From the NCBI RefSeq assembly GCF_036227605.1, contig NZ_CP109487.1:8047001-8111000 (forward strand): a stretch of DNA of 64,000 nt. Reading direction: 5' to 3'. How positions within the stretch are numbered: the stretch's first letter is position 1; the number at the start of each line of letters is the position of its first letter. A model generated the notes under the pieces. The model was not told where the DNA came from, searched no databases, and saw only the letters and a program-made list of their open reading frames with translations. Origin of the DNA: Streptomyces sp. NBC_01439. GTDB lineage: Bacteria > Actinomycetota > Actinomycetes > Streptomycetales > Streptomycetaceae. Both the position numbers and the translations under genes were made by a program. This document shows, one piece after another, positions 1 to 64,000 of the stretch.

Positions 1-719
1 CCTGGGACGCGCTCAGCCAGGGCCGGGTGGACGCCATCCTGGAGGACTGGGGCCACCCCGAGCAGGAGAAGCGGTACATCGACGACAAGGGAACCATCGA
101 GCGGGGCGGCGACCTCGGAGTGACCGGCCACATCGGCTGGTTCGTACCGACGTACTTCGCCGAGGAACACCCGGACGTCACCGACTGGAAGAACCTCAAC
201 AAGTACGCCGACCAGCTCCGCACCGCGGAGAGCGGCGGCAAGGGACAGCTGCTGGACGGCTCCCCGTCCTACGTGACGAACGACAAGGCCCTCGTGAAGA
301 ACCTGGACCTCGACTACCAGGTCGTGTTCGCGGGCTCGGAGGCGGCGCAGATCACCCAGATCAGGCAGTTCGCCAAGGAGAAGAAGCCGTTCCTCAGCTA
401 CTGGTACAAGCCCCAGTGGCTGTTCGAGAAGGTCCCGATGACCGAGGTGGAGCTGCCCGAGTACAAGGAGGGCTGCGACGTCGACCCGCAGAAGGTGGCC
501 TGCGCCTACCCGCACACGCCGCTGCAGAAGTTCCTCAACGCCCGGTTCGCATCCGAGGGGGGCGACGCCGCGGCCTTCCTGAAGAAGTTCCGGTGGACGA
601 CCGACATGCAGAACGACGTCGCCCTGATGATCGCCGAGGAGAAGCTGTCGCCGCAGGAAGCAGCGGCCCGCTGGGCGGAGCAGAACGAGGCCACCCGGCG
701 GTCCTGGCTCCCGTCCTGA
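1..719 (+). CDS. Glycine betaine/choline-type ABC transporter substrate-binding protein, C-terminal part
   Basis: The reading frame is open from base 3, so the gene begins to the left of the window and only its last 239 or so residues are seen. The sequence has the character of the OpuAC/ProX periplasmic-type binding fold: aromatic-rich stretches (GWFVPTYFAEEHPDV, SYWYKPQWLF), a DGSPSYVTNDKALVKNL segment resembling the hinge region, and a C-terminal helix with QNDVALMIAEE that is common in this family. Such proteins bind quaternary-ammonium osmolytes by a tryptophan/tyrosine cage and deliver them to a membrane permease. In Gram-positive bacteria they are lipoproteins, but the N-terminus is outside the window. 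A strong inverted repeat follows the stop codon, so it is probably the last gene of its operon. The exact ligand cannot be told. Confidence 0.85.
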   Translation, partial: WDALSQGRVDAILEDWGHPEQEKRYIDDKGTIERGGDLGVTGHIGWFVPTYFAEEHPDVTDWKNLNKYADQLRTAESGGKGQLLDGSPSYVTNDKALVKNLDLDYQVVFAGSEAAQITQIRQFAKEKKPFLSYWYKPQWLFEKVPMTEVELPEYKEGCDVDPQKVACAYPHTPLQKFLNARFASEGGDAAAFLKKFRWTTDMQNDVALMIAEEKLSPQEAAARWAEQNEATRRSWLPS

Positions 720-728
720 CCGACCCGG

Positions 729-763
729 GCGGCCCGCAAGGGCCCCACGGCCTTCCGGGCCGC
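729..763 (+). terminator. Hairpin after the ABC binding-protein gene
   Basis: Perfect 8-bp arms (729-736 GCGGCCCG and 756-763 CGGGCCGC), then one mismatch and four more pairs inside. It starts 10 bases after the stop codon. There is no T-tract, as is common for actinobacterial terminators. Confidence 0.55.
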
Positions 764-845
764 AGGTGCCGGGAACCGGTGGCGCTGCGGGTCGCCGGGG
801 CCACGCTCGGGGACGATACTGAAGGTCACGGTGCGTGGAGGCGAC

Positions 846-2933
846 ATGCGTGAACCGGAGCATCGCGGCCCGGGGCCGGCCTCGGCCTCCGTCAGCGGCA
901 CGGCAGCGGTCGTCCTGGACGACGCAGGCGTGGTCATCGCCCGTTCGGAGGGGGCCGCGGCGCTGCTGGAATGCCCGCCGGGCCGGACCTGTGCGCCCTT
1001 GCTGGGGATGGTGCCGCGCGTCGGAACGGATGCGGGGCCGATCGGGCACCTGATGACCGTTCCGGGCGGCGGTCACACGGGGCACGAGGCTCCGCTGGTC
1101 TGTACGGTCGTCCGGCTCGCGGCCCACGCTCCGGGCGGCGCGGGCGCTGCCACGCAATGGCTCGTCCTGGTCACCCCGGCGGAAACGGCGGAGGAAGCGG
1201 CCGAGCGCGATGCGCGAAGACGCCGGACCGGGCTCTCCCAAGCCGCCGCCGCGGGCATCGGCACCTCCCTGGACGTGATCGAGCTGGCCGAGACCCTGGT
1301 GAATCTGCTCGTACCGGACTTCGCCGACCTGGCGACCGTGGACATAGCCGAGAACGTGCTGGTGGGCGACGAGCCCCCGCACTTCCACACCAGCGGCGAC
1401 GTCCGCCTGCGCCGGACCTCTGCCGCACAGAGCCCGGAGATATCCGCCGAGGACCTGCTGGCGGTGGGAGAGGCGCTTCCTCCGGTGACGGACAGCACGT
1501 TGATGCGCCCCCTCATGAAGGGGCTGCCCGTGCTGGTGCCGGACGTCGCCGTCCTGCAGGCCGAGCTCGGCATGGATCCGAAGGCCCTGCCGTTGTTCGT
1601 CCCCAGCGGAGCGCACTCGTCCCTGGCCATGCCGCTCTACGCACGAGGCCTGATCCTCGGCTGCGTCACGGTCTGGCGCAGCCAGTTGCCCTCCGCGTTC
1701 GGGGAGGAGGACGCCGCACTGCTGAAGGACGTCGTGTCCAGGGCCGCGCTCGGCGTCGATAACGCGCGCCGCTACACCAAGGAACACCGGTCGGTGGTGA
1801 CCTTGCAGCGGAGCCTGCTGCCGCGCTCCGCCCTGGACTCCGCCGCCGCCGAAACGGTGGGCGTCTACCAACCGGCGGGCGGCGGCTCGGGAGTCGGCGG
1901 AGACTGGTTCGACGTGATCCCCCTCCCGTCGCTGCGCGTCGCGTTCGTCGTCGGGGACGTCGTCGGCCACGGCCTCGACGCCACCGCGGCCATGGCGCGC
2001 CTGCGGACCGCGGTGCAGACCCTCGCCGACCTCGACCTGGATCCGGGCGAACTGCTCACGCACCTCGACGACCTGGTGCTCGGCTTCTCCGAGGAGCAGA
2101 TGACCAGCGAATCCCGCTCGGAGCGCTCGAAGCGCTCGGAGCCGGCCGTGCTGGGAGCGACGTGCCTCTACGCCGTCTACGACCCGGTGACGGGTCAGTG
2201 TGCTGCTGCCGCCGCGGGACATCCGCCACCGGTCCTCCTGCCGCCGGACGGAGAGCCGGTCTTCCTCGGCGTGACGCCGGGGCCGCCCCTGGGGGTGGGC
2301 GGAGTGCCGTTCGAGGTGACGGAGTTCGACGTCCGGCCCGGCAGCATGCTCGCGTTCTTCACGGACGGACTCGTGGAGAGTCGGAGCGGCGACATCGAGC
2401 AAGGGATGGAAAGACTGCGGGGCTCGTTCGCCGGAGCCGACCCGAGGTTGCCGCTCGACGAGTTCAGCCGGGCCGTTTTCGACGGGGTGCGGCCCCAAGA
2501 GGCCGCCGACGACGCCGCCTTGCTGCTCGCCCGCATCCACGCGCTCTCGTCCGACCGGGTCGCCGAGTGGGAACTCGAAGCCGACCTCTCGCTCGTCGCG
2601 CACGCCCGTGAGCTGGTGGTGGGCCAGCTGTCCGAGTGGCAGCTGGACGAAATGGGCTTCGTGACCGAACTCGTCGCCAGCGAGCTCGTCACGAACGCGA
2701 TCCGCTACGCAGGAGGACCGGTCGGGCTCCGGTTGATCCGCGACCGGGTGCTCGTCTGTGAGGTGTCCGACCCCAGCAGCACTCAGCCACGCCTGCGTCG
2801 TGCACGGGAAACGGACGAGGGCGGGCGGGGCTTGTTCCTCGTGGCCCAGCTCACCGACCGCTGGGGCTGCCGGTTCACCAGCACCGGCAAGACCATCTGG
2901 ACGGAGCAGCCCATCGGCGGGTCCCTCGTCTAG
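846..2933 (+). CDS. GAF / PP2C (SpoIIE-type) phosphatase / HATPase regulatory protein
   Basis: A 695-residue cytoplasmic regulator. Reading along it: a PAS-like N-terminal region (about 1-130), a GAF-like sensor domain (about 135-310), a SpoIIE/RsbU-type PPM phosphatase domain (about 320-560, with GGDWFDV, VGDVVGHGLDA and FFTDGLVE supplying metal-binding Asp residues), and a C-terminal HATPase_c anti-sigma-kinase-like domain (about 575-695, with ELVTNAIRYAGG as N-box and GGRGLFLV as G-box). Proteins of this architecture are abundant in Streptomyces and act on partner-switching cascades through STAS anti-anti-sigma factors. No partner gene lies beside it. I chose ATG 846 over GTG 831 because GGAG sits five bases upstream of 846. 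Confidence 0.88.
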   Translation: MREPEHRGPGPASASVSGTAAVVLDDAGVVIARSEGAAALLECPPGRTCAPLLGMVPRVGTDAGPIGHLMTVPGGGHTGHEAPLVCTVVRLAAHAPGGAGAATQWLVLVTPAETAEEAAERDARRRRTGLSQAAAAGIGTSLDVIELAETLVNLLVPDFADLATVDIAENVLVGDEPPHFHTSGDVRLRRTSAAQSPEISAEDLLAVGEALPPVTDSTLMRPLMKGLPVLVPDVAVLQAELGMDPKALPLFVPSGAHSSLAMPLYARGLILGCVTVWRSQLPSAFGEEDAALLKDVVSRAALGVDNARRYTKEHRSVVTLQRSLLPRSALDSAAAETVGVYQPAGGGSGVGGDWFDVIPLPSLRVAFVVGDVVGHGLDATAAMARLRTAVQTLADLDLDPGELLTHLDDLVLGFSEEQMTSESRSERSKRSEPAVLGATCLYAVYDPVTGQCAAAAAGHPPPVLLPPDGEPVFLGVTPGPPLGVGGVPFEVTEFDVRPGSMLAFFTDGLVESRSGDIEQGMERLRGSFAGADPRLPLDEFSRAVFDGVRPQEAADDAALLLARIHALSSDRVAEWELEADLSLVAHARELVVGQLSEWQLDEMGFVTELVASELVTNAIRYAGGPVGLRLIRDRVLVCEVSDPSSTQPRLRRARETDEGGRGLFLVAQLTDRWGCRFTSTGKTIWTEQPIGGSLV

Positions 2934-3059
2934 GCCGGTCGCTCCGCGTGCGCGCGCACGGTCCACCCGGTAGCGTCGAGAGCGAGCGTTCCGTCCACAC
3001 CGCTGCCGCGCCCGGGCCCGGCGGGGCCGCCGCCGATGTCGGCAGAGGAACGAGAACCC

Positions 3060-4640
3060 ATGCCACAGCACGCCATCCACGCGGTGACCGCCGCAGCCGC
3101 TCTGGTCTCCCTGGCAGCATTCGGCCCCGCACCGAGCAGCGCCCCGTCACCGCCCGACCGGTCGGCCGCCCGGTCCGCCGGCCAGGCGGCCGACGGGACC
3201 GGTTCGCAGGCCCCGTCCCGGTTCGTGCCCGGGCCTTGTCCGAAGCCGCCCGAGCCGATCGCAGCACTCGGCAACGCACGCTGCGGCTACCTCGAAGTTC
3301 CCGAGAACCGCTCCCGCCCCGGCAGCCGGACCATCAAGCTCGCCGCGGCGGTCATTCCGGCCGCCGAACCGGCGACGCCGGCGCAGGAGCCCGTGGTGTT
3401 CATGGCGGGCGGCCCCGGGGGCGACACGTTCGACGACATACCGCTCCTCGTCGAGTCCGGGCTGAACAAGGACCGCGAACTGATCGTCATGGCCCAGCGC
3501 GGCAACCTCTACGACCAGCCGAACCTCGCCTGCCCGGAGATCGACCGCTTCAACGCCCGGGCCGTTGGCCTGGGCTACGACGCGAAGCAGGCGCAGCAGC
3601 TCCTGTTGAAGGCGGTGAAGGAGTGCCGCGACCGCCTGACGGCCGACGGCGTCGACCTGAGCGCCTACAACACCACCGAGAACGCCGCCGACTTCGCCGA
3701 CCTGCGCACGGCGCTGAACATCCCCCGGTGGAACGTCTACGGGTACTCCTACGGCAGCGACCTGGCCCTCACCTACGTGCGCCTGCACCCCGAGGGAATC
3801 CGCGCCGTGGCGATCGACTCGGTCACGCCTCCCCAGAGCGCGACCCTGCCGTGGGGATGGAGCAGCGCAGCCGAGGGCATCGACCACATCTTCGCGGCGT
3901 GCGCGGCGCAGCCCGCCTGCAAGAGCCGGTACCCGGACCTCCCCCGCATGCTGACGGAGCAGGTGCGCAAGCTGGAGGCGCATCCCCTGACGCTGCACGT
4001 CCCGCCGCCGGGCGGTGGAAAGCCGGTCGAGGTCGTCCTCGACGGGGGCGCGCTGCTGAACCAGATCGTCGCCTTCGCCCCCCGGCCCAAAGACCTCCCG
4101 GCGGCACTCGACGAGCTCAGCCGCGGAAACCCCGAGCGCTTCGCACGGGCCCGCGCGGCCGGCTCCGTCCAGAACGTCGGCGCATTCGCACACGGCCTCA
4201 CCGAATCCGTGGCGTGCAGCGAGTGGGCGCCGGGGTACTCGGAAACCGACGTGCTGAAGGCGGGGCGCAAGGCCTTCCCCGGGTGGCCGGACACGGTCCT
4301 GGCCCAGGTGCCGCAACTTCCCTTCCAGTACCCGGTGTGCCGGGTCTGGAACGTTCCGGACCGCGCCTCCGTCCAGCGGGTGGCCACGGTCAGCCCGGTG
4401 CCCGCGCTCCTCGTCTCCGGCACGTTCGACGCGAAGACCGGGGCGAGCTGGGCGAAGGGCGTGGCCCGCGACCTGTCCCGTTCGACCGCCGTGCAGGTCC
4501 CCGGGATCGGCCACTGGGTGGTCCCGCAGTCGCCCTGCGCCCAACGCGTCCTGGCATCGTTCCTCGCTCGCCCGACCGCCCCCGACACCAGCTGCGTGAA
4601 CGACTTGAAGCCCGAACCATTCACGATCATTCCGAAATGA
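3060..4640 (+). CDS. Secreted alpha/beta hydrolase, TAP-like (tripeptidyl aminopeptidase family), copy 1
   Basis: A 526-residue exported hydrolase. The N-terminus has a signal-peptide-like hydrophobic stretch (AVTAAAALVSLAAFGPA) followed by a Pro/Ala/Ser-rich segment. The nucleophile elbow GYSYGSD places the catalytic Ser at about residue 230. The acid is probably the Asp of SGTFDAKTG and the base the His of GIGHWV, both in the C-terminal TAP-like domain, and paired Cys residues near the C-terminus suggest disulfides. Family members (Streptomyces SlpD/SlpE and Tap) release N-terminal peptides outside the cell, but esterase activity is also possible. ATG 3060 has an AGAGGA site upstream and begins the signal peptide directly; the in-frame ATG 3036 would put eight extra charged residues in front. 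A paralogue follows after 12 bases. Confidence 0.85.
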   Translation: MPQHAIHAVTAAAALVSLAAFGPAPSSAPSPPDRSAARSAGQAADGTGSQAPSRFVPGPCPKPPEPIAALGNARCGYLEVPENRSRPGSRTIKLAAAVIPAAEPATPAQEPVVFMAGGPGGDTFDDIPLLVESGLNKDRELIVMAQRGNLYDQPNLACPEIDRFNARAVGLGYDAKQAQQLLLKAVKECRDRLTADGVDLSAYNTTENAADFADLRTALNIPRWNVYGYSYGSDLALTYVRLHPEGIRAVAIDSVTPPQSATLPWGWSSAAEGIDHIFAACAAQPACKSRYPDLPRMLTEQVRKLEAHPLTLHVPPPGGGKPVEVVLDGGALLNQIVAFAPRPKDLPAALDELSRGNPERFARARAAGSVQNVGAFAHGLTESVACSEWAPGYSETDVLKAGRKAFPGWPDTVLAQVPQLPFQYPVCRVWNVPDRASVQRVATVSPVPALLVSGTFDAKTGASWAKGVARDLSRSTAVQVPGIGHWVVPQSPCAQRVLASFLARPTAPDTSCVNDLKPEPFTIIPK

Positions 4641-4652
4641 CCGGGAGGGCAG

Positions 4653-6263
4653 ATGGCACTCCACCCGGCGCACCGTCGGCGCCGCACCGCACGACGCCTC
4701 CTGACGACGGCCGCCGGCACGGTGACCGGTCTCCTCGTCACCGGCCTGCTCGCAGCGCCTGCCCCGGCGCAGCCCCCTACCGATGCCAGCACCGGCCCCG
4801 ACGCGCCGATCGGTACGGTCGCCCGCGCGGTGGGCGACGCCCGCTTCGAACCGGGCCCCTGCCCGAAGACGCCGGAACCGATCGAAGCGCTCGACGGCGC
4901 CCGCTGCGGAACGCTCACCGTGCCCGAGAACCGCGCCGAACCGAGCGGCCGGACGATCGAGCTCGGCGTCGCGATCGTGCCCGCCGCCACCGACGAGCCG
5001 AAACCCGACCCCATCGTGTGGCTCGCGGGCGGCCCCGGTGACGACGCCGTGGGGGAGGCGAAGATGGCGATCGACGGCGGCTTGAACCGCGACCGTGACG
5101 TGATCTTCATGTCCCAGCGCGGTACGTACTCGGCCGAGCCGAACCTCCTCTGCCCCAACATCGACGAGTTCAACGCACGCTCCGTCGGCCTCGTCTACGA
5201 CGCCCCGTCCACCGAACGCCTGCACGTCGAGGCCACCAAGGCCTGCCGCGACCGACTGGCGGCCCGCGGGATCGACCTCGGCGCCTACAACGACACCGAG
5301 AGCGCCGCCGACTACGAGGACCTGCGCAAGGCGCTGGGCATCGAGCAGTGGAACCTGTTCGGGATCTCCTACGGCACCCAGCTGGCGCTGGCCTACATGC
5401 GGCTGCACCCCGAGGGGCTCCGCTCGGTGGGCATCGACGGCATACTGCCGCCGTCCAAGGCCGGGTCGGCCGCGACCTGGAGCAGCGCCCGGCAGGGCTT
5501 CGACGGCCTGTTCAAGGCCTGCGCGGACCAGCCGGCGTGCAACGAGCGCTATCCGAATCTGTCGGCCACCTTCGACCGGCTCGTGCGCGAACTCGAAGCC
5601 AAGCCGGTCACCACCACCGTCACCCTCCCCGGCAGCGACAAGCCGGTGAAGGTCGTCCTGGACGGCGGAGCCCTGGTCAACTGGATGACCTCCGCCACCC
5701 ATGTGGCGCCCCAGGTGCCCGCCGCCCTCGACGAGCTGGCGCACGGCAAGCCGCAGCGGATCGCCCAGCAGTGGGCGGGCGGCAAGCTCAGCCCCCAAGC
5801 CATCGGCAGGGTCGCGCACGGCCTCTCCTACGGCGTCTTCTGCAGCGCGTGGACACCGTACGAGAGCGAGGACGCGGCGCTGCAGGGCGGACGGGCGACG
5901 TTCCCGTCCTTCCCCCGCTCGGTACAGGCCCAGGCCCCGCAGCTCGCCTTCCTCCACCCGGACTGCGACGCCTGGAACGTCCCTGCGGCGTCGCCCTCGA
6001 TCCGGGACGCCACGCGCGGTGACATCCCGACCCTCGCCCTGTCGGGCGGGTTCGACTCCCAGACCGGGGCCGACAACGGGCCGTACGTCGCCAGCACGCT
6101 GGGCAAGGCCAAGGTCGTCACGGTCCCCTACGAGCCCCACGTGGTGTTCGCCACCTCGAAGTGCGCCCAGGAGATCACCGTCTCGTTCTTCGACGACCCG
6201 GCTGCGCCGAAGACCGCATGCCTGAAGGGTCTCGAGGCACCCGAGTTTGAGATCGGCCCCTGA
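4653..6263 (+). CDS. Secreted alpha/beta hydrolase, TAP-like, copy 2
   Basis: A 536-residue paralogue of the preceding gene, clearly a tandem duplication. Both share FEPGPCPK- or FVPGPCPK-type starts to the mature protein, PEPIxAL, a PENR motif, the N(V/L)(Y/F)G(Y/I)SYG nucleophile elbow, LALxYxRLHPEG and a Cys-containing C-terminus. Here the elbow is GISYGTQ, the likely acid is in SGGFDSQTG and the likely His in EPHVVF. The N-terminus carries several Arg, a long hydrophobic run (LLTTAAGTVTGLLVTGLLAA) and an APAPAQ-like cleavage region, so it is secreted. GGGAGG lies just upstream of the ATG. The substrate is unknown; the twelve-base gap suggests co-transcription with copy 1. Confidence 0.85.
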   Translation: MALHPAHRRRRTARRLLTTAAGTVTGLLVTGLLAAPAPAQPPTDASTGPDAPIGTVARAVGDARFEPGPCPKTPEPIEALDGARCGTLTVPENRAEPSGRTIELGVAIVPAATDEPKPDPIVWLAGGPGDDAVGEAKMAIDGGLNRDRDVIFMSQRGTYSAEPNLLCPNIDEFNARSVGLVYDAPSTERLHVEATKACRDRLAARGIDLGAYNDTESAADYEDLRKALGIEQWNLFGISYGTQLALAYMRLHPEGLRSVGIDGILPPSKAGSAATWSSARQGFDGLFKACADQPACNERYPNLSATFDRLVRELEAKPVTTTVTLPGSDKPVKVVLDGGALVNWMTSATHVAPQVPAALDELAHGKPQRIAQQWAGGKLSPQAIGRVAHGLSYGVFCSAWTPYESEDAALQGGRATFPSFPRSVQAQAPQLAFLHPDCDAWNVPAASPSIRDATRGDIPTLALSGGFDSQTGADNGPYVASTLGKAKVVTVPYEPHVVFATSKCAQEITVSFFDDPAAPKTACLKGLEAPEFEIGP

Positions 6264-6396
6264 CGCCCCGAGATCCCCTCGAGGGCCCGGCACCTGCCTC
6301 CGGCCTGCTGTTTCACCGCGATCCACCGCTGTGGAGGCATGCCGGGGCAGCGGCTAGGGTGAGGTGAAGAGGCCGGGGGAGAGCCAGGAGCCCGTG

Positions 6397-7227
6397 ATGC
6401 GCGGACACCGCCCCGAGCCGCCCGACGACGTGCAAGAACTCCTGGTCGCTCTCGGGCAGCTCGTCGATCAGGCCCTGGACCGGATCGAGTACCAGCGGGC
6501 CAGGGTCGAACTGGCCGTGGCCCTGCAACGCCACATGCTCCCGCCCGGGCTGCCGCAGCTGCCCGGGCTGCGTCTGGCCGCCAGGTACGCGCCCTCGCGG
6601 GGCGGTCTGGAGGTGGGCGGCGACTGGTACGACGCGTTCGTCATGCACGACGGGTCACTGGGGCTCACGGTCGGCGACGTGCAGGGTCATGACGTGGAGG
6701 CCATCGCCTTCATGGGACAGGTGCGGACCAGTCTGCGCGCCCTCGCACAGACGACGAGCGACACCCGCGAGGTGCTGGGCCGCGCCAACGATCTGCTGAT
6801 CGCCATGGGGTGCGGCCTCTTCGCGACGTGCTGCTTCCTTCGCTTCGACCCGGTCAGCCGCGATCTGACGGTCTCCAGGGCCGGCCACGTCCCGATGGTC
6901 TGGGCCACGGCCGGAGGCGGTCACGGGATCGCACTCGACCGCGGTGGGCCGTCGCTCGGCATCGTGTCGGGCGAGCGCTACCCGGTGACCCACCGGCGTC
7001 TGACGGAGGCCGGGGTGCTCGTGCTGCTCACCGACGGGGTGGTGGAGGGTCCGAACTACCCGATGGAGTCCGGTCTGGCCGAGGTGGTCAGACTGGTGCG
7101 GGCGGGGTTCGACGCCGACCCCGACGTGCTGGCCTCCGCCGTCGTCAAAGTGGCCGACCTGACGGGACACCGCGACGATGCCGCGGTCCTCGTCGTCCGC
7201 TACGACGGCCCCCGGGAGCCGGGCTGA
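6397..7227 (+). CDS. PP2C/SpoIIE-type serine phosphatase (RsbU-like)
   Basis: A 276-residue single-domain PPM phosphatase. A short N-terminal helical linker contains the segment preceding the domain in RsbU-type proteins (VALQRHMLPPGLPQLPG). Then come GGDWYDAF and VGDVQGHDVEA (metal-binding Asp), the AGHVPMV strand, LLTDGVVEG, and a final HRDDAAVLVVRY. Such enzymes dephosphorylate STAS-domain anti-anti-sigma factors. There is no fused sensor, but the next gene is a MASE1 membrane sensor, and MASE1 and PP2C domains may work together here as separate polypeptides. ATG 6397 was chosen because AGGAG lies six bases upstream; an upstream GTG at 6364 is possible and would add 11 residues. Confidence 0.85.
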   Translation: MRGHRPEPPDDVQELLVALGQLVDQALDRIEYQRARVELAVALQRHMLPPGLPQLPGLRLAARYAPSRGGLEVGGDWYDAFVMHDGSLGLTVGDVQGHDVEAIAFMGQVRTSLRALAQTTSDTREVLGRANDLLIAMGCGLFATCCFLRFDPVSRDLTVSRAGHVPMVWATAGGGHGIALDRGGPSLGIVSGERYPVTHRRLTEAGVLVLLTDGVVEGPNYPMESGLAEVVRLVRAGFDADPDVLASAVVKVADLTGHRDDAAVLVVRYDGPREPG

Positions 7228-7289
7228 CCGACGGGGCCACGGGGGCCACTGGGGTCGCCGGTGGCGGGATCTGAGCGCAGACTGCTGTC

Positions 7290-8273
7290 GTGAGCAGTGC
7301 GGAGATGGGACGTCTCGGGTCCACCGCGCTGCGCATCCTCGCCGTCGCCGCCGTCTACTACGCGGCCGCACGGATCGGCCTCCTCCAGCAGCTGGTGCGC
7401 GACCAGGTCACCCCCCTGTGGCCGCCGACCGGCGTCGCGCTGGCCGCGCTGCTCATCATGGGACTCAGGGTCTGGCCGGGCATCGCGCTGGGCGCGTTCT
7501 TGGCCAACGTGTTCCTCGGGCCGTCGTTGCTCTCCGTCCTGGCCATCACCGCGGGCAACACCCTCGCGCCGGTCTGCGCCGCCCTGATGCTGCACAGAGC
7601 CGGGTTCAGGAACGAGCTGGACCGCCTGCGGGACGTACTGGCACTGGTCTTCCTCGGTGCGCTCGCCGGGATGTCGATCAGTGCGACCATCGGCGCCGGG
7701 GTACTGGTCCTCTCCGGAGCACTGGACGCCGGCGACTTCTGGCCCACGTGGTCGGTGTGGTGGACCGGCGACGCGATGGGAATCCTCGTCGTCACACCCT
7801 TCCTGCTCGTGCTGCGCAAGGCCCGGTGGCCGTCCGGGGCCGGCCCGGGGCGATGGTTCGAGGCGGCGGCGCTGGCGTTCGGCACGCTCTTCGTCACGCT
7901 CCTGGCGACGCGCACGCGGGACTCGAGCCTGCTCTTCCTCGTCTCGCCGTTCCTGATCTGGGCGGCCTTCCGCTTCCGGCTGGCCGGCGCGGCGCCGTGT
8001 GCGCTCGCCGTGGTGGTCCTGGCGATCCTGGCGGCCGCCGGCGACAGGGGCCCGTTCGTCGGCGACGACGTCTTCGCCAACATGGTGACGCTGCAGGCCT
8101 TCAACGGTACGACCGCACTGACGGCCCTCCTCCTCGCGGCCGTCATCACCGAACGCGACCGGACGTACGAGGAGATCAAGCAGCTCTGCGGCCGGCTCGC
8201 GGAGGTGGTGGCCCGGATGGAGCCGCGCCCCGAGTCGTACCGGTCCCCGCCCGATGACCGTCCGCCGCACTGA
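7290..8273 (+). CDS. MASE1-domain integral membrane sensor without an output domain
   Basis: A 327-residue multi-spanning membrane protein with about eight hydrophobic segments between residues 10 and 275. The signature features of MASE1 are visible: LWPPTGVALAALL near residue 45, ALGAFLANV, the GNTLAP turn, and the paired WxxWSVWWTGDAMGILVVTPFLL segment near 155. In other bacteria MASE1 is fused to GGDEF, kinase or PP2C output domains. Here the protein ends with only a short helical and Pro/Arg-rich tail, so any output must come from a partner, the obvious one being the PP2C protein immediately upstream. The start is GTG 7290. The ligand is unknown. Confidence 0.8.
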   Translation: MSSAEMGRLGSTALRILAVAAVYYAAARIGLLQQLVRDQVTPLWPPTGVALAALLIMGLRVWPGIALGAFLANVFLGPSLLSVLAITAGNTLAPVCAALMLHRAGFRNELDRLRDVLALVFLGALAGMSISATIGAGVLVLSGALDAGDFWPTWSVWWTGDAMGILVVTPFLLVLRKARWPSGAGPGRWFEAAALAFGTLFVTLLATRTRDSSLLFLVSPFLIWAAFRFRLAGAAPCALAVVVLAILAAAGDRGPFVGDDVFANMVTLQAFNGTTALTALLLAAVITERDRTYEEIKQLCGRLAEVVARMEPRPESYRSPPDDRPPH

Positions 8274-8300
8274 AGGGCCCGTAGCGGTCAGCAGCGGGGC

Positions 8301-8326
8301 GCGGGCAGCCGAGGCCGACTGCCCGC
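8301..8326. terminator. Hairpin between convergent genes
   Basis: Perfect 8-bp arms GCGGGCAG (8301-8308) and CTGCCCGC (8319-8326) in the short gap between two convergent genes. It is a likely bidirectional terminator. Confidence 0.55.
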
Positions 8327-8346
8327 ACCGGAGCCGCTGGTGCCGG

Positions 8347-8976
8347 TCAGCTCTTGCCGAGAAGGGTGTTCATCCGGGCGATCTCCGCGCTCTGGGAGGT
8401 GATGATCGCTGCGGCCATGTCCTTGGCGGGCCCGTACGTGCCTTCGGCCTGCTCGGTCTCGGCCATGGCGACGGCGCCTTCGTGGTGCTCGACCATCATC
8501 TGGAGGAAGGCGGTGTCGAACGCCTTGCCGGAGGCGGCCGTGAGCCGCTGCATCTCCTCGGCGGTCATCATGCCGGACATGGTGTGTCCACCGTGGTCCT
8601 CGTCCGTGGCCGGGACCTTCTCGCCCCAGGAGGTCAGCCAGCCGGAGAGGGTCTTGATCTCCGGATCCTGGGCCTTCTTGACCTCCTCCGCGAGCTTCTT
8701 GACCTCTGCGGACTCCGCGCGGGCCGCGGCGAGGTCCGCCATCTCGACGGCCTGCCGGTGGTGGGGGATCATCCCCCGGGCGAAGACCGCGTCGGCGGTG
8801 TTGTGGTCGCCCTGCCGTGCCGGGGCAGGGGTGGACGGCGAGGCGGAGGAGCCGTGTCCGTCGTGGGCCGAGCCGGAATCGCCGCCGTTGCCGCCGCAGG
8901 CGGCGAGGACGAGTGTGGCGGTGACGGCCGCGGCCACGGCCGTGGCACGGCGGATCGGGGAACGCTTGCTGGTCAT
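8347..8976 (-). CDS. DUF305 lipoprotein
   Basis: A 209-residue exported protein with a lipoprotein signal: basic N-terminus, hydrophobic core and an LAAC lipobox, with Cys near residue 27. The mature part has the two His-rich motifs of DUF305, MIPHHRQAVEMA near residue 75 and MVEHHEGAVAMA near 165. DUF305 is a four-helix-bundle, ferritin-like family often found with copper or other metal homeostasis genes; a metal-binding role is inferred from the paired His. The start has AGGAG seven bases upstream. The DUF6153 gene lies 77 bases upstream on the same strand, a recurrent neighbour in Streptomyces, so the two probably work together. Confidence 0.88.
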   Translation of the reverse strand: MTSKRSPIRRATAVAAAVTATLVLAACGGNGGDSGSAHDGHGSSASPSTPAPARQGDHNTADAVFARGMIPHHRQAVEMADLAAARAESAEVKKLAEEVKKAQDPEIKTLSGWLTSWGEKVPATDEDHGGHTMSGMMTAEEMQRLTAASGKAFDTAFLQMMVEHHEGAVAMAETEQAEGTYGPAKDMAAAIITSQSAEIARMNTLLGKS

Positions 8977-9053
8977 GCTGTTGCTCCTGCGGTGAGGGCA
9001 CGCGCGCGTCGGGGCGTGCCGGGGTAGGGAACGGTCCGAGTGCTCGGACCGCC

Positions 9054-9500
9054 CTATATGCGCAGGAGCTGCAATTCGCTCAGTGACGGTGGCGCGCGTC
9101 CGCCGACCGCACCGCTCACGTCGATCCCGGTACCGGCGACCGGGACGGCCGCAACGCCGCTGGGGGCGGCGGCCGGGCAGGGCAGGACGGGGGCGCCCGA
9201 GGTGCCCGCGGCGGCGCAGGTCGCATCCGCGTGTTGGGCGTGCCCGCCGCTTCCGTCGCCGGCCGGTTCATCGGCCCGCGCGGCGCCGCCGTGCTGCACC
9301 GCGTGCTCGCCGGCTGCAGGCGTGCCGTGCGCGGGGGCCGTCCCGTGGGCGGCTGCGCACCCGGGTGCGGCGGCGGACACCGGAACGGCGCCCGGCCCCA
9401 GGCCGTGCATGCCCACGAGGCCCACCAGCACGGCCAGGACCAGCAGGAGAGGGGAACGCAGCCCGAGCGGCTTCATTGCGCGCGTCGCCTGCTGATCCAT
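9054..9500 (-). CDS. DUF6153-like small exported His/Cys-containing protein
   Basis: A 148-residue protein with one hydrophobic N-terminal segment (SPLLLVLAVLVGLVGMHGL), then an Ala/Gly-rich extracytoplasmic stretch with many His and a few Cys (HGTAPAHG, EHAVQHGG, GGHAQHAD). It resembles the DUF6153 family that often sits beside DUF305 genes in Streptomyces; the assignment is from general resemblance. The His-rich composition suggests metal contact outside the membrane. The start is uncertain: ATG 9500 is used, and ATG 9476 would begin just before the hydrophobic helix. It probably shares a transcript with the DUF305 gene downstream. Confidence 0.65.
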   Translation of the reverse strand: MDQQATRAMKPLGLRSPLLLVLAVLVGLVGMHGLGPGAVPVSAAAPGCAAAHGTAPAHGTPAAGEHAVQHGGAARADEPAGDGSGGHAQHADATCAAAGTSGAPVLPCPAAAPSGVAAVPVAGTGIDVSGAVGGRAPPSLSELQLLRI

Positions 9501-9600
9501 ACCGGCATCGTAAGCGCCCGCTCCGCACGGGGCGAGGCCGGGCCGCGACACCTCCTTCGGAGCCCCTCTCCCTCTCGGCCCACCTGGCGGCCGTCGCCCC

Positions 9601-11457
9601 TCAGGAAGGCCCGCTGCCGCTGGCGACGTGCCAGGGCACGAAGGCGTTCTTGAGTCCCGCGAGAGACGTACGCAGCTCCGGATAGTGCCGCAGCAACACG
9701 GTGACCATGCTGTTGTCGTCGATCCAAGCCATGCCGGCCTTGGAGTACACCTCCGGTGTGTAGTACTCGGTGAAGAAGCGGTCGCTGTTCAGTCGGCGCG
9801 AGGCCATCAGGATGAAGATGCGGAACGCCGTGTCGCTGAAGGCGAATCCGGTCGGAAGCTTCTCCGCATACATTCCGACCGTCAGGTCGACGTCTTCGAC
9901 GTCGTCGTAGAGCCGCTCCATCTCCTTGGCCCACACGGGGTTGTCCGTCAGGTCCTCGAAGCTCGCCGCGGGCTTCAGCCGCAGCAGCCGCCGGAATTCG
10001 TTGTAGCGGGGGATCCCCAGTTCCCGGTTGCGCAGGATGTCCGTGGCAGCGAGGTCCTGTCGCCCCCCATCGGGGCGCTCGAAGTCCTGGAGGAAGCGGG
10101 GGAAGTTGTGCAGGGTCACGAGCCCCGGGTGGAGGGTGCCGAAGCTGTACAGCAGGTTGGCCATTCCCTTGGTCTTCAGCACGTTGAGCGCCGCAGGTCC
10201 GGCGATGTCGCGGAAGGTGCAGTCGCTGAGGGTGGAGTCGTCGGCGGCGGAGCGCAGGTGCCAGTCGTCGCGGACGAGCGGGTGCATGCGGTAGACGGCC
10301 ACGAACTCCTCGGTGAGGGAGTACGGGACGCCGTAGTGGTCCGTCTTGCTGCCGGGGATGCCACTGACGGTCTCGCTCTCCGTGAGCCGGCCGTAGAAGT
10401 TGTGGACGCGTTCACCCGCGATGCCCCACCAGTTGGACCGCAGGGCTTTGACGGTGGTGGGGTGGCTGATCACGGCGGGCGTCCACTCCACCGTATGGAT
10501 CTTGGCGAGGAGCGCGGCATTAACGAGGCGGGCCCGCTGGAACAACTCCTCGTCGTCCCACGACGGGTACACGGCGTGCAGGTGGTCGCAGATCGAGTTG
10601 TGCTCCTGGGCGAACAGGTTCTGCATCATGACGAGGCCCAGCCAGAAGCCGGGAACGCGCGAGGGATCGCGGGCGGGGTCGGAGGGGAGCGGGGTCGCCT
10701 CGTCGCCGAAGAGGTGCAGTTTGCCCGTCTTGCCGGTGCGCACCCGGCACTGTTCCGCCTCGTTCGTGCCGTAGATCTGGGATGCGTCCCACCAGTGGGA
10801 CGAGACGTTGACGCGGGTGTCGGGAGTCCCCGCGGGCGACCGGGGGTCCCGCGTCGGGTCGTCCGGCGTCCGCATGATCCGCATCGGGCGTTCGGGCCAC
10901 GGATCGTCGTCCAGGAGCGGAACTTCCCAGGGCCGCTCCGTGGGACTGGTTCCGTGACTGAACCAGTCGCGGACCATGAACTGCAGCCAGGCGGCGACCA
11001 GGGAGTTGACCGACTCGGCCGGGATCAGTGTCCGGCGGGTGAGCAGGACTCGGCTGACCTCGCGCGGGTTCGGCCGCGAAAGAACGCTCTCGGGCGTGGC
11101 CGGGGCGATCTTGTCCAGCGGGATGTTCCGGCCGAAGCGCGTTCCCGCCATGCCCATGCGCGGCTCGTCGAGGTCGTTGTGGCTGCCGTCGGCGGTCCGG
11201 TTGACCCGGTGCCCGTCGGAGGGCGGCGCAGGGGTCGGGAGGCCGACGGAAGGCAGCCGCGACGTGTCGTGGAGGTTCTCCTGACGGAGTTTGACCCGCA
11301 GCCCGAAGAGGGTCAGCAGACCGGGCGTGACCGCCAGGCGGTCCCAACCGGTGCGGCGGTCGACGAACTCGGCGATGCGGGTGATGATCCGCCACGGTAG
11401 GGAGGAGCGGTATCCGGAGCCGGATCGTCGGGGGACGGGGCGTCGTTGCATGCTCAT
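9601..11457 (-). CDS. Animal-heme-peroxidase superfamily protein, alpha-dioxygenase/cyclooxygenase type, atypical distal residue
   Basis: A 618-residue heme protein of the animal peroxidase superfamily. The best resemblance is to fatty-acid alpha-dioxygenases and related lipid oxygenases: AAWLQFMV.DWFSHG for the distal helix, QEHNSICDHL, and EEFVAVYRMHPL, which holds the Y-x-x-H pair (Y389 and H392, radical Tyr and proximal heme His). In the distal helix the position expected to be His is Arg163 (CGC), with Gln159 kept four residues earlier. This could change or abolish peroxide activation. The ATG at 11457 has GAGGAG about seven bases upstream; the frame open further upstream overlaps the GMC gene and is not coding. 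It lies downstream of a GMC oxidoreductase, suggesting a two-step oxidation of a lipid or alcohol substrate. Confidence 0.83.
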   Translation of the reverse strand: MSMQRRPVPRRSGSGYRSSLPWRIITRIAEFVDRRTGWDRLAVTPGLLTLFGLRVKLRQENLHDTSRLPSVGLPTPAPPSDGHRVNRTADGSHNDLDEPRMGMAGTRFGRNIPLDKIAPATPESVLSRPNPREVSRVLLTRRTLIPAESVNSLVAAWLQFMVRDWFSHGTSPTERPWEVPLLDDDPWPERPMRIMRTPDDPTRDPRSPAGTPDTRVNVSSHWWDASQIYGTNEAEQCRVRTGKTGKLHLFGDEATPLPSDPARDPSRVPGFWLGLVMMQNLFAQEHNSICDHLHAVYPSWDDEELFQRARLVNAALLAKIHTVEWTPAVISHPTTVKALRSNWWGIAGERVHNFYGRLTESETVSGIPGSKTDHYGVPYSLTEEFVAVYRMHPLVRDDWHLRSAADDSTLSDCTFRDIAGPAALNVLKTKGMANLLYSFGTLHPGLVTLHNFPRFLQDFERPDGGRQDLAATDILRNRELGIPRYNEFRRLLRLKPAASFEDLTDNPVWAKEMERLYDDVEDVDLTVGMYAEKLPTGFAFSDTAFRIFILMASRRLNSDRFFTEYYTPEVYSKAGMAWIDDNSMVTVLLRHYPELRTSLAGLKNAFVPWHVASGSGPS

Positions 11458-11486
11458 CGTGCTGCTCCTCAGGATCGGTTCCCGGG

Positions 11487-13427
11487 TCAGGTCGGGTGCC
11501 GCGGGGCGGCCGGGACGGGTCGCGTGCGCGATGCATCGCCGAGGATCACGTCGCTCGCCTTCTCGCTGATCATGTAGATCGGAACGGCGATGAAGAAGCC
11601 GGGAATGCGGGGGAAGACCGAGGCGTCGACGATCCGCAGGCGGTTCACGCCACGTACCCGGAAGCGGCTGTCCACGACGGCCGACGGATCGTCGACCCGG
11701 CCCATTTTGCAACTGCAGGAAGCGTGATGGCCCCACGCCTCGTCCTGTACGAAGCGGCGGACGCTCTCGGGGTCACCGACCTGCTCGCCCGGCCACAGCT
11801 CCGTGCGGATCACGGAACCGGCACTGCGGTTCATGCTGCGCACGAACTGCACGGCGGAGACCACGGCGGCGAGGTCCCTTCCGTGCTCGTCCGTGCCCTC
11901 GGTGAAGTAGTGGAAGGTCACCAACGGGGTGTCCCGGGGGTCGGCGGAGCGCAGTTGCACCCGGCCGTTGGTGTTGTGGGTGCGGCTCTTGAGGATGACC
12001 CACGTGAAGCGGTCCCGGTGACGCGTCAGGTCGAGCGAGTAGCCGGGGTGGTAGCCGCGGAAGTCGAAGGGGCCGCCGAAGATGAACAGGTCGGGGGAGT
12101 CCAGCGACGGGCGGGACTTGCGGGTGATCCCGACGACGGCGCCGTTCGTCGTGTACGGCCCGTCGCCGAGCTGCCAGGCCCGGTAGCAGGGGTCCGGCAC
12201 AGCTCCGGGCTCCGGCGCGTGGAAGTCGCAGTCCTCGATGACCGGGAACTCGCGGTCCATCTGGCTCACCACGCCGATTTCGTAGCGGTCCTGCAGGTTG
12301 GCGCCCACGCCTTGGAGGGGGACGCGTACGGGAATGCCGTGCCGTTCCAGCTCCTCACGCGGCCCGATGCCCGAGAGCATCAGCAGTTGAGGCGTGTTGA
12401 AAGCCCCTGCGGCCAGGATCACCTCACGGGCAGCGAGCACCCTGCGCGCGACCGGCAGCGCGCGAACGTCCTGGGTCCCGGGGTCGGCCCGGTAGGCGTG
12501 CGGCTGGTGCACGTAGTCGACGCCCGTCGCCGCTCCGTCCGCGTCCAGCACGATCCGCGTCACCAACGAGTGCGTCCGGACGACCAGGTTGTCCGGGTGG
12601 CTGCGCTGTACGGCCCGCACGCGTTCGCGGGCGGCACTGCGCCGGCCGGCAGCCGTTGAGATCGGGATCTGCCACAGCCCCTGCAGGCCCTCGGTCTGTA
12701 CGCGCCAGTCATTGGGATCGACGAACGACCCGAGCCCCTCCAGAGGGGAGAGCGGCCGGCCGATGAAGTCGGCGAGCGTGTCCTGCGCGGCGGACAGGAT
12801 GACCTTCAACAACTGCTCGTCCCGTACGACTAGTTCGGGGTCGGCGAGATCGGTCGGCAGCCAACCGTCGAACCCGTGACGCGAGTCGTTGCGGTACCGG
12901 GCAGCGGCGAAGGGAAGGAGCTCCAGCAAGGCCGCCAACCACCGATTGGCGGGCGGCTCCTTGGGGCGGGGGCGGTAAGTACAGCGCTCCAGCCGCTCGA
13001 AGTACCGGCGCATGGCGGTGCTGCGCCACGACGCGTCCGCGGTCTCGTGCGCGATGTCGTCCCAGTCGCGGTTGTAGGGATAGACGGTGATCAGCGCGTG
13101 GTGCGCGGTGCAGCCGCCGACCGTCCCGGCCCGCGGATAGAGGATGCCCTTGCCCGGTACGAGCTTGCGGTCGCGCCGGTGCTGCTCCTCGTCCGCGTAA
13201 TGCCGTACGAAGTAGTCCCAGCGCTGGACGGGGTCTTCGGAGGCGTCGGCGTGGAAGGCGGGAACCAGGTAGTCGTCGTTCTCCTCGGCACCCCCTGCGT
13301 CGAGGAGGAGGACGCGCATGCCCGAGGCCGCGAGGTTGGCCGCCAAGGGGCCACCGCCGGCGCCCGCGCCGACGACGACGAAGTCGAAGCCCGTTTCGGC
13401 CGGTGGAGCGCCGGACTCCGCGGTCAC
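11487..13427 (-). CDS. GMC-family FAD oxidoreductase
   Basis: A 646-residue flavoprotein. It has an N-terminal ADP-binding fold (VVVGAGAGGGPLAANLA with GxGxxG-type glycines), then DAGG, a GMC signature region around RAGTVGGCTAHHALI, a second signature (ILAAGAFNTPQLLMLSGIGP) and a C-terminal GMC_oxred_C part containing WGHHASCSCKMG and a final RIVDASVFP segment. GMC enzymes oxidise alcohols or related groups with FAD. The His of HHAS is the usual catalytic His. The GTG start overlaps the stop of the upstream small membrane-protein gene by one base, with GAGGAAAGG as ribosome site. The heme oxygenase follows after 29 bases, so the two enzymes are probably made together. Confidence 0.88.
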   Translation of the reverse strand: MTAESGAPPAETGFDFVVVGAGAGGGPLAANLAASGMRVLLLDAGGAEENDDYLVPAFHADASEDPVQRWDYFVRHYADEEQHRRDRKLVPGKGILYPRAGTVGGCTAHHALITVYPYNRDWDDIAHETADASWRSTAMRRYFERLERCTYRPRPKEPPANRWLAALLELLPFAAARYRNDSRHGFDGWLPTDLADPELVVRDEQLLKVILSAAQDTLADFIGRPLSPLEGLGSFVDPNDWRVQTEGLQGLWQIPISTAAGRRSAARERVRAVQRSHPDNLVVRTHSLVTRIVLDADGAATGVDYVHQPHAYRADPGTQDVRALPVARRVLAAREVILAAGAFNTPQLLMLSGIGPREELERHGIPVRVPLQGVGANLQDRYEIGVVSQMDREFPVIEDCDFHAPEPGAVPDPCYRAWQLGDGPYTTNGAVVGITRKSRPSLDSPDLFIFGGPFDFRGYHPGYSLDLTRHRDRFTWVILKSRTHNTNGRVQLRSADPRDTPLVTFHYFTEGTDEHGRDLAAVVSAVQFVRSMNRSAGSVIRTELWPGEQVGDPESVRRFVQDEAWGHHASCSCKMGRVDDPSAVVDSRFRVRGVNRLRIVDASVFPRIPGFFIAVPIYMISEKASDVILGDASRTRPVPAAPRHPT

Positions 13428-13822
13428 TATCCTTTCCTCTTCCCGAAGTCGGCCGCACTGGCGGCCAGGGTCGTGTTGACGGCTGAGATGAGCGTGGTCA
13501 GGGCAGCGGTGCGGGGCGGCAGTTGGCCGCGGAGGCCGAGCAAGGCGGCAGTGGCGGTGTCACTGGCGTGGATCAGCACGCCCTCTCGAAGGTCTTCCTG
13601 GAGCCGCTGGCCGTGGTTGGTGAGCAGATCGAGACCGAGCAGGACGGTACGGATCCCGAAGAGCCGGAATGCGTAGACGGCCGCGGGACTGACGTCACGA
13701 TCGGGGTCGAGGCGCCGGACGAGCACGGTGGGAGCGAGTAGCCCGGTGATGCCGTTGAAGAGCCGGATGCCGGCCAGGGCGTAGACCGAAGCCGGACGGC
13801 GGGCAGCGCGTTGCTTGGCCAT
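13427..13822 (-). CDS. Small integral membrane protein, unknown function (first gene of the GMC/heme-oxygenase operon)
   Basis: A 131-residue protein with about three or four weakly hydrophobic helices: ALAGIRLFNGITGLLAPTVLV, AVYAFRLFGIRTVLLGLDLL, ASDTATAALLGLRG and a C-terminal LTTLISAVNTTLAASAA. It resembles small membrane proteins of the DUF4267 kind, but I do not recognise it firmly. ATG 13822 is preferred over the longer frame because AGGGAG lies six bases upstream. The stop overlaps the GMC start by one base, which argues for translational coupling and a shared pathway. Confidence 0.65.
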   Translation of the reverse strand: MAKQRAARRPASVYALAGIRLFNGITGLLAPTVLVRRLDPDRDVSPAAVYAFRLFGIRTVLLGLDLLTNHGQRLQEDLREGVLIHASDTATAALLGLRGQLPPRTAALTTLISAVNTTLAASAADFGKRKG

Positions 13823-14150
13823 GCTGTACTCCCTGGAGTGCAGTGGCTGCTGCGGCCACGAATAGCCCCCGGAGTGCGATGACTCCCCCAAAACCACACT
13901 AGGGTGATGGCTGTGCGTGTGCATCTTGGGACCTTGGGTGGGGGCGCGAACCTTCGCACGCCGCCCTAGGGCGGTGTGACCCGACCGTTCGTTCCGGGTC
14001 TCCCACCACGGTGTGCACCTGCACCATCGTTCGCGAGGACCTCTTGAAGGATGAACCTTACGAACCCGCCGGGTCGGTCGCGGATGCCGTCGGGCCGGTG
14101 CTGCCCGGCTTCGGCTCCGAACACGGAGGTCGGGGAGCAGCAGGCCCCGC
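13823..14150. other. Intergenic region upstream of the GMC/heme-oxygenase operon
   Basis: 328 bases without a convincing gene, between the start of the leftward operon and the 3' end of the FKBP gene. It should hold the operon promoter. Two imperfect copies of a GGAGTGC-R-RTGRCT sequence occur about 40 bases apart near 13836 and 13876, next to the start codon; they could be a repeated regulator site, but I have no match for them. Confidence 0.4.
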
Positions 14151-14528
14151 TCAGACCACTGAGAGGAGGTCCACCACGAAGACGAGCGTGGAACCCGCCG
14201 GGATCAACGGCGAGGGGGACTGGTTGCCGTAGCCGAGCCGCGGGGGAACGATGATCTCGCGCCGACCGCCGACCTTCATCCCCCTGAGCCCCCGGTCCCA
14301 GCCCTTGATGACCCTGCCACCACCCACGGCGAACTTGAACGGCTCGCCCCGGTCCCAGGAGGCGTCGAACTCCGTTCCGGACTCGAAGGTGACCCCGACG
14401 TAGTGAACCCGGACGACCCTGCCCGGCTTCGCCTCGGGGCCGTCCCCGACGACCAGGTCCCGGATCGTCAGCTCCTGCGGAGCGTCACCCTCCGGAAGTT
14501 CGACCTCGGGCTTCGTCAGTTCACCCAT
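14151..14528 (-). CDS. FKBP-type peptidyl-prolyl cis-trans isomerase
   Basis: A 125-residue single-domain FKBP. The standard motifs are present: VVRVHYVGVTFESGTEFDASW, the VIKGWDRGLRGMKVGGRREIIVPP stretch, GYGNQSPSPLIPAGSTLVF and a final VVDLLSV. These supply the hydrophobic active-site pocket that catalyses isomerisation of X-Pro bonds. There is no signal peptide, so it acts in the cytoplasm. ATG 14528 is chosen because GAGG sits about six bases upstream; the frame could start 27 or 42 bases earlier. It is monocistronic. Confidence 0.92.
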   Translation of the reverse strand: MGELTKPEVELPEGDAPQELTIRDLVVGDGPEAKPGRVVRVHYVGVTFESGTEFDASWDRGEPFKFAVGGGRVIKGWDRGLRGMKVGGRREIIVPPRLGYGNQSPSPLIPAGSTLVFVVDLLSVV

Positions 14529-15086
14529 CGCAACCTCGCTACTTTCCGCCGGCATCCTCGTACGGGCCAACCGGGCGCATGGTCACTCTCCACGCAGTAG
14601 GTGATCACGCTACCGAGGACCCTGATCGACTGGAGTACATCACACCCCACGGAGCACGGCGCGGCGTGCCTGGGCGGCTCCGACACGCCTTGTAGCGGAA
14701 CTCACACCGGGCGGCCGCGTCACGCCCCGGCTCCGCTCCTAAGATCATTCTGGGAGCGGAGCCGGGTACCCGCTCCCACCGCCGCGGCCCCGCGCCGGTC
14801 GGTACGAGGGGCCCCAGCAGGCGGCCACTCGACCGTCGACCTGCGCTTTCACCGCTCCGCCCGGCAACCAACGACCGGCATGCACTCTCGACCAGGAGGC
14901 GTGACCACACCCCGCGCACCCTTGCCCGATTCCCCCGACCCGCCCTGACGCCCCGTCGTAGGGCGGACCGAACGGTGCGGCCCTTCCGCGTGGGACAACC
15001 AGCCCCTGGGATCTTCCGTGCAGCGCATCCGGCTCGACCCGCGATCCGTCGGATCCGTCCGCGCTGCCCCAACGAAAGGCAATACG
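14529..15086. other. Long divergent intergenic region with a strong hairpin
   Basis: 558 bases with no supportable gene, between the leftward FKBP and the rightward reductase. Open frames here lack ribosome sites and recognisable motifs. The most marked element is a 14-bp perfect inverted repeat at 14726-14766, listed separately. Promoters for both flanking genes should lie here. Confidence 0.5.
14726..14766. repeat. 14-bp perfect inverted repeat (GC-rich hairpin)
   Basis: Arms CCCGGCTCCGCTCC (14726-14739) and GGAGCGGAGCCGGG (14753-14766) flank a 13-base loop. The right arm shares bases with a second 8-bp repeat, GGGAGCGG (14752-14759) and CCGCTCCC (14770-14777), so two alternative stems are possible. 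There is no T-tract. Neither flanking gene ends here, so it is not an obvious terminator. Confidence 0.55.
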
Positions 15087-15992
15087 ATGACCGACAGCCG
15101 TTCCCTGAGCGTGGCGGTACTCGGACCCGGGGGCGTCGGCGGGCTGCTCGCCGCCCTGCTGGCACGAGCCGGCCACCGGGTGACCTGTCTGGCCGGTGAG
15201 GAGACCGTGCAGGCTCTGCGCCGTGACGGCATCCAGGTGAGCAGCGGCCAGTTCGGCGCCTTCACCGCAAGGGTCGACGCGGACACCGAACTGCGGCAGC
15301 CGGTCGACCTGTGCCTGGTGACGGTGAAGCAAACGGCGCTGGCGGCGGCGCTCGACCGAGTGCCGTCGGAGGTTCTGGGCGACGGCCTCGTCGTGCCGCT
15401 CCTGAACGGGATCGAGCACCCCGCCACGCTCCGCAAGCGCTACTCGGCGGAGCTCGTGGTGCCGGGAGTGATACGCGTCGAATCGAGCCGGCAGGCACCG
15501 GGCCGGATCGTGCACGGCAGCCCGTTCACGGAGATCGATCTGGCGAGCGCCACGGCGGATCGCGAACGCCTCGACGAGCTGGCCGGTGTGCTCGCGGACG
15601 CCGGAATCACCACCCGGGTGCGCGACGACGAGTCCGGTGCGCTGTGGGGGAAGTTGGCGTTCCTGGCCCCCTTCGCCCTGCTCACGACGCGCTACCGGCT
15701 TCCGATCGGCCAGATCCGCACCGAGCACCGTGACGAACTGCTGGCTCTGGTGGAGGAGGTGGCCGCGGTGAGCCGTGCCTGCGGTGCGCCGAGCGACACC
15801 GCCGGCACGGTGCGGCTGTACGACGCCTTCCCCGCCGCGGCGAAGTCGTCCATGCAGCGCGACGCCGAGGCCGGCCGACCGCTGGAGACGGACGCGATCG
15901 GAGGGGCGGTGCTGAGGGCCGCCGGGCTGCACGCGGTCCCGGTGCCGCGCGTGGCGAGCCTGCTGGAGGAGATCGGGGTGCGCGGCCACTGA
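15087..15992 (+). CDS. Ketopantoate reductase (ApbA/PanE) family oxidoreductase, atypical active site
   Basis: A 301-residue NAD(P)-dependent reductase. The N-terminal Rossmann motif VLGPGGVGGLLAALLARAGH fits the ApbA/PanE family, followed by TVKQT, NGIEHP and a C-terminal helical domain starting at LWGKLAFLAPF. The family's catalytic Lys is present (K189). The two Asn residues that follow it by four and eight positions in E. coli PanE are Leu and Ala here, so true 2-dehydropantoate reductase activity is doubtful. ATG 15087 has AAAGG upstream and leads straight into the Rossmann strand. It stands next to, and convergent with, the leftward arm of the biosynthetic locus and may act on one of its intermediates. 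Confidence 0.75.
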   Translation: MTDSRSLSVAVLGPGGVGGLLAALLARAGHRVTCLAGEETVQALRRDGIQVSSGQFGAFTARVDADTELRQPVDLCLVTVKQTALAAALDRVPSEVLGDGLVVPLLNGIEHPATLRKRYSAELVVPGVIRVESSRQAPGRIVHGSPFTEIDLASATADRERLDELAGVLADAGITTRVRDDESGALWGKLAFLAPFALLTTRYRLPIGQIRTEHRDELLALVEEVAAVSRACGAPSDTAGTVRLYDAFPAAAKSSMQRDAEAGRPLETDAIGGAVLRAAGLHAVPVPRVASLLEEIGVRGH

Positions 15993-16081
15993 CGGTCGCG
16001 TCGCCGGGGCGCCGGGACGCCGTACGGGCGGGTGCGACCGGGGAGTTGACCGGTGGCACCCGCCCCTGGGCGGTGGGTCGG

Positions 16082-17356
16082 TCACCCGTTCCGAGGGACG
16101 TACGCCTCCCCGGAACGCGCTTCGGTCCAGATGTCCTCGGCACTCACTTCCGCTACCCGGTACTTGCCCAACGAGCTGATCAGCAGGCGCATCTCCAACG
16201 CCAGGCAGTCGACGAAATTGGTGAGGCCCGCCTCCGCGTCCTCGTCCGACGCGACCAGGGCCGCCCGTCCGAGGCCCACCGCGGTAGCCCCGAGCGCCAG
16301 GCACTTGACCGCGCGGGCACCCTCCCAGATGCGACCGCTGACCAGCAGGGAGTTGTCCTGCGCGTCGAGGCGTTGCAGGCACTCCGCCAGCGGGAGCCCC
16401 ACGTGGTCGAGGAAGGCGCGGGGCGCCCAGCCGGTGCCGCCTTCCGCCCCGTCCACGGTGACCGAGTCCGCCCCGGCCGCCCAGGCAACGGCCGCAGCCA
16501 GGTGGACGTCGCGCGAGGGCGGCAGTTTGACCCACACCCGGCAGCGCGGATAGTTGTTGCGCATCAGCCGGATCTGCTGGCGGAGGATCTCCTCGGTGAA
16601 GGTTCCCGGGCTGCTGCAGCGCAGCACCGAGTCCTCGGCGGGTTCGTAGATGTCCAGGACGTCGTACTGCGCCGCCAGTTCGGCCGCGCGCTTGCGGGGC
16701 ACCAACGTCATGCCGCCCACGCCGGGCTTCGCACCCTGACCGACCTTCAACTCGAAGGCCAGCCGACCGCTCTCCAGCAGGGGGGCGGCCGAGGGGTCGC
16801 TGTACACCAGGTTCCACACTTCGGCGTCGGCGTCTTCGGTGCTCTGCTGGACGACCACACCGCCGAACCCGTCCGGCGCCGCCGCGGCGTACGCGGTGAT
16901 GCGGCGCAGCAGCGAGCTCTCCTTCTCCTCGGCCATTCGACCGTAGCCGGACACGGGGACGATGTTCTCACCGATCACCATGGGAACGCCCAGGCTTCCG
17001 GCCTGCCGGGCGACGGCCTCACCGAGGTCGCCGCTGGCCACCCTGGTGGAGCCGAACGCCGCGACGAACAACGGGAAGGCGGAGCGGAAGCCGCCGATCA
17101 TCGTGGTCAGGTCCACGTCCCCACTGATCGGTTCACGACCGAGGTCGATCAACTTCTCCATGCGGTGCGGTACGAAGACGGGCGGTACGAGACGGGCCCG
17201 GTCGATCGCGTCCTCCGGCCGGGCGGTCTGCTCGCCGTGCTCGCCGTAGAGCGTGGTCCCGTAGTTCCCGCTCTCCGGGAAGGCCGCGGCCGCGCCGTGC
17301 CGGGCACGGGCCCGTACCTGCTGCTCCGGGAACCCGGGAGCCGTCAGGCCGCTCAC
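16082..17356 (-). CDS. FMN-dependent glutamate-synthase-domain protein
   Basis: A 424-residue protein matching the central FMN/(beta/alpha)8 domain of glutamate synthase. Visible segments are FVAAFGSTRVASGDLGEAVARQA, the VPMVIGENI strand, LAFELKVGQGAKPGVGGMTL, the SPGTF and VWVKLPPS strands, SVTVDGAEGGTGWAPRAF (phosphate/FMN loop) and SLLVSGRIWEGARAVKCLALGATAVGLGR. The glutamine amidotransferase domain and the small NADPH/Fe-S subunit of true GOGAT are absent, so it is probably specialised, for example in reductive amination within the locus. The GTG start overlaps the stop of the AsnRS-like gene by four bases (GTGA), so the two are translationally coupled. Confidence 0.82.
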   Translation of the reverse strand: MSGLTAPGFPEQQVRARARHGAAAAFPESGNYGTTLYGEHGEQTARPEDAIDRARLVPPVFVPHRMEKLIDLGREPISGDVDLTTMIGGFRSAFPLFVAAFGSTRVASGDLGEAVARQAGSLGVPMVIGENIVPVSGYGRMAEEKESSLLRRITAYAAAAPDGFGGVVVQQSTEDADAEVWNLVYSDPSAAPLLESGRLAFELKVGQGAKPGVGGMTLVPRKRAAELAAQYDVLDIYEPAEDSVLRCSSPGTFTEEILRQQIRLMRNNYPRCRVWVKLPPSRDVHLAAAVAWAAGADSVTVDGAEGGTGWAPRAFLDHVGLPLAECLQRLDAQDNSLLVSGRIWEGARAVKCLALGATAVGLGRAALVASDEDAEAGLTNFVDCLALEMRLLISSLGKYRVAEVSAEDIWTEARSGEAYVPRNG

Positions 17357-18441
17357 GGACGCAGCTCCCCCGGCAGCTTGGGGTAGGCCGTCGCCTGCCA
17401 CACCGCATCGAGTCCGCCCAAGAAGCGGGTGAACCGCTCGACGCCCAGGCCGAAGCCCGCGCTGGAGGGGATCCCCTCGCGCGCCAGGGTGAGGTACCAC
17501 TCGTACTTCGCCGGGTTCTCGCCGGTCTCGCGGATCCGCATCATCAGGTTGCGGTAGTCCGACTCGCGCTCGCTGCCGCTCATCATCTCCCCGAAGCCAC
17601 CCGGGAAGATGAGGTCGAAGTTGCGCAGGACACCGGGCTCTTCGGCGCTTTCCTTGTCGTAGAAGCCGCGCGAGCCCTTGGGGTAGTCGGTGATGAAGAA
17701 CGGGTGCTCGGCCGCCTTGGAGATGATCTCCTCGCCCTCCCACTCGATCTCCGTGTTCTCGTCCTGGCCGTATCCGCCCCCGGCGAGCTGGGCCACCGCC
17801 TGCGAGTGCTTCACGCGGCCGTACGGCGCGTCGAGGACGCGCTTGAGCCCGTCCAGGTCGCGCCCGAGGATCTCCAGCTCCCGCTGAGCGGTGCTCAGCA
17901 CGTGCTCGACGCAGTGCCGGGTCAGCTCTTCCGCGACCCTCATCGCCTCCTCGCGCGAACCGCCGGCGATCTCCACGTCCAACTGGTGGAACTCGGTCAG
18001 GTGGCGGTGGGTCACCGCCGTTTCCAGCGGCTCGAGCCGGACGTTCGGGGCGACGTGGAAGATCTTGGGGAAGCTGAGCAGGGAAGCCTGCTTGTAGAGG
18101 ATGCCGCTCGTCATCAGCTTGTAGCGGTGACCGTAGTAGTCGATGTCGACCTGCTTGGCACCGCGGGCGCCCGGGTCGGTCACCGGGCCGATGGTGGGCG
18201 GCAACAGCTCGGTGAAGCCCTCACCGGAGAGGAAGTCCCGCGCTCCGGCCAGGAACCGGTTCTGGACGAGCAGTGCGGCGCGGGTGCGCTCCGAAGTCAG
18301 ATGGGCGAGCGGCGTCGGGAGCGTGGCCCCCGTGTTCTCAGCGGACAATCTCTCGTTCCGTTCGAGTGCTGTGACGAGGCGGGTGATAGAGGGGTGTGAC
18401 GCTCCGGACTGGGTCCGAAGCCGGGCAATGCGCGACAACAA
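17353..18441 (-). CDS. AsnRS/AspRS-like class II synthetase paralogue without a clear anticodon-binding domain
   Basis: A 362-residue class II aminoacyl-tRNA-synthetase core of the Asp/Asn subclass. Motif 1 lies near FTELLPPTIGP, motif 2 is VRLEPLE followed by THRHLTEFHQLDVE, and motif 3 is GFGLGVERF close to the C-terminus. The N-terminal OB-fold anticodon-binding domain of about 100 residues is not visible; only a short helical segment precedes the core. Such trimmed paralogues include archaeal asparagine synthetase (AS-AR) and AsnA, which adenylate an aspartate-like carboxylate without tRNA. Since the locus encodes glutamate mutase, 3-methylaspartate is an attractive substrate (inference). 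The start is uncertain: TTG 18441 is the longest frame, and a TTG about 96 bases in is an alternative. Confidence 0.78.
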   Translation of the reverse strand: MLSRIARLRTQSGASHPSITRLVTALERNERLSAENTGATLPTPLAHLTSERTRAALLVQNRFLAGARDFLSGEGFTELLPPTIGPVTDPGARGAKQVDIDYYGHRYKLMTSGILYKQASLLSFPKIFHVAPNVRLEPLETAVTHRHLTEFHQLDVEIAGGSREEAMRVAEELTRHCVEHVLSTAQRELEILGRDLDGLKRVLDAPYGRVKHSQAVAQLAGGGYGQDENTEIEWEGEEIISKAAEHPFFITDYPKGSRGFYDKESAEEPGVLRNFDLIFPGGFGEMMSGSERESDYRNLMMRIRETGENPAKYEWYLTLAREGIPSSAGFGLGVERFTRFLGGLDAVWQATAYPKLPGELRP

Positions 18442-18790
18442 TTCGGAACCTGGAATTCCATATCCGCCGCCGAAGAAGTGTGGCCGAGATCACTGAGCGG
18501 AAGATTCTTCTGCGGATGTATCGCCGCAGCTCTCGCAGGGTAGTGCAGCCCGGGAATTGATCTTGACTCATATGGAGCTTCCATGTCAAGATCTCCGAGG
18601 CACGGAGCAGTGGCCCCGGGATTGTTATGTCCGATACCCCAGCGTCGCGGCTGAACAAGCCATGAATTTCCTTGGAAAAGCCCGCGTCGAATCGACGAGA
18701 GCGTTGGCCGCGGACGCTGGCGTCTCTGCGCGGGCCGTCCTTCCGTGTGCCGAGACAGCACAGGTGCATCACACGACCGGAGGTTGACCC
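18442..18790. promoter_or_regulatory. Divergent promoter region of the biosynthetic locus
   Basis: 349 bases between the leftward synthetase arm and the rightward monooxygenase arm, noticeably richer in A+T than the surrounding genes. It holds the 35-bp palindrome listed separately. A 76-codon open frame (18557-18787) begins inside the palindrome and is not convincing as a gene. Promoters for both arms should be here. Confidence 0.6.
18559..18593. promoter_or_regulatory. 35-bp composite palindrome, probable operator
   Basis: Outer arms GATCTTGAC (18559-18567) and GTCAAGATC (18585-18593) are perfect. An inner pair, ATGGA (18572-18576) and TCCAT (18580-18584), is separated by three bases. It sits centrally in the divergent promoter region of the biosynthetic locus, with no T-tract, so it is more likely a regulator-binding site than a terminator. 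Confidence 0.55.
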
Positions 18791-19894
18791 GTGGGTCTGA
18801 GCAACGCTTCCCACCAGCATGAACCGGGCTCCGAGGAGCTGCGGTTCCACTGGTGCTCCCCCCTCGACAGCGGTCAGCAGAAGGCCACCGAGAAGTATCA
18901 GGTCGGTCATCTGGACTTCGACGGAATCGTTGATTTCGCCAAGGAGGCTGACCGGCTCGGAGTGGATTCCCTTTTGATGGGAATCAGCTATCACATGCCC
19001 GATCCACTGCCGATGATCGGTGCGCTGGTCCGGGAAACAGAGCGCGTCAAATTCATCCTGGCCTATCGCCCGGGACTGCTTTCCCCGACACTTTTTGCGC
19101 AGATCGTCAACACGGTCTCCTGGATGTCCAATGGTCGTATATCGCTGAATCTGGTTGCCGGTATTTCTCCGGCAGAGCAGGCGTACTACGGGGACTTCGT
19201 GGCGCACGACGGTCGCTATGCCCGTATGAACGAATTCCTCGACATCCTGCACCGCACCTGGCGCGGGGAAACGCCGCTTTCCTACAGCGGCGAGCACTAC
19301 CGCATCGAGGAGGCCCAGCTCGGGCTCGGATATCTCGGCGGCGGGCGTCCGGAGGTCTACATCAGTGGAGCTTCTGGTCCGGCCCAGGAGACCGCGCTCC
19401 AGCACGGCGACTGCTGGCTCCGCTACGGTGACACGCCCGAGGGCATCGCCGAGGCCGCCGCACCGGTGCTGGCCAAGGGCGGTCGGCTCGGGATCCGCAT
19501 GCACGTTCTGGCCCGCGAGACCCGTGCTGAGGCGCTCGCCGACCTCGCGGAGATGATGCGCGATCCGGACGAGGACCACCGCGAGTGGGTCGCGAAGTTC
19601 GTCGCCGCCTCCGACTCAGAGGCCGTGCGGAATTCCTTCCGGTTGGCCGAGCAGGCCGATGGGGACTGGCTCTCTCCGGTTCTCTACTCCGGCGCCGTGG
19701 CCTATCGCGGCGGCCCCGCACTGTGCGTGGTCGGAAGTTACCAGGAGGTAGCCGCATACCTGCACTCCTACAAGGCGGCAGGCGTCAGTGAGTTCATCTT
19801 CTCCGGCTGGCCGACCCGCGACGAGATGCGCACGTTCTACACGCACGTGCTCCCGCTGATCCGCAGACACGAAGAGAACGAGCGGACGGCATGA
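18791..19894 (+). CDS. Luciferase-like FMN-dependent monooxygenase (SsuD-type)
   Basis: A 367-residue (beta/alpha)8 flavin monooxygenase of the luciferase-like superfamily, SsuD branch. Supporting segments are LDFDGIVDFAKEADRLGVDSLLMG, VKFILAYRPGLLSPTLFAQ, ISLNLVAGISPAEQAYYGDF, YARMNEFLDILHRTWRG and VYISGASGPAQETA. These enzymes use reduced FMN from a separate reductase to oxygenate sulfur, nitrogen or carbon. A matching flavin reductase ends this same gene run (26981-27478), so the two probably form a two-component system. GTG 18791 has GGAGG about eight bases upstream. The stop overlaps the MFS start (ATGA). The substrate is not deducible. Confidence 0.87.
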   Translation: MGLSNASHQHEPGSEELRFHWCSPLDSGQQKATEKYQVGHLDFDGIVDFAKEADRLGVDSLLMGISYHMPDPLPMIGALVRETERVKFILAYRPGLLSPTLFAQIVNTVSWMSNGRISLNLVAGISPAEQAYYGDFVAHDGRYARMNEFLDILHRTWRGETPLSYSGEHYRIEEAQLGLGYLGGGRPEVYISGASGPAQETALQHGDCWLRYGDTPEGIAEAAAPVLAKGGRLGIRMHVLARETRAEALADLAEMMRDPDEDHREWVAKFVAASDSEAVRNSFRLAEQADGDWLSPVLYSGAVAYRGGPALCVVGSYQEVAAYLHSYKAAGVSEFIFSGWPTRDEMRTFYTHVLPLIRRHEENERTA

Positions 19895-21141
19895 CCGAAA
19901 ATCGGCTTCACCGGAGTCTTTTCGCCTCCGGCGTCCTCCTCGGTCTCATCGCGGAACAGGTCGTGCTGTTCGCCGTCCCTCTGCTCATATACCAGGACAC
20001 CCACGAGGTGGCGAGCCTCGGTTTAGCATTCGCACTCGAATGGCTTCCCGGCCTGATCGCCTACCCCTTCGCAGGGATCCTGGCCGACCGGGACGGCGGT
20101 GCCCGGCTCTTCTCCCGGGTGACCGCGGCCCGGGCTGCCGTGCTCGTGTGCGTGGTCGTCATCTGCCTGACCCAGTCGTCGTGGACGACCGGGGCCCTGA
20201 TGGCCGGCGGAGCCTTCCTCTCCGTCTTCATGGCGCCGACGCGGATGGCCGTGGAGAAGATGGTCCCGCAACTGGCCAAGGGCGACAAGGTGGCGAGCAC
20301 CCAGTCCCTCGTCCAGAACATGGAGCTGTTGGCCATGGCACTCGGACCCGCGCTCGCCGTCCTGGCCGCGTCCGTGCTGGGCAAGGTATGGCTGCTGATG
20401 GTCGCCGCCGGAGCCTTCGCCCTCGCTTCGGCGACCTGGCTGCCGCTGCCCCGTGGACTGCGGGCCCCGAGCACGGGCGAAGCCGGTAGCGCGGGGCAGG
20501 TCTTCGCCGAACTCGGTCTCGGATGGCGGCTGCTGATCGGTAACAAGCCCGTCCTGCTGCTGGGCGTCCTCAACTTCGCCATCAACCTGGTCGTGGCGAG
20601 CGTGCTGAGCGTCAACGCGGCGTTGGTGACCGACGTCTTCCATGCTCCCGACTCGTCGTTCGGATGGCTGAACACGTGCGTCGGTGTGACGGGCCTGCTC
20701 AACCTGATGGCGATCCCGTTCCTGCTTCGGCGGTTGAGCGTCGGGGCGCTCGGAGTCATCGGCTTCACCGCGATGTGCGCCGCGCTGCTCACGGCAGGGT
20801 TCGCCCCGTCCTTCGCCGTCTACGCTCCGGCCTTCGTGGCCATGCTGATCGGATCCGCCTACTACAACGTCTTCAATCGGACCCAGCGGCTGAAGGTGAT
20901 CCCCGAGGAACACCTGGGGAAGATCATGGGCCCCTTCTACCTCCTCAACTTGCTCTCGTTCCCCATCGCCGGCCTGCTCGTCGCCGGCGTCGGAACCGCG
21001 GCCGGCCCGCAGCAGCTCGTCACCGTGCTCTCGGTGCTGCTGTGCCTCTTCGGCGCCGTCTTCCTGCCGCTGACGATCCGCAGCTTCCGCAAGGCGCTGG
21101 CCAACCGCAACGACGAGGTCGTCTCAGGAGTCTCGGCATGA
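19891..21141 (+). CDS. MFS transporter, probable exporter of the locus product (TTA codon)
   Basis: A 416-residue membrane protein with about 12 hydrophobic segments and the major-facilitator loop motif ILADRDGGARLFSR after the second helix, as in MFS_3/enterobactin-exporter-type drug-efflux relatives. It lies inside the biosynthetic run, overlapping the monooxygenase upstream and the GlmS-like gene downstream by four bases each, so product export is the likely role. Codon 45 (20023-20025) is TTA, the rare leucine codon read by the bldA tRNA in Streptomyces. This would tie translation to developmental stage. Confidence 0.85.
   Translation: MTENRLHRSLFASGVLLGLIAEQVVLFAVPLLIYQDTHEVASLGLAFALEWLPGLIAYPFAGILADRDGGARLFSRVTAARAAVLVCVVVICLTQSSWTTGALMAGGAFLSVFMAPTRMAVEKMVPQLAKGDKVASTQSLVQNMELLAMALGPALAVLAASVLGKVWLLMVAAGAFALASATWLPLPRGLRAPSTGEAGSAGQVFAELGLGWRLLIGNKPVLLLGVLNFAINLVVASVLSVNAALVTDVFHAPDSSFGWLNTCVGVTGLLNLMAIPFLLRRLSVGALGVIGFTAMCAALLTAGFAPSFAVYAPAFVAMLIGSAYYNVFNRTQRLKVIPEEHLGKIMGPFYLLNLLSFPIAGLLVAGVGTAAGPQQLVTVLSVLLCLFGAVFLPLTIRSFRKALANRNDEVVSGVSA
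20023..20025 (+). promoter_or_regulatory. TTA (bldA-dependent) codon in the MFS gene
   Basis: In-frame TTA for Leu45 within ...SLGLAFAL... of the transporter. TTA codons are very rare in Streptomyces and usually mark genes of secondary metabolism or development. Confidence 0.8.
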
Positions 21142-21626
21142 GTCCAACCTTCCGGTGCCTGCTGAGCACCGTCGAGTCGGATTCCCACATCTGGAATCTC
21201 GTGTACCTCCAGAAGCTCCTGGAGGAGAACGGAGCCCAGGTACAGAACCTGGGCGCCTGCACGCCCATCAACGACGTCGTACGGGCCGTCTCCGAGAACC
21301 GGCCCGACCTGTTGGTCGTGTCGAGCGTCAACGGCCACGGACTCCACGGAGCGCGCTTGCTGCTCTCCGCCCTGCGCGAGCGGCGGCTCGAGGTCCCGAG
21401 CGTGGCCGGCGGCAAGCTGACCACGGCCGAGTCGGACAACGACCGCACCCGCCGTGAGCTCCTCGCCCACGGCTACACCGACGTATTCACCGGTGAGGAC
21501 GCCATCGACCGCTTCCTCACCTTCCTTCACTTCGGCAAGTCCGAAGGCTTCCCGGCCTGGCAGGCCGACGCCGCGGTCATCCCACCCTGGGACCTTGCCG
21601 GACTCAGCACCACGGAGGTCCACTGA
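21138..21626 (+). CDS. Cobalamin-binding protein, glutamate mutase small-subunit (GlmS/MutS)-like
   Basis: A 162-residue B12-binding fold. The N-terminal motif DSHIWN (D15, H17, N20) corresponds to the DxHxxG base-off/His-on motif: Asp and the cobalt-ligating His are kept while Gly is Asn. SSVNGHG near residue 60 and GGKLTTAE near residue 86 match the later cobalamin-cradle motifs. Together with the GlmE-like gene at 24386 it should form adenosylcobalamin-dependent glutamate mutase, which converts L-glutamate to L-threo-3-methylaspartate. Unusually, the two subunit genes are separated by ligase genes. ATG 21138 overlaps the MFS stop, and the stop overlaps the next ATG by one base. Confidence 0.82.
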   Translation: MSPTFRCLLSTVESDSHIWNLVYLQKLLEENGAQVQNLGACTPINDVVRAVSENRPDLLVVSSVNGHGLHGARLLLSALRERRLEVPSVAGGKLTTAESDNDRTRRELLAHGYTDVFTGEDAIDRFLTFLHFGKSEGFPAWQADAAVIPPWDLAGLSTTEVH

Positions 21627-22867
21627 TGCATATCGTGATCGTCAACCGGTGGCCCCGGTTCAAGGAAGACGGCGTACGGTGGGACAACGAGCTCACCCGT
21701 TACGAGGAGTTCATCGACCACGACGCCCACCAGGTCAGCTACGTCGTCGACGCGCTCGGCGCCGAGGGAGTGCTCGCCGATCCGGCGAAGATCGCACACC
21801 TGGTGCGGGTCGACGATGTCAACGACGTCGACGCGCTGCGCGCGGCCGTCGTCGAGGTGACCGAAAAGGTCGGCCCCGTCGACCAGTTGATCGCCCTGTC
21901 CGAGTTCACCCTGGAGATCGCCGCCAAGGTCCGCGAGGACCTCGGCCTTCCCGGGCCGACCACGGCCGAGGTCGCGGTCTACCGGGACAAGGTGCGGATG
22001 AAGGAGATCCTGGCGGCCGCCGGCGTCCGGGTCCCCCGCTTCGCCGCGTGCACCGACGTGGAGAGCGGACTCGCCTTCGCCCGCTCGTGCGGCTACCCGG
22101 TGATCCTCAAGCCGGTGGACGGCGCCGCGAGCATCGGGGTCCACCGTGTCGAGGACGAGGCGACGCTGGCCGAACTCCTGGCCGCGGTCGACCTGAAGCG
22201 CTACGAGATCGAGGAGTTCGTCACCGGCACCATCCACCACGTGGACGGCTTCGCCGACGCCCGGTCCGAGATCGGGTTCCAGGTCACGTCGCGGTACGTG
22301 AACGACTGCCTGTCCTTCGGTGCCGGTGAACCGCTGGGATCGGTCGTGCTCCAGCGCTCCCCCCTGAGGGACCGGATGGAGGAGTTCTCCCGTGGGTGCG
22401 TCCGCGCCCTCGCCATGCGTGACACACCGTTCCACCTCGAGCTCTTCGTCACGCCGGAGGACGAGATCGTCTTCCTGGAGATCGGCGGCCGGGTCGGCGG
22501 CAGCGAGGTCCCCCACCTCCTCAACAAGCTGTTCGGGGTCAACCTCTTCGAAATCTGGCTGCGGGCCATGTGCGGGGAGTCGATCATGCCGGCACCCACC
22601 TCGGGCGACCCGTCCGGCGGCTGGTTGGTCGTGCCCAAGCCGGCAGGCCTGCCGGCGGTGGTCCGGAAGGCATCGTCCATGCGGGAATCGGTCCCGGCCG
22701 TATGGCGCGAACTGCTGCCCTCCGTGGGCGAGGTGCTGGAGCCCGGCGGCGCGTACGACGCCCTGCACGCCGGCCGGTTCATCCTGCTGCACGACGACCA
22801 GGCCCAGGTGGAGGCCGACATCCGCCGCATCATCGAGACCTTCGAATTCGAGGTGACTTCGCTGTGA
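21626..22867 (+). CDS. ATP-grasp ligase 1
   Basis: A 413-residue ATP-grasp enzyme of the amino-acid/peptide ligase kind. Features are a Rossmann-like N-terminal part (HIVIVNRWPRF), the substrate-binding region DKVRMKEILAAAGVRVPRFA, the ATP-binding strand YPVILKPVDGAASIGVHRV, hinge residues EIEEFVTGTIHHVDGF, and the metal-binding end (HLELFVTPEDEIVFLEIGGRVGGSEVP) with Glu and Asn/Gly-rich turns. Such enzymes form amide bonds through acyl-phosphates. The gene is translationally coupled on both sides. A plausible task is joining the methylaspartate-derived unit to another amino acid, but this is inference. Confidence 0.85.
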   Translation: MHIVIVNRWPRFKEDGVRWDNELTRYEEFIDHDAHQVSYVVDALGAEGVLADPAKIAHLVRVDDVNDVDALRAAVVEVTEKVGPVDQLIALSEFTLEIAAKVREDLGLPGPTTAEVAVYRDKVRMKEILAAAGVRVPRFAACTDVESGLAFARSCGYPVILKPVDGAASIGVHRVEDEATLAELLAAVDLKRYEIEEFVTGTIHHVDGFADARSEIGFQVTSRYVNDCLSFGAGEPLGSVVLQRSPLRDRMEEFSRGCVRALAMRDTPFHLELFVTPEDEIVFLEIGGRVGGSEVPHLLNKLFGVNLFEIWLRAMCGESIMPAPTSGDPSGGWLVVPKPAGLPAVVRKASSMRESVPAVWRELLPSVGEVLEPGGAYDALHAGRFILLHDDQAQVEADIRRIIETFEFEVTSL

Positions 22868-24384
22868 ACGACCAGCCGACCCAGGACCAGCCGACCCAGG
22901 ACCAGCGCCTCAGCGACCGCGACCGCTACGCGCAGTTGGCCGCCTTCCTCAGCGACATCGAGCTGAAGGGCATGGTCGCCGTCGGTGACCGACTCGTCGA
23001 GGCCGTCGGAGGCCCCGACCTGCTGCCCGGCCGCAAGGTGATGGTGGCCTACGGAGGCGGCAAGGACAGCACGTACGTGGTCGCCTTCGTGCGGGCGGTC
23101 CAGCTGCACCTCCAGCTCACCCACGGCCACACGTTCGTCATGCGGGTCGCCAACATGCGGCACGCCGGTGTGCCGCTGGCCGTCATGGAGAACATCCACC
23201 GGGTGTACGAGGCCCTCGGGCTGCTCGACGACGAGCGGGCCGAGCTCCTGACCATCGACCACACCGAGATCCGCCGGTTCCGCGTGGACCTTCCGCTGCC
23301 GGAGCGCCTGGTCAACCTCAACCGGCTCGACGTCCTGATGAACGGTCACCGGTCGGCCGGGGACGGCCGGCCGACGTTCTGCAACAGCTGCAACCTGGCG
23401 GTGGCCGACTTCTACGGTCGCGCTGCCTGGTGGCAGGACGGTGTCGACGTGATCATGACCGGAGACTCCCGGCGCGAGCAGGCGCTCTACTCCGCCTGGA
23501 TCATGCGCCTGGCCAAGGCGAGCGGCATCGACGTGGAGGAATGCCGCCGGATGGGCTTCCAGGGCCTGCTCACGGCCCTGCGCGGCATCGGTGACGCATA
23601 CTTCCGCGAGCTCTTCGGTGACGGTCGCGAGGCAGAAGTCGCGGAGCGCGCCGTCTCCACCGGAGACCGCTCGATGCAGCCCGAGTTCGTCTCGATCTAC
23701 GACATGGTCAGCTACCGCGTCCACGACCACTGGGACCTGATCGTCGACTTCCTCGGCTTCCGGTTCGACGACCTCGCCTTCAGCTTCACCGAGTCGGACT
23801 GCGCGAACCCGACCCTGATGGCCCATCTGCGGGGCCTGCGCGCCCAGTACGTGGAGTCCCGCACCTACGAGGCGGGCATCTCCGAGTACCTGGAGCTCGC
23901 CGAGGCGATGATGCGCAAGAAGGAGATGCCGGAGAACCTGATCCGGCTCGCACTGAGCCGCTACGACTCGCCGGTCAAGATCGTCGAGCGGCGGGAGGTG
24001 GCCACCGCCTACGCGCGCGACGTCTTCGGCCTGAGCGAGGCCGCGCTCACCGCGATGGTCTACTCGCCCTTCACGGACGAAGGCGCGCGGCTGGAGGGGT
24101 TCATCGCGTCCTGCCACCCGGAGATGGCCGACAGGACCGCAGAGCTGCACGCTGCGCTGCGCGGTGACGGCACGGACACCGACGGGGCGGCCGAGTGGCT
24201 GGAGAAGATCTCCGCGCTGTCCCTGACGGACCTGCGCACGCTCTACCGCAGCGCACTGGTGGACTTCGGCGCGCAGCAGACGATGATTTCCCGGGTGCGC
24301 GCGGGCGACCCGCACAAGAGCCAGGTCAAGACGGTCGACCCGACCACGGGCCTACCCGTCCTCGAACTCATATCGGGTCGGTGA
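22864..24384 (+). CDS. PP-loop (N-type ATP pyrophosphatase) family enzyme
   Basis: A 506-residue protein with a PP-loop at about residues 60-67 (AYGGGKDST, the SGGxDS-type motif), followed by RVANMRHAG and a CNSCN cluster near residue 175 that could bind zinc. The fold activates a carbonyl or carboxylate by adenylation, as in N-acetyl-sugar amidotransferases, asparagine synthetase and tRNA thiolases. No glutaminase domain is seen. The C-terminal 250 residues are helical and I do not recognise them. The N-terminus has a short QPTQD duplication from a 15-bp DNA repeat near 22873. GTG 22864 overlaps the upstream stop (GTGA). It is likely a dedicated activating enzyme of the locus. Confidence 0.75.
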   Translation: MNDQPTQDQPTQDQRLSDRDRYAQLAAFLSDIELKGMVAVGDRLVEAVGGPDLLPGRKVMVAYGGGKDSTYVVAFVRAVQLHLQLTHGHTFVMRVANMRHAGVPLAVMENIHRVYEALGLLDDERAELLTIDHTEIRRFRVDLPLPERLVNLNRLDVLMNGHRSAGDGRPTFCNSCNLAVADFYGRAAWWQDGVDVIMTGDSRREQALYSAWIMRLAKASGIDVEECRRMGFQGLLTALRGIGDAYFRELFGDGREAEVAERAVSTGDRSMQPEFVSIYDMVSYRVHDHWDLIVDFLGFRFDDLAFSFTESDCANPTLMAHLRGLRAQYVESRTYEAGISEYLELAEAMMRKKEMPENLIRLALSRYDSPVKIVERREVATAYARDVFGLSEAALTAMVYSPFTDEGARLEGFIASCHPEMADRTAELHAALRGDGTDTDGAAEWLEKISALSLTDLRTLYRSALVDFGAQQTMISRVRAGDPHKSQVKTVDPTTGLPVLELISGR

Positions 24385-24385
24385 C

Positions 24386-25642
24386 GTGGCCGGGTACTTT
24401 GACCGGCTGGTGACCGAAAGCCGCGGCCGGGGCACGGTGCTCGTACAGCCGCGGATGGGCTTCGGCAGCCTCCGGGCGATGCAGGACGGGCTGTCCCAGG
24501 TCGCGTCGCTCGGGCTGCCCGCCGTCGGGACGCTCACGCTCGACAGCTACACCCGGGTCGGCGACTACACCACGCCCCTGGAGCGGCTGGCCGCGGACGA
24601 GGAGCTGAACGGGTACCCGCTGGTCTCCCACCCGGCCGAGGCCACCAGGGCACTGCTCGACGGGCTCCACGGCCCCGCGTTCCCGGTCCAGGTGCGGCAC
24701 GGCACCGCGCTACCGCTGCGGGTCTTCCAGCGATTGGTCGAAGTCGGTCTCGACGCCACCGAGGGCGGCCCCGTCTCGTACTGCCTCCCCTACAGCCGGT
24801 TGCCGCTCGCCCGGGCCGTTGCGGCCTGGGCGGAGAGCTGCCGGTTCCTGGCCGGCGAGACCGAGCACGGACACGTCGAGAGCTTCGGCGGGTGCCTGCT
24901 CGGCCAACTCTGCCCGCCCTCGCTGTTGGTGGCCACCGCCGTGCTGGAGGGCTGCTTCTTCCAGCAGCACGGGCTGCGCCACATGTCGCTTAGCTTCGCC
25001 CAGGGGGTGCTCGCCGAGCAGGACCGCGGCGCTCTCCGGGCGCTGCGCACGCTCGCCGCCGAGCACCTGTCCGGGGTGGACCAGCACGTCGTGCTCTACA
25101 CGTACATGGGTCTGTTCCCCAAGACGCCGGACGGCGCCACCGCCCTGATCCGCGACAGCGCCCGGCTCGCCCGCGACGCCGGGTGCGAGCGGATGATCGT
25201 GAAGACGGTCTCCGAGGCGTGGCAGATCCCGACGGTCGCCGAGAACCTCGCCGCCCTGCGGATCGCCGCAGACGCGTCGAACGGCACCCCGGCCGCGCCG
25301 ACCGTCCTGGAGGACGCCTTCTACGACGAGGTTCTGGAGGAGGCGAGGCTTCTCGTGGACACGGTGCTGGGCCTCGATCCCGATGTCGGTACCGCGCTGA
25401 CGAAGGCCTTCGAACGAGGGATCCTCGACATCCCGTTCGGCCTGCACCCGGACAACGCCGGCGCGACGACCAGCGTGATCGACGACCGCGGGGCGCTGGC
25501 GTGGGGCTCCCGCGGCAACCTGCCGCTGCCCGGGACGTCCAAGGGCGCCGGTGTCGAGGACTTCAGCTCCGACCGGCTCCACGCCATGCTCAACCACGTC
25601 GCCGACCGCTACGACCAGGCTGCGGCCCTGGCCGAGACGTGA
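24386..25642 (+). CDS. Glutamate mutase epsilon-subunit (GlmE/MutE)-like protein
   Basis: A 418-residue protein resembling the TIM-barrel subunit of methylaspartate mutase: VLVQPRMGFGSL near the start, GTLTLDSYTRVGDY, NGYPLVSHP, FPVQVRHGTALPL, EGGPVSYCLPYSR, then FGGCLLGQLCPPS and GLRHMSLSFAQG. The HG and RHG segments match the glutamate-binding arginines of the family. With the cobalamin subunit at 21138 it should rearrange glutamate to 3-methylaspartate. It is somewhat shorter than clostridial GlmE (about 480 residues). GTG 24386 begins one base after the PP-loop gene. In actinomycete clusters such as vicenistatin the same mutase feeds a beta-amino-acid starter, so a comparable precursor role is likely. 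Confidence 0.82.
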   Translation: MAGYFDRLVTESRGRGTVLVQPRMGFGSLRAMQDGLSQVASLGLPAVGTLTLDSYTRVGDYTTPLERLAADEELNGYPLVSHPAEATRALLDGLHGPAFPVQVRHGTALPLRVFQRLVEVGLDATEGGPVSYCLPYSRLPLARAVAAWAESCRFLAGETEHGHVESFGGCLLGQLCPPSLLVATAVLEGCFFQQHGLRHMSLSFAQGVLAEQDRGALRALRTLAAEHLSGVDQHVVLYTYMGLFPKTPDGATALIRDSARLARDAGCERMIVKTVSEAWQIPTVAENLAALRIAADASNGTPAAPTVLEDAFYDEVLEEARLLVDTVLGLDPDVGTALTKAFERGILDIPFGLHPDNAGATTSVIDDRGALAWGSRGNLPLPGTSKGAGVEDFSSDRLHAMLNHVADRYDQAAALAET

Positions 25643-25684
25643 CTCAACCATGCATAGTTTCCCTACCAGTTGGCGAGACGACCC

Positions 25685-26932
25685 GTGACCCCAGAACTTT
25701 CCGATCAGCCTGCCGTCGTACTGGTGGACGCGTTCTCCAGCGGCGCCCTGCTGGCGCGCCAGGCCGCCGGCCGCTTCCGCCTCATTCACGTCCGCTCGCG
25801 CCGCGAGCTCCCGCAGACCTTTGCCGCCAGCCTCCCGGCCGGACTGTTCGAGGTGGACCTCACCTACCCGGGCAACGCCCAGGACGTGCAGCGACGTCTC
25901 GCTGAGCTCGGTCCGGTCGCCGTCATCCCGGCGAGCGAGTTCGGCGTGGAGACCGCCGACGAGATCGCCGCAGCGCTGGGTCTGCGCGGGAACGACCCTT
26001 CGCTCTCGCCCGCCCGGCGGGACAAGGCCCTGATGATGGAGGCCCTGGCAGCGGCGGGCGTACGCACACCGCGCCAGCTGAAGGGGACGGATCCGGATCA
26101 GCTGCTGGCCTGGCAGCGTGAGCAGGGCATCGACAGGGTCGTCGTCAAGCCGCTGGACAGCGCCGGCTCCGAGGACGTCTTCACCTGCGACACCGACCAG
26201 GAGGTGAAGACCGCGGTCGAGACCATCATGGGCAAGACCAACCTCATGCTGCGGGCGAACGAGGCGGTCCTGGGACAGGAATACCTCGTCGGTGACGAGT
26301 ACATCATCAACTCGGTCAGCAGGGACGGTACGCACCGGTTCACCGATGCGTGGATCAGCCGCAAGGTGGTGGTGGACGAGCGACGGAAGATCTACGACTA
26401 CGAGGACCTGCTCGCACCGGACGACCCGCGTCTCGACGAGATCCTGCCCTACGTCTGCGACGTCCTCGACGCACTCGGCATCGCCAACGGCCCGGCCCAC
26501 ACCGAACTGATCCTCACGGCGGGTGGTCCCGTGCTGCTGGAAACCGGTGCCCGGATCTCCGGACTCGCCAACCCTCCCGCCCTCCAGCGGTGCACCGGCG
26601 CCGACCAGGTGAGTCTGACGCTGGACTGCTACACCGCCGACGCACCGGAGCTGAGCCGGCGGCCCGTGCGCTACGCGCAGCAGGAGTCGGCGCGCTGTGT
26701 GAACCTCATCGCCCACCGCGAGGTGCCGCTGCCGGAGCGGGCCGTCCGGGCGGCACTCGAGGGCCTTCCGGCCTTCGAGAGCATCCGGTTCCGCAAGGGC
26801 GACGGTGCGGTCACCAGCCGGACGGTCGACCTCAACTCCTCTCCGGGCGCGGTCTTCTTCGTCCACCGCGACGACGCCGAGATCGAACGCTCGTACCAGG
26901 CACTGCGCGCGATGGAGCACGAGCTCCTCTGA
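25685..26932 (+). CDS. ATP-grasp ligase 2
   Basis: A 415-residue ATP-grasp enzyme related to carboxylate-amine ligases of natural-product pathways. Seen are an N-terminal Rossmann part (AVVLVDAFSSGALLARQAAG), the central ARRDKALMMEALAAAGVRTPRQ, the ATP-binding strand IDRVVVKPLDSAGSEDVFTC, hinge EYLVGDEYIINSV, and a metal site in PAHTELILTAGGPVLLETGARISG. The locus thus encodes two ligases, suggesting at least a tripeptide-like or twice-amidated product (inference). GTG 25685 is used; a TTG at 25670 would add five residues. It follows the GlmE-like gene after 42 bases, the only clear gap in this arm apart from the next. Confidence 0.83.
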   Translation: MTPELSDQPAVVLVDAFSSGALLARQAAGRFRLIHVRSRRELPQTFAASLPAGLFEVDLTYPGNAQDVQRRLAELGPVAVIPASEFGVETADEIAAALGLRGNDPSLSPARRDKALMMEALAAAGVRTPRQLKGTDPDQLLAWQREQGIDRVVVKPLDSAGSEDVFTCDTDQEVKTAVETIMGKTNLMLRANEAVLGQEYLVGDEYIINSVSRDGTHRFTDAWISRKVVVDERRKIYDYEDLLAPDDPRLDEILPYVCDVLDALGIANGPAHTELILTAGGPVLLETGARISGLANPPALQRCTGADQVSLTLDCYTADAPELSRRPVRYAQQESARCVNLIAHREVPLPERAVRAALEGLPAFESIRFRKGDGAVTSRTVDLNSSPGAVFFVHRDDAEIERSYQALRAMEHELL

Positions 26933-26980
26933 CGTCCCACGCACGCTGCGGTACCCCACCTATGAAACGCGGTAAGTCAT

Positions 26981-27478
26981 ATGCCCGTCACTTCCCAGCA
27001 GTTCCGCGAGATCTTCGGTTCCTTCCCGACCGCCGTCGCCGTCATCACGGCGATGGACGAGGACGGCGAGCCTCGGGGATTCACGTGCAACGCCGTCTGC
27101 GCCGTGTCCGCTTCGCCGCCGTTGTTGCTGATCGGGGTGGACAAGAAGTCCCAGACCCTCCCGGCGATCCTCTCTTCCGGGGCCTTCGCGGTGAACTTCC
27201 TCGGCGCGTCGGGCACCGAGGCGTCACGGATCTTTGCCGGCAAGGGTCACGACAAGTTCTCGGGCATCGAGTGGCAGCCGTCCCCGGTGGCGGACGGCGC
27301 TCCCGTGCTGACCGACGTCGCGCTGGCCGTCGCCGAGTGCCGCACGGAACAGACGGTCCAGGCCGGCGACCACTGGCTGATCATCGCGCGGGTCGACGGC
27401 GGAACCGTCTTTCCCCGCGACCCCCTCCTCTACTGCCGGGGCGCCTACAGCACCTGGACGCAACCGGCGGCCGTGTAG
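26981..27478 (+). CDS. Flavin reductase (FMN-binding, HpaC/Fre-like)
   Basis: A 165-residue flavin-reductase domain protein. Motifs: FREIFGSFPTAVAVITAMDEDGEPRGFTCNAV near the N-terminus, SASPPLLLIGV, SGAFAVNFLG, GDHWLIIARV and YCRGAYSTW at the end. Such proteins reduce FMN with NAD(P)H and hand it to partner monooxygenases, here most likely the luciferase-like enzyme at the head of this gene run. No strong ribosome site precedes ATG 26981. It is the last gene of the arm and faces the eCIS coiled-coil gene. Confidence 0.9.
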   Translation: MPVTSQQFREIFGSFPTAVAVITAMDEDGEPRGFTCNAVCAVSASPPLLLIGVDKKSQTLPAILSSGAFAVNFLGASGTEASRIFAGKGHDKFSGIEWQPSPVADGAPVLTDVALAVAECRTEQTVQAGDHWLIIARVDGGTVFPRDPLLYCRGAYSTWTQPAAV

Positions 27479-27497
27479 ACCGCTCGCGGTCCTCGTG

Positions 27498-27522
27498 CCG
27501 GGCCCGGCGTCCACGGGCCCGG
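27498..27522. terminator. Hairpin between biosynthetic arm and eCIS locus
   Basis: Perfect 9-bp arms CCGGGCCCG (27498-27506) and CGGGCCCGG (27514-27522) with a seven-base loop, in the gap between two convergent genes. It is a likely bidirectional terminator. Confidence 0.55.
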
Positions 27523-27542
27523 GCTCGGCATCCGGGATCGTG

Positions 27543-28469
27543 TCAGGTGAGTGTCCCACCGACGGCCTCGACCTCGACGGTGTCGTCCCCGTCCTCCGCC
27601 GTGGCGGCGCGCTTCGGCGGGCAGGGTGGGCAGAGCCGTTCGTAGACCGCCATGACCTCCTCCGGCGTCTGGGCCTGCTTGCGCTCGCAGGCTGCCTTCC
27701 CCGCCTCCTCCTTGCACATGAGCACGGCCTTGGCGCCTTCCAGCGTGGCGATGGCCTGCCGACCCCGCAGCACGCACAGCAGCGCCTTGCACAGGCATCC
27801 GACATAGGCCTCGACGGTCGTGAAGCCCCGCCAAACCTCCTCGATGCGGCGCTCCAGGATCAGCAGGCGGGCGTAGAGGCGTACGACGTCCTTGCCCGTG
27901 TCGGGATCGGAGGCGTCCGCCAACAGCTGCGCCGCTTCCGTCTTGATCTTCGTTGCGCGCTCGGGCAGATCCTCCAGCTCCCGGTGCAACCGCGTGAAGC
28001 AGTACGCGGCGTTCTCGACCTCCGTGGTGTAGCGCGCGATACGGGCGGAGAGGGTCGCGACGGTGTCGTCCTCCTCGACCTCGTCGTCGAACTCGCACGC
28101 GCATTCCTCGACCCGACAGCCCCAGTCACCGGCACAGTCCTTGATGTCCTCGAACACCTCGTCGACGGCGCGCGCCAGGCACTGCTTCTGGTCTTTGTGG
28201 ACCCGGCAGCGGATCTGCTCGCGGACCGTGTGGAGGGTCCCCCGCGCGGCGTCGAGATCCTTCTCGGCGGCGTCCCGTGCCTTGGTGTACTCCGCCCGAG
28301 CGCTGTCGAACTTCTCCTTGAAGTCCTTCAATTGGGGGAGGTGCTCCTCGGTGACCTCGGCCCGGCGGTGGATGCCCCTGGCACTACAGGTGAGATCGTC
28401 GATGGCACCGGGGTTGCAGTCGCCGCCCTTGTCGGTGCTGTCCGATCGGGTCTGGGGGGTGCTGCTCAT
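27543..28469 (-). CDS. eCIS-linked Cys-rich coiled-coil protein, unknown function
   Basis: A 308-residue acidic, strongly helical protein divergent from the eCIS operon. Residues about 40-75 are heptad-rich (FKEKFDSARAEYTKARDAAE and following), and further helices lie near 140-190. Cys residues are clustered in pairs (CAGDWGCRVEECACEF, GCLCKALLC, LCPPCPP), which is unusual for a cytoplasmic actinobacterial protein and suggests metal binding or structural disulfides. No signal peptide or membrane segment is seen. The ATG at 28469 has GGAGAG seven bases upstream. Its position suggests a structural, regulatory or effector-loading role in the injection system, but I do not recognise the family. 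Confidence 0.7.
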   Translation of the reverse strand: MSSTPQTRSDSTDKGGDCNPGAIDDLTCSARGIHRRAEVTEEHLPQLKDFKEKFDSARAEYTKARDAAEKDLDAARGTLHTVREQIRCRVHKDQKQCLARAVDEVFEDIKDCAGDWGCRVEECACEFDDEVEEDDTVATLSARIARYTTEVENAAYCFTRLHRELEDLPERATKIKTEAAQLLADASDPDTGKDVVRLYARLLILERRIEEVWRGFTTVEAYVGCLCKALLCVLRGRQAIATLEGAKAVLMCKEEAGKAACERKQAQTPEEVMAVYERLCPPCPPKRAATAEDGDDTVEVEAVGGTLT

Positions 28470-28616
28470 GATGGGCTCTCCTGGTCGAGGGGGCAGGCGC
28501 ACCGAGTCTGGTCCGGACGGTGTCACCGGCCCGTCGCCCGGCCATCGCCGCAGCTGTCCGTACCTCGGCCCGTTCCCGCAACGCCGGCGTGACGGCAGGG
28601 GCCCCAGCATCGGCCC
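28470..28616. promoter_or_regulatory. Divergent promoter region of the eCIS locus
   Basis: 147 bases between the leftward coiled-coil gene and the rightward 17-gene eCIS operon. It must contain the promoter of the whole operon. I see no clear -10/-35 hexamers; the region is uniformly GC-rich. Confidence 0.45.
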
Positions 28617-29210
28617 ATGGCTGGATACCGGGCACTCGCCGCCGTGGGGCGCAGCGTCGTCGACCTGCTCAACCGGCGGTTCATCGAGGAGATCCCCGTG
28701 GGCCCGCGCCCGGAGGCCGTCCTCGCCGGGCCGGTGGACTTCGACAAGGTGGACACCGCCGGAGCCGTCATCCGCCGGCCCGCGGTCACCGTGTACTGCT
28801 ACCGGCTGAGCATCGACCGCGAGACCCGGCCCTCCTGGGCGGCCGTCGCGGCCCAGGACGGCACGTCCCGGCTGCCGCTGAGGATGCATCTGCTCATCGC
28901 CGCATGGGACAAGTTCGTCGAGTCGGAACTGGAATGGCTCGGCCTCGCCACCCGGGCACTGGAGAGCACGGGTCCGCTCACCGGCCCCCTCCTCCACGCC
29001 AGCGGGGACTGGGAGGCGGGGGATTCGGTGCAGATCATCCCCGACGACCTGGCGATGGACTCGATGAGCGAGGCGTTCCAGGCGATGACCACCGACTACC
29101 GGCTCTGCATGCCCTATCTCGCCCGGGTCGTCCGGATCGACGGGCGGCCCGGACGGGCATCCGGCGAGGTCACCGTCGTCGCCACTGCGCTGTCGGAGAA
29201 GGCCCGATGA
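28617..29210 (+). CDS. DUF4255 / Pvc16-type eCIS tail-terminator protein
   Basis: A 197-residue protein starting the eCIS operon. It has the DUF4255 (Pvc16 N-terminal domain) pattern: N-terminal ALAAVGRSVVDLLNRRF, a middle RPAVTVYCYRLSID, RLPLRMHLLIAAW, and ATRALESTGPL before the C-terminal LDM-like turn DDLAMDSMSEAFQAM. In PVC/Afp-type particles this protein caps the tube and sheath at the end distal to the baseplate. Its neighbours (sheath, tube and AAA+ ATPase genes) confirm the context. The stop overlaps the next ATG by four bases. Confidence 0.85.
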   Translation: MAGYRALAAVGRSVVDLLNRRFIEEIPVGPRPEAVLAGPVDFDKVDTAGAVIRRPAVTVYCYRLSIDRETRPSWAAVAAQDGTSRLPLRMHLLIAAWDKFVESELEWLGLATRALESTGPLTGPLLHASGDWEAGDSVQIIPDDLAMDSMSEAFQAMTTDYRLCMPYLARVVRIDGRPGRASGEVTVVATALSEKAR

Positions 29211-30070
29211 CGGACGGCTCCGACCACCGGATCACCGTCGAGGTGGGCGTGGTGGACGTACTGCACCGGCTCGCCCTGGCCGTCCGTCCGCTCGACGCCA
29301 GAACCCGTGCCCCGGCCGGCCCGGGTCTGCGCGTCGGCCGGGAGACCGGGCACGCCCCCGGCCGCCGGCCGCGCCCCGACGATCTGATCCGGCCGCTGGA
29401 GAGCCACGGCGCCACCGGATTCGTCCTGCGGCACGGCACGGCCGGCGCCCTCGGCCAGACCGTGACCGTGCGCGTCGACGACCCCGCCCGCCGCTGGGTC
29501 CCGCGGCGCTTCTCCCTGCCGCTGTGGACCCGCGCCGAACTCGCCGGCGCCGATGCCCGGCCGCCGACCGCCGCCCACGTCCGGGCCGACGCCCGACTGC
29601 TGCTCCCGTGGCTGCTGCCCGGCCCGTCCTACCCCGTGCCGCAGGGCCTGACGGGCATGCGGCTGCGGGTCATCCGCGCGGGCGAACCGGTGCGCTGGCC
29701 GCGCGTGGACGCGTACGGTCAGGGCGGCGTCCAGATCGGCTGGGCCCACGGTGACGAACACGGGCAGGTGCTGCTCCTGATCGACCGCCTGCCGTACTCG
29801 GTGCAGTCCCAGTTCCCCGTCGCACTGCGCACCCACGCCCCGGATCCGGCGAACGCCCCGCCACCCGATCCACTGGACCCGTTGGCGGACCTGGTCGCCG
29901 AAGCGGTCACCCGCAGTGCCTCCCCGCCCCGGCCGCAGGACCTCGACAACGGGCTCCTGCGCGGCACCGACGTGCCGGCCGGCTACCACACCGCCTCCGC
30001 GTACACCGTCCGCACACTCACCGTCGGTCAGGTGGTTCACGCCGACGACCTGCCCCACACCACCGCCTGA
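29207..30070 (+). CDS. eCIS operon protein of unknown function
   Basis: A 287-residue protein between the cap and sheath genes. It is Pro/Arg-rich near the middle (RLLLPWLLPGPSYPVPQGLTGMRL) with probable beta strands, and I see no signal peptide, membrane helix or recognised enzyme motif. The region FVLRHGTAGALGQTVTVRVDDPARRWVPRRF followed by short strands looks like an immunoglobulin-like or carboxypeptidase-regulatory-like sandwich at about residues 60-115. Translational coupling to the cap gene suggests it is a structural or assembly component, perhaps at the cap end. Confidence 0.65.
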   Translation: MTDGSDHRITVEVGVVDVLHRLALAVRPLDARTRAPAGPGLRVGRETGHAPGRRPRPDDLIRPLESHGATGFVLRHGTAGALGQTVTVRVDDPARRWVPRRFSLPLWTRAELAGADARPPTAAHVRADARLLLPWLLPGPSYPVPQGLTGMRLRVIRAGEPVRWPRVDAYGQGGVQIGWAHGDEHGQVLLLIDRLPYSVQSQFPVALRTHAPDPANAPPPDPLDPLADLVAEAVTRSASPPRPQDLDNGLLRGTDVPAGYHTASAYTVRTLTVGQVVHADDLPHTTA

Positions 30071-30093
30071 CCCGCGACCGAGGAGATCCGTCC

Positions 30094-31980
30094 ATGCCCG
30101 AGTACCTGACACCCGGCGTCTACGTCGAGGAGACGAGTTTCCGCTCGCGGTCCATCGAGGGCGTGCCGACCAGCACCTTCGGCATGGCCGGACGGACCGA
30201 GTACGGACCCGTTCCGTACAGTCTGCCCGCCCCGGGCGACCCCACCGTGCTGCCCGGCGCGACCCTGGTCACGAGCTTCACGGAGTACGAACGGGCCTTC
30301 GGCGGACTCAGCATCGGTAGCGAGGACTGTCAACTTGGCTTGTCCGCGCGGGCGTTCTTCGCCAATGGTGGGCGGCGGCTGTACGTCTCGCGGGTCTTCA
30401 CCTTCGCCAACACCACGGCCGCCACCCCGGTCATCGACACCCCGAAGAACTTCGCCTCGCTCGCCCTTCCCCCCACCGGCAGCGCGCTGCTGCGCTGGCG
30501 CGCCCGCTGGCCGGGATCCGCAGGATCGAAGATCAGCGTCGCGGTGACCTTCCGCCGCGGCAAGAACATCATCGTCCAGGGCGGCGGAGCCGGCGCCCCG
30601 CCGCGCCTCACCGGAGTGCAGCCGGGAGCGGCCGTGGAGGTCGTCCCGCTCGTAAGCGGGGCGGTGCCGGGCATCCCCGACGACACGGCACCGCAGCCGG
30701 GGAACGTCCGGGTCGTCATCCCGCGCGCCGACGGGGTGCTGGGCTACCGGAAGCCGGACGGTACGTTCGACGACGTGTCCGCCGGGACGGCCGCCTTCCA
30801 CCTCACCCTGGCCGTCACCGTACGGTTCGGCGGGCGCGTGGACGTCTACAACGAGCTCGAACTCGACGAGGCGCACCCGCGCGCCGTCGGCCGGGTGCTG
30901 GCCGCGGTGGACCCCGCCGACGAGTTCTCGTTGGTCTGGCTGCAGGTCGTCACCCCCGCTGCGGGGCAGCCCGCGCCTGCGGCGGGGGCCGTGCTGACCG
31001 CCCTACTGAACGGCGGCGCCGGCGCCGCCGCGTTCCTCACCGGGGGAGGCGACGGGGGCACGCTCGTCGCGGCGGACCTGCGCGGCCGGCTCGCCAACCC
31101 GGACAGCCTCACCGATCCCGCCCGCGGGCTCGGAGCGCTCGCCGAGATCGACGACATCGCCATCGTCGCCGTCCCGGACACCGTCACCCTGCCGCCCGAC
31201 CAGCAGAAGACCGCCGTGGACGATCTCATCGAGCACTGCGAACGGCTGCGCTACCGGATGGCGATCGTCGATCCGCCCAAGGACAGCTCCATCTCCGAAG
31301 TACGCAAGTTCCGGGCCCAGTTCGACACCAAGTACGCCGCGCTCTACTACCCCTGGGTGAGGATCACCAATCCCGGCCTGCGCCCGGACCCGGGTGCTCC
31401 GGCACCACTCCTCGACGTGCCGCCCTCCGGCTACGTCGCCGGAATCTACGCCCGCAGCGACATCGAGCGCGGAGTGCACAAGGCCCCCGCCAACGAAGTC
31501 GTCTTCGGCATCAACGACTTCACCACCAACGTCACCTACGACCGGCAGTCCGTGCTCAACCCCGAGGGGATCAACGCCCTACGGTTCTTCGAGGGCCGGG
31601 CCCGGCGCGTGTGGGGCGCCCGGACGATGAGCTCGGACCCCGAGTGGAAGTACGTCAACGTCCGACGGCTGTTCATCTACCTCGAGCACTCCATCGACAA
31701 GTCGACCCAGTGGGCGGTGTTCGAGCCGAACAACGAGCGGCTGTGGGCCTCCGTCCGCCAGACCGTCGAGGACTTCCTGATCGCCACCTGGCGCACCGGA
31801 GCCCTCATGGGCACCAAGCCCGAGGAGGCGTTCTTCGTCCGGTGCGACCGCACCACCATGACCCAGAACGACCTCGACAACGGCCGGCTGATCTGCCTCA
31901 TCGGCGTGGCGCCCACCTACCCCGCAGAGTTCGTCGTGTTCCGCATCGGACAGTTCACGGCCGACGCGCAGCGCAGCTGA
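30094..31980 (+). CDS. Contractile tail sheath protein 1
   Basis: A 628-residue phage-tail-sheath family protein. The N-terminus (EYLTPGVYVEETSFRSRSIEGV, then STFGMAGRT) and C-terminus (the LEHSIDKSTQWAVFEPN strand, then GALMGTKPEEAFFVRCD) are characteristic of sheath proteins of eCIS and R-type particles. The central 200-330 region, with Gly/Ala-rich loops, is the variable surface domain. Sheath subunits wrap the inner tube and contract to drive it into the target. A GAGGAG site lies upstream of ATG 30094. It is the first of two sheath genes and the one closest to the usual length. Confidence 0.95.
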   Translation: MPEYLTPGVYVEETSFRSRSIEGVPTSTFGMAGRTEYGPVPYSLPAPGDPTVLPGATLVTSFTEYERAFGGLSIGSEDCQLGLSARAFFANGGRRLYVSRVFTFANTTAATPVIDTPKNFASLALPPTGSALLRWRARWPGSAGSKISVAVTFRRGKNIIVQGGGAGAPPRLTGVQPGAAVEVVPLVSGAVPGIPDDTAPQPGNVRVVIPRADGVLGYRKPDGTFDDVSAGTAAFHLTLAVTVRFGGRVDVYNELELDEAHPRAVGRVLAAVDPADEFSLVWLQVVTPAAGQPAPAAGAVLTALLNGGAGAAAFLTGGGDGGTLVAADLRGRLANPDSLTDPARGLGALAEIDDIAIVAVPDTVTLPPDQQKTAVDDLIEHCERLRYRMAIVDPPKDSSISEVRKFRAQFDTKYAALYYPWVRITNPGLRPDPGAPAPLLDVPPSGYVAGIYARSDIERGVHKAPANEVVFGINDFTTNVTYDRQSVLNPEGINALRFFEGRARRVWGARTMSSDPEWKYVNVRRLFIYLEHSIDKSTQWAVFEPNNERLWASVRQTVEDFLIATWRTGALMGTKPEEAFFVRCDRTTMTQNDLDNGRLICLIGVAPTYPAEFVVFRIGQFTADAQRS

Positions 31981-32024
31981 CGCGGACCCGCAGCGCACGC
32001 GCCCAGGAGATCAGGAGACGGACC

Positions 32025-32480
32025 ATGGCAACGCGCAACAACCCCTACGGGGCCTTCAACTTCCTCGTCAAGCTCGGCGACACCGGCGGCGAGGACCAGA
32101 TCGCGGGCGGTTTCTCGGACTTCAGCGGAGCCGGCAACGAGGTGAAGTTCTCCGAGTACCGCAACGGCAACGACCCCGAGAACCACGTGCGGAAGATCGC
32201 CAACACCAACTCGACGAACGACGTCACCCTCAAGCGGGGCATCATCGGGGATCTGCGCTTGTTCGCCTGGATCAAGGCCACCCGGGAGGGCGAGTTCGAC
32301 CCGCGCACGGTCACCGTGACCTTGCACGACGAGGGTCGCCAGCCGGTCTGCTCCTGGGTGCTGCGCGCCGCCCAGCCCAAGAAGTGGGTCGGTCCCACCC
32401 TCACCGGCAAGGGCGGCGGAGAGGTCGCGATGGAGGAACTCCACCTCGTCGCCGAGCGCATCGACTTCCTGTCGCTGTGA
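32025..32480 (+). CDS. Tube protein 1 (gp19/Hcp-like)
   Basis: A 151-residue tube-forming protein of the T4 gp19-like family. Segments: NPYGAFNFLVKLG at the start, GGFSDFSGAGNEV, a VTLKRGIIGDLRLFAWI stretch, and EVAMEELHLVAERIDF at the end, with the usual beta-sandwich pattern. It polymerises into the hexameric inner tube. AGGAGACGG precedes the ATG by a few bases. The adjacent gene pair (sheath, tube) is the standard eCIS order. The stop overlaps the GTG of the second sheath gene (GTGA). Confidence 0.94.
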   Translation: MATRNNPYGAFNFLVKLGDTGGEDQIAGGFSDFSGAGNEVKFSEYRNGNDPENHVRKIANTNSTNDVTLKRGIIGDLRLFAWIKATREGEFDPRTVTVTLHDEGRQPVCSWVLRAAQPKKWVGPTLTGKGGGEVAMEELHLVAERIDFLSL

Positions 32481-34471
32481 CCCCCGCCGGACTGCGTCTG
32501 GGAGCGCCGGGCGCGTACCGGGACGGGCGTCGCCCGCCGCCCGCCTTCCAGCCGCTACGACTCGACATCGCCGGATTCGTCGGCGTGGCGCCGCGCGGAC
32601 CCGTCGACACCCCGGTCGCCGTCGACCGCTGGTCCGACTACGTGCTGAGGTTCGGCGGTTTCGAAGGGCCCGGGCTGCTGCCCCACGCGGTACGGGCGTT
32701 CTTCGCGCAGGGCGGCGCCCGCGCCCACGTGCTGCGCGTGGCACCACTCCCGCGCTCCCCGCATCCCACCGCCCTGGCGGCCTGCGCGCTGCACCGGATC
32801 CGGCTGGCCCGGGCGGACGGTCCGGCCGCCGCCGGGGGCGGCCGTCCCTACGACGTCCACCTGCGCGCACGCGACGAAGGGAGCTGGGGCGGACGGCTCT
32901 CGGTGCGCTGGGACTTCACCGCAGCGGGCCACTTCACCGCCACGGCCAACGGGCGGGAGCTGACCCTGCCCGAGGGACCGACTCCACCGGACGGGACCCT
33001 GCTGCGCCTCCGGGCACCTGGGCTGGGGCCCGCCGGCGGCTTCTTCTCCGTCCTCGAACAGGCCGTGCGCCAGGACACCCCGGGCCTGCGGCGCCGCGTC
33101 GCCGTGCTCGACCGGCAGCCCGGGCCGGGAACCCGGCCCGTGGACGTGGACGCCGAACTCGTCACCGCGACCGTCACCATCACCGACACGGATCCGGCGC
33201 GCCCCCGGCAGGAGCGGTTCGCGGGGCTGGGGCTGAACCGCGCCCACCAGCGGTTCGTCGCCGATGTGCTGGCCACCGAATCCCTGTTCACCACCCCTGA
33301 CGGCGAGTGGCCCGAGGTCCTGCTGCCGCCCGACGCCTTCCTCGCCCCCGTCGAGTCAGCCGTCGTACGGGGCCGCGGGGGCGAGGACCGCTATGCGGGG
33401 ATCAACGCCGACAGCTTCCACGGGACGACCCCGGTCGAACTGCTGCCCATCGGCGGCGGCGAGAGCATCGAGGATCCGGGCCGGGAGGAGGTCGGCATGG
33501 ACCGAATGGCGCTGGTGCCCGAGGTCGCGCTGCTCTCCGTACCCGATTTGCTGTGGTTCCACAGCGATGCCCCGGAGACCACCACCGAGACCCCGTCGCA
33601 GCCCGGCAGCCCCGTCTTCGTACCGTGCCCGCCCCGGCCGGAACCCATGACCGTCACCGCGCCCCGGCAGCACGCCCGGCTCCTGGACAGCGGCACCCAA
33701 CTGCCCGAGATCGTCCGGCGCCAGCAGCGGCTCGCGGCGCTCGCCGAGCGGCAGCGGCGCTTCGTGGCCCTGCTCGACGTACCGCCGGGGCTACCCGTGC
33801 GGGCGGTCGCCCGTTGGCGGGCCGGGTTCGAGAGCTCGTACACCGCCGCCTACCACCCGTGGCTCGGTGTGGTCGCGCCCGACGAACCGCAGCACCGCGC
33901 CGTGTCCGTTCCGCCCTCGGCGTTCGCGGCGGGAATCATCGCCGAACGGGAGCGGCGGCTCGGTCTGCACTGGGGTCCCGCCAATGCTCTCGCCGCCGAA
34001 GCCGTGACCGCGGCCGAGCGCATCGGCGAAGCCGACCACGACGAGCTGCACCTGCTCGACATCGACGTCTTCCGCGGCGAACGGGACGGATTTCGGCTCG
34101 CGTCGGCCCGTACCCTCTCCCGCGACCCCGACTACCGTCAGCTCAGTGTTCGCCGGCTGATGACCATGCTGAGGCTGGTCCTCGACCGGCAGGCCCAGCC
34201 GCTTGCCTTCGAGCCCCACTCCGCCCGACTTCGCTCCGAACTGAGTGGCTCCATCGTGGAGTTGCTGCGCGGTCTGTACCGCTCCGGCGCGCTCGCCGGC
34301 GAGAGCGAGGACGAGGCCTTCTTCGTGACCTGCGACGAACACCTCAACCCCGGCTGGTCGCTGGGCCTGGGCCGGCTCGTCGCCGAGGTCGGCGTGGCGC
34401 CCGCGCGACCCCTGGAGTACCTCGTCCTGCGGATCGCGCAGGACGCCGACGGCGCCGTCACGGTGGTGTGA
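32477..34471 (+). CDS. Contractile tail sheath protein 2
   Basis: A 664-residue second sheath-family protein. The N-terminal half is divergent (RLDIAGFVGVAPRGPVDTPV is sheath-like). The C-terminal half is typical: RWRAGFESSYTAAYHPWLGV, VPPSAFAAGIIAERERRLG, RQLSVRRLMTMLRLVLDRQ and GALAGESEDEAFFVTCDE. In Afp/PVC particles the extra sheath paralogues occupy the baseplate-proximal or distal layer. The central part (about 250-420) is longer than in sheath 1 and contains a basic helical stretch (RRQQRLAALAERQRRFVALL). GTG 32477 overlaps the tube-1 stop. A longer upstream frame within the tube gene is not coding. Confidence 0.9.
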   Translation: MTPAGLRLGAPGAYRDGRRPPPAFQPLRLDIAGFVGVAPRGPVDTPVAVDRWSDYVLRFGGFEGPGLLPHAVRAFFAQGGARAHVLRVAPLPRSPHPTALAACALHRIRLARADGPAAAGGGRPYDVHLRARDEGSWGGRLSVRWDFTAAGHFTATANGRELTLPEGPTPPDGTLLRLRAPGLGPAGGFFSVLEQAVRQDTPGLRRRVAVLDRQPGPGTRPVDVDAELVTATVTITDTDPARPRQERFAGLGLNRAHQRFVADVLATESLFTTPDGEWPEVLLPPDAFLAPVESAVVRGRGGEDRYAGINADSFHGTTPVELLPIGGGESIEDPGREEVGMDRMALVPEVALLSVPDLLWFHSDAPETTTETPSQPGSPVFVPCPPRPEPMTVTAPRQHARLLDSGTQLPEIVRRQQRLAALAERQRRFVALLDVPPGLPVRAVARWRAGFESSYTAAYHPWLGVVAPDEPQHRAVSVPPSAFAAGIIAERERRLGLHWGPANALAAEAVTAAERIGEADHDELHLLDIDVFRGERDGFRLASARTLSRDPDYRQLSVRRLMTMLRLVLDRQAQPLAFEPHSARLRSELSGSIVELLRGLYRSGALAGESEDEAFFVTCDEHLNPGWSLGLGRLVAEVGVAPARPLEYLVLRIAQDADGAVTVV

Positions 34472-34474
34472 TCC

Positions 34475-35065
34475 ATGACCGAGCTCGTACAGACCTTCAA
34501 CTTCCGGGTCCGGATCGGACGCAGCGGCTTTCCGAGCCGTACGGCCGAGCCCCCGCCCGTGCTCCCGCTGACCAGTGGGCAGGAGGGCGGCGCCCGCCGC
34601 GAGGCGAGCGCCGCCGGCCCGGGAAGCGCGACCGGGAGCAGCGGCCCCGAACGGATCGGCGACGGCGGCTTCCAGGAGTGCTCCGGACTGGGGCTGGAAG
34701 CCGATCTCCGCGAATACCTGGAGGGCGGGGCCAACGGAGAGGTGGTGCGCAGGATCGGACGGGTCAAACTCCAGCCCCTGGTGCTCAAACGCGGCATGCT
34801 CATCGCCACCGCGGGCGGCAGCACCGACACGAGCCTGTGGGACTGGCTGCACGGCATGGTCAGCGGCCGGACCCCGGCACCCCGGTACGACGGCGATGTC
34901 GAGGTGCTCGACCCGGTCGGCCAACGGGTCGTCGCCCACTGGAAGTTCAGCCGCGGCCTGCCCCTGAAGATCACCGGACCCACCCTCAACGGCAAGACCG
35001 GGGAGATCGCCATGGAGGAACTGCACATCGCACACGAAGGTCTGCGTCTGGAGCGGACGCCATGA
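34475..35065 (+). CDS. Tube protein 2 (gp19-like)
   Basis: A 196-residue gp19-like tube protein with a 40-residue Gly/Ala/Ser/Pro-rich insertion after the first strand (roughly residues 25-60). The conserved parts are FNFRVRIG, GFQECSGLGLEADLREYLEGG, KLQPLVLKRGML, SLWDWLHGM and GEIAMEELHIAHEGL. In eCIS the second tube protein probably forms the baseplate-proximal ring (compare Afp5). The insertion might face the tube lumen or the interface with the spike. It lies three bases after sheath 2, and its stop overlaps the next ATG by four bases. Confidence 0.92.
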   Translation: MTELVQTFNFRVRIGRSGFPSRTAEPPPVLPLTSGQEGGARREASAAGPGSATGSSGPERIGDGGFQECSGLGLEADLREYLEGGANGEVVRRIGRVKLQPLVLKRGMLIATAGGSTDTSLWDWLHGMVSGRTPAPRYDGDVEVLDPVGQRVVAHWKFSRGLPLKITGPTLNGKTGEIAMEELHIAHEGLRLERTP

Positions 35066-36564
35066 CCGCCCTGGCCCACGCCACCCTGCAACGCCTCAAG
35101 CGAGGACCGTCCGAGGGCAAGGACGCGCCCGCCCGGGTGCTCGACGACGGCCCCGCCGTACCCGTGCAGTTCAACCCCGTCTCGCTGCGCATCAGCCGGA
35201 ACAACAACACCGACCGCGGCGGCACGACCACCCGCACCCAGAAGCGCCAGCATCCCGCCCAAGAGGGCTCGACCCTCACCTTCGACCTGGAATTCGACAC
35301 CGCGGAGCAGCGCAGCGGCGGACAGTACGTCGACGTCCGGCTCTGGACCGCGCTGGTACGGCAGTTCGTCGAACCGCCCAAGGGGAAGGTCGCGGATCCG
35401 CCGCCGGTCGTCCGGTTCGTCTGGGGGACGCTCCGCTACAACGGCATCGTCACCCAGGTCAACGAGGAACTGGACTACTTCGCCCCGGACGGCACCCCGC
35501 TACGGGCCAAGGTCGGGGTGACCATCGTCGAGCAGAACTTCGCCTACGAGGCCCATGACGAGGGCCCCGGCACCCGGGACACCGGGTCCGCCACCGAACC
35601 GGGCGCCCCGAGGACGGGCGCGGCGCCGGGTACCTCCGGAACGGCACGCCCGCAGCAGGTCGTCCAGGCACAGGAGGGCGAATCCGCCCAGCAGTTGCTG
35701 TCCCGGCTCGGCCTCGACCCGGCGGCGTGGCGCGGTGCGATGAGCGGGCTCGACAGTCCGCTGACGCTGGCCGCGGGGGCCTCCGTACAGCTCGGCGCGG
35801 AAGTGTCCGCAGGGTTTTCGGCCGCGGCGGGGATCCGGCTGTCGGCCGGGTTCGCCGGCGGCGTCGCGGCGACCTCGGTGGGCGGACTGTCCGCCGCCCT
35901 GGGGATGGGCGGCGGACCGGTGGATCCCCGGTCGGGGCGGCCCGGGCGGGGCTCGCCCCGCACGGCGGGCGGCGGAGCGGTCGCGGCTGCGGCCGCGTCC
36001 GTCACGGGGGCGGGGGAGAGGGCCGATTCCGGGTACGGCGTCGGGGCGGAGGCGTCCCTCGCGGGTTTCGCGCTCTCCGCCGGAGGGGGAATCGTGGCCT
36101 CGGCGGATGCGGTTCTGGGCGCCGCGGTGGAGCTCGCCACCGCCAGGGCGCGGCAGTCGTTCGAGGTCTCCGACGCGGCTCCGGGGCCCTACTCCGCCAC
36201 CGCGGCTCCCGCCCGGGGCCCCCGTCCGGCCGGGCCCGGCCCGGGCCGGACGGCAGCCGCAGGTCCTGCCGCACCCCCCGGCGCACTTCGCCGCCCGGAC
36301 CGCCGCTCCGTCAGCTACGGCCAGGGCGTCCCCCTACGGGCGCGCGCCGATGCCGCGACACTCGCCGAGGTCGAGGCCGGCGGTGGACGCAGCCTCGCCG
36401 ACCGGGCCCGGCACGAGGAGACCCCGGCCCCCGACCCCGGCGCCGCGCCCTGGGAACGACTGCCCCCGGACCCTCCCGGCCGGTACGCCGCCGACTGCGA
36501 GCAACGCCGCCGTGACGCAGGCCTGAACACTCTGAGGTGGACACCGCGAGGAGGCCCGACATGA
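35062..36564 (+). CDS. CIS tube/spike adaptor (Afp7/Pvc7-like) with long low-complexity tail
   Basis: A 500-residue protein. Residues about 1-170 match the CIS tube-adaptor domain seen in Pvc7/Afp7 (PVQFNPVSLRISRNNNTDRGG, STLTFDLEFDTAEQRSGG, FVWGTLRYNGIVTQVNEELDYF, AKVGVTIVEQNF). A possible LysM-like segment follows near 205-230 (QAQEGESAQQLLSRLGLDPAAWR). The remaining 250 or so residues are Ala/Gly/Ser- and Pro/Arg-rich low-complexity sequence, much longer than in typical homologues. The adaptor joins the tube to the hub and spike. The long tail has no match I know; it could wrap the hub or hold a cargo. The start overlaps tube 2 (ATGA). Confidence 0.82.
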   Translation: MTALAHATLQRLKRGPSEGKDAPARVLDDGPAVPVQFNPVSLRISRNNNTDRGGTTTRTQKRQHPAQEGSTLTFDLEFDTAEQRSGGQYVDVRLWTALVRQFVEPPKGKVADPPPVVRFVWGTLRYNGIVTQVNEELDYFAPDGTPLRAKVGVTIVEQNFAYEAHDEGPGTRDTGSATEPGAPRTGAAPGTSGTARPQQVVQAQEGESAQQLLSRLGLDPAAWRGAMSGLDSPLTLAAGASVQLGAEVSAGFSAAAGIRLSAGFAGGVAATSVGGLSAALGMGGGPVDPRSGRPGRGSPRTAGGGAVAAAAASVTGAGERADSGYGVGAEASLAGFALSAGGGIVASADAVLGAAVELATARARQSFEVSDAAPGPYSATAAPARGPRPAGPGPGRTAAAGPAAPPGALRRPDRRSVSYGQGVPLRARADAATLAEVEAGGGRSLADRARHEETPAPDPGAAPWERLPPDPPGRYAADCEQRRRDAGLNTLRWTPRGGPT

Positions 36565-36740
36565 GCGTGTACATCGGAGAGCTGCACACCGAGGTCGTAC
36601 CCGCGGGCAGCGCGAGCCCACCGGGCGGCGGGACGGGCGGGACGGGCGGCGTCCACGCCGCCGCCGAGCGCCACCAGGAGGCGTGCGAGCACGCCGCGTG
36701 GCTCGCCGCCCGCGTGGCAGCGGAGGGCTTCGATGACTGA
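36561..36740 (+). CDS. Small eCIS protein (DUF5908-like)
   Basis: A 59-residue protein tucked between the adaptor and hub genes, overlapping the former by four bases and the latter by eight. It begins MSVYIGELHTEVVP, then a Gly-rich linker and a helix (ERHQEACEHAAWLAARVAAE). Tiny genes in this position are known in eCIS loci (DUF5908 type). The resemblance is weak, but the overlaps on both sides support it as a real gene. Confidence 0.6.
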   Translation: MSVYIGELHTEVVPAGSASPPGGGTGGTGGVHAAAERHQEACEHAAWLAARVAAEGFDD

Positions 36741-37818
36741 GCCGGCGACCGCGACCGCCTCGCCGGCCTTCGAGGTCGAGGGGATGCTCGTCAAGGACCT
36801 CGCCCGCGACTGCGTACGCCTTGACATCGCGGAAGGCGTCGAGGGACTGCGGACCCTGCGCGCCCACCTCCTCGCCGTCGGCTCCGGGGCGAAGGGCCCG
36901 CAGGATCGGCTGCTGCACCTCGACGGGACCACCGTCGCCCTGGGGAGCACCCTCAAGGTCGCGCTCGGCCCGCCGTCCGCGCAGCGCTACGTCTTCGAGG
37001 GCGTCGTCTCCGCACTGGAGCTCGTCCTCGGCGACGGAGAACCACCGCTCGTCCTCGTGCACGCGGAGGACGCTCTCATGCGGCTGCGGATGACCCGTAG
37101 GCAGCGTACGTACACCGAGGTCACCGATGCCGGGATCGCCGAGGAGGTGGCCCGCGAGCACGGGCTCAGCGCGGACGCGGACGCCCCCGGCCCCCGCTAC
37201 GACGTCGTCCAGCAGCTCAACCAGAGCGACCTCGCCTTTCTGCGCGAACGGGCCCGGCTGGTCCAGGCCGAGCTGTGGGCCACCGGCCGCACACTGCACT
37301 TCCGGGCCCGCGGCAGCCGCGGCGCCGACGCGCAGACCCTCGTGTACGGAGGCCGGCTGCTCTCCGTCCGGTTCGCAGCCGACCTCGCCCACCAGCGCAG
37401 TGAGGTGGTGGTCACCGGCTACGACGCCGACCGGCGCGAGGGCATCGACGAGCGGGCCGGCCCCGAGGTCGTCGAGGCCGAGACGGCGGGCGGCCGGGTC
37501 GGCGCGAGACTCCTGGCCCGGGCGCTCGGCCCCGGCACCAGCCTGCGGGTCCGGGAGGCCGCGCTCACCGCGGAGGAGGCGGAGGCGTGGGCGCGCGCCG
37601 AAATGCTGCGCCGCGGCCGCCGGTTCGTCACCGTGGCGGGCACCACCAACGGCAGCCCCGATCTCGTCGTCGGCAGCCGACTGACCCTGCGCTCGGTCGG
37701 CGCACCCTTCGAGGGAGAGGGCTACTACGTGACCCGGATCAGGCACTCGTTCGACCTGGAGCGCGGCTTCCGTACCCGGTTCGACGCCGAACGCTCCTGC
37801 CTGAACGGGGCGGTGTGA
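36733..37818 (+). CDS. Baseplate hub protein (phage late control D/gp27-like)
   Basis: A 361-residue protein of the phage late control D family. Features: FEVEGMLVKDLARDCVRLDIAEGVEG, a beta-barrel-rich N-terminal half, ITDAGIAEEVAREHGL-type segment (TEVTDAGIAEEVAREHGLSADAD), NQSDLAFLRERARL, and FVTVAGTTNGSPDLVVGSRLTLRSVGAPFEGEGYYVT near the end. It forms the trimeric hub that carries the spike. In Afp8/Pvc8 the hub is fused to the spike; here it is separate from the next gene. The start overlaps the small upstream gene by eight bases. The stop overlaps the next ATG by one base. Confidence 0.87.
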   Translation: MTEPATATASPAFEVEGMLVKDLARDCVRLDIAEGVEGLRTLRAHLLAVGSGAKGPQDRLLHLDGTTVALGSTLKVALGPPSAQRYVFEGVVSALELVLGDGEPPLVLVHAEDALMRLRMTRRQRTYTEVTDAGIAEEVAREHGLSADADAPGPRYDVVQQLNQSDLAFLRERARLVQAELWATGRTLHFRARGSRGADAQTLVYGGRLLSVRFAADLAHQRSEVVVTGYDADRREGIDERAGPEVVEAETAGGRVGARLLARALGPGTSLRVREAALTAEEAEAWARAEMLRRGRRFVTVAGTTNGSPDLVVGSRLTLRSVGAPFEGEGYYVTRIRHSFDLERGFRTRFDAERSCLNGAV

Positions 37819-38483
37819 TGTCCCTGCCGACTCCGGTTGACGGCTCCGCCCCCGGTTACTTCGGGGTCTATCCGGCGATCGTCACCGACATCGTCGACGA
37901 CGAGCGGCTCGGCCGGGTCGAGGTGCGCTTCCCGTGGCTGGGCACGGAGGGCGACCGCGACGTACGCGCCTGGGCGACGCTGTGTTCCCCGTACGCCGAC
38001 GACGCCCAAGGCCTGCTCGTCCTGCCGGACGTGGACAGCCAGGTCGTGGTGGCCTTCGAAGCGGGCAACCCGCGCCGCCCGTACGTCCTCGGCGCGGCCT
38101 GGAACGGCCGGGCCGCACTGCCCCACCAACCCGAGCGCGCCAACAACCTGCGGCAGCTGCGGTCACGGGCCGACAGCCGCCTCCAGTTCGACGACACACC
38201 GGGCGCGGAGCAGGTCCGGATCACCATGGAATCCGGCCACGAGGTGACCCTGGACAACGCCACCCAGCAGGTGACGGTGCACCACGGCAATGGCTGCGTC
38301 GTGCGGTTGACGCCGACCTCGATCGAGATCCAGGCGAACGTGTCCATCGACGTGAAGGCACCCGTGGTGACCGTGAACGCTCCGCTGTCCACCTTCAGCG
38401 GCCTGGTGAAGTGCGCGACCCTGGTCACCGAGCAAATGGTGATCTCGCCCGCCTACACCCCCGGCGCCGGGAACATCTGGTGA
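37818..38483 (+). CDS. Spike protein (baseplate gpV/VgrG-like OB domain)
   Basis: A 221-residue spike component. An OB-fold typical of gpV/gp5 begins near residue 15 (GYFGVYPAIVTDIVDDERLGRVEVRFPWLG), with SPYADDAQGLLVLPDVDSQVVVAFEAGNPRRPYVLGAAWNG before the start of a triple-stranded beta-helix (VTLDNATQQVTVHHGNGCVVRLT, IQANVSIDVKAP). It ends as a short spike without a visible PAAR tip. It pierces the target membrane. Both ends overlap neighbouring genes (TGATG upstream, GTGA downstream). Confidence 0.9.
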   Translation: MSLPTPVDGSAPGYFGVYPAIVTDIVDDERLGRVEVRFPWLGTEGDRDVRAWATLCSPYADDAQGLLVLPDVDSQVVVAFEAGNPRRPYVLGAAWNGRAALPHQPERANNLRQLRSRADSRLQFDDTPGAEQVRITMESGHEVTLDNATQQVTVHHGNGCVVRLTPTSIEIQANVSIDVKAPVVTVNAPLSTFSGLVKCATLVTEQMVISPAYTPGAGNIW

Positions 38484-40024
38484 GCCCCGCGGGCGACGCC
38501 CCCCTCCCCGGGCACGGCTTCAAGGTGCTCGCCCCCTGGTACGTCTGCGAGCGCGGGGGATTCGACCGGTTCGACCCCGGGGCGCGGACACCGGCGCTCC
38601 AGAAGTACGACTCCGCCGAGTTCGTCCGCGGGCTGGTATCGGATCCGCGGGAGTCGCTGCGGTTCGACGACGCCGAGGACGTCTGGTCGTACGCGGTGCC
38701 CGTGCCCCTCGCGGACCGCGGCTCGGGCCGCGCCCGCTTCGCCACCCACCAGCTGGTCCGCACCCGGCTGCGCAAGCTCTACCAGCCCAGCCACGAACGC
38801 TTCTACGGGATCGTCGTCGAGCTGTTCTGCGACCGGCCGGGTCTGCCGCGGCCGCAGTCCGCCGACGGGCTGGAGGTGGGCTTCGTGATGCGCCGCCGCC
38901 GGGTGGAGATGACCGCGCCGCCGGGCGTCCTGCGCAAGCTCGCCCACCAGCTGACCACGGACCTGCTCGCCGCCCAGCGCGACGGCGGCCAGGACCGGCG
39001 CGTCCACGGGTCGGAGGTCGAAGACGTCCTGTGGGCCGACATCGCGCACCGGCTGCGCTTCGAGACGACCCACCGCGAACTGCTCGACCAGGTGGGCCTG
39101 GAGACGGAGACCCAGGCATGGATGGCCGGAGCCGCGGGCGGACAGTGGCGCGCGCTCGGCACGCGCCCCCCGAAGGACCGCCCCGAGGATCGGGAGCAGG
39201 AGCTGCCGATGTGGCGTCTGCCGTCCCGATCGGGCGGCTGCCCGGCGGGAGCGCCGCCCGAACGGTCGCTGTGGTTCGGGGTGGTACCCACCTCGTCCGG
39301 CGAGCACGACGACTTCGGAGTCCCGAAGCTGGACGAGCACCACATCTACGAAGCGCTCTGCTTCGTCCGTCGCGCCCCCCGACCGGGCCACGAGCACTGC
39401 CCCCGGCAGACCTCGTGGAGCGAACCGACCGAGCCCTTCCGGCTGGCTCCCTTCTTCGACCCGGAGGGCACCAAGAACCGCAAGACCTCGCTGACCCTGC
39501 CCGATCTGCGGGCGGTCGCCGCCCGGGCCGGTACGTCCCCCGGGCCGGGCGGAGTCGCCATCACCAGCCCGCCCGGCTCGCAGCTGTCCTTCGACCCCGG
39601 CGGCGGCACCCCGAGTGGCGGTTCGGTGGGCGGTACGCTCCCGCGCACCTGCACGTTCGCGCTCGAGATCTTCATGATCGTGGCGTTCTTCCTGTTCAGC
39701 ATGTTCCTGCCGATCGTGGTGTTCCTCTTCCAGCTGTGGTGGCTGCTCGCCCTGCGCTTCTGTCTGCCGCCCTCGCTCTCCGCGCTCGCCGCCTTGAAGA
39801 CCTTCTTCGACGGCGGCGGAAAGCTGTCCACCATGGGCGCCGCGGAGCTGGTCAAGCTCGACGAACTCCTGGGCTCCAAGGGGGCGGCGGCCCAACTCAA
39901 AGCATCCGGTGCCATCGAGGACGAACACGGCGCAGACCTGCTGAACGCCCTCGTTCCACCGCCCTCGGTCCCGATGCCCACGCCCCAGCCGGAACCGCCG
40001 GTGAACGACCCGCTCTGCGGTTGA
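38480..40024 (+). CDS. eCIS operon protein with a C-terminal transmembrane hairpin
   Basis: A 514-residue protein translated from GTG 38480 (GTGA overlap). Residues 1-370 or so are soluble and Arg/Pro-rich, with no recognised domain. A strongly hydrophobic stretch lies at about 393-430 (FALEIFMIVAFFLFSMFL and PIVVFLFQLWWLLAL), long enough for two transmembrane helices, followed by an acidic C-terminal region with helices (MGAAELVKLDELLGS) and a Pro-rich end. A membrane anchor is unusual among eCIS structural proteins. In Streptomyces, injection systems are reported to sit in the cytoplasm and contact the cytoplasmic membrane through an adaptor, so a docking role is attractive. This is inference; sequence similarity to known adaptors was not tested. 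Confidence 0.7.
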   Translation: MSPAGDAPLPGHGFKVLAPWYVCERGGFDRFDPGARTPALQKYDSAEFVRGLVSDPRESLRFDDAEDVWSYAVPVPLADRGSGRARFATHQLVRTRLRKLYQPSHERFYGIVVELFCDRPGLPRPQSADGLEVGFVMRRRRVEMTAPPGVLRKLAHQLTTDLLAAQRDGGQDRRVHGSEVEDVLWADIAHRLRFETTHRELLDQVGLETETQAWMAGAAGGQWRALGTRPPKDRPEDREQELPMWRLPSRSGGCPAGAPPERSLWFGVVPTSSGEHDDFGVPKLDEHHIYEALCFVRRAPRPGHEHCPRQTSWSEPTEPFRLAPFFDPEGTKNRKTSLTLPDLRAVAARAGTSPGPGGVAITSPPGSQLSFDPGGGTPSGGSVGGTLPRTCTFALEIFMIVAFFLFSMFLPIVVFLFQLWWLLALRFCLPPSLSALAALKTFFDGGGKLSTMGAAELVKLDELLGSKGAAAQLKASGAIEDEHGADLLNALVPPPSVPMPTPQPEPPVNDPLCG

Positions 40025-40037
40025 GGGAAGAGGTGCG

Positions 40038-42005
40038 ATGTTCACGCGACGCCCGCGCGCACAGGGCAAGGCCCCACCGGACTGCTCGTGCGGCACGAAC
40101 CACGTGACCCGTGAAACGGTGCAGTCGTGCGGGGCGACCAAGTGTCCCACCGGCGGATGCGGTGGTCGGCACGGGGCGGAGGCGCTCCCGCCGGGTGGGG
40201 GTTCGCTGGCCGCACAGCTCACCCAGATCCTCCCGGGAGCCGCACCGGCCGAGTGGCTCGGCCACGACCAGGGCCGATCCGCCGCCCCCGCCGGCCCGCA
40301 GGCACCGGGCGATCGCGGAACCCCGCAACCGGAAGCTGCCGTCGTCCAGCGGAAGGAGGCCGGGGCCTGCAACACGGACCGGGCCGGACCCACGGACCCG
40401 GAAGGAGTGCGGGACCGGCTGCAGAACGGGCAGCCACTGGAATCCGGGGTGCGTTCCCGGATGGAGAAGGGCTTCGGGCGCGACTTCGGCGGCGTCCGCG
40501 TGCACACCGACGCCGAGGCCGCCGGGCTCGCCGCCGAGCTGTCCTCACGGGCCTTCACCTACGGCCAGGACGTCGCTTTCGCGGACCAGCAGTACCGGCC
40601 CGGAACGCCGTACGGAGATGCGCTGATCGCCCACGAACTGGCCCACACCGTTCAGCAGGGGAAGCGGGACCCAAGTCGGCCGCAAGAGTGGGGACTCGCC
40701 CACGACGACGCCCTGGAGCACGAGGCGGACCGGGCCGCGGCGCAGGTGCTGGGAGGAGGAAGTGTCCACGGTCGACTCGCCGAGCAGCGCGGACTGCGAC
40801 TGCAGGGCTGCAGTCAGAAGACCAAGGCCTGCCCCAAGGGCCACGAGTGGTACCCGACGGCGACGGCGCAGTGGGGGTCGCTGGGCTGCAGCTGCATCTG
40901 GAAGTGCCTTCGCAAGCCGCCCAGCGGCGGGTCGGGCTCCGGCCCGGCCTACACGTGCCCGCCCGGTGTCTCCTGCAGCGACCCGTACGAGCGGGTCGGT
41001 GAGGACTACACGAAGACCGGATACGGATCGGCCTTCACACCGCTCGGAGGAGAACCCGCGTGCGGTTGCTTCCCCCTCGACATCGAGGGGGGAGAACAGA
41101 CGGATGCGGCACTGGTCCCTGTCACCATCGACATGACCACCATCGTCGGACCCGGCGCGGACATGGCCGCGGGTGCCAAGGCCAAGTGGCAGAAGCGTGG
41201 CGGGGGCGGCAGCGGGCCCCGGACGGATCCGCGCACCGGTACGCGGATCCCCGGGGTGGTACCGCAACAGCAACTGCAGCACCCGTTGCGGGTCCGCGCC
41301 ATCACGGAGGGCCTCTACACCTCTGGGAGGGCCGCCGGACTCGACCGGCTCTTCGCCGAAGCGGATCCGGCCGTCATGGTCGCGCTGGAAGGCACCATGG
41401 CCGTCCCGCGCGGTCCGGAACGGACCAGAAGGGTCGACGCCCTGCTGAAGTGGGCGGAAGGCAGGCCGCCGGTGCCGGGGCCCGTCACCGAAGGGCCCGT
41501 CATCGGCAAGGGGGGCACCGGATCGGTCGCGGAGATCGTCGGCCGGCCCGAACTGGCCAGCAAGACTGGCGCGGGACGAGCCGGAACGGAGGCGGCGGCC
41601 ATGGTCGAACTCGAACTCGCCGGGATCGCGACCGTGTACGTGGCAGAGGGAAGGACGACCACGGGTGCCCAACGTCTCATCCTGAAGAGGATCGACGGTG
41701 TCGGCAGCAAGGAGACCATCGGCCGCGAGGGACAGCCACCCGCGGACCCGGCGGCGGCCCGGGAGAACGCCCGGTTCATCACCCCCCGGACCATCACGGA
41801 CCTGGAGGCGATCCGGCAACGCCTCCAGGATGCCCGGATGAACGTGGGCGACTTCCAGTTCATCATCCGGAAATCCGACGGCGCCGTCTTCGTCAACGAC
41901 CCCACCGGGTTCACCCCGAACAGCGCCCCGAGCGGGCGCATCGACAACATCATCGACCGCTGCCGGCGGATCCTCCGGCTGCGAACCGAGGGGCAGGGTC
42001 CATGA
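40038..42005 (+). CDS. DUF4157 protein with kinase-like C-terminal domain, candidate eCIS effector
   Basis: A 655-residue modular protein. The N-terminus (1-60) has several Cys pairs. The DUF4157 domain spans about 120-235 and contains GRDFGGVRVHTDAEAAGLAA, SRAFTYGQDVAFA and the HELAH metallopeptidase-like motif (H199, E200, H203). A second Cys-rich region follows (250-330). Residues about 480-650 look like a degenerate protein kinase: a glycine loop GKGGTGSV from G490 (matching GxGxxGxV), a Lys-containing strand, an ELEL helix, LILKRIDG as hinge, GDFQFII with D605 and VFVNDP with D621 as HRD- and DFG-like acids. DUF4157 is a known marker of eCIS-associated toxins. The kinase-like call is from motif reading only. 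Confidence 0.8.
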   Translation: MFTRRPRAQGKAPPDCSCGTNHVTRETVQSCGATKCPTGGCGGRHGAEALPPGGGSLAAQLTQILPGAAPAEWLGHDQGRSAAPAGPQAPGDRGTPQPEAAVVQRKEAGACNTDRAGPTDPEGVRDRLQNGQPLESGVRSRMEKGFGRDFGGVRVHTDAEAAGLAAELSSRAFTYGQDVAFADQQYRPGTPYGDALIAHELAHTVQQGKRDPSRPQEWGLAHDDALEHEADRAAAQVLGGGSVHGRLAEQRGLRLQGCSQKTKACPKGHEWYPTATAQWGSLGCSCIWKCLRKPPSGGSGSGPAYTCPPGVSCSDPYERVGEDYTKTGYGSAFTPLGGEPACGCFPLDIEGGEQTDAALVPVTIDMTTIVGPGADMAAGAKAKWQKRGGGGSGPRTDPRTGTRIPGVVPQQQLQHPLRVRAITEGLYTSGRAAGLDRLFAEADPAVMVALEGTMAVPRGPERTRRVDALLKWAEGRPPVPGPVTEGPVIGKGGTGSVAEIVGRPELASKTGAGRAGTEAAAMVELELAGIATVYVAEGRTTTGAQRLILKRIDGVGSKETIGREGQPPADPAAARENARFITPRTITDLEAIRQRLQDARMNVGDFQFIIRKSDGAVFVNDPTGFTPNSAPSGRIDNIIDRCRRILRLRTEGQGP

Positions 42006-42565
42006 CCGAACACCAGGACCCGGAAACCATGCTGCCGCTCAACCGCAGGGACCTGCTCCGGCGTGCCGTCGGCCGCACCCTGGAAGACATCGAGCGCATC
42101 ACGTCGACCAGACCCGCCGACTTCACGGAGCGAGGAGGCGCCGCATCGCTCTTCTTCCCTTCGGTCTCCGGTCCCGTCCAGCTCGAATTCTCCGACGGCC
42201 TGATCCATGCGCTGACCGTCTGGCCGAGCGGCCTCTCCGTCCTCGTTCACGACGAGGCGCTCGGCGACGACCCGTACGCGGATCGCCACCGACTGAGCCG
42301 GACCCCCCAGGCTCCGGACTGGCTGCGCTCACTGCTCGGTCGCACCGTGCTGGACGTACGCGTGCACCTTCACCGCGACGAAGTGCCCTCTGAAGAACCG
42401 CGGCAGGCAGCGGTCTCCTACGTACTGGACAACGGCGAGGAGCTCTTCTACGCCGTCTACGTGCACGGCCGCATGGACGGGGACGAACTCCTCCGGCGCG
42501 AGGACGTCATCCCCGCCGCCGTGGCCCGTACCGTCTCCGTCACGTCCGGCGAGGTGCCACGTTGA
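42002..42565 (+). CDS. Small partner of the DUF4157 protein, possible immunity or chaperone protein
   Basis: A 187-residue, acidic, cytoplasmic protein with no signal peptide or membrane helix. Its start overlaps the end of the effector-like gene by four bases (ATGA). It has alternating strands (VQLEFSDGLIHALTVWPSGLSVLV, VDVRVHLHRDEVP-like region, AVSYVLDNGEELFYAVYVHG) typical of small alpha/beta immunity or chaperone proteins. I do not recognise a family. Coupled genes of this size directly downstream of toxins often encode immunity proteins, but a role in loading the effector is equally possible. Confidence 0.6.
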   Translation: MTEHQDPETMLPLNRRDLLRRAVGRTLEDIERITSTRPADFTERGGAASLFFPSVSGPVQLEFSDGLIHALTVWPSGLSVLVHDEALGDDPYADRHRLSRTPQAPDWLRSLLGRTVLDVRVHLHRDEVPSEEPRQAAVSYVLDNGEELFYAVYVHGRMDGDELLRREDVIPAAVARTVSVTSGEVPR

Positions 42566-43911
42566 GCGCGCCACTCCGACGGCCGGGCATCCAAGACGCC
42601 GACCCACCCTCCCGGACGAGCAGATGGCTGGACGGACTGGCCGCCGCACCCGGCGCGCCTTTCGGCTGCGACGGACCGCCGTACCTGGTGTGTGGTCTCG
42701 CGGGCATCGGAGCGGGCACCGCAACCCTCGCGGCCCTCTTCGCCGCGCGGGGGCCGGCCACCTCGGCCCTGGTCGTCGCCGTGGTGGCTTCGGCGGCTGC
42801 CTTCGTCCTCATGGGGCTGGCACAGAAGGCGCTGCTCGGCCGGGAGCGACACGTACTGCTCGAGAACGTCCTGCTGGTCCTCGCGGTGAACGGAATCGTG
42901 GCGCACCTGCTGGGGGAACCGGTCAGGACCGTCCTGGACTGCCTCGTCGTGGCGCTCGGGGTGGTGACGGCAGCAGGCCGCTGGGGCTGTCTCCTGCACG
43001 GCTGCTGCCACGGTCGGCCCTCTCGCTTCGGCATTCGCTATACGCGGGGGCTCCATGGTGACGATCCGCTGGCAGGAGTCCGGCTCTTCCCCGTGCAGCT
43101 CTTGGACGGGGCAGCACTGCTCGCGGTGACGGCGCTGGCCACACCCTTCGCTCTGGGTGCCGCAGCGCCCGGCACAGCCGTGCTCTTCTGGCTGACGGCC
43201 TACGCGATCGTCCGCTTCGTCATCGAGTTCGCCCGCGGAGATGCCCGCGCTCGCCGGATCGGCCCGCTGACCGGCGCGCAGTGGACCTCGCTCCTCATTG
43301 TGGTCGGCCGCATCGGCTACGAGCAGGCGCAGCTGCCCGCCACGGACCCGAAGGCCGTTCTGGCGGCCGCTTGCGCACTGACCGTGTGCGCGGGGGCCTG
43401 GCTGGCCCGTCCGGTGTGGCTGGAGCTCGGCCCACCCGAGCCGACCGACGCGGAGATCGACGTGTGGCAGCGGATGCTCGTCGCACTGGAGAGGGCGGCT
43501 ACCGACAATGAGGGCGGTTCGCAGGTCGGTTGGAGCCTGCGGACCCATCTCGTTTCCCTTCTGCTCACCGTCCGGGCCTGCGGCGCCGAGTTCCTGTACG
43601 TGTGCACGCTGCGGGGCGCCGACGTCGAACTCCTGCCCGCAGCGGGGCTGTTCGTGCAGCGACTGGGAGAGCACCGAGTGCTGCGCGCCGCCCACCGGCG
43701 GGACGGAAGCCTCGTCATCACCCTGCTGGTGCGGGCCGGCTCGCCGTCCGGGTCGACCCCGCGGGACGATCCGGGCCTGGTCCACCTGCGCGCCCTCGCG
43801 GCTTCCCGGGAAGTCGTCGCGGCGCTGAGCGGCCACCTCCCTGTGGATCGGTCCACCGGAAACGTTGCGGTGACGGTCGGCCCGGACCATGAGCGGCATG
43901 GCAGCATTTGA
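42562..43911 (+). CDS. Prolipoprotein diacylglyceryl transferase (Lgt)-like membrane protein in the eCIS operon
   Basis: A 449-residue protein. Residues about 38-300 hold roughly seven hydrophobic segments, with an Lgt-type signature GRWGCLLHGCCHG at 139-151, then FGIRY, RLFPVQLLDG and YAIVRFVIEFARGDARARRIGPLT. Canonical Lgt attaches diacylglycerol to the lipobox Cys of prolipoproteins. A soluble C-terminal extension (about 300-449) is not part of Lgt. The start is TTG 42562, overlapping the upstream stop (TTGA) with GAGG upstream; there is no better start. No lipobox protein is evident elsewhere in the operon, so the acceptor is unknown. It might tether a particle component or have acquired another role. 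Confidence 0.75.
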   Translation: MSAPLRRPGIQDADPPSRTSRWLDGLAAAPGAPFGCDGPPYLVCGLAGIGAGTATLAALFAARGPATSALVVAVVASAAAFVLMGLAQKALLGRERHVLLENVLLVLAVNGIVAHLLGEPVRTVLDCLVVALGVVTAAGRWGCLLHGCCHGRPSRFGIRYTRGLHGDDPLAGVRLFPVQLLDGAALLAVTALATPFALGAAAPGTAVLFWLTAYAIVRFVIEFARGDARARRIGPLTGAQWTSLLIVVGRIGYEQAQLPATDPKAVLAAACALTVCAGAWLARPVWLELGPPEPTDAEIDVWQRMLVALERAATDNEGGSQVGWSLRTHLVSLLLTVRACGAEFLYVCTLRGADVELLPAAGLFVQRLGEHRVLRAAHRRDGSLVITLLVRAGSPSGSTPRDDPGLVHLRALAASREVVAALSGHLPVDRSTGNVAVTVGPDHERHGSI

Positions 43912-44356
43912 CGCTCTGACATCAGTCGCCGGTGGCGCCGGCGGAAGAGCCCTGACAGCGGCGGAGGCCTGGCTCGGGACCGGGGTCCGGTTTCCGATTC
44001 GGCCGCAGGGGGCCGGTGGCGGGTACGCGGGCGGGCTGGGCTGGGCGAGCGGGGAGGCCCTGATCCGGCAGTCGATCGAGACGATCCTCGACACCGAGCC
44101 CGGGGAGCGCGTGATGCGACCCACCTTCGGCTGCGGACTGCGCCGCTACCTCATGGCGCCCAACACCACCGCCACCCGCACCGCGCTCAGCGAGGAGATC
44201 AGCGAGGCGCTCACCCGCTGGGAGCCGCGGATCAGGGTCACCGAGGTCGCCGTGACACCGGGGGAGGAGCCGACCATGGTCTGGATCGACATCGCGTACG
44301 TACGACTGGTCGACCTGCGGCCGGACAACCTCGTCTACCCCTTCTACCTGCGGTAG
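43889..44356 (+). CDS. Baseplate wedge protein, gp25/gpW-like
   Basis: A 155-residue protein. The C-terminal 110 residues match the GPW/gp25 family: EALIRQSIETILDTEPGERVMRPTFGCGLRRYLMAPN, SEEISEALTRWEPRIRVTEVAV and LVYPFYLR. gp25 sits in the inner baseplate and starts sheath assembly. A Gly-rich N-terminal 50 residues precede it. ATG 43889 overlaps the Lgt-like gene by 23 bases; ATG 43898 is an equally plausible start. Confidence 0.92.
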   Translation: MSGMAAFDALTSVAGGAGGRALTAAEAWLGTGVRFPIRPQGAGGGYAGGLGWASGEALIRQSIETILDTEPGERVMRPTFGCGLRRYLMAPNTTATRTALSEEISEALTRWEPRIRVTEVAVTPGEEPTMVWIDIAYVRLVDLRPDNLVYPFYLR

Positions 44357-44374
44357 CGGCCGGGTGATGACGGT

Positions 44375-46591
44375 ATGCCCCTGATCGGCCCCATCCTCGA
44401 CGACCGCACCTTCGAACAGCTCAGGGACGAGCTGGTCAAGCGGATCCCGGTCTACGCCCCCGAGTGGACGGACCACAACGCGAGCGACCCGGGCATCGCC
44501 CTGCTCGAACTGTTCGCGCACCTGGGCGAGTCGCTGCTCTTCCGCTTCAACCAGATCCCCGACACCACCAAGGTGGCCTTCCTGCGGCTGCTGGGCGTGC
44601 GTCCACGCCCGGCGACGACCGCCCGTACCCTGCTCGTCCTGGAAACCGAGCGCCCCGAAGGCGTCCAGGTACTGCGGGGCGCCGAGGCCCGGGCCGGCGC
44701 CGTCGTCTTCGAGACCGACAACGAGGTGGTCGCCTGGCCCCTGGAATCCCTCGCCGTCGGCAAGACCGCAGCTCCCGTACCGTCCACCGGCGACCCCGCG
44801 CGCGCCGCCGCGGAGAACCGGCGACGGCAGAACGCCGTCGAGGCCCTCCCGGCCGCCGAGCTCGGCCGGGCCCGGGCCGGGGCGCCCGTCTCCTTCTACG
44901 TCACCACGGGCGTCCCCACCGATCCGCTCACGGACGACCCGCCCCTCGATGTCAGCACGACCATCGACCAGTGCCTGTGGATCGCCCTGCTCGGCAAGAA
45001 CAGCACCAACCCGCAACAGCTGCGTGATCAGACGCTGTTCGTCGGCGTGGTGCTCGACGAGGAACTGCGCCGCCCCTTCGACCTCGTGGCCAGGGATCCC
45101 CACGACCCCACGCGGCTGCGCGCGGACGACCTGCTGACCGCCCCGCCCGCCACCCTGTGGGAGCTGTGGAACGGCCCGGTCGCCGCCACCGCGTTCACCC
45201 CTCTCGCCGTCCTCGGCGACACCACCCGCGGACTGACCACGACCGGTGTGGTCAGCGTCGGCCTGCCCGGCGGCTTCCCCACCCACCCCGAAGGGCAGAG
45301 CGGCCCCGGCGGGCTGGATAGTCCGCCCCCGCTGGACGACGAGAAGCTCGCCGCGCGAGTCCTGGGCTGGCTGCGGGTACGCCGCCCGGCCGGTGAGAAC
45401 GACGCCATCCACCGCATCCGCTGGGTCGGCGTCAACGCCGTCGGCGCGGTGCAGTCCCGCACCGCCACACCCGAACTCCTCGGCATCGGCACGGCCGACG
45501 CCGGGCAGGCCTTCCGCCTCACCCAGCGCCCCGTCATCGCGAGCAGCGTACGGCTCGAAGTGGAGGAGGCCGACGGCTGGCGCCCCTGGACCGAGGCCGA
45601 GGACTTCGCCTCCAGCGGTCCCTTCGACCGGCACTACGTCCTGGACGCCGAAGCCGGAGTGGTGCGCTTCGGTACGCGCTGTCGGCTGCCCCAGATCGGC
45701 GAGCGCATCCGGGTCCTGTCCTACCGGTACGGCGGCGGCTCGGCCGGGAACGTGGCGGCGGGCGCGATCGGCTCACTGACCGGCGTCGCAGCGGTCAAAG
45801 TCAGGAATCCGCTCCCCGCGACCGGCGGCGCGGACGCCGCCTCCCTGGCCGACGCCCTGGACGCGCTGCCCGCCGAGGTGCACCGGCGCGACCGGGCCGT
45901 CACCGCAGACGACTTCCGGGCACTCACCCTCGAAGTCCCCGGTGTGCGGCGGGCCGAGACCCTTCCGCTGCTGCACCCCGACACGCCCACCCAGCCCGCG
46001 GCCGGAGTCATCAGCGTGCTCGTCTTCCCCACCGAGGACCTCCGTGACCCGGGCGCCCCACTGCCCGACCTCGCCCTGCTGCGCCACGTGGCGGCGCACC
46101 TCAACCCGCGGCGCCTGGTCACCACCGAGCTGTACGTCATCCCGCCCACCTACGTGGACATCGCCGTGTCGGTGGGCGTCCGGACCCGCGAGGGCCACCA
46201 ACCCGACGCGGTTCGCCGCTGGGTCGAGTTGATCGTGCGTCAGTACCTCGCGCCGCTGCCGCCGTACGGACCCGAGGGCGAGGGTTGGCCGCTCGGCAGG
46301 GCGGTGCGCCGCGCCGAACTGGAGGCCGTCGCCGTACAGGTGGAAGGAGTGGAGTACATCGAGGACGAGCTGCTGCTGGCCCGGCGCACCGGCGGCGCTT
46401 CCGGCGGTGCTTCCGGCGGCGGGGGGTGGACGCCGCTGCACCTCGTACCGCTGCGGCCGTGGGAAGTGCCCCGGCTCGCCGAGGTCACCGTCGTCACCGG
46501 TAGCCCGCTGCCCGTCGGGACCGGATACGGGACACCGCCCCCACCTCCCGGCGACCCCGTCGTCGTACCGCTGCCTCCGGAGGTGTGTTGA
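44375..46591 (+). CDS. Baseplate wedge protein, gpJ/gp6-like
   Basis: A 738-residue baseplate-J family protein. It begins LIGPILDDRTFEQLRDELVKRIPVYAPEWTDHNASDPGIALLELFAHLGESLLFRFN, a pattern common to eCIS wedge proteins, and continues to a beta-rich middle, VLSYRYGGGSAGNVAAGAIGSL, then EVHRRDRAVTADDFRALTLEVPGVRRAE. The C-terminal part includes an FGTRCRLPQIG-type strand and a Gly/Pro-rich tail. It forms the wedge that anchors sheath and hub. The stop overlaps the next ATG by one base (TGATG). Confidence 0.92.
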   Translation: MPLIGPILDDRTFEQLRDELVKRIPVYAPEWTDHNASDPGIALLELFAHLGESLLFRFNQIPDTTKVAFLRLLGVRPRPATTARTLLVLETERPEGVQVLRGAEARAGAVVFETDNEVVAWPLESLAVGKTAAPVPSTGDPARAAAENRRRQNAVEALPAAELGRARAGAPVSFYVTTGVPTDPLTDDPPLDVSTTIDQCLWIALLGKNSTNPQQLRDQTLFVGVVLDEELRRPFDLVARDPHDPTRLRADDLLTAPPATLWELWNGPVAATAFTPLAVLGDTTRGLTTTGVVSVGLPGGFPTHPEGQSGPGGLDSPPPLDDEKLAARVLGWLRVRRPAGENDAIHRIRWVGVNAVGAVQSRTATPELLGIGTADAGQAFRLTQRPVIASSVRLEVEEADGWRPWTEAEDFASSGPFDRHYVLDAEAGVVRFGTRCRLPQIGERIRVLSYRYGGGSAGNVAAGAIGSLTGVAAVKVRNPLPATGGADAASLADALDALPAEVHRRDRAVTADDFRALTLEVPGVRRAETLPLLHPDTPTQPAAGVISVLVFPTEDLRDPGAPLPDLALLRHVAAHLNPRRLVTTELYVIPPTYVDIAVSVGVRTREGHQPDAVRRWVELIVRQYLAPLPPYGPEGEGWPLGRAVRRAELEAVAVQVEGVEYIEDELLLARRTGGASGGASGGGGWTPLHLVPLRPWEVPRLAEVTVVTGSPLPVGTGYGTPPPPPGDPVVVPLPPEVC

Positions 46592-48762
46592 TGCACGGGG
46601 ACCGCGCCCTCAGCGTGCTGGTACATCCCGACCAGTGGGCCCGCTGCCGCCACGATTCCACTGCCCTGCTCGATGAGGGCGGGGTCGGGCTCGCCTGGGA
46701 GCCGGAGCCGGAGCCGGAGCCGGAACCGGGAGCGGAACCTGGCCCCGGTCCGGGCGGGCCCGCCGGCCACGGACCCGCAGGGCTCGCCTTCGACCGACGG
46801 GGCCGTGCCTACCGCTCTCACCCGCGCACCGGACGCGTCGAGGCCACCTCGGGGGCCGCATCTGCATCTCCCTCCGGCGCCCCGCACCGGCCCGGCGCCC
46901 TGTGCGTGCCGCGCGGCCTCGCCGTGGACGGCGCGCAGCGCCTCTACATCGCCGAATCCGGCGCCGGCGCCGTACACGTCGTGGACCTGTGGGGCGAGCG
47001 GCCGCTGCGCCGTGTCTCCGTCCGCGACACCACCCATCCGCACCGGCGGCCCCTCGACGTCACCCCCCACTGCGGCGGCGTGGCCGCCCTGCTCACCCGG
47101 CCCGCCGGAATCGTCGTCCTCCAGGGCCGCCGCAGCCCGCGGCGCGGGCCGGCGCTGCGCCGTCCGTCGGGCGCCGAAGGGCTGCGCCCCACCCGGATCG
47201 CCGGTCACGCCGGGCATCTCCACGTGCTCTGGACGGGACCACCGGGCACCGGGGCGGTCATCGCCCGCACCGACGGCACCCGCGCGCTGGTGGTGCCCGG
47301 CGCGGTGGACCTGGACCTGGCGGACGACGGCACCCTGGTCGTGGCCCGTGTCCCGGGGCACCCCTTCCGCCGGTTCAGGCCGGACGGGACCTCCTGGTCC
47401 GAGATCGAACCGCTGCGGGCACCCGGCTTCGACGGCGGCGCCATGACCATCGGGCCCGACGGGCGGATCGCGTTCACCACCCCCGCGGGGATCGGCCACA
47501 CCGCCGGGCCGGCCGCCCGCTACGTGCAGGCCGGCAGCGTCATCTGCTACCGGCTGGACGCGCAGGCGTACCGCACCCGCTGGGGACGCATGTTCCTCGA
47601 CGCCTGCATCCCGCCCGGCACCGAAGTGCGCGTCAGCTGCCTGTCCAGCGACGAGGACACGGTCCCCGACCCGCTGTCCTGGTCGGCCCCCACCCAGGGC
47701 GGACGCACCATCCGACATCCGGACCGCACCCCGCCGCTCCCCTCCCGTGCCCAGCTCGCCGCCCGGCTCCAACCCCCCGCCCCGCTCTTCAGGCGCCCCA
47801 CCGGACGGGAATGGCCCTGGGCCCAGATCGCCCCCGACGACAGCTTCGAGACGTACGAGGCCCCCGTGCAGGCGCCACCCGGCCGGTACCTGTGGATCGT
47901 GCTCCGCCTCATCGGCACCCGGCGGCTCACCCCGCGGGTCCGGGCCCTGCGCGTGGAACGCTCCGGACACCGGCTGCCCGCCCAACTCCCCAGGTCCTGG
48001 AGCCGGGACGAGAGCGACGCGGCATTCCTGCAGCGCTTCCTGGCCCCCGCCGAAGGCCTCCTGCACGAGCTGGACGGGCGGGCCGCCCTGCGCACCTTGC
48101 TCCTCGATCCGACGGCAACCCCGCAGGAGGCCCTCGGCTGGCTGGCGGGCCTGGTCGGGCTGGCCCTCGACCGGCGCTGGCCGATGCCGGCCCGGCGCGC
48201 TCTGATCGCTCAGGCCCACGACCTGTTCCGCATCCGCGGAACAGCGGCCTGCCTGGAACGCATCCTCAGGCTCTATCTCCCCCTGCCGGTCAGCGTGGTG
48301 GAGAACTGGCGCCTGCGCGGGCTGGGCGGCGCGGTACTCGGCACGGAGCCCGGCGGGCCTCCCGCACCCGCCGTGGGCGGAGGGGCGGCCACGGCGGGTG
48401 CGCTCGGCCGCTTCACCGTCGGCGGCACCCGGCCCGGGGCGGACGGCTACACGGCGACCGCCCACCGGTTCACCGTGCTGATCCCCGCCGATCCGAGCAC
48501 CGAGCAGCTCGACGTCGTCCGTGCCGTCGTCGAGAGCCACAAGCCCGCGCACACCCTCGTCGGCATCTGTCCCCTGGGCGCGGGGATGAGGATCGGCCGA
48601 ACCCTGCACCTCGGCCTCACCTCCGTGGTCGGCCCCGGTGTCGGATGGGCGCCCGCAGTGGTCGGCGGCGCCCGGGTGGGCGCGGACGGCATCGTGGGCG
48701 TACCCGCCGCCGGAGCCCGCGTCGGCGAGACCTCCATCACCGGGGCGGTGAGGGTCGGATGA
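46591..48762 (+). CDS. Phage tail protein I-type wedge protein with beta-propeller-like N-terminus
   Basis: A 723-residue protein. Residues about 60-340 contain repeated short strands with motifs such as GLAFDRRGRAYRS, GLAVDGAQRLYIAESGAGAVHVVDL and AMTIGPDGRIAFTT, suggesting an NHL-like propeller. The C-terminal part (about 460-590) resembles the phage P2 gpI wedge: SDAAFLQRFLAPAEGLLHELDGRAAL, RALIAQAHDLFRIRGTAACLERILRLY. Such fusions are typical of eCIS (Afp12-like). A run of five Glu-Pro repeats near residue 38 comes from a (GAGCCG)n tract at 46699-46728. The ORF-internal 46585 start is not used; ATG 46591 overlaps the gpJ stop. Confidence 0.84.
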   Translation: MHGDRALSVLVHPDQWARCRHDSTALLDEGGVGLAWEPEPEPEPEPGAEPGPGPGGPAGHGPAGLAFDRRGRAYRSHPRTGRVEATSGAASASPSGAPHRPGALCVPRGLAVDGAQRLYIAESGAGAVHVVDLWGERPLRRVSVRDTTHPHRRPLDVTPHCGGVAALLTRPAGIVVLQGRRSPRRGPALRRPSGAEGLRPTRIAGHAGHLHVLWTGPPGTGAVIARTDGTRALVVPGAVDLDLADDGTLVVARVPGHPFRRFRPDGTSWSEIEPLRAPGFDGGAMTIGPDGRIAFTTPAGIGHTAGPAARYVQAGSVICYRLDAQAYRTRWGRMFLDACIPPGTEVRVSCLSSDEDTVPDPLSWSAPTQGGRTIRHPDRTPPLPSRAQLAARLQPPAPLFRRPTGREWPWAQIAPDDSFETYEAPVQAPPGRYLWIVLRLIGTRRLTPRVRALRVERSGHRLPAQLPRSWSRDESDAAFLQRFLAPAEGLLHELDGRAALRTLLLDPTATPQEALGWLAGLVGLALDRRWPMPARRALIAQAHDLFRIRGTAACLERILRLYLPLPVSVVENWRLRGLGGAVLGTEPGGPPAPAVGGGAATAGALGRFTVGGTRPGADGYTATAHRFTVLIPADPSTEQLDVVRAVVESHKPAHTLVGICPLGAGMRIGRTLHLGLTSVVGPGVGWAPAVVGGARVGADGIVGVPAAGARVGETSITGAVRVG

Positions 48763-50441
48763 GCGGCCCCGACATCGTCATCGACCGGCTCTCGGCCACC
48801 CTGCGCCACCCCGCCGAGGAAGCGCCGGCCATCGAGGACCGGCTGCGCGGACCGCTCTGTCATGTGGTCGGCGGACGGCTCGAAGCGGCCCTGCGCGGAC
48901 TTCGGCTGCCGCCCGGACGCTGGTGCCTGTCCCGCCTCGACCTGACCCTGCCCCTCGATCTCACCCGCCCCGACCCCGCACTCGCACAGGACTGGTCCCT
49001 AGCCGTGGTCGCCACGATCGAACGGACCGTACGGGAAGGGGCCGGCGCGGTCGTGCACTACCGCCACGACGTGGAACTGCTCGCCGACGTGGTCACCGGC
49101 CTCGCGAACGGGCGTACCGAACGGCTGTGGGCCTGGCGGCAGACGGGGATCCTGCGGCCCGGTGACCCGTCGCCCGACGCGTCACCAGGCGCGGCGATCC
49201 TCACGGCGCTCGACCGTCACCCCGAGCAGGCCGCCGCGGCGCTGCTGCGCGCCGCCGACGCGTGCGGACTGGCCCCGCTGGACCGGGCACTGGGCCGGGC
49301 GGGCTGGCAGCGGCTGGCCGCAGCCCTCGCGGTGCCGGAGTGGTCCGAGCCGCGACCGGGACCGGATCCCGACCCGGCGGTGCACCAGAGCACCCGCACC
49401 CTCGCCGCCGCCCTGCCGGCCGGATCGCGCCTCGCCTCCCTGGTCCGCGAGACCGGGCTGCGGCCGACGGAAGACACCCTGACCGCCTGGGCGGTGCTGC
49501 TCGTGGCGGAAACCGACCCCGCCGCCCTCCACCGGCCCCCGCGCGCCGGGCTGCCCCTGCTGCTCGCCGGCGCTCTGCGAGCGCTGACGGGCGCCCCCGA
49601 GCGGCAGGACGCGACCCCGAGGCCCGTACCACGACAGCTACCGCCGCCGGTCCCTGCCGAAGGCGATGCCCGGGCCCGGAAGCGGGACCGGGCCCGGCTC
49701 CCAGCCCCGTCCGCAGGGGCCGACAGCGACCCGACGGACCGGCCTGCACCGCCGCTCCCGCCCCCGGCCACGCGGGACGGGGCACTGGCGCCCCCGTCGA
49801 GGCCCGGGCCCGCCGAAGGGCCGCGCCGCGGGCACCCGGTCCGGGCGACCGACGACTCCGGCGCGCGGCCGACCGTCCGGGCGGTGGCCGGGGGGCTCCC
49901 CCCGGAGCAGGCACCCGGCGGCCCCGATCCACTGGGCGGGATCGCCACCGGCTGGGCCGGTCTGCTGTTCCTCATCGCGACGGCCGCCGAAGCCGGACTC
50001 CCCGAACGCGCCCTGGACGAGCCCGGCCTTGCCGCGAGGCCACTGCCCTGGGTGCTGCACACGGCCGGACGAGCCCTCGTACCCGGCATCGTGGCCGAGG
50101 ACGCGGCGCTCCTCGCCCTGGCCGGACTCGGCCCGGCCCGGGCAGCCCTCGTACTCGGAACACAGGAACCGACACCGGAGGAACTCGCCTGCGTCCACGC
50201 ACTCGCCGCCGACTGGGCGCGGGCGACCGCGGTACGACTGCACGGCGGCGGGCCGGACGACCCCGACGGGGTCGTGGCCGCGGTCGCCCGCCGGCCCGGA
50301 CGCATCACCGCGGAACCCGGTTGGATCGAGGCACACCTGGCCGTCGCCGACACCGATCTCGCCGTCCGCCGCGCCGGGCTGGACCTCGACCCCGGTTGGG
50401 TGCCCTGGCTCGGTTCGGTCGTGAGGTACGTCTATGCATGA
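48759..50441 (+). CDS. Contractile injection system tape-measure protein (CIS_TMP-like)
   Basis: A 560-residue protein beginning with an eCIS tape-measure-like pattern (VIDRLSATLRHPAEEAPAIEDRLR, LCLSRLDLTLPLDLTRP-like segment, LLADVVTGLANGR) and ending with the helical block GWAGLLFLIATAAEAGLPERALDE, RPLPWVLHTAGRALVP and AAVVARRPGRIT-like text. A Pro-rich linker joins the two parts at about residues 280-400. Tape-measure proteins set particle length. Homologues in Afp (Afp14) are much longer, so a short particle is possible. ATG 48759 overlaps the previous stop (ATGA). Confidence 0.8.
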   Translation: MSGPDIVIDRLSATLRHPAEEAPAIEDRLRGPLCHVVGGRLEAALRGLRLPPGRWCLSRLDLTLPLDLTRPDPALAQDWSLAVVATIERTVREGAGAVVHYRHDVELLADVVTGLANGRTERLWAWRQTGILRPGDPSPDASPGAAILTALDRHPEQAAAALLRAADACGLAPLDRALGRAGWQRLAAALAVPEWSEPRPGPDPDPAVHQSTRTLAAALPAGSRLASLVRETGLRPTEDTLTAWAVLLVAETDPAALHRPPRAGLPLLLAGALRALTGAPERQDATPRPVPRQLPPPVPAEGDARARKRDRARLPAPSAGADSDPTDRPAPPLPPPATRDGALAPPSRPGPAEGPRRGHPVRATDDSGARPTVRAVAGGLPPEQAPGGPDPLGGIATGWAGLLFLIATAAEAGLPERALDEPGLAARPLPWVLHTAGRALVPGIVAEDAALLALAGLGPARAALVLGTQEPTPEELACVHALAADWARATAVRLHGGGPDDPDGVVAAVARRPGRITAEPGWIEAHLAVADTDLAVRRAGLDLDPGWVPWLGSVVRYVYA

Positions 50442-52560
50442 CGATGACCGCACCAGCCATGACCTGTCCGCGCGGGCCGCTACCGTCGCCCTCCGCGTGG
50501 CCGAACTCCTGGAAACGACCTGTAGCGAGGAAGCCGCCGGCGAATCCTCGGCCCTCCTCCGTGACTGGGCCGACGACGCTGTGCGCCGCGCCGAACAGAT
50601 CCGCGGCACCGAGCCCTTGACCGGCACGCCCTTCGACCGGCTCGTGCACCGGCTGGGGATCGGCCCGCTGGAAGCCGAACTCGTCCTCCTCGCCGGACTG
50701 CCCGAGGAACACGAGGGCCTGGCCGGGACCTTCCGCGCCATGCATCCGGGCGGCGAGCCGCACCCCGGCGTGGGCCTGGCCTCCCTCCTCGTCGACCGCG
50801 CCGCCCGCGGGGCCGCGCGGAACGCGGCGGCACACGGTCGCCGTCCGGACCGGGTGGCCCTGCGCCGACTGCTCCACGAGGGCCCGGCCGTACGCGGGGG
50901 AGTCCTCACCCTGGAGGGGGACGGCCCCTTCCACGAACGCTCCCTCGTCCTCGCCGACCAGCTCTGGGAGGCCTTGCACGGCCATCGCGCCTGGCCGTCC
51001 TCGCTCGAAGGGGTGGACCCCGGACCGCCGGTCGCCGGGCTCGACGGATGGCTCGGACTCCCCGAGGTGGTGCGAGCCGTTGCCGCCCTCCGATCGAGGG
51101 AACCCCGCGTCCTCCTGGTCACGGCACGGGACGAGACCGTCGCGCTGAGCCGGTGCGCGGCGCTCGCGGACGCCGCCGGACTCGGCCTCGTCGCAGCCCG
51201 CGCCCGGCCCGACGACCCCGAAGCCATGAGACTGCTGGGACTGCACGCCGCCGTCCGCGACGCTGTGCCGCTGCTGGTCGCCGTACCGCAGCCGGGCGGC
51301 TCCGGACCGCTCACCCCGGCCGTGACCATGTTGCGGGGTCCGCTGCTGGTGTGCGCCGCTCCCGGTACCGTACGCCCCGGGCCGCAACGGCCCGTACTGG
51401 CCGTGCCCCTGGGGCCGATCGAGTCCGCGGACCGCCGCACGGCCTGGCGTGCGGCGCTCCCCAACGCCTGGGAACACGCACCCGAACTGGCCGCCCGCCA
51501 TCCGCTCGATCCGGCACTCACCGCGCAGGTGGCGCTCGACATGCGCGGCCGCACCGGACTCGCCTCCGCCGACGGGGGCGAGGACACGACTTGGGTCGTG
51601 GACGTCTCCGCCGCCATCCGGGCCCGCGCGGGCACGCTGCTGCCCCCGGGCGTGGAACTGGTCAGTCCATGCGCCGAGTGGCCTCGGCTCGTCCTGGCCG
51701 AGGAGGCGGACGGACAACTGCGGGATGCCGTGGCGAGGCTGAAACACCAGGCCCTCGTGCTGGACCGCTGGCAGCTGAGGGAGACGGCCCGCGCCAACCG
51801 CGGCGTACGCCTCCTGCTCACGGGGCCGCCCGGTACGGGCAAGTCGTTGGCCGCCGAGGTACTGGCGACCGCGGCAGAGCGCGACCTGCTGATCGTCGAC
51901 GGTTCCGAACTGGTCTCCAAATACATCGGCGAGACGGAGAAGAACCTGGCGGCGTGCTTCGAGGTGGCCGAGCGCACCCAGGCGGTGTTCCTGCTCGACG
52001 AGGCCGATGCGCTGTTCGGCACCAGAACCGAGATCTCCGAGGCCAACGACCGCTTCGCGAACATGGAGACCGCCTATCTCTTGCAGCGGCTGGACCGGTT
52101 CGACGGGCTGGCCGTGCTGACGACCAACCTGCGCCAGAACATCGACGAGGCCTTCATCCGTCGGATGGACTTCGTGGTCGAGTTCCCGCTCCCCGACGAC
52201 GTCGGGCGCCACCGGATGTGGCAACTTCACCTCCCGGCAGACCTGTTGCACTCAGACATCGACCTCGAAGCGCTGGCACGGTGTTATCCGGTGCCCGGCG
52301 GATGGATCCGCAATGCCGCGATCGGGGCCGCCTTCCGCGCGGCCGACGACGGAGCAACGGTCTGCCGGATCCGCCAGAACCATCTCGTCGACGCGATGCG
52401 GCGCGAGTACGGGAAGGCGGGCCGGCCGTTCCCCTGCAGTCCGCCCGGGCAGGGGGCGACGGGCGACCGGCGGGCCGCGCGGGCGCTCGCCGTGGCGCAG
52501 ACCGGCGCGCCCGCTCCAGACACGGCGACCGACAGGCCCACTCAGAAGGAGAGATCATGA
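50434..52560 (+). CDS. AAA+ ATPase of the eCIS (Afp15/Pvc15-like)
   Basis: A 708-residue AAA+ ATPase. Residues about 430-650 hold the catalytic module: Walker A GPPGTGKS with K470, Walker B VFLLDEAD with D522 and E523, an arginine-finger region RRMDFVVEFPLP and the sensor-2 helix GWIRNAAIGAAF. The N-terminal 400 residues are a helical domain with a second, degenerate ATPase-like fold (about 200-330) lacking a P-loop. In Afp/PVC the ATPase assists particle assembly or effector loading. ATG 50434 overlaps the tape-measure gene by eight bases. The stop overlaps the next ATG by four bases. Confidence 0.92.
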   Translation: MHDDDRTSHDLSARAATVALRVAELLETTCSEEAAGESSALLRDWADDAVRRAEQIRGTEPLTGTPFDRLVHRLGIGPLEAELVLLAGLPEEHEGLAGTFRAMHPGGEPHPGVGLASLLVDRAARGAARNAAAHGRRPDRVALRRLLHEGPAVRGGVLTLEGDGPFHERSLVLADQLWEALHGHRAWPSSLEGVDPGPPVAGLDGWLGLPEVVRAVAALRSREPRVLLVTARDETVALSRCAALADAAGLGLVAARARPDDPEAMRLLGLHAAVRDAVPLLVAVPQPGGSGPLTPAVTMLRGPLLVCAAPGTVRPGPQRPVLAVPLGPIESADRRTAWRAALPNAWEHAPELAARHPLDPALTAQVALDMRGRTGLASADGGEDTTWVVDVSAAIRARAGTLLPPGVELVSPCAEWPRLVLAEEADGQLRDAVARLKHQALVLDRWQLRETARANRGVRLLLTGPPGTGKSLAAEVLATAAERDLLIVDGSELVSKYIGETEKNLAACFEVAERTQAVFLLDEADALFGTRTEISEANDRFANMETAYLLQRLDRFDGLAVLTTNLRQNIDEAFIRRMDFVVEFPLPDDVGRHRMWQLHLPADLLHSDIDLEALARCYPVPGGWIRNAAIGAAFRAADDGATVCRIRQNHLVDAMRREYGKAGRPFPCSPPGQGATGDRRAARALAVAQTGAPAPDTATDRPTQKERS

Positions 52561-54011
52561 CGGCGCTCGGCACCGGCAGCACCCCGTGCGGCTGCGGCGG
52601 CGCGTCCGCCCCGGACCTGCACGACACCTCACACGGCTCGGGATCCTGCGCCCCCGGGCCGTGCACCGGCGACGAGTTGCCGGTCAACCCGTTCCTCGCG
52701 CTGCGCGTGGCCTTCGGGATGCTCCTCGGCGAGGACGACTTCCGCGTGCTGATGGGCAACCCGCGCGGCAAGCTCATGCTGCACAACGCGTGGCTGCACG
52801 GCTCGGGCGTGGTGTGGGGGCTCGGTGTCCGACGGGACGGAGACGCACTGACGGTGGTGCCCGGCCTCGCCGTGGACGGACTCGGCCGGGAGCTCAGTCT
52901 GGATGCGTCGTGGTGCGTGTCCCTGACGGAATGGGCGGCCTCGTGGCTCGAACGGCACCCTTCGGAAGGCGAGTACGGGGAAGCGGGACAGGACAGCGAC
53001 CACGGGCCCTGCCCGCCCGGGCGCCGGATGGTGACGGCCTGGGTCTACGCCGAATTCGCGTCCTGCCCCGACCGGCCGGTGCCCGCACTGGCCGACCCCT
53101 GCGACGTCACCCGGCGGCACGACGACTTCTCCCGGACCGTCGAAACGGCGCGGATCACGATCCGCACCTCCGAGCCCGACCACTGGCGTCCCTACCACCG
53201 GGTGCGGGTACTGCTGGGTCTCGACGAGGCCGCACCCTCGGACCCCGCCGGCCAGGAGGCGCTGCGTGCGGCGCACGAAGTGGCGCACGCCCCGGCACAC
53301 CTGCGGGCGCGGGAACTGCTCAAGGCCTTCCGGCGACTGGCCGCAGAGGACGCCACCGAGCAGGCGCCGCAGCGCGAGGACGGTGATGCGTGCCCTCCCC
53401 GGGCGCCGATGACGGAGGACCACGCCGCGGTCGCGCTGGCGCGGTTGACCGTCGAACTCACGGAGTACGACGAGTGCGTGCGGATCGGTGAGGTGAGGGT
53501 GGAGCCGGCCGTCCGCGACGTGATCCTTCCTACCACCACCATCCAGGAGCTGGTGTGCGGGCTCGCGCCCGGCGTGCTGGGCTCCGGGACCGTGGAGGAC
53601 GCGGGCGGCCCGCGCCTGATCCCCGAGACGCTGAAATGGGGACGCGAGAACACCCGTCTGACGTTCGACGTCACCGTGCCCCTCGCCAAGGGCTCCGCGG
53701 AGCCCGAGGGCGTGGAGATCACTTCGCTGTCCCGGCACGGGCGGGGTTGGGCGACCGACGAGGTCGCCGCGATCGGGCTGTCCCCGGACCGGCGCCAGGT
53801 GTGGGTGGACCTGGACCAGCGGCCCGCGTACGAGACGGTACGCATCCGGATCCGCGGCACCGGCCCCAAGCCGCTCTACGGAGCGGCCCCCCACCACGTG
53901 CCGTTCGCAGGCGTCGTCGGCGGCCCGCCCGGCACGCGCCACGAAGGGCACGACGCCGTCGTCACCACTGACATGCCGCGCGAAACGTCCGCCGGGAGGA
54001 CCGAGGAATGA
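52557..54011 (+). CDS. eCIS operon protein of unknown function, Cys-containing N-terminus
   Basis: A 484-residue protein conserved-looking in position but of unknown role. It begins with a Cys/Gly-rich stretch (STPCGCGGASA, GSCAPGPCTG), then a region with NPFLALRVAFGMLLGEDDFRVLMGNPRGKLMLHNAWLHGSGVVWGLGV, which resembles a beta-rich baseplate or fibre-attachment domain. The middle is helical. The C-terminal 130 residues appear beta-rich (LTFDVTVPLAKGSAEPEGVEIT). There is no signal peptide. It is coupled to the ATPase gene (ATGA) and to the next gene (ATGA), so it belongs to the particle or its assembly. Confidence 0.7.
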   Translation: MTALGTGSTPCGCGGASAPDLHDTSHGSGSCAPGPCTGDELPVNPFLALRVAFGMLLGEDDFRVLMGNPRGKLMLHNAWLHGSGVVWGLGVRRDGDALTVVPGLAVDGLGRELSLDASWCVSLTEWAASWLERHPSEGEYGEAGQDSDHGPCPPGRRMVTAWVYAEFASCPDRPVPALADPCDVTRRHDDFSRTVETARITIRTSEPDHWRPYHRVRVLLGLDEAAPSDPAGQEALRAAHEVAHAPAHLRARELLKAFRRLAAEDATEQAPQREDGDACPPRAPMTEDHAAVALARLTVELTEYDECVRIGEVRVEPAVRDVILPTTTIQELVCGLAPGVLGSGTVEDAGGPRLIPETLKWGRENTRLTFDVTVPLAKGSAEPEGVEITSLSRHGRGWATDEVAAIGLSPDRRQVWVDLDQRPAYETVRIRIRGTGPKPLYGAAPHHVPFAGVVGGPPGTRHEGHDAVVTTDMPRETSAGRTEE

Positions 54012-55528
54012 CGATGACCGAAGGAACCGCCGGGGCCGCGGGCTACGGCGCGGGACCGGTGGTGCCGCCCGCGCCACCCCCCTACGGTCCTGCGCCGGGC
54101 ACCGCGTCGGGGCCGGCGCCGGGACCGCCCGGGCCGGGCTCCGACGGAACACCCGCGACTGCGGGCGGTGGCATCGACCGGCTCAACGCCTTCGACGGGC
54201 TGTTCCTGCGCGCCGAACACCTGAACCGAATCCAGGACTACGCGCGCGAACTCGCCCTGGCCGTCGCAGCGGCGGGCGGCCCCGGGGTGGTCGAGGGTTA
54301 CCAGGTCACCCTGAAGGACGGGGTCCTGCGGGTCGGCGCCGGCCTCGCCATCACGGCGGACGGCCGTCCGCTGCGTTCGGAGCGGCTGGTCACGCTGCCC
54401 CTGTCCGGTCTCACACACGACGCCGACACCTTCTGGTGGGTCGAAGCGGTCCCCGAATCCTGGCAGTACGGCCAGGCGCCGGTACAGGGCTCCTACTGCG
54501 ACGATCCCTGCTCCGGCGCGGGCACCACCCGGCGTCCCTACACCGCGGAAGGCGTGCGGATCAGGCTCACGGAAGCCACCGAGCGGGGCATCGGCACGCG
54601 CGATCCGGAGTTCCGTCGCAACTGGATCGCGTCCCGCCTCTTCGCCGCCGAGCGCACCGAGCACTCCCCGTGGCCGTACGGAACCGGCAGCGCCGATCTG
54701 CCCCTGTCCTGGGCTCCGCCCGGGGTCCCCGGGAAGCCGCAGGCCGTGCGGCTCGCGGTGCTTATCCCGCAGCCCTGCGGGATCGACACCTGGGAGGTGG
54801 ACATCTGGGCCGCCCGCCGGGACCGTGGCGAGGCCCCGCCGTACCGGCAGTGGCAGTCCCGCCTCGGCATGCGCCCGTGGGACGTCTTCGTCGCCCAAGT
54901 CCTCCAGTTCCAGGCCCAGCTCGCGGAACTGGTCGGGGCGCCCGAGCGGCCGGAACCGGATCTGGCACCGCTGCTGGAGCAGTTGGTCCGGCTCGGCGGC
55001 TCGAAGTACCTGCACCGCCGCACGAAGGACGAGATCAGCCGCGAACTGTTCCAGCTCGCCAAGGACATCGACACCGGCGGGCTGGTCAAGCCCGCTGCCT
55101 CCCGGACGACTCCGTATCCCCTGGACCGCATGGGCATCGCGGAGCTGCCACCCGCCGGCTACCTGCCCCTCACGATCGGCGATCAGCACCGCAGTCCGTT
55201 CGAACAGGTGCGGATCTGGCTGGAGGCCTGCCGGGACCTGCGATTTTGCGTAGGGGGCCTTGCCGATGTCGCACAAGCGGTCCAGGAGGCCCAGCACCGT
55301 GACCGCATCCGGCTGGACGGGAGCGCGGAGGTGGACGTGCTGCTCCCCGTAGACGAGCAGGGGGAACCCACCACCCACTGGGTCGCGTTCGTCCGGCGGG
55401 AACGACGGCGTTGTCACGAACCACAGGAAGGAGACTCGCGGTTCGAGGCACGTCACCCTCAGGAGGGAGAGGTCGTGGCGGGCGGGGAGGGCGGGGAGCT
55501 CCGGACGGAGCCGGAATCCGGGCTCTAG
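54008..55528 (+). CDS. eCIS operon protein of unknown function, Pro-rich N-terminus (last gene of operon)
   Basis: A 506-residue protein. Residues 15-45 are Pro/Gly/Ala-rich (VVPPAPPPYGPAPG and more). Then comes IDRLNAFDGLFLRAEHLNRIQDYARELALAVA, followed by a beta-rich region (GYQVTLKDGVLRVGAGLAITADGRPLRSE), which resembles the domain near the start of the preceding gene, so the two could be distant relatives. A middle coiled segment (VFVAQVLQFQAQLAELVGAPERPEPDLAPLLEQLVRLGG) may mediate contacts. A baseplate-fibre or plug-type role is possible. The ATG overlaps the previous stop. It closes the operon, and a SARP-type regulator follows after 100 bases. Confidence 0.7.
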   Translation: MTMTEGTAGAAGYGAGPVVPPAPPPYGPAPGTASGPAPGPPGPGSDGTPATAGGGIDRLNAFDGLFLRAEHLNRIQDYARELALAVAAAGGPGVVEGYQVTLKDGVLRVGAGLAITADGRPLRSERLVTLPLSGLTHDADTFWWVEAVPESWQYGQAPVQGSYCDDPCSGAGTTRRPYTAEGVRIRLTEATERGIGTRDPEFRRNWIASRLFAAERTEHSPWPYGTGSADLPLSWAPPGVPGKPQAVRLAVLIPQPCGIDTWEVDIWAARRDRGEAPPYRQWQSRLGMRPWDVFVAQVLQFQAQLAELVGAPERPEPDLAPLLEQLVRLGGSKYLHRRTKDEISRELFQLAKDIDTGGLVKPAASRTTPYPLDRMGIAELPPAGYLPLTIGDQHRSPFEQVRIWLEACRDLRFCVGGLADVAQAVQEAQHRDRIRLDGSAEVDVLLPVDEQGEPTTHWVAFVRRERRRCHEPQEGDSRFEARHPQEGEVVAGGEGGELRTEPESGL

Positions 55529-55628
55529 GTAGATCCTGGAGACCGGCTCGTCGGTTGCTCTCGGTGATGACCGGGTGACGTCGTGCGCATAGCATCTGCC
55601 GCCCGGGCTTCTAGCGGGAGGACCGCCT

Positions 55629-56423
55629 ATGCATCCGAATCCGCAGTTCTTCGAGTCGCCGGTCCGGATTCTCGGGCCTGGGGACGCGCCGACCCTCCAC
55701 CTCCTCGGTGGGCCGCGCGTCGTCCACCGGGGGAGAGGGCTCGATGTGCCGGAGGGCAGCAAACGGCTGCTCGCCTTCGTCGCACTCAACGGCGGCCGCG
55801 TCGAACGCCGGCACGCGGCGGGCACGCTGTGGCCGTCCGGCGACGACCTGCGGGCGGCCGGCAACTTGCGGTCGGCGCTGTGGCGGCTCAAGGCGGCCGG
55901 CATCGACCTGCTCGACTCCGACAAGTGCTCGCTGTCGGTGCGCGAGCACACGGTGGTCGATCTGTACGTGTTGTACGGCTGGGCGGGGCGACTGATCAGC
56001 GGTACCGCCGGGAGCGAGGACCTGTGCGCCCTGAAGTGGCGGACGGACGCGTTGGACCTGCTGCCCGGCTGGTACGACGACTGGGTGCTGCTCGAGCGCG
56101 AACGCGTTCGGCAGCGGCTGTTGCATGCCCTGGAGGCACTGAGTCGCCAGCTGTCCCATGTGGGCCGCCATGCCGAGGCCGTCGAATCCGCCCTGGTGGC
56201 GGTCGGTGCCGAACCGTTGCGGGAGAGCGCCCAACGCGCTCTGATCGAGGCCCACTTGGCGGAGGGGAACCTGGTGGAGGCCTTGCGTAGCTATGACGCC
56301 TACTGCGGCTTGACCCGGCGTGAACTCGGGGTGGCACCGGGCCGCGAGCTGAGGGCGTTGATGAAGCAGTTCAGCGAGTCCGACCGTCGTCCCGCACGAC
56401 AACGGGTGGTCGGAGGGGTCTGA
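55629..56423 (+). CDS. SARP-type regulator (wHTH plus BTAD)
   Basis: A 264-residue regulator. Residues about 20-110 form the OmpR-like winged helix of SARP proteins (LHLLGGPRVVHRGRGLDVPEGSKRLLAFVAL, AGTLWPSGDDLRAAGNLRSALWRLKAAG). Residues about 140-255 are the bacterial transcriptional activation domain (YDDWVLLERERVRQRLLHALEALSRQL, SYDAYCGLTRRELGVAPGRELRALMKQ). GGGAGG lies seven bases before ATG 55629. The gene follows the eCIS operon on the same strand and is therefore the best candidate for its activator. It could instead act on distant genes. Confidence 0.88.
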   Translation: MHPNPQFFESPVRILGPGDAPTLHLLGGPRVVHRGRGLDVPEGSKRLLAFVALNGGRVERRHAAGTLWPSGDDLRAAGNLRSALWRLKAAGIDLLDSDKCSLSVREHTVVDLYVLYGWAGRLISGTAGSEDLCALKWRTDALDLLPGWYDDWVLLERERVRQRLLHALEALSRQLSHVGRHAEAVESALVAVGAEPLRESAQRALIEAHLAEGNLVEALRSYDAYCGLTRRELGVAPGRELRALMKQFSESDRRPARQRVVGGV

Positions 56424-56543
56424 GGTTGGCGAGCCGGGACTCGACTGACGCAGGGGTGGCGGGACGGCTGACCCCTCACGTGTTACTCGACAGTAGGAGA
56501 TGATGGCGGACGACCATCCACACGACCGGGTGATGAGGTAGCG

Positions 56544-57962
56544 GTGACGACTTTCGAGGAACCTGCCACGGTGCACGCCTTCCGGGACGACGCCCTCGGG
56601 GAGCACGACGCCGTCGGTCTGGCCGCGGCGATCCGGCGGGGCGAGGTGGGTGCCGCCGAGGTCGCCCGGGACGCGGCGGAACGGGTGCGGGCGGTCGAGG
56701 CACGGCTCAATGCGGTTCAGGTGCACGGCGAGGTCCCGACGCACCCCACCACCCGGACGGGCGGTGCCTTCGCAGGGGTGCCGACCTTCGTCAAGGACAA
56801 CACCGACTACCTGGGCCTGCCCACCGGCCACGGCAGCGCGGCCTTCACTCCGAGGGCCGCGCGCCGGCACGCGCCGTTCGCGCGGCAGTTCCTGAGCAGC
56901 GGCGTCACGGTGCTGGGCAAGACGCGGCTGCCCGAGTTCGGGTTCAGTCCGACCACGGAGTACGAGGGTGCCGAGCCCGTGCGCAACCCGTGGCACACCG
57001 GCCACTCGTCCGGTGGTTCGTCGGGCGGCAGCGCGGCACTCGTCGCCGCCGGGGCGGTGCCGATCGCGCACGCCAACGACGGCGGTGGCTCGATCCGGAT
57101 ACCCGCCGCCTGCTGCGGACTCGTCGGTCTCAAGCCCACTCGGGGCAGGGTCGTGGCGAACGCCCAGAGCCGTCAACTGCCGCTTGACCTCGTCTCCGAC
57201 GGAATCGTGAGTCGTTCCGTGCGGGACACCGCCGCGTTCCTCGCCGCCGCCGAGACGTACTGGCGCAACCCGAAACTGCCACCTGTGGGCCTGGTCGAAG
57301 GCCCTTCGGGGCGGCGGTTGCGCATCGGGTTCTTGCTGGATTCGCCGAACGGCGTCCACTCCGACCCCGCCACCCGGGCGGCCGTCACGGAGACGGTGGC
57401 CACGCTGGAACGGCTGGGCCACACCGTGGAGCCGGTGGAGTTGGCCATCGACGCCGGCTTCACCGACGACTTCCTGACGTACTGGGGGATGCTGTCGTTC
57501 CTCCTCGGGGTCACGGGCCGGACCCTCGGCGCGGACTTCGACCGGCACCGCACGGACGGCCTCAGCCGCGGGCTGCGCGAGACGTACCTGAAGAACTGGC
57601 AGCGCACTCCGGGCGTGCTGCGGAGGCTCAAGCACACGAAGGAGGCGTACGCGACGGCGTTTCGGGGGCTCGACCTCGTGCTCTCGCCGGTGCTCGCCCG
57701 CACCACGCCGCCGATCGGTCACCTCAGCCCGGCCGTTCCCTACCCGACGCTGATCGAACGGATCCTCTCGTACGTGGCGTTCACGCCGGTCGACAACGTC
57801 GTCGGTACACCGTCGATCTCGGTGCCCGCCGCGAGCGTGACGGTCGACGGTTTGCCCATCGGCGTCATGTTCTCCGGCCGCCCCGGCAGCGAACGGAAAC
57901 TGCTGGAGGTCGCGTTCGCGCTGGAGGCGGACCGCCCCTTCCGGCGCATCCAGGACCTGTGA
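56544..57962 (+). CDS. Amidase-signature family hydrolase
   Basis: A 472-residue amidase. The catalytic Ser-cisSer-Lys triad elements are visible: Lys in PTFVKDNTDY (about residue 80), the Gly/Ser-rich motif HSSGGSSGGSAALVAAG near 155 and the nucleophile Ser in GGGSIRIPAACCGLVGLKPT. The family hydrolyses amide bonds (GatA, fatty-acid and nitrile-derived amidases), and the substrate cannot be named. GTG 56544 has GAGG five bases upstream. No gatB or gatC neighbour is present, so a tRNA-dependent role is unlikely. No clear operon partner is seen. Confidence 0.9.
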   Translation: MTTFEEPATVHAFRDDALGEHDAVGLAAAIRRGEVGAAEVARDAAERVRAVEARLNAVQVHGEVPTHPTTRTGGAFAGVPTFVKDNTDYLGLPTGHGSAAFTPRAARRHAPFARQFLSSGVTVLGKTRLPEFGFSPTTEYEGAEPVRNPWHTGHSSGGSSGGSAALVAAGAVPIAHANDGGGSIRIPAACCGLVGLKPTRGRVVANAQSRQLPLDLVSDGIVSRSVRDTAAFLAAAETYWRNPKLPPVGLVEGPSGRRLRIGFLLDSPNGVHSDPATRAAVTETVATLERLGHTVEPVELAIDAGFTDDFLTYWGMLSFLLGVTGRTLGADFDRHRTDGLSRGLRETYLKNWQRTPGVLRRLKHTKEAYATAFRGLDLVLSPVLARTTPPIGHLSPAVPYPTLIERILSYVAFTPVDNVVGTPSISVPAASVTVDGLPIGVMFSGRPGSERKLLEVAFALEADRPFRRIQDL

Positions 57963-58235
57963 CGACGACCGATCGCTCCGCCCCTCCCGACCCGTGCCCG
58001 CGGTCCCGGCCCGACCGAACGAACCGGGACGTCGCCCGCCCGCGTCTGCATCAGAGCAGGCAGCCGGATTGACGTCGACGCCTTCGGCTGCTCGCCCGCG
58101 GAGGCGATGGCGCGACGGAAAAGTCATGTCGTCCACCCGATTGGGACGTCTGCCCGTAGGGCACACTGCCAGCGGGCGGGGGGAAGGACGGTGAATGCGG
58201 GTGTTCGGGAGAGGCGAAATCCACTCGGGGGTGGG
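57963..58235. other. Intergenic region before the Thoeris-like cassette
   Basis: 273 bases with no convincing gene. The macro-domain frame stays open back to ATG 58107, but those extra 43 residues are Arg-rich and lack family resemblance, so I treat them as upstream sequence. Confidence 0.45.
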
Positions 58236-59108
58236 ATGACCGGCAGGACCCGATTCACAGCACGTTTGGTGTGGGGGCGCCGCAGCCTGCACGTGTTCTG
58301 CTCGCACGCACTGGCTGCCTTCGGACTGCTCGCGGGCCTAGTGCAGTTGGTTGCCGCCCTATTTTCCCTGACCTTTTCCGCACCGGTGGCGGTCATCGCG
58401 GCAACTGCCGCCGCCAGTGTCGTCTGGGGCGCCGTACAAGCATTCCCGCCGGCATCCGCAGAGCGCGCGTTCGACCATCCGAGGACACGGGTGCGCGTGA
58501 TCGCCGGAGATCTGTTCGACCAGCCGGGGCACCTCGTCATCGGATTCACCGACACCTTCGACACGTCCGTCGCGGATGACCGCGTGATCAGCCGTTCAAG
58601 CGTCCAGGGGCAGTTGCTGGAGCGCTTCTACTCAGGAGTACAGGACGATCTCGACAATGCGCTGACCGAAGCACTGGCACTGCACGTGCCCGAATCGGTC
58701 GAGTCGCGCGTGGACAAACCCCAGGGCAAACTGAACCGCTATCCCATTGGCACCGTCGCGATCATGCCGAGGGGTGACCGCAAGCTGTTCGGCCTGGCCT
58801 ACAGTCGATTGACCAACGACCTGGTCGCGGAGTCCAGCCCCGAGAGGGTCTGGGTGAGCCTGTGCCGCCTGTGGGAATCCGTCTACGCACACGGACACCG
58901 CGAGCCGCTCACCATCCCGGTCATCGGCAGCGCCCTGGGCCGTATCGACACCCTGAGTCACGAGAACCTGCTGAAGATGATCCTGCTCTCCTTCGTCGCG
59001 GCCTCCCGGGACCGGGTGATCACGCGCGAACTCACGGTGGTCGTGTGGCCACCGGACCTGAAGGAGATCAACACTCTGGAGATCCGACAGTTCCTGACGA
59101 CGCTGTAG
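58236..59108 (+). CDS. Two-TM macro-like-domain protein, Thoeris type II ThsA-like effector
   Basis: A 290-residue protein with two N-terminal transmembrane helices (HALAAFGLLAGLVQLVAALFSL and APVAVIAATAAASVVWGAVQAF, ending near residue 70) and a cytoplasmic macro-like domain after about residue 85 (RVRVIAGDLFDQPGHLVIGFTDTFDTSVADDRVISRSS). Further features are IGTVAIMPRGDRKLFGLAYS and TIPVIGSALGRIDTLSHENLLKMILLSF, resembling the Thoeris macro family. In type II Thoeris the macro domain binds a nucleotide signal (reported as His-ADPR) made by a TIR partner and the membrane part kills the cell; the TIR partner is the next gene. ATG 58236 is preceded by a GGGGGTGGG ribosome site. A start at 58107 is possible. 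Confidence 0.8.
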   Translation: MTGRTRFTARLVWGRRSLHVFCSHALAAFGLLAGLVQLVAALFSLTFSAPVAVIAATAAASVVWGAVQAFPPASAERAFDHPRTRVRVIAGDLFDQPGHLVIGFTDTFDTSVADDRVISRSSVQGQLLERFYSGVQDDLDNALTEALALHVPESVESRVDKPQGKLNRYPIGTVAIMPRGDRKLFGLAYSRLTNDLVAESSPERVWVSLCRLWESVYAHGHREPLTIPVIGSALGRIDTLSHENLLKMILLSFVAASRDRVITRELTVVVWPPDLKEINTLEIRQFLTTL

Positions 59109-59138
59109 GACCCGGAACACACCGAAGGGGGAACGGTA

Positions 59139-60293
59139 GTGACGAAGGCGAAGGCATTCCTCAGCTGGTCCACGGCGGACCCGCGGATCGAACCACTGGC
59201 CCAACTGTTCAAGCAGTGGCTGGGCTCACTGCTCAGCGAGCGCGTGGATTTCTTCTTCTCGCGGGAGATCGCTCCTGGAGAACACGCCGTGCCGAGCATC
59301 TACAAGGCACTCAACGAGGCCCACTTCGGATTCATCTTCCTGTCCCAGCGCACCGCGCGCAGCCCCTGGGTCATCTACGAGAGCGGATGCCTGAATCCTT
59401 CCCTGCGCGCCGGCCGGGTCTTTCCGCTGCTGTTCGACCTCTCCCCCAAGGAACTGCGGGTCGTGTGCCCCCCGCTGGCGGACTTCCAGGCCGTATCGCT
59501 GCGCGACGTCCAGGACGTGCGGCGGCTGACCGAGAAACTGGCCCGGATGGTCGGGCTCGGCGATACCGAGATGTTCGCGTTCCGGGAGCAGTTCCAACAG
59601 ACGCACCCCCAATTGGAGCGTGCGATCACCGAAACCGTGGACAGCAGGCGGCTGCTGCCCGACCGGTTCACGGGGACCGTCACCTACAACGAGAACATCA
59701 CCGGATCCCGGAACTTCCAAATGCCGCAAATCTTCGACCACTACCAGCGCGAACTGTTTCTGGTCGGCAACAACCTCAACTTCCTGCTTAACCTGCACAA
59801 CAACACCGAGATGTTCGGCGCGCTGCTGGACTCCCTCGTGCGGGATCCATCGAAGACCGTTCGCATCCTCGTGGCCGACTTGTGGGACGAGAAGATCCGC
59901 TACACCTTCAACAAAATCATCTTCGGCAACGCCATGTCGGAGTTCGCGGGCCTGGACGACGTACTCACCAACCCGGATTCGACTCTGTACCTCGACCGCT
60001 TCATAGCCGACCGGGTCGGCAGCGAGGTCCACCAGCGCCTGCGCAGGCAACTCACGATCAAGAAGTTGTCCTTGCTGTTCGACACCTTCTGGTTCGTCGA
60101 CCCGGACGGCACGACCCACTCCGGCGACCTCCTCTTCGCCCTCATGACGGCCGTCACGGGCAGGGAGCGCCCGGTCTTCTACGTGAACCAGGCGGAGAAC
60201 CCGGGCCTGTTCTCCAAACACTTCGACATGTGCCGGGCCGCATTCGACCTGACCTCGGAGGTCCTGTGGCCCGTCGCAGGGCCCCCTCGCTGA
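59139..60293 (+). CDS. TIR-domain protein with C-terminal PLD-like domain, Thoeris ThsB-like
   Basis: A 384-residue protein starting at GTG 59139. Residues 1-135 form a TIR domain: AFLSWSTADPRIEPLAQLFKQWL, FFFSREIAPGEHAVPSIYKAL, FGFIFLSQRTARSPWVIYESGCL. The WxxxE motif (W77, E81) supplies the probable NADase Glu. From about 175 to the end is an additional domain (RELFLVGNNLNFLLNL, VRILVADLWDEKI, FWFVDPDG, ending PGLFSKHFDMCRAAFD) that looks like a phospholipase-D-type fold without HKD motifs. Most Thoeris ThsB proteins are a single TIR domain, so the extension is notable. The macro-like effector gene ends 30 bases upstream. Confidence 0.82.
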   Translation: MTKAKAFLSWSTADPRIEPLAQLFKQWLGSLLSERVDFFFSREIAPGEHAVPSIYKALNEAHFGFIFLSQRTARSPWVIYESGCLNPSLRAGRVFPLLFDLSPKELRVVCPPLADFQAVSLRDVQDVRRLTEKLARMVGLGDTEMFAFREQFQQTHPQLERAITETVDSRRLLPDRFTGTVTYNENITGSRNFQMPQIFDHYQRELFLVGNNLNFLLNLHNNTEMFGALLDSLVRDPSKTVRILVADLWDEKIRYTFNKIIFGNAMSEFAGLDDVLTNPDSTLYLDRFIADRVGSEVHQRLRRQLTIKKLSLLFDTFWFVDPDGTTHSGDLLFALMTAVTGRERPVFYVNQAENPGLFSKHFDMCRAAFDLTSEVLWPVAGPPR

Positions 60294-60312
60294 CTGCCCG
60301 TACGCGAAGGAC

Positions 60313-60336
60313 GCCCGGCCGGGGCTCCGGCCGGGC
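60313..60336 (+). terminator. Hairpin after the Thoeris-like cassette
   Basis: Perfect 10-bp arms GCCCGGCCGG (60313-60322) and CCGGCCGGGC (60327-60336) with a four-base loop, extended by one C-G pair. It lies 20 bases past the TIR stop codon. Very strong GC stem. Confidence 0.65.
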
Positions 60337-60495
60337 GCCGGTACCCGGTGGCCGGGACCAGCACATCCAGTGAGCGGCTGCTGCGGTCAGCCCCGGTATC
60401 CGGGCGGGCCATCCGCACTGCGGAGGCTGACGCAGGTGCAGGGTGAACAGTACGGCCAAGCGGCGGAACTGCTCGTCGGCTAGCAGCAGACCAGC

Positions 60496-60705
60496 TCAGA
60501 GCCCGTATCCCGACTTGTTGCGATCGGTCGGGTTCGGTCCCATTAGTGGCCCTCTTGCGGCCCTCCCCCTGACGGAGTCGATCGCGCACCGCGACCAGTC
60601 CAGCTGGCCGCGGGCGCCGAGCTCGTCGAGGACCACTCGGTGGAGCCTTGCCCATGTGTGATTCCGGCTCCACTGGACGAACCGCCGGTAGATCGCTGCC
60701 AGAAG
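60496..60705 (-). pseudogene. IS5-family transposase remnant
   Basis: About 70 codons on the minus strand that read like an internal part of Streptomyces IS5-family transposases: AAIYRRFVQWSRNHTWARLHR, VVLDELGARGQLDWSRCAIDS and GPNPTDRNKSG. The N-terminal and C-terminal thirds are missing; the frame stops at 60496 and ends abruptly on the other side next to the AfsA-type gene. No terminal repeats were seen. It marks a past insertion between the defence cassette and the butyrolactone locus. Confidence 0.7.
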
Positions 60706-60719
60706 CAAGAAACGAGGTC

Positions 60720-61655
60720 TTAGGCGTCTTCGAAGGCGGTCACGTGCACGGAGAAGACCTTCGTGCCGGTCTGGTGCCCGGTGACCTCCGTACGGACGAC
60801 GCCGCTCCTGCTGCGGCGCAGTGGGGTCGCCTCGACCCAGCAAGGGGAGTCCAGCTCGACGTAGCGGGCGAACCGGGCGTCGAACTCCGTGGGGACGGTC
60901 TGGGGGGCGCCGGAAAGGGCCTGTGCGGCTTGGGCGGCGGCTTCGAGGAAGACCAGCCCCGGTACGTGGTCGTGTGCGTGGTCGAAGTAGGAGCGGTTGG
61001 CGGTGTTCACACGCAGCTGCCAGCGATGCGATTCTCCGATCGGGCTCAGGACGGCATCGTCCAGCGAGGTCTGCCGCCCCCGCGTGGCGTCGTCGAGGGC
61101 GGGCCCGAGGGGGAGGGCGCGTGCCGTGGCGGCCTGCGCGTCCCCGTACTCCCCGCGCAGTCTTTCGTATATCGCGGGAGGGTGGGCGGTGTAGCGAACC
61201 CGGGCGATGCCGAGCGGCTCTCCGTCGCGCATCGCCGTGATCTGGGTGGCGAGGCGGACGGATCCGCGCCGGTGACGGTCCACCTCGGTGTGGGTGACCG
61301 TCAAGCGCACGACGGCCGGCACTGATCGGGTCCGCATGGCTGTCGGCACGACGGAACTGTCGTAGGAATCCCAGCCCAGGCGGAAGTCGAGAGGTATGTC
61401 ATGGGCGACGTGCGACAACAGGGCGAGGGACTGGCGGATCGTCTCGGAGAGGAGGAGCGGGTGGTAGTGGCCCTTGTGGGAGGTGTACAAGGAGTGGTGC
61501 GCGGGCCATTCGGCGATGACGGTGTGGGAGACGCCGTCGTCGTGGCGGCGCCATCCGGACAGGAACGCCTGACCGGGTGCGGTCTTGCGGGTCAAAGCCG
61601 TGGAGGCCTGCTGGACGCCTTCGAAGGGCGTGATTAAGCCGGTTGTGATGTTCAT
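60720..61655 (-). CDS. AfsA-type butyrolactone biosynthesis protein (ScbA-like)
   Basis: A 311-residue protein with two AfsA-type hotdog repeats. The first half has WPAHHSLYTSHKGHYHPLLLSETIRQS and the second HRWQLRVNTANRSYFDHAHDHVPGLVFLEAAAQAA, the repeats that mark the family. It joins a beta-keto acid from acyl carrier protein to dihydroxyacetone phosphate, the first step of gamma-butyrolactone signal synthesis. Codon 7 is TTA (61635-61637). ATG 61655 follows a GGGGGGAA ribosome site; the longer frame is not needed. It is divergent from the TetR receptor gene across a 126-base gap holding a palindrome. Confidence 0.9.
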   Translation of the reverse strand: MNITTGLITPFEGVQQASTALTRKTAPGQAFLSGWRRHDDGVSHTVIAEWPAHHSLYTSHKGHYHPLLLSETIRQSLALLSHVAHDIPLDFRLGWDSYDSSVVPTAMRTRSVPAVVRLTVTHTEVDRHRRGSVRLATQITAMRDGEPLGIARVRYTAHPPAIYERLRGEYGDAQAATARALPLGPALDDATRGRQTSLDDAVLSPIGESHRWQLRVNTANRSYFDHAHDHVPGLVFLEAAAQAAQALSGAPQTVPTEFDARFARYVELDSPCWVEATPLRRSRSGVVRTEVTGHQTGTKVFSVHVTAFEDA

Positions 61656-61781
61656 CGGGAGTTCCCCCCTGGAACGATGCGAGTTGGGTGCAGGCGGCAC
61701 TGCAGACATCGGTGCAACGAACTCTGCGCAGTAACATAGAGATGACTATGTTTATTGTCGAGATGCTGGGGAGGCAGATGT
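61656..61781. promoter_or_regulatory. Divergent promoter of the butyrolactone locus
   Basis: 126 bases between the AfsA-type and TetR-type genes. The A+T content rises sharply near 61730-61755 compared with flanking genes. It must contain both promoters and the palindrome listed below. Confidence 0.65.
61733..61752. promoter_or_regulatory. 20-bp palindrome, likely autoregulatory (ARE-like) operator
   Basis: Perfect 7-bp arms AACATAG (61733-61739) and CTATGTT (61746-61752) around a six-base spacer. This length and symmetry suit a TetR/ScbR-type dimer. It lies 30 bases before the receptor's start codon and 78 bases from the AfsA-type start. Confidence 0.65.
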
Positions 61782-62420
61782 ATGGCACAACAAGAGCGGA
61801 GCGTTCGGACACGAGCGGCCATCCTGAGGGCGGGCGCCGAGGTTTTCGCCGAGCTTGGCTTCGCCGGGGCGAGCGTCAACAAGATCGCGAGGCGGGCGAA
61901 CCTGACGCTGGGGGCGCTCTACTTCCACTTCGAGTCGAAGGGGGAGCTCGCCCGTGAGATCGTCCGGACCCAGCCGGAGCTGGTGGCCGGGCCCACGGCA
62001 GCCGGCGTGCAGGGCGCCGTGGACATCACCTTGGCTTGGGCGACACAGCTGAGGGAGGACCCTTTACTGCTGGCGGGCGCCCGACTGGTGATGGACCAGG
62101 AGTACTTCGTCTGCGACGAGGAGGGCAACTCCTATCGGCAGTGGGCAGAGGTGCTCCAGCCGTTCCTGCGCGAGGCCGGTGAGAACGGCGAACTGCGACC
62201 GGACGTGGAACTGCGGCAGCTGGCGCAGCTCGTGGTCAACGCCTGCACCGGGGCCCAGATGAACGCCCAGCTCGACAGCGGCCGAAGGGACCTTCCGGAC
62301 CGCATCCGGCAGATGTGGGTCCTGTTGCTGCCGCTCATCGCCAGCGAGGAGTGCGCGAGCAGGGTGATGGAGACGTTGCGCCTGGATGACGACGATTCTC
62401 CTCCGCATGGCGTGAATTGA
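61782..62420 (+). CDS. TetR-family gamma-butyrolactone receptor (ScbR-like)
   Basis: A 212-residue repressor. Residues about 8-55 are a TetR HTH (RTRAAILRAGAEVFAELGFAGASVNKIARRANLTLGALYFHFESKGEL), matching butyrolactone receptors. The C-terminal ligand domain contains the Trp-rich EEGNSYRQWAEVLQPFL and PLIASEECA segments of this family. It should sense a butyrolactone made by the divergent AfsA-type enzyme and repress from the palindrome between them. GGGGAGG lies seven bases before ATG 61782. Codon 95 (62064-62066) is TTA. Confidence 0.9.
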   Translation: MAQQERSVRTRAAILRAGAEVFAELGFAGASVNKIARRANLTLGALYFHFESKGELAREIVRTQPELVAGPTAAGVQGAVDITLAWATQLREDPLLLAGARLVMDQEYFVCDEEGNSYRQWAEVLQPFLREAGENGELRPDVELRQLAQLVVNACTGAQMNAQLDSGRRDLPDRIRQMWVLLLPLIASEECASRVMETLRLDDDDSPPHGVN

Positions 62421-62460
62421 ACCTGATCGCCACCCAAAGGGGCTGCCGCGCCCGCTGTGC

Positions 62461-63252
62461 ATGGCGTTGAATCTGGCTATGTCACCTATAGCGGGAGCCT
62501 TACAGGGGCGAACAGCCATGATCACTGGGGCGTCGAGCGGCATCGGGGCCGCCGCTGCGAGGCTCTTTGCCAGGGAGGGTGCGGCCGTCGTGCTGCTGGC
62601 CCGGCGCAAGGACGCGTTGGAGGGACTGGCCGAAACGATCCGCGCGGAACGGGGGAGGGCGCTGGTCGTGCAGGGGGACGTGCGAAATCCCGAGGAGGTG
62701 GGGGAGGCCGTCACCCGGGCGGTCGAGGAGTTCGGTGCACTGGACGCGGCCTTCAACAACGCGGGGTCGGGGGCGTTCGGCCCGGTCCTGCACGAACTGG
62801 ACGAGGACGCCTATGACACGGTCATGGACGTCAACGTCCGGGGCATCTGGAACTGCATGCGCCGACAGATCCCCGTCATGCTGCGGCAGGAGAACGGTGG
62901 CGCGATCGTCAACACCTCCAGCGTCGCCGGTCATTCGGCAACGGGCGCCACGGCCCCGTACATCGCGGCCAAGCACGCGGTCCTCGGCCTCACTCGAGCC
63001 GCCGCGGCGGAGTACGGGGCCGCTGGAATTCGGGTGAACGCATTGATGGTGGGAGCCACCCGCACCCCGCAGCTGGAGCCGTACCTGGACGGCACCGCCG
63101 CTGCAGTCGAGAGGCTGACCAGGCGCGCGGTGCAGAAGAGACTGGCAGACCCGGAGGAGATCGCGCAGGCCGCACTGTGGTTGTGCAGTGGCCGGGCATC
63201 CTTCGTCACCGGCGGAGCGGTGGCGGTGGACGGCGGGTGGAGCGCGGTGTGA
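62461..63252 (+). CDS. SDR-family reductase, likely butyrolactone-pathway keto-reductase
   Basis: A 263-residue classical short-chain dehydrogenase. It has the TGASSGIG nucleotide motif near residue 22, NNAG near 96, catalytic Ser in NTSSVAG, Tyr/Lys in APYIAAKHA and VDGGWSAV at the end. Placement right after the TetR receptor matches BarS1-like enzymes, which reduce the 6-keto group of butyrolactone signals. Codon 14 is TTA (62500-62502). ATG 62461 is poorly supported by a ribosome site; ATG 62479 is an alternative. The gene begins 40 bases after the receptor gene. Confidence 0.85.
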   Translation: MALNLAMSPIAGALQGRTAMITGASSGIGAAAARLFAREGAAVVLLARRKDALEGLAETIRAERGRALVVQGDVRNPEEVGEAVTRAVEEFGALDAAFNNAGSGAFGPVLHELDEDAYDTVMDVNVRGIWNCMRRQIPVMLRQENGGAIVNTSSVAGHSATGATAPYIAAKHAVLGLTRAAAAEYGAAGIRVNALMVGATRTPQLEPYLDGTAAAVERLTRRAVQKRLADPEEIAQAALWLCSGRASFVTGGAVAVDGGWSAV

Positions 63253-63359
63253 ACCGTGCCGAGTCCTGGTCGAGACGGCGTCGGAACGGCCGGGCGAACC
63301 GCGTGACGTCACGGCGCCCGGCGCGCGTGCGACACGGGTAGTGCGAGCGGGGCCCCTGT

Positions 63360-63389
63360 CCCGTGGCACGAGCGGAACGGTGCCACGGG
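63360..63389. terminator. Hairpin between convergent genes
   Basis: Arms CCCGTGGCAC (63360-63369) and GTGCCACGGG (63380-63389) are perfect, with a ten-base loop. It lies between the SDR gene and the convergent transposase-like gene, so a bidirectional terminator is likely; an end of a mobile element is also possible. Confidence 0.5.
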
Positions 63390-63415
63390 GACCCGTCGTG
63401 CGGGGCCGCGTGAAG

Positions 63416-64000
63416 TCAGACCGGCAGCCGCGCCGGCCGCCGGGGCGTCCTGATCAGACGGGCGGAGGCGCGGATCCCGGGAAGGGCGGACGGGTCGACG
63501 TCCGCCAGGTCCTGGAAACCGCAGGCCGCCGACACCAGCGTCACATGGCGATGCCAGCCGGGATAGGACCGGCCCTCGAAGTCCTGGAGCCCGAAGCTGC
63601 CTTCGAGTCGGCGCAATGCCCGGGGGGTGGCGGCCGACAGGGACGCCAGCTCCAGAAGTTCCTCCATCGGCAGGTGGACGAGGGTGGTGACCCACAGCGC
63701 GGTGGGCTGCTCGCCCCCGCGGGGAACTTCGCCGAACAGCCGGTAGAAGCGCTGCGGCTGCGGGCCGCGGGGCAGGCGCACCAGTCCGGTGACCACACGG
63801 GTCAGCCGCGAGGGGCGAAGAGGGCTCGCCCTCAGGACCGAGCGCAACAGTTCGCCTTCGGTCTCCAGGAAGCGACGCGCGCTGATGGGCGAAGCGGTGC
63901 CGTCGGCGGCCGGACCGGAGGGAGGAGCTGCCGCGCCAGGCTGCACGGCCAGGCCGTCGGGGACGGCGACGACAAAGTCGTGGCCGCGCTGCCGAAGCCC
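63416..64000 (-). CDS. Transposase (IS701-type), C-terminal part; runs off the window
   Basis: The frame is open to the right edge of the window, so the N-terminal part is not seen. The visible 190 or so residues include RQRGHDFVVAVPDG near the edge, RRFLETEGELL and the characteristic GLQDFEGRSYPGWHRHVTLVSAA near the end, a pattern common in IS701-family transposases of Streptomyces. These DDE-type enzymes catalyse cut-and-paste transposition. The sequence ends about 165 bases from the SDR gene. No inverted repeat end was identified. Confidence 0.72.
   Translation of the reverse strand, partial: GLRQRGHDFVVAVPDGLAVQPGAAAPPSGPAADGTASPISARRFLETEGELLRSVLRASPLRPSRLTRVVTGLVRLPRGPQPQRFYRLFGEVPRGGEQPTALWVTTLVHLPMEELLELASLSAATPRALRRLEGSFGLQDFEGRSYPGWHRHVTLVSAACGFQDLADVDPSALPGIRASARLIRTPRRPARLPV

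Follow-up and report, generated by a model that had tools for sequence, protein, structure and literature searches.

A Pfam scan of the window, the whole 64,000-nucleotide stretch of Streptomyces sp. NBC_01439 DNA analysed here, resolved positions 16082-27478 into two divergent arms of genes (Table 1). An FMN GltS-like protein, two ATP-grasp enzymes, a flavin monooxygenase with its reductase, and an exporter, all named in a preliminary description of the region, were present by Pfam family, and a PP-loop enzyme was recognized by its GGGKDS motif. The two arms and the gene set stood as described there, but not the boundary, which should be extended to include a ketopantoate-reductase-like (PanE-like) gene. 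Three open reading frames, 14745-16817(-), 18338-19579(-) and 24710-26959(-), lie wholly or largely antisense to real genes, and the first two have no Pfam family at E 0.001. The start of the asparagine synthetase A-type gene (AsnA) is most likely the TTG at 18348, and that of the GltS-like gene most likely the GTG at 17356, overlapping the AsnA stop. The inverted repeat between the arms is a candidate operator or site of overlapping divergent promoters, and similar repeat pairs (N16-17) were found in 5 of 15 other loci compared. At gathering scores Rfam returned nothing for the window, cobalamin riboswitches of the described families included.

Table 1. Features of the cluster, in window coordinates.
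Feature	Position	Strand	Basis or detail
ApbA/PanE-like 2-dehydropantoate 2-reductase	15018..15992	+	PF02558/PF08546; start perhaps ATG 15087
One arm: AsnA-like, GltS-like FMN enzyme	16082..18348	-	
GltS-like FMN enzyme, accessory	16082..17356	-	PF01645 (Glu_synthase), PF01070 (FMN_dh)
Asparagine synthetase A-type (AspRS-like) enzyme	17353..18348	-	NF005052 420 bits, PF00152
Inverted repeat	18562..18590	.	CTTGAC-N17-GTCAAG, between the two arms
Other arm: monooxygenase, MFS, GlmS, ATP-grasp 1, PP-loop, GlmE, ATP-grasp 2, flavin reductase	18791..27478	+	
SsuD-type flavin-dependent monooxygenase (LLM)	18791..19894	+	PF00296 (Bac_luciferase)
MFS exporter (predicted)	19891..21141	+	PF07690
GlmS-type B12-binding subunit of glutamate mutase	21138..21626	+	PF02310
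ATP-grasp ligase 1	21626..22867	+	Nearest solved chain 4wd3, an L-amino acid ligase, E 2e-22
PP-loop ATPase, unclassified family	22864..24384	+	GGGKDS motif; C173-x2-C176, C313
GlmE-type catalytic subunit, adenosylcobalamin glutamate mutase	24386..25642	+	PF06368
ATP-grasp ligase 2	25670..26932	+	PRK07206-like, related to DdaF and L-amino acid ligase
Flavin reductase	26981..27478	+	PF01613 (Flavin_Reduct)

Eighty loci, each containing a relative of the PP-loop protein, were fetched for comparison. GlmE was found in 38 of them, every one of which also had GlmS and AsnA, and glutamate mutase, AsnA, the monooxygenase and ATP-grasp 1 occurred together in 31 (hereafter full clusters), in named records of two phyla ranging from Streptomyces to Pseudomonas. 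This co-occurrence, in 31 of the 80 loci recovered with the PP-loop protein as the starting point, shows that the gene set is not a chance assembly. Its distribution is patchy, with a PP-loop relative of at least 73% identity in 3 of 199 genomes, the source genome included. The module is a recurring one of a kind that NRPS/PKS mining would tend to miss.

Both subunits of the glutamate mutase claimed previously were present by Pfam family. GlmE scored 264 bits against PF06368 (cut-off 26.6) and only 152.7 bits against TIGR01503 (cut-off 390), and it therefore represents a diverged subfamily. Residues R66, R100, R149, E171, Y177, Y181, K326 and E330 of 6h9e, the substrate arginines and catalytic residues of glutamate mutase, are identical in the aligned GlmE. 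GlmS matched NF002612 (methylaspartate mutase subunit S) below the cut-off of that model and gave no match to PDB sequences at 1e-5; it reads DSHIWN, retaining the Asp and His of the cobalamin motif DxHxxG with Asn in place of Gly. The protein previously called an AsnRS-like core is, judged by its sequence, an asparagine synthetase A, that is, an amide synthetase. Its score against the NCBIfam asparagine synthetase A model exceeded the cut-off of 368, while AsnRS models scored well below theirs, and its 331 residues (from the proposed start) comprise the class II aminoacyl-tRNA synthetase core alone. Its LYKQ motif aligns with LYKQ in AspRS (1n9w) and LHKQ in an archaeal asparagine synthetase (3p8t), in contrast to LYLE or LYAE in AsnRS; the Lys of this motif binds a carboxylate, and Glu occupies the same place in AsnRS. 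A tRNA-dependent role was rejected on the absence of an anticodon-binding domain and on the asparagine synthetase A score.

Both ATP-grasp proteins are nearest to L-amino acid ligases, and joining of amino acids is predicted for them; ATP-grasp 2 scored 348.5 bits against NF005543 (cut-off 302), with 30vh, an L-amino acid ligase, as nearest solved chain (E 6e-64). The nearest solved chains to the monooxygenase are alkanesulfonate monooxygenases (E 3e-46), its identity across full clusters is 72-93%, and the flavin reductase is proposed to supply it with FMNH2. The MFS gene is present in 30 of 31 full clusters. Among solved chains, the GltS-like protein is closest to large subunits of glutamate synthase (E 1e-8).

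What sets the cluster apart is its PP-loop enzyme, which also marks a wider cluster set. This enzyme had no Pfam or PHROGs match and no NCBIfam model at cut-off (some scans used a longer open frame), and comparison with PDB sequences indicated no clear family. Cys173, Cys176 and Cys313, all C-terminal of the PP-loop, are invariant in its family. The gene recurs in several settings besides that of the window: with AsnB in 12 further loci of the 80-locus set, with other ATP-grasps, and with MetRS-like genes, adjoining ATP-grasp and MetRS-like genes in loci L082, L092 and L097. The nearest structure to its model, among matches that do not thereby exclude families beyond those listed, was an amide-to-amidine transferase, the N-acetyl sugar amidotransferase LpNASAT (8wex), at 9% identity. 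NAD synthetases were also among the structural matches; membership in the NAD/GMP synthetases was rejected, the fold only being shared. TIGR03573 (N-acetyl sugar amidotransferase) matched 4 of 43 family members weakly (best E 0.013) and the window protein not at all at E 1. According to PMC10607449, N-acetyl sugar amidotransferases (WbpG/WbuX, LpNASAT) change an amide carbonyl, probably with ATP, and carry a tetracysteine zinc site N-terminal of the PP-loop; this motif is absent from the window protein, despite 8wex being its best fold match. ATP-dependent nitrile synthetases have been called argininosuccinate-synthetase-like (ArtA) or asparagine-synthetase-like (PesC) in PMC13060819, and no sequence match was found between the PP-loop protein and ArtA/NitB, QueC/ToyM or PesC.

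Glutamate is probably converted by the cluster into an unusual amino acid, which is then built into a small peptide. The earlier suggestion of a small peptide-like or amide product built on 3-methylaspartate by a route lacking NRPS and PKS is, with joining by ligases, the best-supported reading of the sequences, given the GlmE residues, the AsnA type and two ATP-grasps of the L-amino acid ligase type; the gene set behind it required revision, with an amide synthetase for the aminoacyl-tRNA synthetase-like gene, the PanE-like gene added, and the PP-loop enzyme as the distinctive component. The reactions, product and resistance that we infer are as follows. GlmS and GlmE, by their conserved residues, would convert L-glutamate to 3-methyl-L-aspartate, the side-chain carboxylate of which may be amidated by the AsnA-type enzyme with ATP and ammonia to give 3-methylasparagine. 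The PP-loop enzyme would then activate this amide with ATP and form an amidine, nitrile or thioamide (nitrile or amidine being preferred), giving a valine- or isoleucine-shaped amino acid that the monooxygenase, fed by the reductase, could oxygenate. The two ligases would add one or two ordinary amino acids, the MFS protein would export the di- or tripeptide, and PanE-like (in actinobacteria) or an extra PanB (in proteobacteria) would bypass the inhibited pantoate pathway and protect the producer. As a whole, the best explanation is that the cluster is small, works without an NRPS and makes a peptide antimetabolite by these steps, a reading of moderate confidence. More tentatively, the PP-loop protein may found a new family converting asparagine-type side-chain amides to nitriles or amidines with ATP, the AsnA-GlmS-PP-loop-GlmE cassette providing a portable route to a mimic of valine or isoleucine (e.g. 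2-amino-3-cyanobutanoate or its amidine) with its target in the branched-chain/pantoate pathway and PanB or PanE as resistance gene. With this four-gene cassette, the PP-loop reaction is open to direct in vitro assay.

It is rather unlikely that the PP-loop enzyme is instead a sulfurtransferase that exchanges amide oxygen for sulfur, giving a thioamide as in tRNA thiolases, with the sulfur then oxidized by the monooxygenase. In TtuA/NcsA-type thiolases a [4Fe-4S] cluster is held by three Cys, which the motif order (PP-loop, CxxC, TGDS, Cys) and three invariant Cys of the window protein resemble, and NcsA and LarE ranked first in a Foldseek search with the structure model. Enzymes of the SsuD type, by the names of the nearest solved chains, act on sulfonates, and in L096 the PP-loop gene adjoins that of a PRK10621-like permease (below that model's cut-off), presumably of the TauE type. 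However, the Foldseek matches were not significant, the best structural alignment was to an amidotransferase, no sulfur-donor gene was recognized among the cluster genes scanned, and nitrogen chemistry is an equally good fit to the pairing with enzymes that form amides.

The PanE-like protein scored 186.5 bits against the subfamily model TIGR00745 (cut-off 141), with equivalog models matched below their cut-offs, and its gene lies near the cluster in 15 of 18 full loci bearing GltS. Actinobacterial clusters have the PanE-like gene, and proteobacterial clusters an adjacent second PanB. The presence of pantoate-pathway genes next to the cluster suggests that the producer protects itself against an antimetabolite shaped like valine or isoleucine, and self-resistance or pantoate supply is proposed as the role of the PanE-like gene. 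When checked against cluster-free relatives the link of PanE to the cluster is weak: in the 9 cluster-free Streptomyces examined of 20 such genomes, the gene is among the shared neighbors, unaccompanied by other cluster genes, and looks ordinary. These genomes also weigh against a biosynthetic function, unlikely in our estimate, in which PanE and PanB contribute to the product, either by providing pantoate or by hydroxymethylating and reducing the keto acid of the amino acid made from methylaspartate. Such a function would fit the cluster PanB copies, which form a distinct co-travelling set, and the position of the PanE-like gene, which in L034 (32% match) lies within the cluster and in L051 at its end; against it, no full cluster was seen to have both PanB and PanE, and on a Methylobacter plasmid PanB lies about 5 kb from the cassette, where the 29 kb examined have no annotated ligase. 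If the PanB/PanE link does reflect resistance, it suggests a naturally occurring inhibitor that acts on the metabolism of pantoate or of branched-chain amino acids.

That the PP-loop enzyme is an amide or peptide-bond synthetase, with a plain 3-methylasparagine peptide bearing no unusual functional group as product, appears improbable: NAD synthetase-type PP-loop enzymes amidate carboxylates and appear among the structural matches, but an amide synthetase and two ligases are already in the clusters, and such an enzyme would be redundant beside AsnB in the 12 other loci. Catabolic and assimilation pathways are known to use glutamate mutase, but primary metabolism (methylaspartate catabolism) is a very remote reading given the linked peptide ligases and exporter, the patchy distribution, and the lack of an identified methylaspartate ammonia-lyase among the cluster genes scanned.

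The peptide antimetabolite proposed here would resemble ligase-built dipeptides. In the bacilysin, dapdiamide and RizA systems, ATP-grasp ligases join a warhead amino acid. The window cluster is like these (BacD, DdaF, RizA) in its ATP-grasp L-amino acid ligases, exporter and lack of an NRPS, and would differ in how the warhead is made, through B12 glutamate mutase together with asparagine synthetase A and a PP-loop enzyme of an unclassified family. GlmS and GlmE supply 3-methylaspartate in macrolactam and friulimicin-type clusters. The window cluster shares this supply but has no PKS or NRPS. The MetRS-like peptide operons of PMC2922099, the text of which describes a PP-loop 'AsnSyn' gene and does not contain the word 'mutase', are by that description similar to L082, L092 and L097 in combining PP-loop ATPase, ATP-grasp and MetRS-like genes. 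An azaserine-type pathway was rejected: the main text of PMC10445470 contains none of 'PP-loop', 'asparagine synth' or 'glutamate mutase', and the scanned cluster proteins include no member of a MetRS-like or lysine-monooxygenase family. No published cluster with the gene set of the window was found among the titles and abstract openings listed in searches of mostly open-access papers. Elsewhere in the source genome, reading by eye indicated a vicenistatin-like locus that has a GlmS and GlmE of its own.

Eleven genes make up the cluster, which lies in a source genome consisting of a single contig of 9.58 Mb. By their coordinates, the genes from the monooxygenase to GlmE overlap or are separated by gaps of a few bases, and every cluster product but the PP-loop protein has a Pfam match. 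A contractile-injection-type locus of the extracellular type was observed downstream, and genes for an FKBP, a GMC oxidoreductase and a peroxidase lie upstream. A tblastn search of the loci fetched first, from seven relatives, detected none of these flanking genes, and they were therefore left out of the cluster. An inverted repeat, CTTGAC-N17-GTCAAG, separates the divergent arms; among 15 other loci compared, similar pairs were seen in L019, L020, L027, L028 and L029 and not in the remaining 10, including Nocardia.

Features of the cluster and its surroundings, with the last eight genes in the order in which they follow the leftward pair
Feature	Window position	Direction	Remark
Whole cluster	15018-27478		
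PanE-like gene		rightward	first rightward gene, ahead of the leftward pair
GltS-like FMN enzyme	16082-17356	leftward	overlaps AsnA stop
AsnA-type enzyme	17353-18348	leftward	
Inverted repeat	18562-18590		
SsuD-type monooxygenase		rightward	
MFS exporter		rightward	
GlmS		rightward	
ATP-grasp 1		rightward	
PP-loop enzyme	22864-24384	rightward	
GlmE		rightward	
ATP-grasp 2		rightward	
Flavin reductase		rightward	
Contractile-injection-type locus	28617-31980 and beyond		Pvc16_N, sheath

The cluster family is real and widespread. The PP-loop protein was matched in 8 of 199 genomes, the window's own counted, with six strong matches, and two other genomes (89% and 73%) carry the same gene set with its order kept and a PanE-like gene nearby. 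From a scan of named genomes the best 80 of 94 confirmed loci with a PP-loop relative were taken, gene presence being judged by thresholds chosen for this analysis. GlmE was present in 38 of these best 80, each time with GlmS and AsnA (38 of 38), and 31 of the 38 also had the monooxygenase and ATP-grasp 1 and were counted as full clusters. The MFS exporter and ATP-grasp 2 were each found in 30 of the 31. A GltS-like gene occurs in 18 (Streptomyces, Streptacidiphilus, Nocardia, Cellulomonas and Micromonospora); the 13 lacking it are from Pseudomonas and Burkholderiales. The most conserved protein across both phyla is the monooxygenase, at 72-93% among full clusters. Matches to it at 65-68% also occur in two relatives outside that set, one without a PP-loop match (G026) and one in which it lies 1.8 Mb from the PP-loop gene (G063). 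No published counterpart of the family was found among the matches listed in the open-access literature.

The novelty lies in an amino-acid module whose PP-loop enzyme is unclassified; overall, the cluster would work like a ligase pathway of the bacilysin and dapdiamide type. What the data show directly is the gene content, its conservation and linkage, the active-site residues and the family scores; all reactions, the product and the role in resistance are inferences. When GlmE was aligned to Clostridium glutamate mutase, the substrate arginines and catalytic residues were identical. The cobalamin motif of GlmS keeps its Asp and His and not its Gly. The AsnA-type protein scores above the asparagine synthetase A cut-off and has the AspRS-type lysine; against another asparagine synthetase A model with a cut-off of 309, its counterparts scored 318 bits (Pseudomonas L037) and 304, just below (Salinisphaera). 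ATP-grasp 1 and ATP-grasp 2 are closest to 4wd3 and 30vh, respectively, both named L-amino acid ligase, and the monooxygenase to alkanesulfonate monooxygenases. Of the 31 full clusters (best 80 of 94 loci), only six showed a flavin reductase resembling the window's; in L036 a small downstream protein, an FMN reductase by eye, had no NCBIfam match.

In a tree of 43 PP-loop rows, the 7 actinobacterial full-cluster rows, including the window, share one branch with 100% SH-aLRT, and a split at 100% separates 17 rows from the remaining 26. The 17 comprise these seven, 4 proteobacterial full-cluster, 3 minimal-cassette and 3 Pseudomonas-group rows. Because the MetRS-type rows with GlmS-GlmE-AsnA fall within the other 26, the glutamate-mutase/AsnA set is paired with two separate PP-loop clades, and this pairing speaks for a functional link.

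The family has other settings. Among the best 80 of 94 loci, MetRS-like loci with GlmS-GlmE-AsnA-GltS and the PP-loop gene numbered three (L082, L092 and L097, plus the truncated L093) and those without the set two. The former are a different cluster type, by eye also with FAD-oxidase-like genes and, in L082, lysine-monooxygenase-like genes, a make-up like that of hydrazine-forming pathways. Relatives stand alongside AsnB in 12 of the 80, including L068, L075, L080, L084 and L088; by eye, several have stand-alone adenylation/carrier protein, FAH-like and HMGL-like genes, and the L068 adenylation domain seems to have the T/K positions of Asp/Asn codes. None of GlmE, AsnA, monooxygenase, AsnB or MetRS was present in 27, of which 14 had a MocR-like gene, two an ATP-grasp-2-like match and one a PanE-like match. 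A Pseudomonas group (L050, L052-L054, L056, L058-L065, L070 and L071) pairs the relative with a LysR-like gene, mostly with a MocR-type gene nearby and without glutamate mutase or ligases. In L017 and L018, from another genus, a PP-loop-like protein, its GGGKDS motif degenerate in L017, stands among cupin-, MetRS- and lysine-monooxygenase-like genes (by eye). In L089 (6701-11482) an NRPS-like protein, by eye made up of condensation-, adenylation- and carrier-like parts, ends in a fused PP-loop protein. One locus, L096 of Streptomyces lincolnensis, has the monooxygenase/ligase/exporter arm without glutamate mutase.

The short contigs L048, L049 and L055 carry AsnA, GlmS and GlmE only. The order on a Methylobacter plasmid is asparagine synthetase A, B12-binding protein, PP-loop (annotated 'hypothetical protein'), GlmE-position gene, EamA transporter and a MocR-type, PLP-aminotransferase-like gene. 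The GlmE-position gene is annotated hypothetical only; its counterpart in Methylobacter L049 is a 56% GlmE match. panB lies about 5 kb further on, beyond a transposase and a group II intron. In Salinisphaera L055 the order is AsnA-GlmS-PP-loop-GlmE-PanB-EamA-MocR, the contig ending just ahead of AsnA. No ligase is annotated in the 29 kb of the Methylobacter plasmid that were covered, and the product of this minimal cassette should therefore be amino-acid sized.

Pantoate-pathway genes recur beside the cluster. Among the best 80 of 94 loci, a PanE-like gene is near 15 of the 18 GltS-bearing full clusters, and PanB adjoins 10 of the 13 without GltS and is also in L055. Two PanB copies were present in all six genomes searched; the copies from clusters resemble one another at 50-75% and the other copy at 36-44%. 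A PanE homologue at 57% or above was found in 23 of 100 genomes, including the window's own, and 20 of the 23 are cluster-free. In the nine of these 20 examined no other cluster gene was found and several neighbours were shared, so the gene looks ordinary there; PanE is the weaker evidence of the two. Self-resistance is suggested, since two enzymes of one pathway accompany the gene set across both phyla and a 3-methylasparagine-derived amino acid would resemble valine or isoleucine.

The window's genome holds a second GlmE/GlmS pair at G000:C1:2772001-2790000 (L121), by eye among PLP decarboxylase-like, adenylation-enzyme-like and acyltransferase-like genes and resembling a vicenistatin-type macrolactam cluster. 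A third GlmE match, at G000:C1:4670001-4688000 (L122), is near aspartate-semialdehyde-dehydrogenase-like and aspartokinase-like genes (by eye).
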